Source: a virus
DNA: 20,700 nucleotides
IMG/VR virus record: IMGVR_UViG_3300013372_002424
Coordinates: 1 to 20,700 of that record
Reading direction: 5' to 3' (one strand)
Part shown: positions 1-20,700 of the stretch, one piece after another
Layout: each line of letters starts with the position of its first letter
How positions within the stretch are numbered: position 1 is the first letter of the stretch
Position numbers and translations under genes: made by a program
Notes under the pieces: model-generated
What the model was told of the DNA's origin: nothing
The model's input: only the letters and a program-made list of their open reading frames with translations
The model's database searches: none

Positions 1-771
1 AAAATTCAACGTGACTCTTTCCCAACAATCCACAAATAAAATAGGGAACTTCTTAAATTTCTCATACCCTTGTTGAAATTTTGCAACAGGGATAGTTTTC
101 AAATAGAAGCACTCCCACATTCTATGACAGTCGATCCCGTTTCCCTCTGGATTTATACAGTATATACTATTAGCCAAATTTCGCAAATACTCTTCCTGTT
201 CTACTCTAGGATTCATGACAATATTGTTTTTTGTTGTTATGTTATTAACATCGTTTCTCACATTAAAATTAGTATAAATATCGAAGTTTTTATATACTAA
301 ATTCATCTTGCTGCTATTTTCGTTAACTATTCTATCCATTAAACTCAAATTTCCGTGTTTGTATTGCCTGTTCGCTAATCCTATAGGCAATAGGATTAGC
401 TTGTCGTGAGATATTATCACATTTTGACTATACCACTTTATAACCTTTTCATCATTTAAATATCTCTCGTGCTTATTAGAGAAGGAATTATCCGAATTAT
501 GAGAAATGAAAACATATTTATTCGGCAATAAATCGTATATACATCTGAAAAATCTATCTAGAGTCCAAGTGTTTACAAACAACACCTTAGCGTTTTTAAC
601 ATATTCTGGTAATTCTTTAGTGTTTTCATCATAGTAGAAAGTTTTATATCCATTGTTGCGATTTTGCTCTATTACGAAATCACATTCACTCTCTCCTACA
701 TCTCTGCCATTTGGGATGAGAGATACATCAGCCAAACCCTGAAATTTTTCACCTGTAATATAGTCTATCAT
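1..771 (-). CDS. Exostosin-like glycosyltransferase (partial, 3' end off the left edge)
   Basis: An open frame of 257 codons starts at ATG 771 and runs off the left edge without a stop. Residues 207-229 carry a G-N-G-I-D-C-H-R-x-W-E segment followed by K-T-I-P-V. Exostosin-like (GT47-related) bacterial and phage glycosyltransferases have this kind of conserved C-terminal donor-site motif (known of the family). An L-P-I-G-L-A-N stretch lies at 128-134. No signal peptide or membrane segment is seen, so a cytosolic sugar transferase is expected. The start overlaps the stop of the preceding gene as ATGA, indicating translational coupling, and it is the most distal visible member of the glycosyltransferase operon. 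An 11-bp perfect inverted repeat lies within it. Donor and acceptor sugars cannot be told. The exact GT family is inferred from the motif only. Confidence 0.75.
   Translation of the reverse strand, partial: MIDYITGEKFQGLADVSLIPNGRDVGESECDFVIEQNRNNGYKTFYYDENTKELPEYVKNAKVLFVNTWTLDRFFRCIYDLLPNKYVFISHNSDNSFSNKHERYLNDEKVIKWYSQNVIISHDKLILLPIGLANRQYKHGNLSLMDRIVNENSSKMNLVYKNFDIYTNFNVRNDVNNITTKNNIVMNPRVEQEEYLRNLANSIYCINPEGNGIDCHRMWECFYLKTIPVAKFQQGYEKFKKFPILFVDCWERVTLNF
374..400. repeat. Perfect 11-bp inverted repeat inside a coding region
   Basis: GCTAATCCTAT at 374-384 and ATAGGATTAGC at 390-400 are exact reverse complements separated by 5 nt. In the leftward mRNA they can form an 11-bp hairpin over the codons for L-I-L-L-P-I-G-L-A-N of the partial glycosyltransferase. 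No U-run follows, so it is not a typical intrinsic terminator. Confidence 0.7.
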
Positions 772-1550
772 AATATCATCCATGATCCATGCCAAACATG
801 ACAGCATATAGTTTCTGGTTCTATATATGTCTTATAGTCGGGGTTTTTATTTATATCAGTGTTGGGAAAGGGGTAAAAAAAAGATGCAGGGAAAACAACA
901 ACATTATCCATTTTTTCAATATTATTAAATAATTTTCGTGTTACCAAATATGGGCCAGTAGAGTTAATAACATCCATCCCATCACTATATCCTATAGGAA
1001 CATCCAAATTTAAAACATCTTCAATCAATGGATTTCCAGCAGTTGTTCCTATTAACCCATTTAAGAGGTTAGGAGACGAATCAAATGCGACTCCGCAGAA
1101 GAAGTCCAAATCTAACATCTCGTAAAAATTTTTGACCATTATAAAGTCAGTATCTAAGTAAATCCCTCCATATTGATTCAATATTTCATATCTTAATAAA
1201 TCTGATTTCTGACCCATATTGGGGGTTTTCATATATTCATCTAAATTCTTAAAAGTTTTCAATTTATATACATCTTCTTCCGTCCAAAACATATAAGTCC
1301 AATCAGAAGATAAAAAACTCTTAACGTTTTCACACAACTCCTTTTGTATTTTTGGCATATTTCCTCCTATCCAAATCTGGTGTATTATCTTAGGAATTTT
1401 AGGTGTTGAAACTGGTCTATCTTTAATTATATTATACCTAGACACTAACAAATCCCATTTATTTTGTTCTATTCTGGATTCGTTATAATTAACGGCTCTT
1501 TTCATAGATTCTTCAAACGTAGGCCAACTGCTTTTATTGTATAAGGTCAT
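768..1550 (-). CDS. GT32 family glycosyltransferase with DXD motif
   Basis: A 260-aa protein of the GT32 type (glycosyltransferase sugar-binding region with DXD, OCH1/capsular type). Visible motifs are P-K-I-I-H-Q-I-W at about 53-60, the classical N-terminal signature. Further along is K-S-D-L-L-R-Y-E-I-L with G-G-I-Y-L-D-T-D, whose D-T-D at 133-135 should bind the metal and the nucleotide sugar. I chose ATG 1550 because GGAG lies 9 nt upstream and the overlap with the previous gene is only 17 nt. An in-frame ATG at 1577 would add nine residues. The 3' end overlaps the next gene as ATGA. It is probably a cytosolic retaining transferase using a UDP- or GDP-hexose. The family is confident; the specificity is unknown. 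Confidence 0.88.
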   Translation of the reverse strand: MTLYNKSSWPTFEESMKRAVNYNESRIEQNKWDLLVSRYNIIKDRPVSTPKIPKIIHQIWIGGNMPKIQKELCENVKSFLSSDWTYMFWTEEDVYKLKTFKNLDEYMKTPNMGQKSDLLRYEILNQYGGIYLDTDFIMVKNFYEMLDLDFFCGVAFDSSPNLLNGLIGTTAGNPLIEDVLNLDVPIGYSDGMDVINSTGPYLVTRKLFNNIEKMDNVVVFPASFFYPFPNTDINKNPDYKTYIEPETICCHVWHGSWMIL

Positions 1551-2325
1551 CTTCGTTGTCTCCCAAGTATTTTTCATTCATGTTCAAGTATTCCAGTTCT
1601 AAGTTCATATACAATGAAGCCATTGACACATTAGAATTAGACCTTATAAGAAATTTAGATTTCGATAATAATATAGCATCTGTCACCACATTCAATCCTT
1701 TTATATAACCAGAAACGTTATTATGGTTATTATGAACTCCTATGTTATCTTTACTCCTAATGCAGTTCTTATTATAAATCAGTTTTTCGCCATAAATGGC
1801 TTTAAAGTATTCACATGCATCGTGACAATCTGTTGCCAGATATATATAATCGTATTCATCCTTTATATTATCCACTTCATGTTTGAATTTATCTAAATCT
1901 ACTGGAGAATGTTGATACGTTGTTCCATGTTGACCTATTAGAAATTTATCAGTCCTTCTAACATGTAAACCTAAAACCTTTGAATTGTCAAACATTTGAA
2001 TAGTATCTCTCAATATTTTTTCGGTTTCTTCATTCAATTTAAAATAATTAGAATATATGAAATTCATGGTTTTTCTAAAATTATCTTCTTTAAATTTATA
2101 TAGGTCTATGTAGTCAGATGTAACTTTATCACATTCACAATAATCGAAAGATTGTTTGAAATAATATTCCCAAACGTTTCCCGCTCTTACAGCATCGTAA
2201 TATAAACTTTCTTCCCCCCATTTTATATACCATTCCTCATCATTTTTAATACATTGGGATATTTGGCGAGCGGTGTCATTTACACACGCAAAAAATCCCT
2301 TGTTAGTAGCTTTTATTAATGTCAT
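1534..2325 (-). CDS. Fucosyltransferase-like protein (GT23/NodZ-like)
   Basis: A 263-aa protein. H-V-R-R-T-D-K at 121-127 matches the donor-binding motif of the alpha-1,6/NodZ-type and protein O-fucosyltransferase superfamily, whose arginines contact GDP-fucose (family knowledge). A-T-D at 164-166 and S-K-F-L-I-R-S-N-S-N-V-S near 223-234 match the later motifs of the same group. At 263 aa it is shorter than eukaryotic members and near bacterial NodZ minus extensions. The start overlaps the stop of the upstream gene as ATGA, and no Shine-Dalgarno site is seen, so translation probably depends on coupling. It lies beside a second HxRxxD-type fucosyltransferase-like gene. The fold family is likely; fucose as donor is inferred. 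Confidence 0.75.
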   Translation of the reverse strand: MTLIKATNKGFFACVNDTARQISQCIKNDEEWYIKWGEESLYYDAVRAGNVWEYYFKQSFDYCECDKVTSDYIDLYKFKEDNFRKTMNFIYSNYFKLNEETEKILRDTIQMFDNSKVLGLHVRRTDKFLIGQHGTTYQHSPVDLDKFKHEVDNIKDEYDYIYLATDCHDACEYFKAIYGEKLIYNKNCIRSKDNIGVHNNHNNVSGYIKGLNVVTDAILLSKSKFLIRSNSNVSMASLYMNLELEYLNMNEKYLGDNEDDLIQ

Positions 2326-3116
2326 AATTTTATGTATTTGTGTCTTTCACTCTGTATTAATAAATCTACTCCATTGCTTTCATCTATTCTATTATTACCC
2401 TTTGTGGGTATTGCATTTATGATATTCTCCCCACTGCTGAACAGACTTGCCCAAAAACTAAATGTTCCCACGCTTAATATAAGATTATTATGAGATGCCA
2501 TATAACATATGGTTTCCTTTTCGTCACCTTTAAATATTTCCGCATTATACTTTTTCACTAACGGTAAAATATATTCAGAGTCGTTTGGTGTATCTGTGCA
2601 TATAGTAAGTTTATTGAAATTCAACATTTCGATTGCTTGTTTATAATATTCTATAGGCAGTAAGTCGGGGTGATTAGTCTGTCTTAAATCCCCTAGTCGT
2701 ATATGTATTATCGCATCATCTTTTGGAATATTATAATTTATATAACCATACCATTTCTTAATGTCCTCTGTATGTGGTATGAAGAATCTTTTCTTTTGAA
2801 AGTATCCATCTAAAACAATTTTTCTCGGTGTGGTGTCATTGTATATATCCTCAAGTTCTATGTTGGGATGTATACACTCTGTAGGGGAGTCTCTTGTGGA
2901 TTCTGTGGCACCCCCTATCCTTTGTATGGGTGTTTCGTAAGCCTTATATCCCTCTTGATTGTATTGCAGGTCTATGTTGTTAAGGCAGAATTCTGCGTCT
3001 CCTTTGTTTATGCCGAACAGCTTATATTTCAACTTTTCGGATATTATCCTAGCTGTCATATATTGACATAGTTGATTTCCGTGTCTGCATCCCGATACTG
3101 TTTTGTATATTACCAT
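2322..3116 (-). CDS. Fucosyltransferase-like protein (GT11-like)
   Basis: A 264-aa protein with several alpha-1,2-fucosyltransferase (GT11) features: G-C-R-H-G-N-Q-L near the N terminus (9-16), D-G-Y-F-Q at 103-107, H-I-R-L-G-D at 138-143 (the HxRxxD donor site) and S-V-G-T-F-S-F-W-A-S-L at 215-225. GT11 enzymes are inverting and use GDP-fucose (established for the family). The gene starts one base inside the stop of the preceding gene (TAATG) and ends in an ATGA overlap with the GT23-like gene, so the two fucosyltransferase-like proteins should be made together. The segment at about 60-100 looks diverged. The GT11 call is good; substrates are unknown. Confidence 0.8.
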   Translation of the reverse strand: MVIYKTVSGCRHGNQLCQYMTARIISEKLKYKLFGINKGDAEFCLNNIDLQYNQEGYKAYETPIQRIGGATESTRDSPTECIHPNIELEDIYNDTTPRKIVLDGYFQKKRFFIPHTEDIKKWYGYINYNIPKDDAIIHIRLGDLRQTNHPDLLPIEYYKQAIEMLNFNKLTICTDTPNDSEYILPLVKKYNAEIFKGDEKETICYMASHNNLILSVGTFSFWASLFSSGENIINAIPTKGNNRIDESNGVDLLIQSERHKYIKL

Positions 3117-3853
3117 TATATTAATTTAACATTTTTTCTTATCAGGTCAACCTCTTTTCTTATCTCTGGCATAATTTTATTAGTCCAAACGTGATCGTTC
3201 ACAACACCAGTTCTCAAGTTCTCCATTCTTGTAGATACTTCATCCTGATTACCAAATTCTGAAAAGTGCATATGGCGTATCATAATATCATGTCTGTAAA
3301 TTCTTCTACCTAGAATATCAAAAACTGTATGTATATATGTATCTTCATATATATTCTTTTCGATATCTTCCACATAATGTCCTATTAATTTCGTATAGTC
3401 TTTATGGACAAATGAATTAACCGCCAAGGGTTCAACGTTTTGGTATTTATTTCCCTTGCCTCTCATGCCATCGTTACAGTGAACCATGAAAAAGTTGTCA
3501 CCGTAACTATTTTCTTTGAAGGTGTTTATTATCGTCTCATCCCATCCAAAGGTTTCAAATACCATATCATCCCCAACCATTGCTATTATATCATCTTCAA
3601 CAAAACCATACATATAATTCCACAAGCCTGAAAGCCCATGACTTTTGAAATGACCAGCAGGTATTTTAACAAGTTTAACAAAATTTAAATTGTTTCCTAT
3701 TCTTTCATAAGTTTTAATTTTAGGGTCATCTTCATCTACTCCAAGAACTAGGGTTATATTATTAATATCTTTAGCTGTTATTATAATACTGCTAATAAAT
3801 GTTAAAATTTTATTTATTCTCTCACGAGATGGACACATTAATGCTATTTTCAT
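3116..3853 (-). CDS. GT-A fold glycosyltransferase, GT2-like
   Basis: A 245-aa protein. The N terminus M-K-I-A-L-M-C-P-S-R-E-R is a beta strand followed by the S/T-R-x-R turn common in GT2-like enzymes. I-A-M-V-G-D-D-M at 90-97 supplies the acidic metal-binding pair (D95, D96). E-D-T-Y-I-H-T-V-F-D near 170-179 is in the place of the catalytic-base/acceptor segment. No membrane helices are seen, so it is probably a soluble transferase. It overlaps the previous gene as ATGA and the next as TAATG. The GT-A fold is well supported; the donor sugar cannot be read from sequence. Confidence 0.75.
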   Translation of the reverse strand: MKIALMCPSRERINKILTFISSIIITAKDINNITLVLGVDEDDPKIKTYERIGNNLNFVKLVKIPAGHFKSHGLSGLWNYMYGFVEDDIIAMVGDDMVFETFGWDETIINTFKENSYGDNFFMVHCNDGMRGKGNKYQNVEPLAVNSFVHKDYTKLIGHYVEDIEKNIYEDTYIHTVFDILGRRIYRHDIMIRHMHFSEFGNQDEVSTRMENLRTGVVNDHVWTNKIMPEIRKEVDLIRKNVKLI

Positions 3854-4764
3854 ATTTCTTTTATAAAGTTTGTTGCGTAACCCTCTGGTGAGAAATAATC
3901 AACCCAAAGATTTCTAACGCTCTCTGGAGAGATTTCGCATTGCTCTATCATATCTTTTAAGTGTATTATGTCAACCTCTGGAACTCTTATTATATATTTC
4001 TCCCATTCTATCAAATCGTTAAAAGGTAGAATATCATCACTACTAATTAGAACGGGTATTCTCCCTAAAGATAAAGTTTCATAGAATCTATACGAGAAAT
4101 TCCCTGCTCCTCTCATACATAAGGTGTATCTATTTTCCGTTATATTTTTATAATATTGACGTTTTGTATTAGCGTTAACTCTATCCGAAGAATGGTAAAA
4201 ACCGTTTCTTTTTATGAAATTACAGTTATTGGGAAGAACTTCTTCCATCTTGTTTATGATCCTCTCTCTTGCTCCTTCATAATGACCACAAAACCCTACA
4301 CCTTTATCATATCTGATTTGTCCCAATTCATTAACATTTGAATGATCTGCTACCAGTGCAGGGAAAATTCTTTCGTTTTTCTGAATGGTATTTCTACACG
4401 TAGAAGACCTAAAAAGTATCAAATTTTCTGGAAGTTTAAAAATTTCCATGTTATCGTCATTATAAAACGCAACTACGCGCTTATTGTGCAGTTTAGCTTG
4501 TCCACATATTTCATCAACTCTCCAATCTTTGGAATTGTATTTGAACGGTAAATATACTACATCGCAAGAATCTATCGAAGTTTTAATCAATCCTCTACAA
4601 TTAAAGAATAATTTAGTGAATAATCCATCGTTCCACCAATTCATATTTTTACACACTTCATTATACCACTTATACTCTATAAAAGGAATCAACAGAAAAA
4701 GCTCTGTGAAATTACACAAATCTTTATCTTGGACATATTCAGGTATATGTATTTTAAGTTCCAT
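3850..4764 (-). CDS. Exostosin family (GT47-like) glycosyltransferase
   Basis: A 304-aa protein whose C-terminal half is typical of the exostosin family: L-C-M-R-G-A-G-N-F-S-Y-R-F-Y-E at 215-229, then G-R-I-P-V-L-I. In this family the conserved Arg/Glu residues contact the nucleotide-sugar donor. I selected ATG 4764, not the in-frame ATG 4794. The sequence AAGGTG lies just upstream at Shine-Dalgarno distance, and 4764 falls 10 nt after the stop of the preceding gene, whereas 4794 would overlap it. The 3' end overlaps the next start as ATGA. The neighbouring gene is a paralogue of the same family. Specificity is unknown. Confidence 0.82.
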   Translation of the reverse strand: MELKIHIPEYVQDKDLCNFTELFLLIPFIEYKWYNEVCKNMNWWNDGLFTKLFFNCRGLIKTSIDSCDVVYLPFKYNSKDWRVDEICGQAKLHNKRVVAFYNDDNMEIFKLPENLILFRSSTCRNTIQKNERIFPALVADHSNVNELGQIRYDKGVGFCGHYEGARERIINKMEEVLPNNCNFIKRNGFYHSSDRVNANTKRQYYKNITENRYTLCMRGAGNFSYRFYETLSLGRIPVLISSDDILPFNDLIEWEKYIIRVPEVDIIHLKDMIEQCEISPESVRNLWVDYFSPEGYATNFIKEI

Positions 4765-4774
4765 TGTAAACACC

Positions 4775-5638
4775 TTACTTATCAGTTCTACCAAAATCTG
4801 TCAACATCTCCAATATTTTTCTCGACATGCCTTCCATGTTAAAGTATTTGGAATATACAAATTTCCCAAATTCTAACATTTCATGATATTTATCATCACT
4901 TATATCCATCAACAATTTTTTAATATTATGTAAATTTTTCAGATCAACTAAAACACAGAATTCATTCCAATCTATAACATCTTCAAAAGGCAACCATTTT
5001 TTATCATATATTATAACTGGAACAGAATTTAATTGTATAGCTTCATATATTCTAAAACTTTGACCCCCATATCCACGAGGGCATAAAGTAAATTTAGACC
5101 GTTTGGCACTGTCTATAAAAACATTCAAATTCTTGTCGCTTACAGTAGGTTCCCAAATTTTAACATTGAAATGAAAATCTTTATCATCCCCATAAAATGA
5201 AAACATTTTATTTCTTATCTCATGTGTCATAGAACCCGTAAAAGAGCATAACATCGTCTTGTCTGTATATGTTTTATACTTTTCTGGTATTGGACTACAA
5301 ATTAATGGTATAGGTATCCCATTTTTATTGCCTCCTGCTTCAAAACTTAAAGTGTTTTCTGGTAGTTTTTCACTAACTGCATCATCATGCTGAGAAACCG
5401 TGAAATATTTACCTTTAGGCAATAAATTCAAATAATGCTGTAGTAGGTTTCTATTTACGTTAGTTATATAAACATTAGTCCAAAATACAGGTATCAAAGT
5501 ATATCCAGTTTCGTCAAATAATGGTTTATTTTTTATGTAGAAATCATAAAAATATTCCTCCAAATATAATCCAGTATGATATGGTGGGTATACTGGATAG
5601 TTTGCTGATGGTCTTAAATTTTTAAAATTGATTTCCAT
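4775..5638 (-). CDS. Exostosin family (GT47-like) glycosyltransferase, paralogue of the next gene
   Basis: A 287-aa protein. F-T-L-C-P-R-G-Y-G-G-Q-S-F-R-I-Y-E at 183-199 followed by N-S-V-P-V-I-I is the exostosin signature and aligns by eye with L-C-M-R-G-A-G-N-F-S-Y-R-F-Y-E of the adjacent gene. The two are probably diverged duplicates or were acquired together. ATG 5638 is chosen; an upstream in-frame TTG at 5656 would add six residues but increases the overlap. The gene overlaps the 3' end of the previous gene by 17 nt. No signal peptide or membrane segment is evident. Confidence 0.82.
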   Translation of the reverse strand: MEINFKNLRPSANYPVYPPYHTGLYLEEYFYDFYIKNKPLFDETGYTLIPVFWTNVYITNVNRNLLQHYLNLLPKGKYFTVSQHDDAVSEKLPENTLSFEAGGNKNGIPIPLICSPIPEKYKTYTDKTMLCSFTGSMTHEIRNKMFSFYGDDKDFHFNVKIWEPTVSDKNLNVFIDSAKRSKFTLCPRGYGGQSFRIYEAIQLNSVPVIIYDKKWLPFEDVIDWNEFCVLVDLKNLHNIKKLLMDISDDKYHEMLEFGKFVYSKYFNMEGMSRKILEMLTDFGRTDK

Positions 5639-6332
5639 TCTTCTTATTTTTGACAATATTTAAAAGTTTAATCTTGTTTTCGATACCTGCTGTCCAGTTC
5701 GCATGATGTATTATCATGTTATTAGGTATTTCAAAGTCTTCTGCATCTTCCGTCCAAGACCCTTTTAGGCTGGTTCCAGCTTTATTAAAGGTTGCTGCAA
5801 TGTGTCCATATGTCCAATATTCATCTGGTAAAAATTTCCATTTAACATTTATGGAATCGTTAGCACCATATTCTCTCAGTATATAATTCGCCAACACTTG
5901 TTCTTGACTGAAGTTCTCAGATTCTAAGTTGCCTAACAAAGTTTTAAAAAAACTTCTAGTTTTAGAATTGTTCCTAACAGCAAAAAATCCAGTATTTACC
6001 CCTCCAATTACATCGTTCTGCCATAGTATGTCTACATTTTTAATTCTTTCTACTATATCATCATAAAAATCACCAAAAAATTGAATATCTGGATCGATAA
6101 ACATGAATATTTCATCATCATTGCACTTTTTTATATTCTCGTAAAAACATTCAGCTTTATCTTTCATCGTATCTTTCCATCCAAGAGTTTCAAAAGTTGC
6201 CGTTTTACAATGTTGTTGCCTGTGTAGTATGGTCAATTCTATTTCACTTCTAAACGGAAACGTAGGTAGAAAATAATCGGTTAAGAATTTTTTATGGGAA
6301 TCTGTGAATAAAGTGTATGCTTTAATTTTCAT
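5622..6332 (-). CDS. GT77-like nucleotide-diphospho-sugar transferase
   Basis: A 236-aa GT-A fold protein. F-M-F-I-D-P-D-I-Q-F-F-G-D at 76-88 holds a D-P-D metal site typical of the nucleotide-diphospho-sugar transferase (GT77-like) group. G-V-N-T-G-F-F-A-V-R at 111-120 is the usual following strand-turn (G-x-N-x-G) of these enzymes. S-Q-E-Q-V-L at about 141-146 is like the Q-x-x-[FL] segment that follows. It starts one base after the stop of the methyltransferase gene and overlaps the next gene by 17 nt. The family call is by motif; the substrate is unknown. Confidence 0.72.
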   Translation of the reverse strand: MKIKAYTLFTDSHKKFLTDYFLPTFPFRSEIELTILHRQQHCKTATFETLGWKDTMKDKAECFYENIKKCNDDEIFMFIDPDIQFFGDFYDDIVERIKNVDILWQNDVIGGVNTGFFAVRNNSKTRSFFKTLLGNLESENFSQEQVLANYILREYGANDSINVKWKFLPDEYWTYGHIAATFNKAGTSLKGSWTEDAEDFEIPNNMIIHHANWTAGIENKIKLLNIVKNKKNGNQF

Positions 6333-6333
6333 A

Positions 6334-7020
6334 TTATCGTTTTTTAAATATAAAGGCTATAGGAGAGAATCTGGCGTGTTCGATAACAATTTTATCGATA
6401 TTATCATTTAGATATTGTATTTCCTGTGTTGTCATAACATTACTTTCTATAACATTAGTTTCACAATATTTTTCTAACATGTCCAATGTCAATGTTTCGT
6501 TTTCGTATCTTTTAAATATTTGACCACTACATAAGGAAGGTTCATTATTATATGATTTATCAGGATGAGATGTGTGCAAGTCTTCTATTACGAAGATTCC
6601 GCCGGGTTTAACATTTTTAAATAACATTCCTAGGCTTATTTGTTGCTGATGCATCCAGTGTCCTCCATCTTCTATTATTATATCCATTTGCAAATCGTTA
6701 AACATCTTACCTAGTTGCTCTCTATTGCTTTGATCTGCTACATACGTCCTAATCCTTTCCTCTTTGTTTAAATACGAATGGTCGTTTATATCAATTCCAT
6801 ATATTCCAGAATTGTGAAAATAATCTCTCCACATTAATAATGATGCTCCACCATAGGGTCTATTTATTTTATCTGGATGTTCTAGAATCCCTATTTCGCA
6901 TATATTGAGTTTCAAATCTCTTAGAGGTTCGAAATATTTTTCATAAAATGTGACGTAATTATGATCTGCTTCTCGTTTATCTGTTGCATATAAGTTTGCT
7001 AGCTCTGATAATGTTTTCAT
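6334..7020 (-). CDS. SAM-dependent methyltransferase, probable sugar O-methyltransferase
   Basis: A 228-aa class I methyltransferase. It starts with L-A-x-L-Y-A-T-D-K, then H-x-Y-x-x-x-Y-E-K-Y-F. SAM-binding motif I is I-C-E-I-G-I at 40-45, Y-G-I-D-I-N-D at 74-80 gives the acidic ribose-binding residue, I-I-I-E-D-G-G-H is at about 114-121 and P-G-G-I-F-V-I-E-D-L-H at 139-149. This arrangement resembles MycE/demethylmacrocin-type O-methyltransferases that modify sugars (family knowledge). It is the only non-glycosyltransferase gene in the cluster, so methylation of the assembled glycan is the natural inference. The gap to the upstream gene is 37 nt, the largest inside the island, and holds an AATATATAA stretch before the ATG. 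Confidence 0.8.
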   Translation of the reverse strand: MKTLSELANLYATDKREADHNYVTFYEKYFEPLRDLKLNICEIGILEHPDKINRPYGGASLLMWRDYFHNSGIYGIDINDHSYLNKEERIRTYVADQSNREQLGKMFNDLQMDIIIEDGGHWMHQQQISLGMLFKNVKPGGIFVIEDLHTSHPDKSYNNEPSLCSGQIFKRYENETLTLDMLEKYCETNVIESNVMTTQEIQYLNDNIDKIVIEHARFSPIAFIFKKR

Positions 7021-7057
7021 GTTATATATTATTGTATTTTCCGAAAATATCTACGAT

Positions 7058-7786
7058 TTAAATGGATTTTATGAGAACACCATCATATTTAGGTGTTCTC
7101 TCTTTGTATAAACTCTCTATCAATAATCCATGTTTATATAAATCTAAATTATTATGAGTGTCTGACGGATTTAAATCAATATCTCCATCGTTTTCTCCGT
7201 ATTTTAATGTCCTCCAAGACATTCCTTCATAATGTATATAATAATCATCTTGTAAGTTTACATCCCCTATTTTAAGACCACATTTTCTAACATCCTCGAA
7301 AAAAGTGGCACCTACATCATAAATTCTCCCTGTTTTATCTGACTGTCTAACTACATCAAAAAACTTTATTCCGTGTTCTTTTATGTGCTTAATGTTTATA
7401 AAGCAATGCCAAGGATGAACCCTATAATGGAGTTTTTTTCCTCCTCTGTCACCACAAACAGTCCCAAGAAGAGTTGCACCACATTTTTTAAACTCGTCAA
7501 ACACCTGTTCATGATTTTTCAGAAAGATTACATCAGTATCTACTAGCAATGCATAATCAGTTTTACAATTCTCTATAAGAATATCTACAGATGGACTATG
7601 TAATCCTCCAACATTTCTGATATATGGGACTGAGTGCTCATCAAGTAATTTTACTGTATCATCGTTCGTGGAATTTTCGCATATTAAGACTTTCGTTTTT
7701 TCATGTAAACTAAAAAATGATTTCAACATAGATATAGTAACATCTGGTGTATTATACGAGCATGATAGTAGTGTTATATTATCCAT
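7058..7786 (-). CDS. GT2 family glycosyltransferase
   Basis: A 242-aa GT2-type enzyme. The N terminus I-T-L-L-S-C-S-Y-N-T is the first strand of the nucleotide-binding half. C-E-N-S-T-N-D-D-T at 36-44 matches the [DE]-N-x-S-x-D-x-T turn of GT2 proteins. Y-A-L-L-V-D-T-D-V at 78-86 supplies the D-x-D at 83-85. H-Y-E-G-M-S-W-R at 185-192 fits the acceptor-side histidine segment. The start overlaps the preceding gene by 8 nt. It is cytosolic by lack of membrane segments. The GT2 call is strong; specificity is unknown. Confidence 0.85.
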   Translation of the reverse strand: MDNITLLSCSYNTPDVTISMLKSFFSLHEKTKVLICENSTNDDTVKLLDEHSVPYIRNVGGLHSPSVDILIENCKTDYALLVDTDVIFLKNHEQVFDEFKKCGATLLGTVCGDRGGKKLHYRVHPWHCFINIKHIKEHGIKFFDVVRQSDKTGRIYDVGATFFEDVRKCGLKIGDVNLQDDYYIHYEGMSWRTLKYGENDGDIDLNPSDTHNNLDLYKHGLLIESLYKERTPKYDGVLIKSI

Positions 7787-8624
7787 TTTTTATATCTTTA
7801 AGAGTTTTAAGAAAATCGTCTTGACTTACCTGTGGTGTTTGTGCAGGATATGTCCCGTTTTTGATCCTGTATTTATCTGCGTTTTTTTGCACGTTTTCCA
7901 TCCATGCGTCTGTATTTTTAGCAGTGACACTATTCTTTATAGCATCTTTCTGTGGTGATATATACTCGCCACTATTGTATATGTCCGCAAACCACCAGAA
8001 AGGAGGATGGAACCCTTTTTTAATTGCTTGATATGTATGGTCAACATGTTCCCACGCATTGTAAAACTGTTCATCAATATACCCAATTGATTCTATCACC
8101 TTTCTATTGTAATATGAAAACATTCCGCATATGTGGGGATAGAAAGCCATTTTAATATTTTCATATTCTACTATTATTCTAGGATTAGGTTCTCCGTCAT
8201 TGTCTAATTCATGTCTATTATGTAAATCGAATTGGACGGATTGCTTTTTGTTAAATGGTGTTCCCAATCCATAATTTAAATGTAAAATTCCAGTCTCTTT
8301 AGATGCTTCAATATATTTTTGGAAAACAATCATGTTTTTTATTGTTATATCATCTTCCAGAATGAAAATATGTTCACATCCTGCATCCATAAGATATTTA
8401 ATTGCTCTATTTTTAGATTTACCGATTCCTAAATTTTTTTCGTTTTGTATATATTTCGTAGCAAGATTTAATTTTTCAAGTTTTTCAAAATCTTCATGTG
8501 GTTCTCCATCGTTTACAACTACTAATTCAGAATAATATGCAGGATTAAATAAAGACCCTAAACATTTAGCCAAATATTCGTGTCTGTTACAAGTTATTAC
8601 GCCTATTCCTATTTTATCGTTCAT
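7779..8624 (-). CDS. GT2 family glycosyltransferase
   Basis: A 281-aa GT2 enzyme. I-G-I-G-V-I-T-C-N-R at 5-14 is followed by L-V-V-V-N-D-G at 34-40 and N-L-G-I-G-K-S-K-N at 64-72, a standard GT2 order. I-L-E-D-D at 88-92 is the metal-binding acidic motif. Later, G-Y-I-D-E-Q-F followed by W-E-H-V-D-H-T is the G-x-F-D-E...E-D-x-D equivalent, with the catalytic-base region slightly changed (E-H-V-D). A tail of about 60 residues follows the catalytic domain. The gene begins directly after the stop of the upstream gene (TAAATG). Confidence 0.87.
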   Translation of the reverse strand: MNDKIGIGVITCNRHEYLAKCLGSLFNPAYYSELVVVNDGEPHEDFEKLEKLNLATKYIQNEKNLGIGKSKNRAIKYLMDAGCEHIFILEDDITIKNMIVFQKYIEASKETGILHLNYGLGTPFNKKQSVQFDLHNRHELDNDGEPNPRIIVEYENIKMAFYPHICGMFSYYNRKVIESIGYIDEQFYNAWEHVDHTYQAIKKGFHPPFWWFADIYNSGEYISPQKDAIKNSVTAKNTDAWMENVQKNADKYRIKNGTYPAQTPQVSQDDFLKTLKDIKNG

Positions 8625-9347
8625 TTATTTACCAAGTTTAATTTTTTTCAAATCTTCTTTAAGATGTTCCAAATTTCCAGCACTCTGCTCCCAAGGCAAA
8701 TCTTCGTATTTATATAGATACCACTGACTAGAATATTCATCCATTTCTGGTTGTTCTAATACTTTGTTATCGCTTTCAACATCGAAGAACCAAGGCGTTT
8801 GTTTATATTCTATCCTTGGCATTTTTCCTTTGTTGGATAATCTATTAACGTAATCAATCATACACGAATAATCTGTCATTCGAACATCAAAATAACCAAC
8901 AGTCTCAATCGCATCTTTCCTAATGACTTCTATTGTTATTCTTTGTCCTAAGCCTGTCCCTATACTAATGTTTTGTCCACCGTAATCAACCTTTAAGGAT
9001 ATTTTTAATGCGCCAGTGAAATAAGGAATGTTAGTGTCTTCAACGGCTTTAATATATTTACCTATCGTATCCTTAACCCTTTCTAAGCTTTGTTGCGATA
9101 ATCTAATATCCGATTTCCACAATACGCAATATTCATTTTCTGAATTGAAAAAAATTCTCAATGCAGCGTTTTTCAATTGTGTGGTATTATCTTCTTTGGT
9201 ATATTTAACAACGGAAGAATCTAATGAGATGTTTCCCTCCTCGTCAAAATCCGTGTTTAAAGTGGATTCAAACCTGTCGAATATTACAAATTTAACCTTA
9301 GTTTGAATCTGTTTGGCTGTTTCTGTAGATATCAATGCATTTTTCAT
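8625..9347 (-). CDS. Divergent GT2/GT-A-like protein overlapping the end of gene 47
   Basis: A 240-aa protein. No clear D-x-D is visible. The central part nevertheless follows the GT2 plan: A-A-L-R-I-F-F-N-S-E-N-E-Y-C-V-L-W-K-S-D-I at about 61-81 takes the place of the segment ending in D-x-D. I-E-V-I-R-K-D-A-I-E-T-V-G-Y-F-D at 139-154 matches the R-x-x-[FLI]-x-x-[VI]-G-x-F-D step before the acceptor site. It may be an inactive or strongly diverged transferase. The start at ATG 9347 lies 50 nt inside gene 47, and AAGGA 8 nt upstream supports it. It is the first gene of the glycosyltransferase run after gene 47. Confidence is moderate for the fold and low for activity. Confidence 0.55.
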   Translation of the reverse strand: MKNALISTETAKQIQTKVKFVIFDRFESTLNTDFDEEGNISLDSSVVKYTKEDNTTQLKNAALRIFFNSENEYCVLWKSDIRLSQQSLERVKDTIGKYIKAVEDTNIPYFTGALKISLKVDYGGQNISIGTGLGQRITIEVIRKDAIETVGYFDVRMTDYSCMIDYVNRLSNKGKMPRIEYKQTPWFFDVESDNKVLEQPEMDEYSSQWYLYKYEDLPWEQSAGNLEHLKEDLKKIKLGK

Positions 9348-10362
9348 ATATTTCGTCCTTGTCTAATTCTGTATTTAATAGCTTTATAAATTCTTTCAAT
9401 GATGAATCTATATCAATATATCCACCGTTTTCCATTTGTTTTGTTGGTGTCAAGTCATCCATCTCTAACACAAAGTTCGTTTTCAATTGAATGGGATTCA
9501 TATTGTTCAATTTCAACAATACCATATTGAGTTTTTCATCTGGTATTTTTTCATCTACCGTCAATTCTATGATGTTATCCTTTATCAGTTCTTTCCATTC
9601 TGATTTACCTTCTAACATCTCTCCTAAACTTATTTTCAAATGTCTAGGAGATATTTTGTTAACAATGAACTCGTATTTCATTGTTTCTAGGTCTAATACT
9701 GTAATCCCTTTTTCCTGCCCTGCTTCTCCCCAATTTTGCTCATAAGGGGAACCTAGATATAAAATCTCTTTCTTGTCTTCGTATATTCTATGTTCTCTGT
9801 TGTGAAAATGTCCGCTAATAATAGTCTTACCTTTCTCTAAAAATTTGGATGAATCTATACCGTGATCGCATATTTTTACAGAGTTTATCTTAAAGTTACC
9901 TATTTCAAAATGTCCAAATATTATATCGCTATCAGGAATATCCTTAGTTTCTACACCCCAAGGACAAAATGATATATTTTTGTTGAATTGTTTAACTGAT
10001 ACTAAAGTGTCCAGAACTTTTACATTTGGCCATTCACTAAACGGTTTCAAGGAGTGTATAGTAGAATTGTTCTTGAAGTAACAACAATGATTTCCTGTTG
10101 TCATCACAACATTAAAATCCTTAAATTTTTTGAGGAAAGTCGTTCCACAATCTAAGGTGGTTTGATTTACTTCTTCTCTATAATGGAAGAAATCACCACA
10201 AAAAACTATGTCTGTCACTCCTCTTTTAGTGAATTCTGATATGGCCCAATCAGCAAAATCTAAACTTATCTTGTGCCATTTATCATTGTTTCCATGAACT
10301 CCTATATGGCAGTCTGAAAACAATCCTATTTTTCTACCTTCTAAAATGTTATTCATCTTCAT
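9298..10362 (-). CDS. 47: gp47-like recombination endonuclease subunit (SbcD/Mre11-like phosphoesterase)
   Basis: A 354-aa calcineurin-like phosphoesterase with the Mre11/SbcD motif order: S-D-C-H-I-G at 16-21 (motif I, D-x-H), G-D-F-F-H-Y-R at 56-62 (motif II), T-G-N-H at 89-92 (motif III), F-G-H-F-E at 149-153, and S-G-H-F-H at 183-187 (motif V, G-H-x-H). T4 gp47 is 339 aa and works with the ATPase gp46 to resect DNA ends for recombination-dependent replication. I placed the start at ATG 10362. An in-frame ATG at 10356 is equally possible, while ATGs further upstream would only extend into gene 55. It overlaps gene 55 by 14 nt, implying coupling. Gene 46 is not in the window. Confidence 0.92.
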   Translation of the reverse strand: MKMNNILEGRKIGLFSDCHIGVHGNNDKWHKISLDFADWAISEFTKRGVTDIVFCGDFFHYREEVNQTTLDCGTTFLKKFKDFNVVMTTGNHCCYFKNNSTIHSLKPFSEWPNVKVLDTLVSVKQFNKNISFCPWGVETKDIPDSDIIFGHFEIGNFKINSVKICDHGIDSSKFLEKGKTIISGHFHNREHRIYEDKKEILYLGSPYEQNWGEAGQEKGITVLDLETMKYEFIVNKISPRHLKISLGEMLEGKSEWKELIKDNIIELTVDEKIPDEKLNMVLLKLNNMNPIQLKTNFVLEMDDLTPTKQMENGGYIDIDSSLKEFIKLLNTELDKDEIYEKCIDIYRNSQTDSN

Positions 10363-10915
10363 TCGACGATTCACAATCAGCGTCATACCAAGAGTTTTCG
10401 TTTTCGTCATCATCATTGCCTTTTTTCTGGTATGGTATTTGGCCCGATTCAGTTAATAACCCATAAACACTTGCTTGATATCTTTTTATTGTATCATGAT
10501 CTTTCTTTTCCTTTTTAATTCTGTTTTGAAATGCTCTAAATGCAACTTTAGTAAAATAAGAAAACGGGTTATATCCTGAACCTACTAGGAATCTTCTACG
10601 TTTTAAAGCTGTAACCATTTTTATGACAGCATCTCCAATCATCTCTTCTTTATATGAATAATTTATAAAATTTTGTGCGAACCCCAATCTCGTAGCTATC
10701 TTCTGAATCATATCCGCTAATTCACTAGAGAATACATCTGTTTCATAGAATTGTTTAATCATTTCTTCCATGTAAATAGGATCGACATAATTAGTTTTCA
10801 GTTGCTCTTTAGTTCTTCTAACTCTCTTTTTAGGCATCTTTTGTTTTAGTTCATCGTCGTGATCTAATCCAGATTCTTCGAAGAAGTCATCGTCTTTTAT
10901 TTTAGTTTTTTTCAT
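10349..10915 (-). CDS. 55: gp55-like late-transcription sigma factor
   Basis: A 188-aa protein, close to T4 gp55 (185 aa). The central K-E-E-M-I-G-D-A-V-I-K-M and G-Y-N-P-F-S-Y-F-T-K-V-A-F-R-A-F-x-x-R-I-K-K-E-K-K segments (about 89-137) match sigma region 2 as kept in gp55, which recognises the late TATAAATA box. The N terminus (about 1-45) is an acidic then basic extension with K-K-R-V-R-R. The C terminus is acidic and shows no obvious hydrophobic sliding-clamp-binding end like that of T4 gp55. Upstream are TTGGTC - 16 bp - TATAAC and a TAAATA box only 1 nt from the ATG. The late-like boxes across this window are its likely targets. Confidence 0.9.
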   Translation of the reverse strand: MKKTKIKDDDFFEESGLDHDDELKQKMPKKRVRRTKEQLKTNYVDPIYMEEMIKQFYETDVFSSELADMIQKIATRLGFAQNFINYSYKEEMIGDAVIKMVTALKRRRFLVGSGYNPFSYFTKVAFRAFQNRIKKEKKDHDTIKRYQASVYGLLTESGQIPYQKKGNDDDENENSWYDADCESSNEDE

Positions 10916-10937
10916 ATATTTAAATTACATCTAAACT

Positions 10938-10965
10938 GTTATAGCTTCCTTCATGTCTAGACCAA
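10938..10965 (-). promoter_or_regulatory. Weak sigma70-like promoter ahead of gene 55
   Basis: On the leftward strand TTGGTC and TATAAC are separated by exactly 16 bp, the same spacing as the other sigma70-like pairs here. The -35 is weak (3/6). The predicted leader to ATG 10915 is about 15 nt. Confidence 0.35.
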
Positions 10966-11130
10966 CAACCGCACTTGTGTTGTTGTTATCCTCGTTGTTG
11001 TTATAAAGTTATAACATCCAGTGGTTCCAATTTCATGTATGGTTTCTGCCCCTCCACCGCACCCACATTCATGTAATTCTTGACAAAGTGTTGAATGTGT
11101 CATATAGTAAGGTTTTTCTATATCTTTCAT
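10957..11130 (-). CDS. Small Cys-rich protein, possibly frameshifted
   Basis: A 57-aa ORF with its own sigma70-like promoter about 15 nt upstream. Residues 16-26 read C-Q-E-L-H-E-C-G-C-G-G, a likely metal-binding cluster, with another Cys at 39. The last 15 residues are low complexity (I-T-T-T-R-I-T-T-T). In an adjacent frame the DNA that follows reads H-K-C-G-C-W-S-R-H-E-G, a second Cys/His cluster like the first. This suggests that the true protein may be two-knuckled and interrupted by a frameshift in an ACA/ACAA-repeat stretch. It lies between uvsW and gene 55. I do not recognise a family. Confidence 0.5.
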   Translation of the reverse strand: MKDIEKPYYMTHSTLCQELHECGCGGGAETIHEIGTTGCYNFITTTRITTTQVRLLV

Positions 11131-11144
11131 ATATCGAGTATTGT

Positions 11145-11172
11145 ATTATACACTAGTTTAAAAATAAATCAA
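11145..11172 (-). promoter_or_regulatory. Sigma70-like promoter for the small Cys-rich gene
   Basis: On the leftward strand TTGATT - 16 bp - TATAAT. The -35 overlaps the stop of uvsW. The predicted start site is about 8 nt before ATG 11130. It may also serve genes 55 and 47 downstream. Confidence 0.6.
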
Positions 11173-12629
11173 ATTTCACTTATTGGGGTTTCTTTGACTG
11201 GTATTTTCTCTTTTATGTATATCTTTAATCGTTCAGTATAATGTTCCCATCCATACCTTAACATATCAGCTATATCAAAAATATATGCCATCTCCTTAGA
11301 TTGGTGCAGTCTCAAGCTTCTACCAATAGATTGTATTAATTTTATTTTAGCTTTTCCGATTGCAGCAAAAATAATATAATGCAAGTTTTTGATATTAATA
11401 CCTGTGCTGAATATGTTGGATATTGCCACACACACAATATCATTTTCTGATTCCATCAACTTTCTTATGTTCTCACGATCTTCAATTTCGATTTTACCGT
11501 GTATGAAATAAACTCTTTTATTAGTTCCCTTCGATAGTAAATCATATAACAACTCACCGTGAACTATTCTATCTACCATAATCAAAACGTTTTTTTCTAC
11601 CTTGTTCACTAATTTTACAATAGTATTGTTTCTGAATTCATTATGGTGGAGAAAATCTATTTCTTCTTCATATGCTTCAGTAGGATTTAAATGATTAGGT
11701 TTCTTAAATTTTCTGCTAGGATCATAATGAACTTTAATAGTGGAAATAACAACCTTGGAAATCTGTTTATTGTTTCTCAATTCTTCGGATGTTTTGGTGT
11801 ATATGACAGACCCGAATATTCCGTTGATGCACCACTTGTCCAGTTTAGATTCTGGTAAAGTCCCTGTCAATCCATAACGATATTTAGCAGGTATTTTAGA
11901 TACTATCTTATTTATCTCGTTGCCGTGGCGGAACTTATGACACTCATCGCAAATCAATACATCAATCCTACTCAACCAAGAAATGTCCTGAGTTTCAGAT
12001 TGAAGTATTTGAGTGTTCGTTATTACAATTTTAGTATTAGGGGATGCTCCTCCTTCCCAACAACTTATATCTTTCTCGCTTATTCCGTATTGTAAACATT
12101 CATCGTATGTTTGTTTCAACAGTTGTATGTTTGGAACTATCACTAATGTTATTACATCCTTTATTTGATTTCTAATTGATTCTATTAGAGTTGACAACAC
12201 TAAAGTTTTACCAGCAGAAGTTGGTAAGATTATTACTCCATATCCTTTCTGCAAAGCAACAAGCACAGATTCCTTTTGGTAATCCCTTAAAGATATCCCC
12301 AATTTATCCAAGTTGTTTAATTTTATTATTTCACCCTTTAATGATGGAGGATTAACTATGTTTTTAAACTCCTCTGATAGTTCAATATTTATAGGTGTAT
12401 CTAAAGTGTTTAGATAGTCTATCAGTTCATTATACATTCGTGGCTCAAACCTGCCTTGTGGTGTTATTACATAATTCCTAGAAGGTATAGAATATCCTAC
12501 ACTGTATTTCTTTTTATATTTCTGATTTTTATCTTCAACTGAAAAATACTCACGAATATTCGAGAAATAATCCGATTCGATCATTCCTTTTCGTCTTCCA
12601 GTATCATAATCAATTTTAACATTAATCAT
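11169..12629 (-). CDS. uvsW: UvsW-like superfamily 2 DNA helicase
   Basis: A 486-aa SF2 helicase; T4 UvsW is slightly longer. Q-motif region L-R-D-Y-Q-K-E is at 114-120, Walker A P-T-S-A-G-K-T at 136-142, motif II D-E-C-H at 228-231, motif III T-G-T at 255-257, motif V S-T-G-I-N-I at 408-413 and motif VI Q-S-I-G-R-S-L-R at 433-440. UvsW unwinds branched DNA, including R-loops and recombination intermediates, and so switches T4 from origin-dependent to recombination-dependent replication (established). It starts 1 nt after the stop of the UvsY-like gene, with GGAG 10 nt upstream. Adjacency of uvsY and uvsW is as in T4. Confidence 0.93.
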   Translation of the reverse strand: MINVKIDYDTGRRKGMIESDYFSNIREYFSVEDKNQKYKKKYSVGYSIPSRNYVITPQGRFEPRMYNELIDYLNTLDTPINIELSEEFKNIVNPPSLKGEIIKLNNLDKLGISLRDYQKESVLVALQKGYGVIILPTSAGKTLVLSTLIESIRNQIKDVITLVIVPNIQLLKQTYDECLQYGISEKDISCWEGGASPNTKIVITNTQILQSETQDISWLSRIDVLICDECHKFRHGNEINKIVSKIPAKYRYGLTGTLPESKLDKWCINGIFGSVIYTKTSEELRNNKQISKVVISTIKVHYDPSRKFKKPNHLNPTEAYEEEIDFLHHNEFRNNTIVKLVNKVEKNVLIMVDRIVHGELLYDLLSKGTNKRVYFIHGKIEIEDRENIRKLMESENDIVCVAISNIFSTGINIKNLHYIIFAAIGKAKIKLIQSIGRSLRLHQSKEMAYIFDIADMLRYGWEHYTERLKIYIKEKIPVKETPISEI

Positions 12630-12630
12630 A

Positions 12631-13059
12631 TTATGTCGTCTCCATTTTAACTATTTCTATCAAATTTTTTAAATCGTAACTTGTCGATCTAAAATTAGCT
12701 TCTATTTTAGAAAGATAATCAATTAGAAGTTCTTCTTCTATTACCTTTTCGTCTATCTTTTTAACTATTTCATTTTCTTCAGCAGCATCTTTCATGGTTT
12801 TTTGATGCGTTCCTATTGGCAAATCTTTTTTCAATTTGTCTGTTATTATCTTAATAGCCTTTTTTCTTTGTTTCTGAAGGTTTATTATTTCGCTTTTATG
12901 CAACATCAATCGACCAACCCAATAATGTCTTTGGTTGGGTAAATCCATTTGAATGTCTTTCATGTTAAATTCATCTATCTTAACAGCTTTACCTATTTTT
13001 TCGTGATATTCCTCTAAACGCTCTTTCAAGGTTTTTTCTTTTTGATTAGAATCTTCCAT
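12631..13059 (-). CDS. uvsY: UvsY-like recombination mediator
   Basis: A 142-aa protein; T4 UvsY is 137 aa. The helix with H-Y-W-V-G-R-L-M-L-H-K-S-E and then L-Q-K-Q-R-K-K-A-I-K, at about 45-70, corresponds to the UvsY segment around K-W-L-N-K-H-S and its basic helix. A Lys-rich middle is followed by a helical C terminus with L-I-D-Y-L-S-K-I-E. UvsY helps load UvsX recombinase onto gp32-coated ssDNA (known). Identity rests on length, helical basic layout and its position directly before uvsW. It is the first gene of the leftward block, with a TATAAT 12 nt before the ATG. Confidence 0.75.
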   Translation of the reverse strand: MEDSNQKEKTLKERLEEYHEKIGKAVKIDEFNMKDIQMDLPNQRHYWVGRLMLHKSEIINLQKQRKKAIKIITDKLKKDLPIGTHQKTMKDAAEENEIVKKIDEKVIEEELLIDYLSKIEANFRSTSYDLKNLIEIVKMETT

Positions 13060-13071
13060 AAGTATATAAGA

Positions 13072-13099
13072 ATTATACCACAGTTTATAATAAAATCCA
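13072..13099 (-). promoter_or_regulatory. Leftward promoter of the uvsY-uvsW-55-47 block
   Basis: TGGATT - 16 bp - TATAAT on the leftward strand, with a predicted leader of about 6 nt to ATG 13059. It shares the 56-bp divergent region with the rightward TAAATA box. The -35 is only a 3/6 match. Confidence 0.5.
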
Positions 13100-13100
13100 C

Positions 13101-13106
13101 TAAATA
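13101..13106 (+). promoter_or_regulatory. Late-like TAAATA box before the 87-aa gene
   Basis: TAAATA sits 9 nt before ATG 13116. T4 late promoters are TATAAATA, with transcription starting about 5 nt after the box, which would give a leader of about 4 nt. No Shine-Dalgarno site lies between. Confidence 0.45.
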
Positions 13107-13115
13107 TTAGTAATT

Positions 13116-13379
13116 ATGATTAAAAATTTTACACAACTAGTTAATGATGTGATAGAAGAGAATATTACATCAGGTGTCGCTTTCGGAACACCTTCTATAA
13201 TAGGTGGGGTGCCAGATCAATTTTCAGGGGATACATATGCAAAAGGGGATAGTAGGAAACCATTTGGTATGGGAAAAGTAATCAAAAGAAAGTTCCCTGA
13301 AAATATTATAATTGGACAAAAAGGGAAAAAGAAGTCAAAAAAGAAGTCAAAAAAGAACAAAAAACGTAAAAGTCCATAA
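13116..13379 (+). CDS. Small phage protein with Lys-rich tail and capsid-targeting-like N terminus
   Basis: An 87-aa protein. The N terminus M-I-K-N-F-T-Q-L-V-N-D-V-I-E-E is a short amphipathic helix ending in I-x-E (13-15). This resembles the T4 capsid-targeting sequence that gp21 protease removes after [L/I]-x-E. The middle is G/P/S-rich (T-P-S-I-I-G-G-V-P and Y-A-K-G-D-S-R-K-P-F-G). The tail holds K-K-K-S repeats encoded by a 12-nt tandem repeat and is strongly basic, suited to binding DNA. It is the first gene of the rightward block, behind a late-like box. The family is not recognised; an internal or DNA-associated virion protein is an inference. Confidence 0.7.
   Translation: MIKNFTQLVNDVIEENITSGVAFGTPSIIGGVPDQFSGDTYAKGDSRKPFGMGKVIKRKFPENIIIGQKGKKKSKKKSKKNKKRKSP
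13326..13361 (+). repeat. 12-nt tandem repeat encoding K-K-K-S
   Basis: AAAAAGAAGTCA occurs twice in perfect tandem (13326-13349), followed by a third degenerate copy. It is in frame and builds the basic C-terminal tail of the 87-aa protein. Copy number may vary by slippage. Confidence 0.8.
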
Positions 13380-13403
13380 TCTGTGATCTTCAAACTCCCC
13401 GAA

Positions 13404-13416
13404 GTTCTTAAAGAAC
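13404..13416. repeat. Short palindrome GTTCTT-A-AAGAAC
   Basis: A perfect 6-bp dyad with a 1-nt centre lies 24 nt after the stop of the 87-aa gene, in the 133-bp intergenic stretch. It could be an operator half-site pair. It lacks a U-run, so it is not a clear terminator. Confidence 0.35.
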
Positions 13417-13461
13417 ATTTAACGTCGATTTTTGATTTGTCAAGCGACTCAAACGAAAAAA

Positions 13462-13493
13462 GTTGAAAAAAGTTAAAATAGTTGTAAGTAGTT
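13462..13493 (+). repeat. GTT elements at 10/9/10-bp spacing in an A-rich tract
   Basis: GTT recurs at 13462, 13472, 13481 and 13491, separated by A/T-rich spacers, directly before the late-like box of the GIY-YIG-like gene. Near-helical spacing suggests a phased, possibly curved or protein-bound, element. The rest of the 13380-13512 gap holds no ORF that I can support. Confidence 0.4.
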
Positions 13494-13498
13494 AAATA
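13492..13498 (+). promoter_or_regulatory. Late-like TTAAATA box before the GIY-YIG-like gene
   Basis: TTAAATA followed by TA, 14 nt before ATG 13513. No matching -35 hexamer is present, as expected for a gp55-type late promoter. Confidence 0.5.
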
Positions 13499-13512
13499 TA
13501 AACAAATTACAT

Positions 13513-13956
13513 ATGGAATGGGAAAATATACCAGCAGATATAGAAAATTGGTTTGGCTTCGTCTACTGCATTGAAAGGTTGAATGCAGAACAGGGAGAGA
13601 AACGCTTTTATTGGGGTTGTAAGCAGTTCATTAAGAGAACTAAGATGCCTCCACTAAAAGGCAAGAAGAGGAAGCGTAAAAAGGTGTCCGAATCAGATTG
13701 GAGAGACTATTATGGTAGTAGTGAAGAGTTGAAAAAGGATGTAGAGAAACACGGAAAGGAAAACTTTAGACGTATTATATTGAAACTATGCACTTGTAAA
13801 TGGCAAATAAAATACGAGGAACTTAAAATACAGATAGATAATAATGTCCTTTTTAGAGATGACGCATACAACGGGATCGTAAATGCACGTATAGGCTGTG
13901 TGCCCAAAGATTTAAAAAAACACTACGAACATTTAAATCGTGGACAAAGTATTTAA
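13513..13956 (+). CDS. GIY-YIG-like nuclease (Seg-type, free-standing)
   Basis: A 147-aa protein. F-V-Y at 16-18 and Y-W-G at 33-35 take the places of the G-I-Y and Y-I-G strands. D-Y-Y-G-S-S at 65-70, F-R-R-I-I-L at 85-90, Y-E-E at 101-103 (candidate catalytic Glu) and Y-N at 119-120 follow the order seen in phage GIY-YIG proteins of the Seg type. A Lys/Arg-rich insert (about 41-57) separates the YIG-like strand from the rest. Such proteins are often homing endonucleases or small repair nucleases. It stands alone behind a late-like box with no intron signature seen. The family is likely; a homing role is inference. Confidence 0.65.
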   Translation: MEWENIPADIENWFGFVYCIERLNAEQGEKRFYWGCKQFIKRTKMPPLKGKKRKRKKVSESDWRDYYGSSEELKKDVEKHGKENFRRIILKLCTCKWQIKYEELKIQIDNNVLFRDDAYNGIVNARIGCVPKDLKKHYEHLNRGQSI

Positions 13957-13968
13957 ACCTGTTATAAT
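13941..13968 (+). promoter_or_regulatory. Sigma70-like promoter before the tandem zinc-finger gene
   Basis: TGGACA - 16 bp - TATAAT, 5/6 and 6/6 matches to consensus. It lies inside and just after the 3' end of the GIY-YIG-like gene. The predicted leader to ATG 13987 is about 11 nt. A late-like box follows within a few bases, so the gene may be read both early and late. Confidence 0.6.
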
Positions 13969-13970
13969 TG

Positions 13971-13977
13971 TTAAATA
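13971..13977 (+). promoter_or_regulatory. Late-like TTAAATA box before the tandem zinc-finger gene
   Basis: TTAAATA, 9 nt before ATG 13987 and directly after a sigma70-like TATAAT. The predicted late leader is about 4 nt. Confidence 0.45.
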
Positions 13978-13986
13978 TAATAAGTT

Positions 13987-14577
13987 ATGAATCATTTAAG
14001 TCGATGTGTATTTTGCAGTTCAACCTCCTATGGTAGGGGATGTAGGTATTCCACAAACGGAGTGCATTTTCATCCAGACGATTCAAAAAAATGCTCTTAT
14101 TGTGGTTCAACCTCTTATGGAAAGGGATGTAGGTATTCTACTAATGGAGTGCATATTCATGGTATAAACTATAACAGCATGTTGAAAGAGAGGATGGAAG
14201 AAGTGCTAACAAACAAACTATTGTTAACAGAGCTTAAAAAACCGTTCACAGAGTTTGATGCATATAGATTGGGGTTAATAAACGAAAAGGGAAATAAACT
14301 GAAAGAACCCATAACAGAAGAGGAGAACATGGCAATGTCACCAGCCAATAGAACCCTTTTCCAAATTAAGAGATTTTTAGGTTCCAAAATAGAGTTGATA
14401 GAAAACATGGAAATATTAGAAAATCAAAAGCTTTTAAATTTCTCTGTTGAGAAGTATGAGAAGATTTTAGAATATGAAACAAAAATAAACAAGATTTTTG
14501 AAGATTTTCATTCGTTGATACATGAAGCGGAACAAGATAACATATCATTTGAAATATTGGAAGCTCTGATAAAATGA
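13987..14577 (+). CDS. Tandem zinc-knuckle protein with a helical phage domain
   Basis: A 196-aa protein. Two near-identical 29-residue-period units have the pattern C-x2-C-x8-C-x7-H-x-H: C7, C10, C19, H27/H29 and C36, C39, C48, H56/H58, each with S-T-S-Y-G-x-G-C-R-Y-S-T-N-G-V-H. These look like small zinc-binding modules, a type I associate with phage and bacterial proteins but cannot assign a function. After about residue 70 comes a helical region with F-T-E-F-D-A-Y-R-L-G-L-I-N-E-K-G and F-Q-I-K-R-F-L-G-S-K-I-E-L-I, then coiled-coil-like sequence. The stop overlaps the next start (ATGA). Nucleic-acid or protein binding is possible; the function is unknown. Confidence 0.75.
   Translation: MNHLSRCVFCSSTSYGRGCRYSTNGVHFHPDDSKKCSYCGSTSYGKGCRYSTNGVHIHGINYNSMLKERMEEVLTNKLLLTELKKPFTEFDAYRLGLINEKGNKLKEPITEEENMAMSPANRTLFQIKRFLGSKIELIENMEILENQKLLNFSVEKYEKILEYETKINKIFEDFHSLIHEAEQDNISFEILEALIK
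14005..14160 (+). repeat. 87-bp direct duplication encoding the two zinc knuckles
   Basis: The coding segments 14005-14073 and 14092-14160 are clearly related at both DNA and protein level, offset by 87 bp. They represent an internal duplication within the zinc-knuckle protein. Confidence 0.8.
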
Positions 14578-15143
14578 AATTAAATTATAAAGAATTTGAT
14601 AAATCTAGAGTTTGTGTAATTGACTCTTTCCCAATACTGTATAAATCCATTCAAGATGTTATTTATACGTGTGAAACAAACAATATCCCTTTCAATTTCA
14701 TAGGGAGGGGTTCAGGGGATGTGCATAATTTATTCTATCATTTTTGCATAGAGAATATTTTCTATGCTCATAAAAACTGCAAGTCCAAGTATCCAAAGGT
14801 TCTGTTGTTATACCCATTCATGAACTATCAGAAAAACCATAAAATAGCTAACTTTTTCGCAAACAGTAAAATTTTCGAAAAGCTTTTAAAGGTTATTCCC
14901 TTCCCTTATTGTAAATGCTCCACATACAACGACAAGGAGATGGAATCTGCTGCTATATCTACTATTGAAAAACATAGAATAGACTATAACAAGATAACCA
15001 AATTCGCAAACGTTAAAAAACTTACTAGCATATTGAAAAAATTTAAACAGCAGAAACAATTTAGTCATGGGTTTATAGATAATGAAGAACTTGAACTTCA
15101 ACCCCCTGAATTGCCTATAGAAAAAAACAATACAAAAGGATAA
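14574..15143 (+). CDS. Hypothetical protein, 189 aa
   Basis: No family recognised. It begins in an ATGA overlap with the zinc-knuckle gene, so the two are coupled and may act together. The first half has hydrophobic strands (S-R-V-C-V-I-D-S-F-P-I-L, then K-V-L-L-L-Y-P-F-M-N-Y), giving an alpha/beta look. A P-F-P-Y-C-K-C segment is near 102-108. The C-terminal third is Lys-rich, ending in an acidic P/E-rich tail (E-L-E-L-Q-P-P-E-L-P). No membrane segment is seen. Its stop codon TAA forms part of the late-like TAAATA box of the next gene. Confidence 0.7.
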   Translation: MKLNYKEFDKSRVCVIDSFPILYKSIQDVIYTCETNNIPFNFIGRGSGDVHNLFYHFCIENIFYAHKNCKSKYPKVLLLYPFMNYQKNHKIANFFANSKIFEKLLKVIPFPYCKCSTYNDKEMESAAISTIEKHRIDYNKITKFANVKKLTSILKKFKQQKQFSHGFIDNEELELQPPELPIEKNNTKG

Positions 15144-15146
15144 ATA
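15140..15146 (+). promoter_or_regulatory. Late-like ATAAATA box before the proline/threonine-rich gene
   Basis: GATAAATA is a 7/8 match to the T4 late box TATAAATA. It lies 7 nt before ATG 15154 and shares its TAA with the stop of the previous gene. The predicted leader is about 2 nt. Confidence 0.55.
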
Positions 15147-15153
15147 GTGTTAT

Positions 15154-15414
15154 ATGAGTAAATTTGAACAAATCTTTGAACGTGTAAACGCAGAACTAGA
15201 AGAGGGGTATACATCTCCTGCGCCAACCACTGGTGCTCCGACAACACCAGCAACACCAGCAACACCAACTACTCCTCCAGTAGCAGGAACAAAGCCTCCT
15301 ACAACTACATACGATTCTACTCATCCAGCTATTCAAAACATAGCTAAAGAGACAGACCCTAATAAGATATTGAAGATGTTTCAAGATTTGAAAATTGCCT
15401 TACCGCCTAAATAA
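15154..15414 (+). CDS. Pro/Thr/Ala-rich small protein with capsid-targeting-like N terminus
   Basis: An 86-aa protein in three parts. The first is a short amphipathic N terminus M-S-K-F-E-Q-I-F-E-R-V-N-A-E-L-E-E-G, ending in L-E-E-G at 15-18, a fit to the T4 gp21-type cleavage site [L/I]-x-E before a small residue. The second is a disordered T/P/A linker with T-P-A-T-P-A-T-P repeats. The third is a short helical C terminus (H-P-A-I-Q-N-I-A-K-E...I-L-K-M-F-Q-D-L). It follows a GATAAATA late-like box. Layout and promoter suggest an internal or structural virion protein (inference); no family is recognised. Confidence 0.7.
   Translation: MSKFEQIFERVNAELEEGYTSPAPTTGAPTTPATPATPTTPPVAGTKPPTTTYDSTHPAIQNIAKETDPNKILKMFQDLKIALPPK
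15242..15268 (+). repeat. 9-nt tandem repeat in the Thr/Pro/Ala linker
   Basis: CAACACCAG repeats twice perfectly, with a third copy differing at the last base, in frame. It encodes the repeated T-P-A units. Length variation between relatives is likely. Confidence 0.75.
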
Positions 15415-15417
15415 TAG

Positions 15418-15445
15418 TTGAAATAGGAGTTATACGTGTTATAAT
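15418..15445 (+). promoter_or_regulatory. Sigma70-like promoter before the 98-aa gene
   Basis: TTGAAA - 16 bp - TATAAT, 5/6 and 6/6 matches. The -10 box abuts the ATG at 15446, so transcription should start near 15452, just before the in-frame ATG at 15455. Confidence 0.65.
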
Positions 15446-15742
15446 ATGTTCAATATGAATAACACATCATCTAATGAAATAATAGAATTATCTTTAACTA
15501 AAAAACAATGCAATGCCATTTTAGAAGCTTTGCTATTCTCTTCATCGGTTGATATATGTAGTGATTGGAAGGAAAAGCAATCAAAATTAGCAATCAATAC
15601 AGTTAAAGATATAAACAAACAATTAAAAAACGATATAAATCTCGAAAATATATATCTGTTTAAAAACGAAGAGTATCATGATACTATAACAGAAGATATA
15701 GTTAAAGAACTATCAGGCTTTATAAGAGAAGAACACATCTAA
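15446..15742 (+). CDS. Hypothetical protein, 98 aa
   Basis: A small acidic, mostly helical protein with L-S-L-T-K-K-Q-C-N-A-I-L-E-A-L-L-F-S-S-S-V-D near the N terminus. I have the impression of similar short phage proteins but no known function. Two ATGs compete. The one at 15446 directly touches the TATAAT box. The one at 15455 (three codons later) would be the leaderless start of a transcript from that promoter and may be the real one. It ends 1 nt before the next gene. No metal or catalytic motif is seen. Confidence 0.68.
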   Translation: MFNMNNTSSNEIIELSLTKKQCNAILEALLFSSSVDICSDWKEKQSKLAINTVKDINKQLKNDINLENIYLFKNEEYHDTITEDIVKELSGFIREEHI

Positions 15743-15743
15743 C

Positions 15744-15938
15744 ATGAGTGAAGCGTATTACTTGTTCTTAGATGATGAACGAGATTTAAAAAATGTTAAA
15801 TGGGTGGAGTTACCAAAAGATTATAGAAAATGGTATGTAGTTAATTCCATGAATCCAATAGGTAAGGAAAACATAATTTCATACATAGAACAATTTGTAT
15901 CCCATCACGGCTTAAAAAGATTAGAAAATCTGTATTGA
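15744..15938 (+). CDS. Truncated cyclic-phosphate-receiver (cREC)-like protein
   Basis: A 64-aa ORF. Y-L-F-L-D-D-E-R at 6-13 followed by V-K-W-V-E-L-P and W-Y-V-V-N-S looks like the first half of the receiver-like cREC domain, in which L-F-L-D-D-x-R and a later S-x-D-H-D-L-G carry the acidic residues. Here the frame stops soon after Y-I-E-Q-F-V and the D-H-D-L part is absent. The downstream DNA is the promoter of the next gene, so the missing half is not in another frame. It is probably a remnant or a minimal version. Homology is judged by eye only. Confidence 0.5.
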   Translation: MSEAYYLFLDDERDLKNVKWVELPKDYRKWYVVNSMNPIGKENIISYIEQFVSHHGLKRLENLY

Positions 15939-15956
15939 AATTCTCAGAGATAACGT

Positions 15957-15963
15957 TTAAATA
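15957..15963 (+). promoter_or_regulatory. Late-like TTAAATA box before the P-loop protein
   Basis: TTAAATA, 6 nt before ATG 15970, with a predicted leader of about 1 nt. A TTGAAA at 15935-15940 lies 16 bp before TTAAAT, so the site may also work as a weak sigma70-type promoter. Confidence 0.5.
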
Positions 15964-15969
15964 TAAAAT

Positions 15970-16605
15970 ATGAAAATAGCCTTTGTCAGCACTCATAGCA
16001 ACGGGAAAACTAAATTAGTTGAAGACTTTCTTCAAAGATGGCCAATGTATAAAAGAACAGAGTTCCAATATAGAGACGCCATAAAGGATAAAAAATTAAA
16101 ACTGAACCAAAAAGGCGATAAAAAAAGTCAGAAGATTATACTGGATGCGATGATTGACGAAATTCAATCAGCATCAGCATCCAACGATGAATTCATGGTT
16201 TTTGATGGATGTATAGTGGAAAATGTGGCATATTCTCTTTGGCTGAACTCTCAAGGTCTTGGTAAAGTAGATGATGATTTCATAAATGATTCTCGCGTGA
16301 TAATAAATCAAACCATTAAACAATTTGATTTGATTTTCTTCTCTCCATTAAGAGAAGAAATTAAATTGGGTAGAAAGGTATGTGACGAGAATCTTTCATA
16401 TAGAAAAGAAATAAATTATATATTAGATGCTATGGTCAGCACATACGATAAAAATAAGGGCATATATTTCCCCATAAATGACTGTCCAGCAGTGATTAGA
16501 CTTGAAGGCCCACCAGATTTGAGGGTGGAACAACTACATTTATACATTAAAAATAATGGCAAATGTTTCGGGGAAGAAGATGGAAGTTTAATCACCGCGC
16601 CATAA
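15970..16605 (+). CDS. AAA_28/NadR-like P-loop kinase or ATPase
   Basis: A 211-aa P-loop protein. The Walker A region S-T-H-S-N-G-K-T-K-L at 7-16 matches the G-T-H-S-x-G-K-T-T-L pattern of the AAA_28/nicotinamide-riboside-kinase-like group, except that the first Gly is Ser. V-F-D-G-C-I-V-E-N-V-A-Y at 77-88 corresponds to the D-R-x-x-x-D-x-x-A-Y segment of the same group, with Glu replacing an Asp. F-F-S-P-L-R-E-E follows later. Members phosphorylate small nucleoside-type substrates. A role in nucleotide or NAD metabolism is possible but not shown. No Shine-Dalgarno site; a late-like box lies 6 nt before the ATG. Confidence 0.72.
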   Translation: MKIAFVSTHSNGKTKLVEDFLQRWPMYKRTEFQYRDAIKDKKLKLNQKGDKKSQKIILDAMIDEIQSASASNDEFMVFDGCIVENVAYSLWLNSQGLGKVDDDFINDSRVIINQTIKQFDLIFFSPLREEIKLGRKVCDENLSYRKEINYILDAMVSTYDKNKGIYFPINDCPAVIRLEGPPDLRVEQLHLYIKNNGKCFGEEDGSLITAP

Positions 16606-16619
16606 TATCACTAAAAACA

Positions 16620-16626
16620 ATAAATA
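16620..16626 (+). promoter_or_regulatory. Late-like ATAAATA box before the 78-aa gene
   Basis: AATAAATA (7/8 match to TATAAATA), 6 nt before ATG 16633, followed by TATAAT immediately abutting the ATG. The predicted late leader is about 1 nt. Confidence 0.5.
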
Positions 16627-16632
16627 TATAAT

Positions 16633-16869
16633 ATGTCTAATTCATTAAAAAATATTTACACTAAACAGGTTTTATTAAAAGAAGAGGATGTTAAAACCTC
16701 AAAATTGGAAGAATCCGATCTGACAAAATCTAGAGATGTTTTATCTACTTCAATGAAAAACATTATAACGATGATAGATAAACCTACAGATAAAATAGAA
16801 GAGTTGTTGGAGTATATTCGTGAGGAAGCTATGACTGCCATGATTGATTCTGGTGTAGAAAAAGACTAG
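16633..16869 (+). CDS. Hypothetical small helical protein, 78 aa
   Basis: A small, charged, helical protein of unknown family. The start M-S-N-S-L-K-N-I-Y-T-K-Q-V-L-L-K-E-E is amphipathic and has an L-K-E at 15-17, which loosely fits the [L/I]-x-E cleavage pattern seen at other late-type genes here. Several further L-x-E sites follow (K-L-E-E). The C-terminal half looks like one helix (I-E-E-L-L-E-Y-I-R-E-E). A late-like box precedes it. No catalytic or metal motif is seen. Confidence 0.62.
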   Translation: MSNSLKNIYTKQVLLKEEDVKTSKLEESDLTKSRDVLSTSMKNIITMIDKPTDKIEELLEYIREEAMTAMIDSGVEKD

Positions 16870-16876
16870 ATTGTTA

Positions 16877-16904
16877 TTGACTTTATGGTTGGAAGAGGTA
16901 GAAT
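16877..16904 (+). promoter_or_regulatory. Sigma70-like promoter before the second 78-aa gene
   Basis: TTGACT - 16 bp - TAGAAT, 5/6 at both hexamers. The predicted transcription start is about 5 nt before ATG 16916. Confidence 0.6.
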
Positions 16905-16915
16905 ACCTGTCCAAT

Positions 16916-17152
16916 ATGAAAATAAACAATACAATCGTAATCAAATCAATCCAAGATATTGCAGGAGTTAAAACATCTCTCGCAAATGCATCCAGAGAAG
17001 TTAAAAGTTTTCTAGTGGAGAATTATATAAACCATTCGAAATACACCTTTTTGGGGTGTGTAGATAGAACTTGTGACGCTATTCTCGTTGCTAGATATCA
17101 TAATGTTAGAGATTTCGGTGGTCGATTTGCCAAAGTTAAAATTGCTCGATAA
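16916..17152 (+). CDS. Hypothetical small protein, 78 aa
   Basis: No family recognised. I use ATG 16916. A TTG at 16871 is in frame but lies upstream of the sigma70-like promoter, so it would not be on that transcript. The sequence has an N-terminal helix-like part (I-K-S-I-Q-D-I-A-G-V-K-T-S-L), a strand with Y-T-F-L-G-C-V-D-R-T-C-D-A-I-L-V-A-R and a basic end (F-G-G-R-F-A-K-V-K-I-A-R). Two Cys lie 6 apart. Possibly an early or middle regulatory protein, judged from promoter type only. Confidence 0.6.
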   Translation: MKINNTIVIKSIQDIAGVKTSLANASREVKSFLVENYINHSKYTFLGCVDRTCDAILVARYHNVRDFGGRFAKVKIAR

Positions 17153-17185
17153 ACAGGTGTAAAACCATAATAATAAAGATTTTAT

Positions 17186-17800
17186 ATGACGCCTTCTCCT
17201 TTTTTAAAAGACGTTTGTATAATTAAAGGTATGGCGAAACCCGAAAAACCGAAGAAAAATGAAGATGATACAACACGTTTAAATCCTAGGAAAAATTCCA
17301 TAACATGCATTTTAACTGGTAAAGTATTCAATTACAGTAAAGCCAAATTAGAAAAGGAAGCGAAGAAATTAAAATTTTCCACAGTCGAAGAATATGTTGA
17401 ATATTACATATGCAAAGACGCTAGAAAACTTTTAAAAGAGGGATTCAAAGAGGGAGACATAAGAAAGAAATATAGTTGCGAAATATCTAAATATATACCT
17501 TTAAACATATTGAAATGTTACGTTAAAAAATTCAAAAACAGAGAGAAAATTGAACGTAAACAGAAGAAAGCACTGATTAAAGATATAATAGAAAGTAATA
17601 GCAGAACCATAGAAAACTACTCTATCAATCGTGATGTTAAAAGAGATTCATACGATCTTAATAAAGCAGAGCATGTTGCTATTTTGACAAGGGGTGCATG
17701 TTGGCGACCCGATTACTATCTTGATAATGATAGAACTTGCGTAGTGTGTCCACTCTTTAAAGATTGTGAATGTAGAATAAAAAAGATGCCCAAAAAATAA
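17186..17800 (+). CDS. Basic protein with C-terminal Cys cluster
   Basis: A 204-aa, strongly basic, helical protein. N-terminal I-T-C-I-L-T-G-K-V-F-N-Y-S (39-51) resembles a treble-clef-like start. The C terminus has C-W-R-P-D-Y-Y, then C-V-V-C-P-L-F-K-D-C-E-C: five Cys in the pattern C-x13-C-x2-C-x5-C-x-C, likely binding zinc or an iron-sulfur cluster. The middle is Lys-rich with T-V-E-E-Y-V-E-Y-Y. The family is unknown; DNA or RNA binding is plausible. ATG 17186 follows an AATAAAGA sequence. An in-frame ATG at 17231 (M-A-K-P-E-K), preceded by TATAAT, is a serious alternative start. The stop is 1 nt before the nuclease gene. Confidence 0.65.
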   Translation: MTPSPFLKDVCIIKGMAKPEKPKKNEDDTTRLNPRKNSITCILTGKVFNYSKAKLEKEAKKLKFSTVEEYVEYYICKDARKLLKEGFKEGDIRKKYSCEISKYIPLNILKCYVKKFKNREKIERKQKKALIKDIIESNSRTIENYSINRDVKRDSYDLNKAEHVAILTRGACWRPDYYLDNDRTCVVCPLFKDCECRIKKMPKK

Positions 17801-17801
17801 T

Positions 17802-18608
17802 ATGTTCAAAGATTTATTAAGTTTACAGATTTTTAATAAGATTACATTTTTTGAAAAGGGTCACAAATACACAGTAGATGGGAAACCTGCTCCAATGTCA
17901 GTTTCTAAATTGATTGGATGTTACGAACCAGAATTCGCCACAGACGAGATATCAAAAAGAAAGGCACATCAATTGGGCGTATCACAAGAAGAGATACTTG
18001 AAATATGGAGAATAAAAAACCTGTTTTCCACACAACAGGGAACAATACTACACTATTACATAGATAATTATTTCAGGAATAGAATATCTTCCTTTGAAGA
18101 CATTGATAAAAATCACGACTCTTTTGACGCAGAAACGAAAAGTAAACTGAGAAACAATTTAAAAATCCTGATAGGATATTTCGATAATTTCTATAACGAT
18201 CATAAACACCTTTTACCGATTAAAAACGAATTCGTGTTGGGAGACATAGACGACACTAATATTTGTGGAACGTTAGACCTTTTAGTTTATAACACTCGAA
18301 TAGGGGAATATGAAATATATGATTTCAAAACCAATAGAGAGTTTAAAATGAAAAGCGAATACAATAATAAATTTCTAGAACCAGTATCGCATTTGGATGT
18401 CTGTGAAAATGATATATATGCCCTGCAAATGTCCTTGTATCAATTGCTTTTGGAAAAATATACAACCATAAAGATTGCAGGTAATTATGCCGTTTGGTTT
18501 TATTCCAAGAATGATAATTATAAAATCTTTAAAATGGAAGATAGAAGAAAAGAAGCTGGTCTATTGCTTCAACATGTAAAATCCACTATTTCAATTTCAA
18601 AACAGTGA
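17802..18608 (+). CDS. PD-(D/E)XK family exonuclease (RecB/Cas4-like fold)
   Basis: A 268-aa protein with RecB-type nuclease motifs in order: Q-G-T-I-L-H at 79-84 (motif with His), E143 in K-N-E-F-V-L, G-T-L-D-L-L at 156-161 (D159), Y-D-F-K-T-N at 173-178 (D174-x-K176), and Q-M-S-L-Y at 209-213 (Q-x3-Y). These residues bind two metals and cut DNA in the family. The absence of a Cys cluster argues against Cas4 proper. It is probably a phage DNA-processing exonuclease. It is coupled to the basic Cys-cluster protein before it, and its 3' end overlaps the opposite-strand membrane-protein gene by 23 bp. Confidence 0.85.
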   Translation: MFKDLLSLQIFNKITFFEKGHKYTVDGKPAPMSVSKLIGCYEPEFATDEISKRKAHQLGVSQEEILEIWRIKNLFSTQQGTILHYYIDNYFRNRISSFEDIDKNHDSFDAETKSKLRNNLKILIGYFDNFYNDHKHLLPIKNEFVLGDIDDTNICGTLDLLVYNTRIGEYEIYDFKTNREFKMKSEYNNKFLEPVSHLDVCENDIYALQMSLYQLLLEKYTTIKIAGNYAVWFYSKNDNYKIFKMEDRRKEAGLLLQHVKSTISISKQ

Positions 18609-18924
18609 AATATATAATCAATGTTGTTATATATACTGGAAAGGCGTTAATGTCTCTCTCCAATAGAATTGACAATATCATACCTAAACATACAGGACAA
18701 GATATCAATTTAATGAAAAATTTGCATACTCTGTTTTCCACCACTAAACGTTTAGAGAAAATATATTGATGTATCGGTTTGTTTTCACCGTTTTCTAGAA
18801 AATCTTTTATCAGAAAATCTAATTTAAACAATTTCAGATATTCCACTAAGGAATCCGTATTAAACCATAAAAACAATATGGTTGAAACTATACAAGCATC
18901 TTTAAAAATGTATTCCACTATCAT
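18586..18924 (-). CDS. Small membrane protein with C-P-V-C motif, opposite strand
   Basis: A 112-aa protein, the only leftward gene inside the rightward block. Hydrophobic segments are at about 9-20, 78-88 and 93-109. W-F-N-T-D-S-L-V-E-Y at 20-29 and F-F-I-K-L-I-S-C-P-V-C-L-G at 69-81 resemble a common T4-like phage membrane-protein type (DUF1360-like impression). ATG 18924 is chosen; a TTG at 18951 could add nine residues. It converges on, and overlaps by 23 bp, the nuclease gene and is divergent from the Pro/Ala-rich gene. C-P-V-C next to a membrane helix may be a redox or metal site. The function is unknown. Confidence 0.72.
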   Translation of the reverse strand: MIVEYIFKDACIVSTILFLWFNTDSLVEYLKLFKLDFLIKDFLENGENKPIHQYIFSKRLVVENRVCKFFIKLISCPVCLGMILSILLERDINAFPVYITTLIIYFTVLKLK

Positions 18925-18970
18925 ATATATCGAAATATCACTTAATTTCAAGAAAATTGGTGTATCTGAG

Positions 18971-18977
18971 ATAAATA
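18971..18977 (+). promoter_or_regulatory. Late-like ATAAATA box before the 140-aa gene
   Basis: GATAAATA, a 7/8 match to the T4 late box, 12 nt before ATG 18990. The predicted leader is about 7 nt, without a Shine-Dalgarno sequence. Confidence 0.55.
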
Positions 18978-18989
18978 ATCTTACTACAT

Positions 18990-19412
18990 ATGAAATTTGA
19001 CGCTCTTTACAAGAAAATATACGAACAGGAAGGTGGGGTTCCTAATCCTAATGATATTAAGGTTGAACCTGCACCAGTTCCAACGTCAGTTCAACCAGTA
19101 AACGGAGAAATTCCTCCTAGTGCTGATGCAAACGGTGCTGCTGGCGCAAAAACCCTTATTGATTACGTTACATTGCTAGACAATGCAATAGATGCCCTAA
19201 ACGGAACAGAAACCGATTCTTTACAGCGTTTACTGAAGGTTTTGGACAAACAAGGAACAGCTTTTGAGGGCATATCCGATGAACTATGGCACGAAATAAA
19301 CCGCGCTGCTGAATCAATTGTTGGTGTCACCACAATGCTAAAGGGTTATATTAACCTTTACGCACCAGAAACGGCTGCTGCTCCTGCTCCAGAACAACCA
19401 ATAGAACAATAA
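18990..19412 (+). CDS. Pro/Ala-rich protein with capsid-targeting-like N terminus
   Basis: A 140-aa protein. The start M-K-F-D-A-L-Y-K-K-I-Y-E-Q-E-G-G is an amphipathic helix with I-Y-E at 10-12 and E-G at 14-15, like the prohead-protease-removed leader of T4 internal proteins. A P/V/A-rich disordered stretch (about 17-50) follows, then a helical domain (I-D-Y-V-T-L-L-D-N-A-I-D-A-L-N-G...) and an A-P-E-P tail. The plan matches the 86-aa gene at 15154: leader, disordered linker, short helical part. A GATAAATA late-like box precedes it. Probably a virion-associated protein (inference); no family is recognised. Confidence 0.72.
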   Translation: MKFDALYKKIYEQEGGVPNPNDIKVEPAPVPTSVQPVNGEIPPSADANGAAGAKTLIDYVTLLDNAIDALNGTETDSLQRLLKVLDKQGTAFEGISDELWHEINRAAESIVGVTTMLKGYINLYAPETAAAPAPEQPIEQ

Positions 19413-19417
19413 CGCTG

Positions 19418-19463
19418 ATTCTCTTGCTGCTACCGATTGCTGGCGGCTAAGTCCTGAGAGGAT
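19418..19463 (+). other. GC-richer structured segment between the 140-aa gene and the primase
   Basis: ATTCTCT (19418-19424) can pair with AGAGGAT (19457-19463). Inside it GCTGCTA (19426-19432) can pair with TGGCGGC (19441-19447), including G-U pairs. The result is a two-part stem with an 8-nt loop and a 9-nt bulge. The composition is richer in GC than the surroundings. It lies 5 nt after a stop and before the primase promoter. It could be a terminator-like or regulatory RNA, or a protein-binding site. No known RNA family is recognised. Confidence 0.4.
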
Positions 19464-19472
19464 GCTTATATC

Positions 19473-19500
19473 TTGATTTTCTACAAACATGTGTTAACAT
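19473..19500 (+). promoter_or_regulatory. Sigma70-like promoter of the primase gene with paired ACATGT sites
   Basis: TTGATT - 16 bp - TAACAT, ending 6 nt before ATG 19507, so the transcript would be close to leaderless. ACATGT palindromes at 19487-19492 and 19497-19502, 10 bp apart (one helical turn), overlap the -10 and could be an operator. Confidence 0.5.
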
Positions 19501-19506
19501 GTTCAT

Positions 19507-20502
19507 ATGGAACTCCCATATAGTTATATAATACAACAAATCTACACCTATTGTAGAAGACCATTATATAAAAAATCTAATGGGATATACAATGCAGAGT
19601 GTTGTATTTGCAATGAAGGCACTAGCAGTGGTAAAAAAAGAAGGTTGTTTTATTACCCTAAAGAACATAGATTTCAATGTTTCAATTGTTCTAAATCTTG
19701 GACTGAAATAAATTGGTTGAAATTGGTTAGTCGTAAAAGCTTTTTAGATATCAAAAAGGAGTCGGCAAGTTACGAAAATACACCAACTACTCATATAGAC
19801 ACGAGTAAAACTGAAGAAAGACAGATACCTCCAATACCTTTTGACAGTGTTAATTTAACAGATAATGAATCTTGTGAGTTTTATATCAACAAAGGAGGAA
19901 AATATTCAGCTATAAAAAAGGCTATAGAATATTGTAATAAACGAAGATTGTTTACTGCTATTAACAAACCCAAGTCTATATATTTCTCGTTTAATGATTT
20001 TATACATAAGAACAGAATAATAATACCGTTTTATTCTATGGACGGTAAGGTGTCTTATTATCAAAGTAGAACATTAAATTCTGATGAATATCCGAAATAT
20101 TTGAGTAAAGGTGGATGTAAAACATTATACGGAATTTACAATGTAGATGTGGATATTCCGTATTTGTTTTTATTTGAAGGTGCTATTGATGCAATGTTCG
20201 TGAAGAATGGATTGGCAATGTCAGGATTAGAATTAACATTAGAACAATCCAAGGAACTTTCTAGATTCTTAGGAATGGAGGTAATCTATGTGTTCGACAA
20301 CGATAAAAATAATAAAGAGGTAGCAGATAAAATCCGTAAAGCGATTAAGTCAGGTAAAAGAATTTTCGTGATGCCAGATAAATTCGACAAATATAAAGAC
20401 ATAAACGAAATTTGCACCAGTTTAAAGATAGACGAATTCCCTTGGAAGTTTATAGTAGAAAACTCGTATGAGGGTGCTAGAGCCTTATTGAAGTCGGGAT
20501 AA
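19507..20502 (+). CDS. 61: gp61-like DNA primase
   Basis: A 331-aa protein; T4 gp61 is 342 aa. The N-terminal zinc finger has C32-x2-C35 and, after a basic loop, R-F-Q-C-F-N-C with C58-x2-C61. K-N-R-I-I-I-P-F-Y at 168-176 and the Y-P-K-Y-L-S segment at 195-200 belong to the DnaG-type catalytic core. The TOPRIM domain shows L-F-E-G-A-I-D-A at 222-229 (E224) and F-D-N-D at 263-266 (D264, D266). It should synthesise RNA primers for lagging-strand replication together with a gp41-type helicase (known for T4). It stands alone with its own promoter and ends 4 bp from a converging gene. Confidence 0.92.
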   Translation: MELPYSYIIQQIYTYCRRPLYKKSNGIYNAECCICNEGTSSGKKRRLFYYPKEHRFQCFNCSKSWTEINWLKLVSRKSFLDIKKESASYENTPTTHIDTSKTEERQIPPIPFDSVNLTDNESCEFYINKGGKYSAIKKAIEYCNKRRLFTAINKPKSIYFSFNDFIHKNRIIIPFYSMDGKVSYYQSRTLNSDEYPKYLSKGGCKTLYGIYNVDVDIPYLFLFEGAIDAMFVKNGLAMSGLELTLEQSKELSRFLGMEVIYVFDNDKNNKEVADKIRKAIKSGKRIFVMPDKFDKYKDINEICTSLKIDEFPWKFIVENSYEGARALLKSG

Positions 20503-20506
20503 GGTG

Positions 20507-20700
20507 TTATTTGGCCTCTTCTGTGGCTTCTACAGCCTCTTCTGAGGGTAATATATCTTCTGGAATGTCAGTGGAGGGTAAATCCCCATCAAAGCCATTT
20601 AATCGAAAATCTACAGCTTTCGTGAATTTCTCACGGAGATTTTTAATTGGACGCATCTCTCCATTCTCTTCTATGACTTTAAGGCGATTATATTCGGATT
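20507..20700 (-). CDS. C-terminal end of an unidentified leftward gene (partial)
   Basis: An open leftward frame enters from the right edge and ends at TAA 20507-20509, giving 64 codons. It starts within S-E-Y-N-R-L-K-V-I-E-E-N-G and ends in an acidic tail (S-E-E-A-V-E-A-T-E-E-A-K). The middle reads R-P-I-K-N-L-R-E-K-F-T-K-A-V-D-F-R-L. No start is in the window and no family is recognised. It converges on the primase gene with only 4 bp between stops and no obvious terminator hairpin. Confidence 0.7.
   Translation of the reverse strand, partial: SEYNRLKVIEENGEMRPIKNLREKFTKAVDFRLNGFDGDLPSTDIPEDILPSEEAVEATEEAK

Follow-up and report, generated by a model that had tools for sequence, protein, structure and literature searches.

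Gene content of the island

The window analysed here is the whole of IMG/VR record IMGVR_UViG_3300013372_002424 (positions 1-20,700), in which a gene island directly after gp47 loses its left end to the end of the contig. All 12 ORFs that the first-pass annotation had placed in an uninterrupted run behind gene 47 were recovered on the minus strand between positions 1 and 9347 (g1-g12, Table 1), neighbouring genes overlapping by up to 50 bp or lying no more than 37 bp apart. Family or homology evidence supports 10 of the 12 as glycosyltransferases, leaving the methyltransferase g4 and a GT2 relative, g1. Seven score above the curated Pfam cut-off (g2 and g3 in GT2, g5 in Nucleotid_trans, g6 and g7 in GT47, g9 in GT11 and g11 in GT32), in agreement with the earlier estimate of at least five fold families, and three (g8, g10 and g12) are supported by other routes. 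The acidic motifs are retained in the GT-A members of the island. The EDD motif of g2 is kept across its family, and its predicted model (pLDDT 90) matches the folds of TarS, K4CP and RmlT. For g10, the comparison with NodZ gave E=2e-4, below the cut-off. The truncated g12, which is 296 amino acids when complete (L001:19610-20500), matches the solved glycosyltransferase AO75L and related structures with E=3e-25 alone and 6e-59 as a profile.

Table 1. Genes of the island and its conserved flank in the window, in order along the minus strand
Gene	Position	Strand	Assignment	Evidence
UvsY-like	12631..13059	-	UvsY-like gene, conserved flank	phrog_231 E=6e-6; retained in relatives
uvsW	11169..12629	-	UvsW-type helicase, conserved flank	phrog_16 E=2e-76
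gp55	10349..10915	-	late sigma factor, conserved flank	phrog_234 E=8e-21
gp47	9298..10416	-	one border of the slot	phrog_100 E=4e-65
g1	8625..9347	-	divergent GT2 relative lacking the acidic motif	hhalign to g2 family E=2e-24; weak GT-A-like fold matches
g2	7779..8624	-	GT2, anchor gene, next to gene 47 in almost every filled slot	PF00535 E=4e-10
g3	7058..7786	-	GT2	PF00535 E=2e-6, over cut-off
g4	6334..7020	-	methyltransferase	phrog_21658 E=2e-24
g5	5622..6332	-	nucleotide-diphospho-sugar transferase	PF03407 E=4e-12, over cut-off; DPD motif
g6	4775..5656	-	GT47 exostosin-type transferase	PF03016 E=2e-22; exostosin-1 E=2e-9
g7	3850..4794	-	GT47 exostosin-type transferase	PF03016 E=3e-14
g8	3116..3853	-	phage glycosyltransferase with EDD motif	phrog_14945 E=3e-24
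g9	2322..3116	-	GT11 (fucosyltransferase-type)	PF01531 E=8e-8, over cut-off; phrog_2644 E=9e-13
g10	1534..2325	-	FUT8/NodZ-like (fucosyltransferase-type)	profile of 4 relatives vs FUT8 structures E=1e-8
g11	768..1577	-	GT32	PF04488 E=6e-13, over cut-off; DTD motif
g12	1..807	-	A075L-type GT47, cut by contig end	homology to AO75L and related structures

The first-pass annotation had counted eleven glycosyltransferase or glycosyltransferase-like genes and one methyltransferase. Ten of the former and the methyltransferase stand, and for g1 the label 'GT-like' fits but activity is doubtful, because g1 and its relatives match no Pfam glycosyltransferase family, the kinship with g2 is remote, the model is weakly GT-A-like and the acidic motif is absent. 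We therefore found no support for g1 as an ordinary active transferase. Differences between the window and a related short contig (L002) fall mostly at third codon positions (13 of 19 in g1, 26 of 42 in g2 and 21 of 31 in g3), so the coding of these three genes is real.

The full extent of the island was seen in IMGVR_UViG_3300012012_001295 (G001), a 59 kb contig with 99.9% identity to the window. Here, 27 genes over 20.9 kb separate genes 47 and 46, with gene 46, which the leftward extension proposed earlier was meant to look for, directly after the island. The apparent size of twelve genes and the apparent absence of nucleotide-sugar genes were thus both effects of the contig end, the longer island including RmlC, an SDR, a split transketolase and UDP-galactopyranose mutase. 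By profiles and gene order, the window and G001 together carry the T4-type core genes uvsW, 55, 47, 46 and 43 in syntenic order, genes 55-47 flanking the slot on one side and 46-43 on the other. No tRNA was found in the window. The island does not differ from the core in G+C content (about 0.30-0.34 in both), and we rejected a recent foreign island on grounds of composition. Likewise, g18 led to no bacterial donor for the sugar-pathway genes, no relative of it being found among the bacterial genomes searched. Since the T4 late-promoter consensus TATAAATA occurs at 14 sites in three pieces of G001, below the approximately 26 expected from base composition, these sites are uninformative for timing.

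A conserved slot with exchangeable contents

Comparison of the interval between genes 47 and 46 among relatives gave three states. The two genes touch in 34 dereplicated rows, 11 rows have a single GT2-like gene between them, and 24 rows have 3.5-24 kb of glycan genes; as the first-pass annotation had anticipated, relatives without the island have genes 47 and 46 adjacent. The 24 filled slots form nearly one deep clade in the tree, and relatives with as little as about 40% gp47 identity still have a filled slot. A GT2 homologue of the g2 type lies near gp47 in 23 of the 24. Slot ORFs are intact, tightly packed and almost all on the same strand (487 of 489), their recognised content is of glycan type, and the proteins have almost no hydrophobic segments and are essentially without membrane proteins. 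None of the isolates T4, S-H34, S-CAM7, Atu_ph07, Mendera and Erwinia phage SNUABM_47 has a filled slot, genes 47 and 46 overlapping or lying within about 0.5 kb of each other in all six, and we found no account of transferases between genes 46 and 47 in the open-access literature.

Apart from the anchor GT2 gene, slot contents move as blocks between phages that are otherwise alike. At 96% gp47 identity, phages may have only the anchor in common, whereas others with 67% identical gp47 have 9 of 10 slot genes in common. The variable centre is swapped as a block in independent pairs (L027/L031, L130/L031 and window/L002); in the last of these, with L002 a short contig, the common sequence stops at the g3 stop codon. 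Homologous recombination would be the probable mechanism. Judged on sequence, a conserved slot with exchangeable contents is what this locus is, and it is our main result.

Comparison with known glycan clusters

Large clusters of glycosyltransferase and sugar-nucleotide genes also occur in the T4-like cyanophages P-SSM2, S-SSM7 and S-SM2 (PMC3037559) and in S-SKS1. The cyanophage LPS clusters lie near hli03 or phoH and tRNAs, in contrast to the position between genes 47 and 46 described here, and the available part of PMC3037559 does not describe block exchange at a fixed slot. S-SKS1 encodes a relative of g6 (43% identical), but in a different cluster, flanked by hli, ferredoxin and baseplate genes instead of genes 47 and 46, and we do not count it as an isolate carrying this locus. 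The host recognition cluster of pelagimyophages is likewise a hypervariable, glycosyltransferase-rich region of a T4-like phage, but it lies between VrlC and gp14 together with tail fibres (PMC7029224), whereas this slot sits in the part of the genome devoted to replication, and the families reported for it include no tail fibre.

Further parallels come from outside the T4-like phages. Chlorovirus PBCV-1 glycosylates its own capsid with many mostly soluble virus-encoded transferases, and its conserved glycan core with variable additions resembles the anchor and variable genes here; the earlier comparison with chloroviruses gained support from the homology of g12 to A075L. Chloroviruses are eukaryotic algal viruses, whereas here the transferases lie in one contiguous exchangeable block and would act on the virion only by analogy. 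For mycobacteriophages of cluster F, PMC11256854 notes capsid glycans (citing Freeman 2023) and phage-encoded GT2-type transferases, to which g2 is 27-29% identical over 89-94% of the query; these phages are of an unrelated type, with few transferases and no variable multi-gene locus described. Bacterial O-antigen and capsule loci also combine conserved borders, a block-replaced variable centre and similar enzyme families, but unlike them the slot is bordered by phage core genes, and we found neither a flippase nor a polymerase nor an initiating lipid transferase.

Proposed pathway and possible targets

We lean towards the interpretation that this fixed slot between genes 47 and 46, in an uncultured lineage of T4-like phages, is devoted to glycan assembly and encodes a soluble pathway, with a virion surface protein as the most likely acceptor. 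The soluble enzymes, produced in the cytoplasm of the host, would assemble a multi-sugar glycan, and their genes are probably co-transcribed. The conserved GT2 adjoining gene 47 is g2, which probably determines the first or core sugar; the remaining transferases would lengthen and branch the glycan, and methyltransferases would cap it. Phage-encoded RmlC, SDR, split transketolase and UDP-galactopyranose mutase may provide unusual sugars (6-deoxy, possibly branched, and galactofuranose). With a virion surface protein as acceptor, the locus would set the phage 'serotype', and recombination in the common flanks and anchor would replace the variable part as a block. The virion is suggested as target by the homology of g12 to A075L, which is assigned to the chlorovirus capsid glycan, and by the resemblance of g2, at no more than 27-29% identity, to the transferases of cluster F mycobacteriophages, where capsid glycans have been reported.

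A glycosyltransferase family does not by itself fix the acceptor, and the main rival, which we regard as rather unlikely, is that the same enzymes modify host LPS/LOS or lipid-linked glycans at the cytoplasmic face, with host transporters exporting the product and the altered cell surface blocking superinfection by competing phages. The first-pass annotation had preferred a soluble pathway to polysaccharide export given the lack of membrane and flippase genes; no membrane gene for export was found in the slot, and flippase PF01943 and initiating lipid transferase PF02397 were absent from 12 of 12 records, although these are fragments and export genes may lie elsewhere in the genomes. LPS-core transferases are likewise soluble, core extension needing no other kind, so the absence of membrane genes leaves the host envelope as a possible target. 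LPS and O-antigen loci typically contain RmlC, GT25 and GT11-type genes, the variable contents also fit phage-phage competition, and a superinfection-blocking surface change is the explanation favoured for pelagimyophage glycosyltransferases (PMC7029224). Against this stand, besides the slots essentially free of membrane proteins, the position of g12 in a virus-rich family that includes the capsid enzyme A075L and whose bacterial members found are only distantly related to it, and the little time that one lytic cycle would presumably leave for surface remodelling.

Phage DNA had been named earlier as an alternative to a virion protein, and of the two it is DNA that the searches disfavour. In the manner of T4, an oligosaccharide on hydroxymethylcytosine would protect against host restriction; the T4 alpha-glucosyltransferase sits between genes 55 and 47, near this site, and g2 weakly matches a T-even DNA glycosyltransferase PHROG (phrog_842 E=8e-5). 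But PF00303 (gp42 or thymidylate synthase type) was found in 0 of the 12 fragmentary records, the longest of 227 kb, whereas T4 as a control did give matches, gene-42 region included, so that we rejected DNA glucosylation as the main reading. No island protein matches the T4 AGT or BGT family, some 20 transferases are far beyond the needs of any known DNA modification, and we consider this target very improbable. Least credible is that the islands are largely non-functional filler, built up by chance at a permissive site and keeping genome length for headful packaging. The slot size range would suit such filler, and PMC3037559 did not decide between function and 'stuffer DNA' for the cyanophage LPS clusters, but the intact, packed, single-strand frames, the conserved acidic motifs, the third-position bias, the glycan-type content and the persistence of the filled state across deep gp47 divergence all speak against it.

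Implications

Large glycan clusters have been on record for T4-like phages from 2010 or earlier, with no role assigned to them, and even filler has been considered (PMC3037559). A fixed slot over deep divergence, a conserved first gene and block-replaced contents argue strongly for a selected function, for which the acceptor of g2 offers a testable handle. We tentatively propose, a little short of even confidence, that this T4-like clade has a virion-serotype locus between genes 47 and 46, in which a conserved initiating transferase and exchangeable blocks build complete phage-specific virion glycans, with some of the sugars made by the phage and switching by recombination as in bacterial capsule and O-antigen loci. 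Many uncharacterised transferases can also be drawn from these slots, including members of families that hardly occur in sequenced phage isolates. Our results suggest that the phages of this group assemble their surface sugars themselves and change them in a manner comparable to capsule switching in bacteria. Should the glycans sit on the virion, both serotype switching and self-glycosylation of the chlorovirus kind would exist in tailed phages, which would bear on how they adsorb, are recognised and are classified.

Extent and gene content of the island

The 20,700 bases of the window are the complete IMG/VR record. Seven of the twelve island genes exceeded the Pfam cut-off as glycosyltransferases (GT2 twice, Nucleotid_trans, GT47 twice, GT11 and GT32), g8 is included in a phage glycosyltransferase PHROG (E = 3e-24), g10 used as a profile matched the FUT8 and NodZ structures (E = 1e-8 for FUT8), and g4 is a methyltransferase. 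The family profiles and structure matches therefore uphold the first-pass annotation of an island of glycosyltransferase-type genes behind gene 47, leaving g1 as the sole doubtful member, which is remotely related to g2 (hhalign E = 2e-24), lacks the acidic motif and gives weak fold matches.

The island exceeds what the window shows. A longer contig, IMGVR_UViG_3300012012_001295 (G001, 59,455 bases), is 99.9% identical to the window over 20.4 kb. Past the window's left end it adds fifteen genes, which are followed by gene 46, one more glycosyltransferase and gene 43. From gene 47 to gene 46 it holds 27 genes in 20.9 kb on a single strand, mostly overlapping or a few bases apart, with a biggest gap of 176 bases. 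The extra genes include RmlC (E = 3e-62, above the NCBIfam cut-off), an SDR under the cut-off of its nearest family (dTDP-glucose 4,6-dehydratase), a split transketolase, UDP-galactopyranose mutase (PF03275, E = 2e-56), and methyltransferases and GT8-, GT11- and GT25-type proteins, some under cut-off. Both gene 46 and nucleotide-sugar genes, which had been suggested as things to seek left of the window, are thus present. Since miharamycin biosynthesis is proposed to use a split-gene transketolase for attaching a two-carbon branch to a keto sugar (PMC12247030), the island's glycan could, by analogy, contain a branched sugar. Given a g6 relative in an uncultured 735-kb phage, the island's transferase families appear to reach very large phages.

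Features of the window and related contigs (L and G handles denote relative contigs; L014 maps into G001, and G003 is L016-L018 joined)
Feature	Location	Strand	Remarks
UvsY-like, UvsW, gp55, gp47	window, ahead of g1-g12	minus	in transcription order; profile matches
g1-g12	window, after gp47 to left end	minus	twelve genes
SegE-type GIY-YIG homing endonuclease	window 13513-13956		PF19835, E = 2e-29; near divide between two opposing gene blocks
ORFs with M-x-F-x-x-L-Y-type N-terminus	window 13116-13379, 15154-15414, 18990-19412		
ORFs with M-x-F-x-x-L-Y-type N-terminus	L015:76-576, 8934-9749, 13993-14802		
982-aa SNF2-like helicase, ArdC-like protein, two SprT-like metalloproteases	L015:11021-13969, 14807-16087, 8934-10212		identified by eye
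Unusual gp55/gp46/gp43 frames	G003 36550-38151, 24396-26755, 19656-22906; G005 ORF from 49089		
GT4-type glycosyltransferase (PF13524)	L014:13900-15159 = G001:55899-57158		follows gene 46
UDP-galactopyranose mutase	L014:10448-11443		homologues in T4-like Aeromonas phages (e.g. phage 25, 34% identity)
g6 relative	LR756501.1:332494-333333		42% identical

States of the 47-46 slot

Profile-guided scans with gp47 and gp46 gathered about 150 relatives, in which the distance between the two genes fell into three classes: 0-33 bases (empty), about 0.8 kb (one gene) and 3.5-24 kb (filled). Of the 24 filled slots, 23 have a homologue of g2, the anchor, no more than 2.2 kb from gene 47; the EDD motif is kept across its family, and the solved folds closest to the predicted structure (pLDDT 90) are those of GT2 enzymes, TarS, K4CP and RmlT among them. 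The lone gene of the middle class is a g2-like GT2 with the EDD motif mostly NDS or NDN, and could represent either an intermediate or an anchor derivative without catalytic activity. Contigs L044, L048, L060, L066, L068, L080 and L099, with exactly one gene in the interval, make up a one-gene clade.

The gp47 tree comprised 69 dereplicated proteins (34 empty, 11 one-gene and 24 filled, four of the last scored so because roughly 10 kb after gene 47 shows no gene 46). On this tree, rooted at the midpoint only, the filled state required two changes and the one-gene state a single change (20.0 and 10.4, respectively, with shuffled labels), so that the filled state marks essentially one deep lineage; its only empty-slot exception, L092, sits on a long branch. 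None of the isolates T4, S-H34, S-CAM7, Atu_ph07, Mendera and Erwinia phage SNUABM_47 is filled, their genes 47 and 46 overlapping or lying at most about 0.5 kb apart. Cluster-free relatives do keep 47-46 synteny, the loss of which the first-pass annotation had named as evidence against its proposal.

In every one of the 65 loci examined, across all three slot states, the PF13524 gene follows gene 46, and sequenced isolates yield weak partial matches only; the entire supergroup may have this gene as an older core transferase. In the relatives G003 and G005, a 533-aa gp55 frame, gp46 and gp43 each divided over two ORFs, and one gp43 frame of 1328 aa suggest inteins, introns or split genes. Several otherwise unlike ORFs open with a similar short peptide, M-x-F-x-x-L-Y...I/L-x-E, resembling T4 capsid-targeting sequences cut by gp21; 5 of the 12 relatives carry a gp21-type protease (PF03420), and these ORFs may encode head-packaged, injected proteins. 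Most of the proteins identified by eye as SNF2-like, ArdC-like and SprT-like start with the same kind of peptide, and the group possibly consists of injected anti-defence proteins.

Exchange of slot contents

In 200-base stretches, the window matches L002 at 92-99% identity as far as the stop codon of g3, after which the two are unrelated. Taken alone, L002 could be an assembly chimera, but two further pairs are independent of it. Between L027 and L031, gp47 is 95.7% identical and the DNA through gene 47 is 92% identical; the likeness stops some 60 bases after the first slot gene begins, and the anchor, at 44% identity, is the sole gene common to both slots. Between L130 and L031, gp47 is only 66.7% identical and flank DNA about 70%, yet the slots have 9 of 10 genes in common, and the slot DNA is mostly 80-86% identical except in the first genes. 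Because close backbones carry unlike slots and distant backbones like ones, slots travel as blocks from backbone to backbone. Nearly all slot ORFs (487 of 489) are on the gene 47 strand, even a single weak hydrophobic window was seen in only 11 of 305 non-redundant slot proteins, and GT2, GT47/RXYLT1, GT7, GT25, GT4, Fringe, sugar epimerases/dehydratases and methyltransferases dominate the recognised families among 140 slot proteins from other contigs.

Cyanophages carry large LPS-type clusters near hli03 and phoH (PMC3037559), and pelagimyophages have glycosyltransferase-rich hypervariable regions from VrlC to gp14 (PMC7029224). Broadly, the 47-46 locus belongs with these clusters, but its position differs from both. 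It adds four features for which we found no description in the open-access literature: a fixed place between genes 47 and 46, the persistence of that slot across deeply diverged phages, a conserved anchor transferase, with a sister group showing the one-gene state, and block exchange.

Probable function

Neither a PF01943 flippase nor a PF02397 lipid-linked initiating transferase was found in the 12 relatives searched, which favours the soluble pathway put forward in the first-pass annotation. DNA, one of the targets it had offered, is disfavoured: PF00303 was found in none of the 12 relatives (227-kb and 218-kb records included), whereas T4, used as a control, was matched three times, once in the gene-42 region, and we consider T4-style DNA glucosylation very improbable. 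That the island is filler seems less probable still.

Alone, g12 matched three solved structures with E = 3e-25, and as a nine-member profile with 6e-59; one is named AO75L, which we take to be PBCV-1 A075L, the structure table naming no organism. Its family is frequent in viral contigs and almost missing from sequenced phage isolates, and two changes on a tree separate it from bacterial relatives. The chlorovirus A075L is assigned to xylose addition onto fucose in the capsid glycan (PMC9614988), and the transferases of chloroviruses are for the most part soluble, cytoplasmic enzymes expressed early (PMC9614988; PMC7826918). In the island, g12, of the A075L type by homology, lies near the fucosyltransferase-type g9 and g10. 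The anchor g2 is similar to transferases of cluster F mycobacteriophages, for which capsid glycans are reported (PMC11256854). Neither homology establishes the acceptor, and modification of the host envelope is the main, though less probable, alternative. On the strength of these two homologies, we lean slightly towards an island that would decorate the virion.
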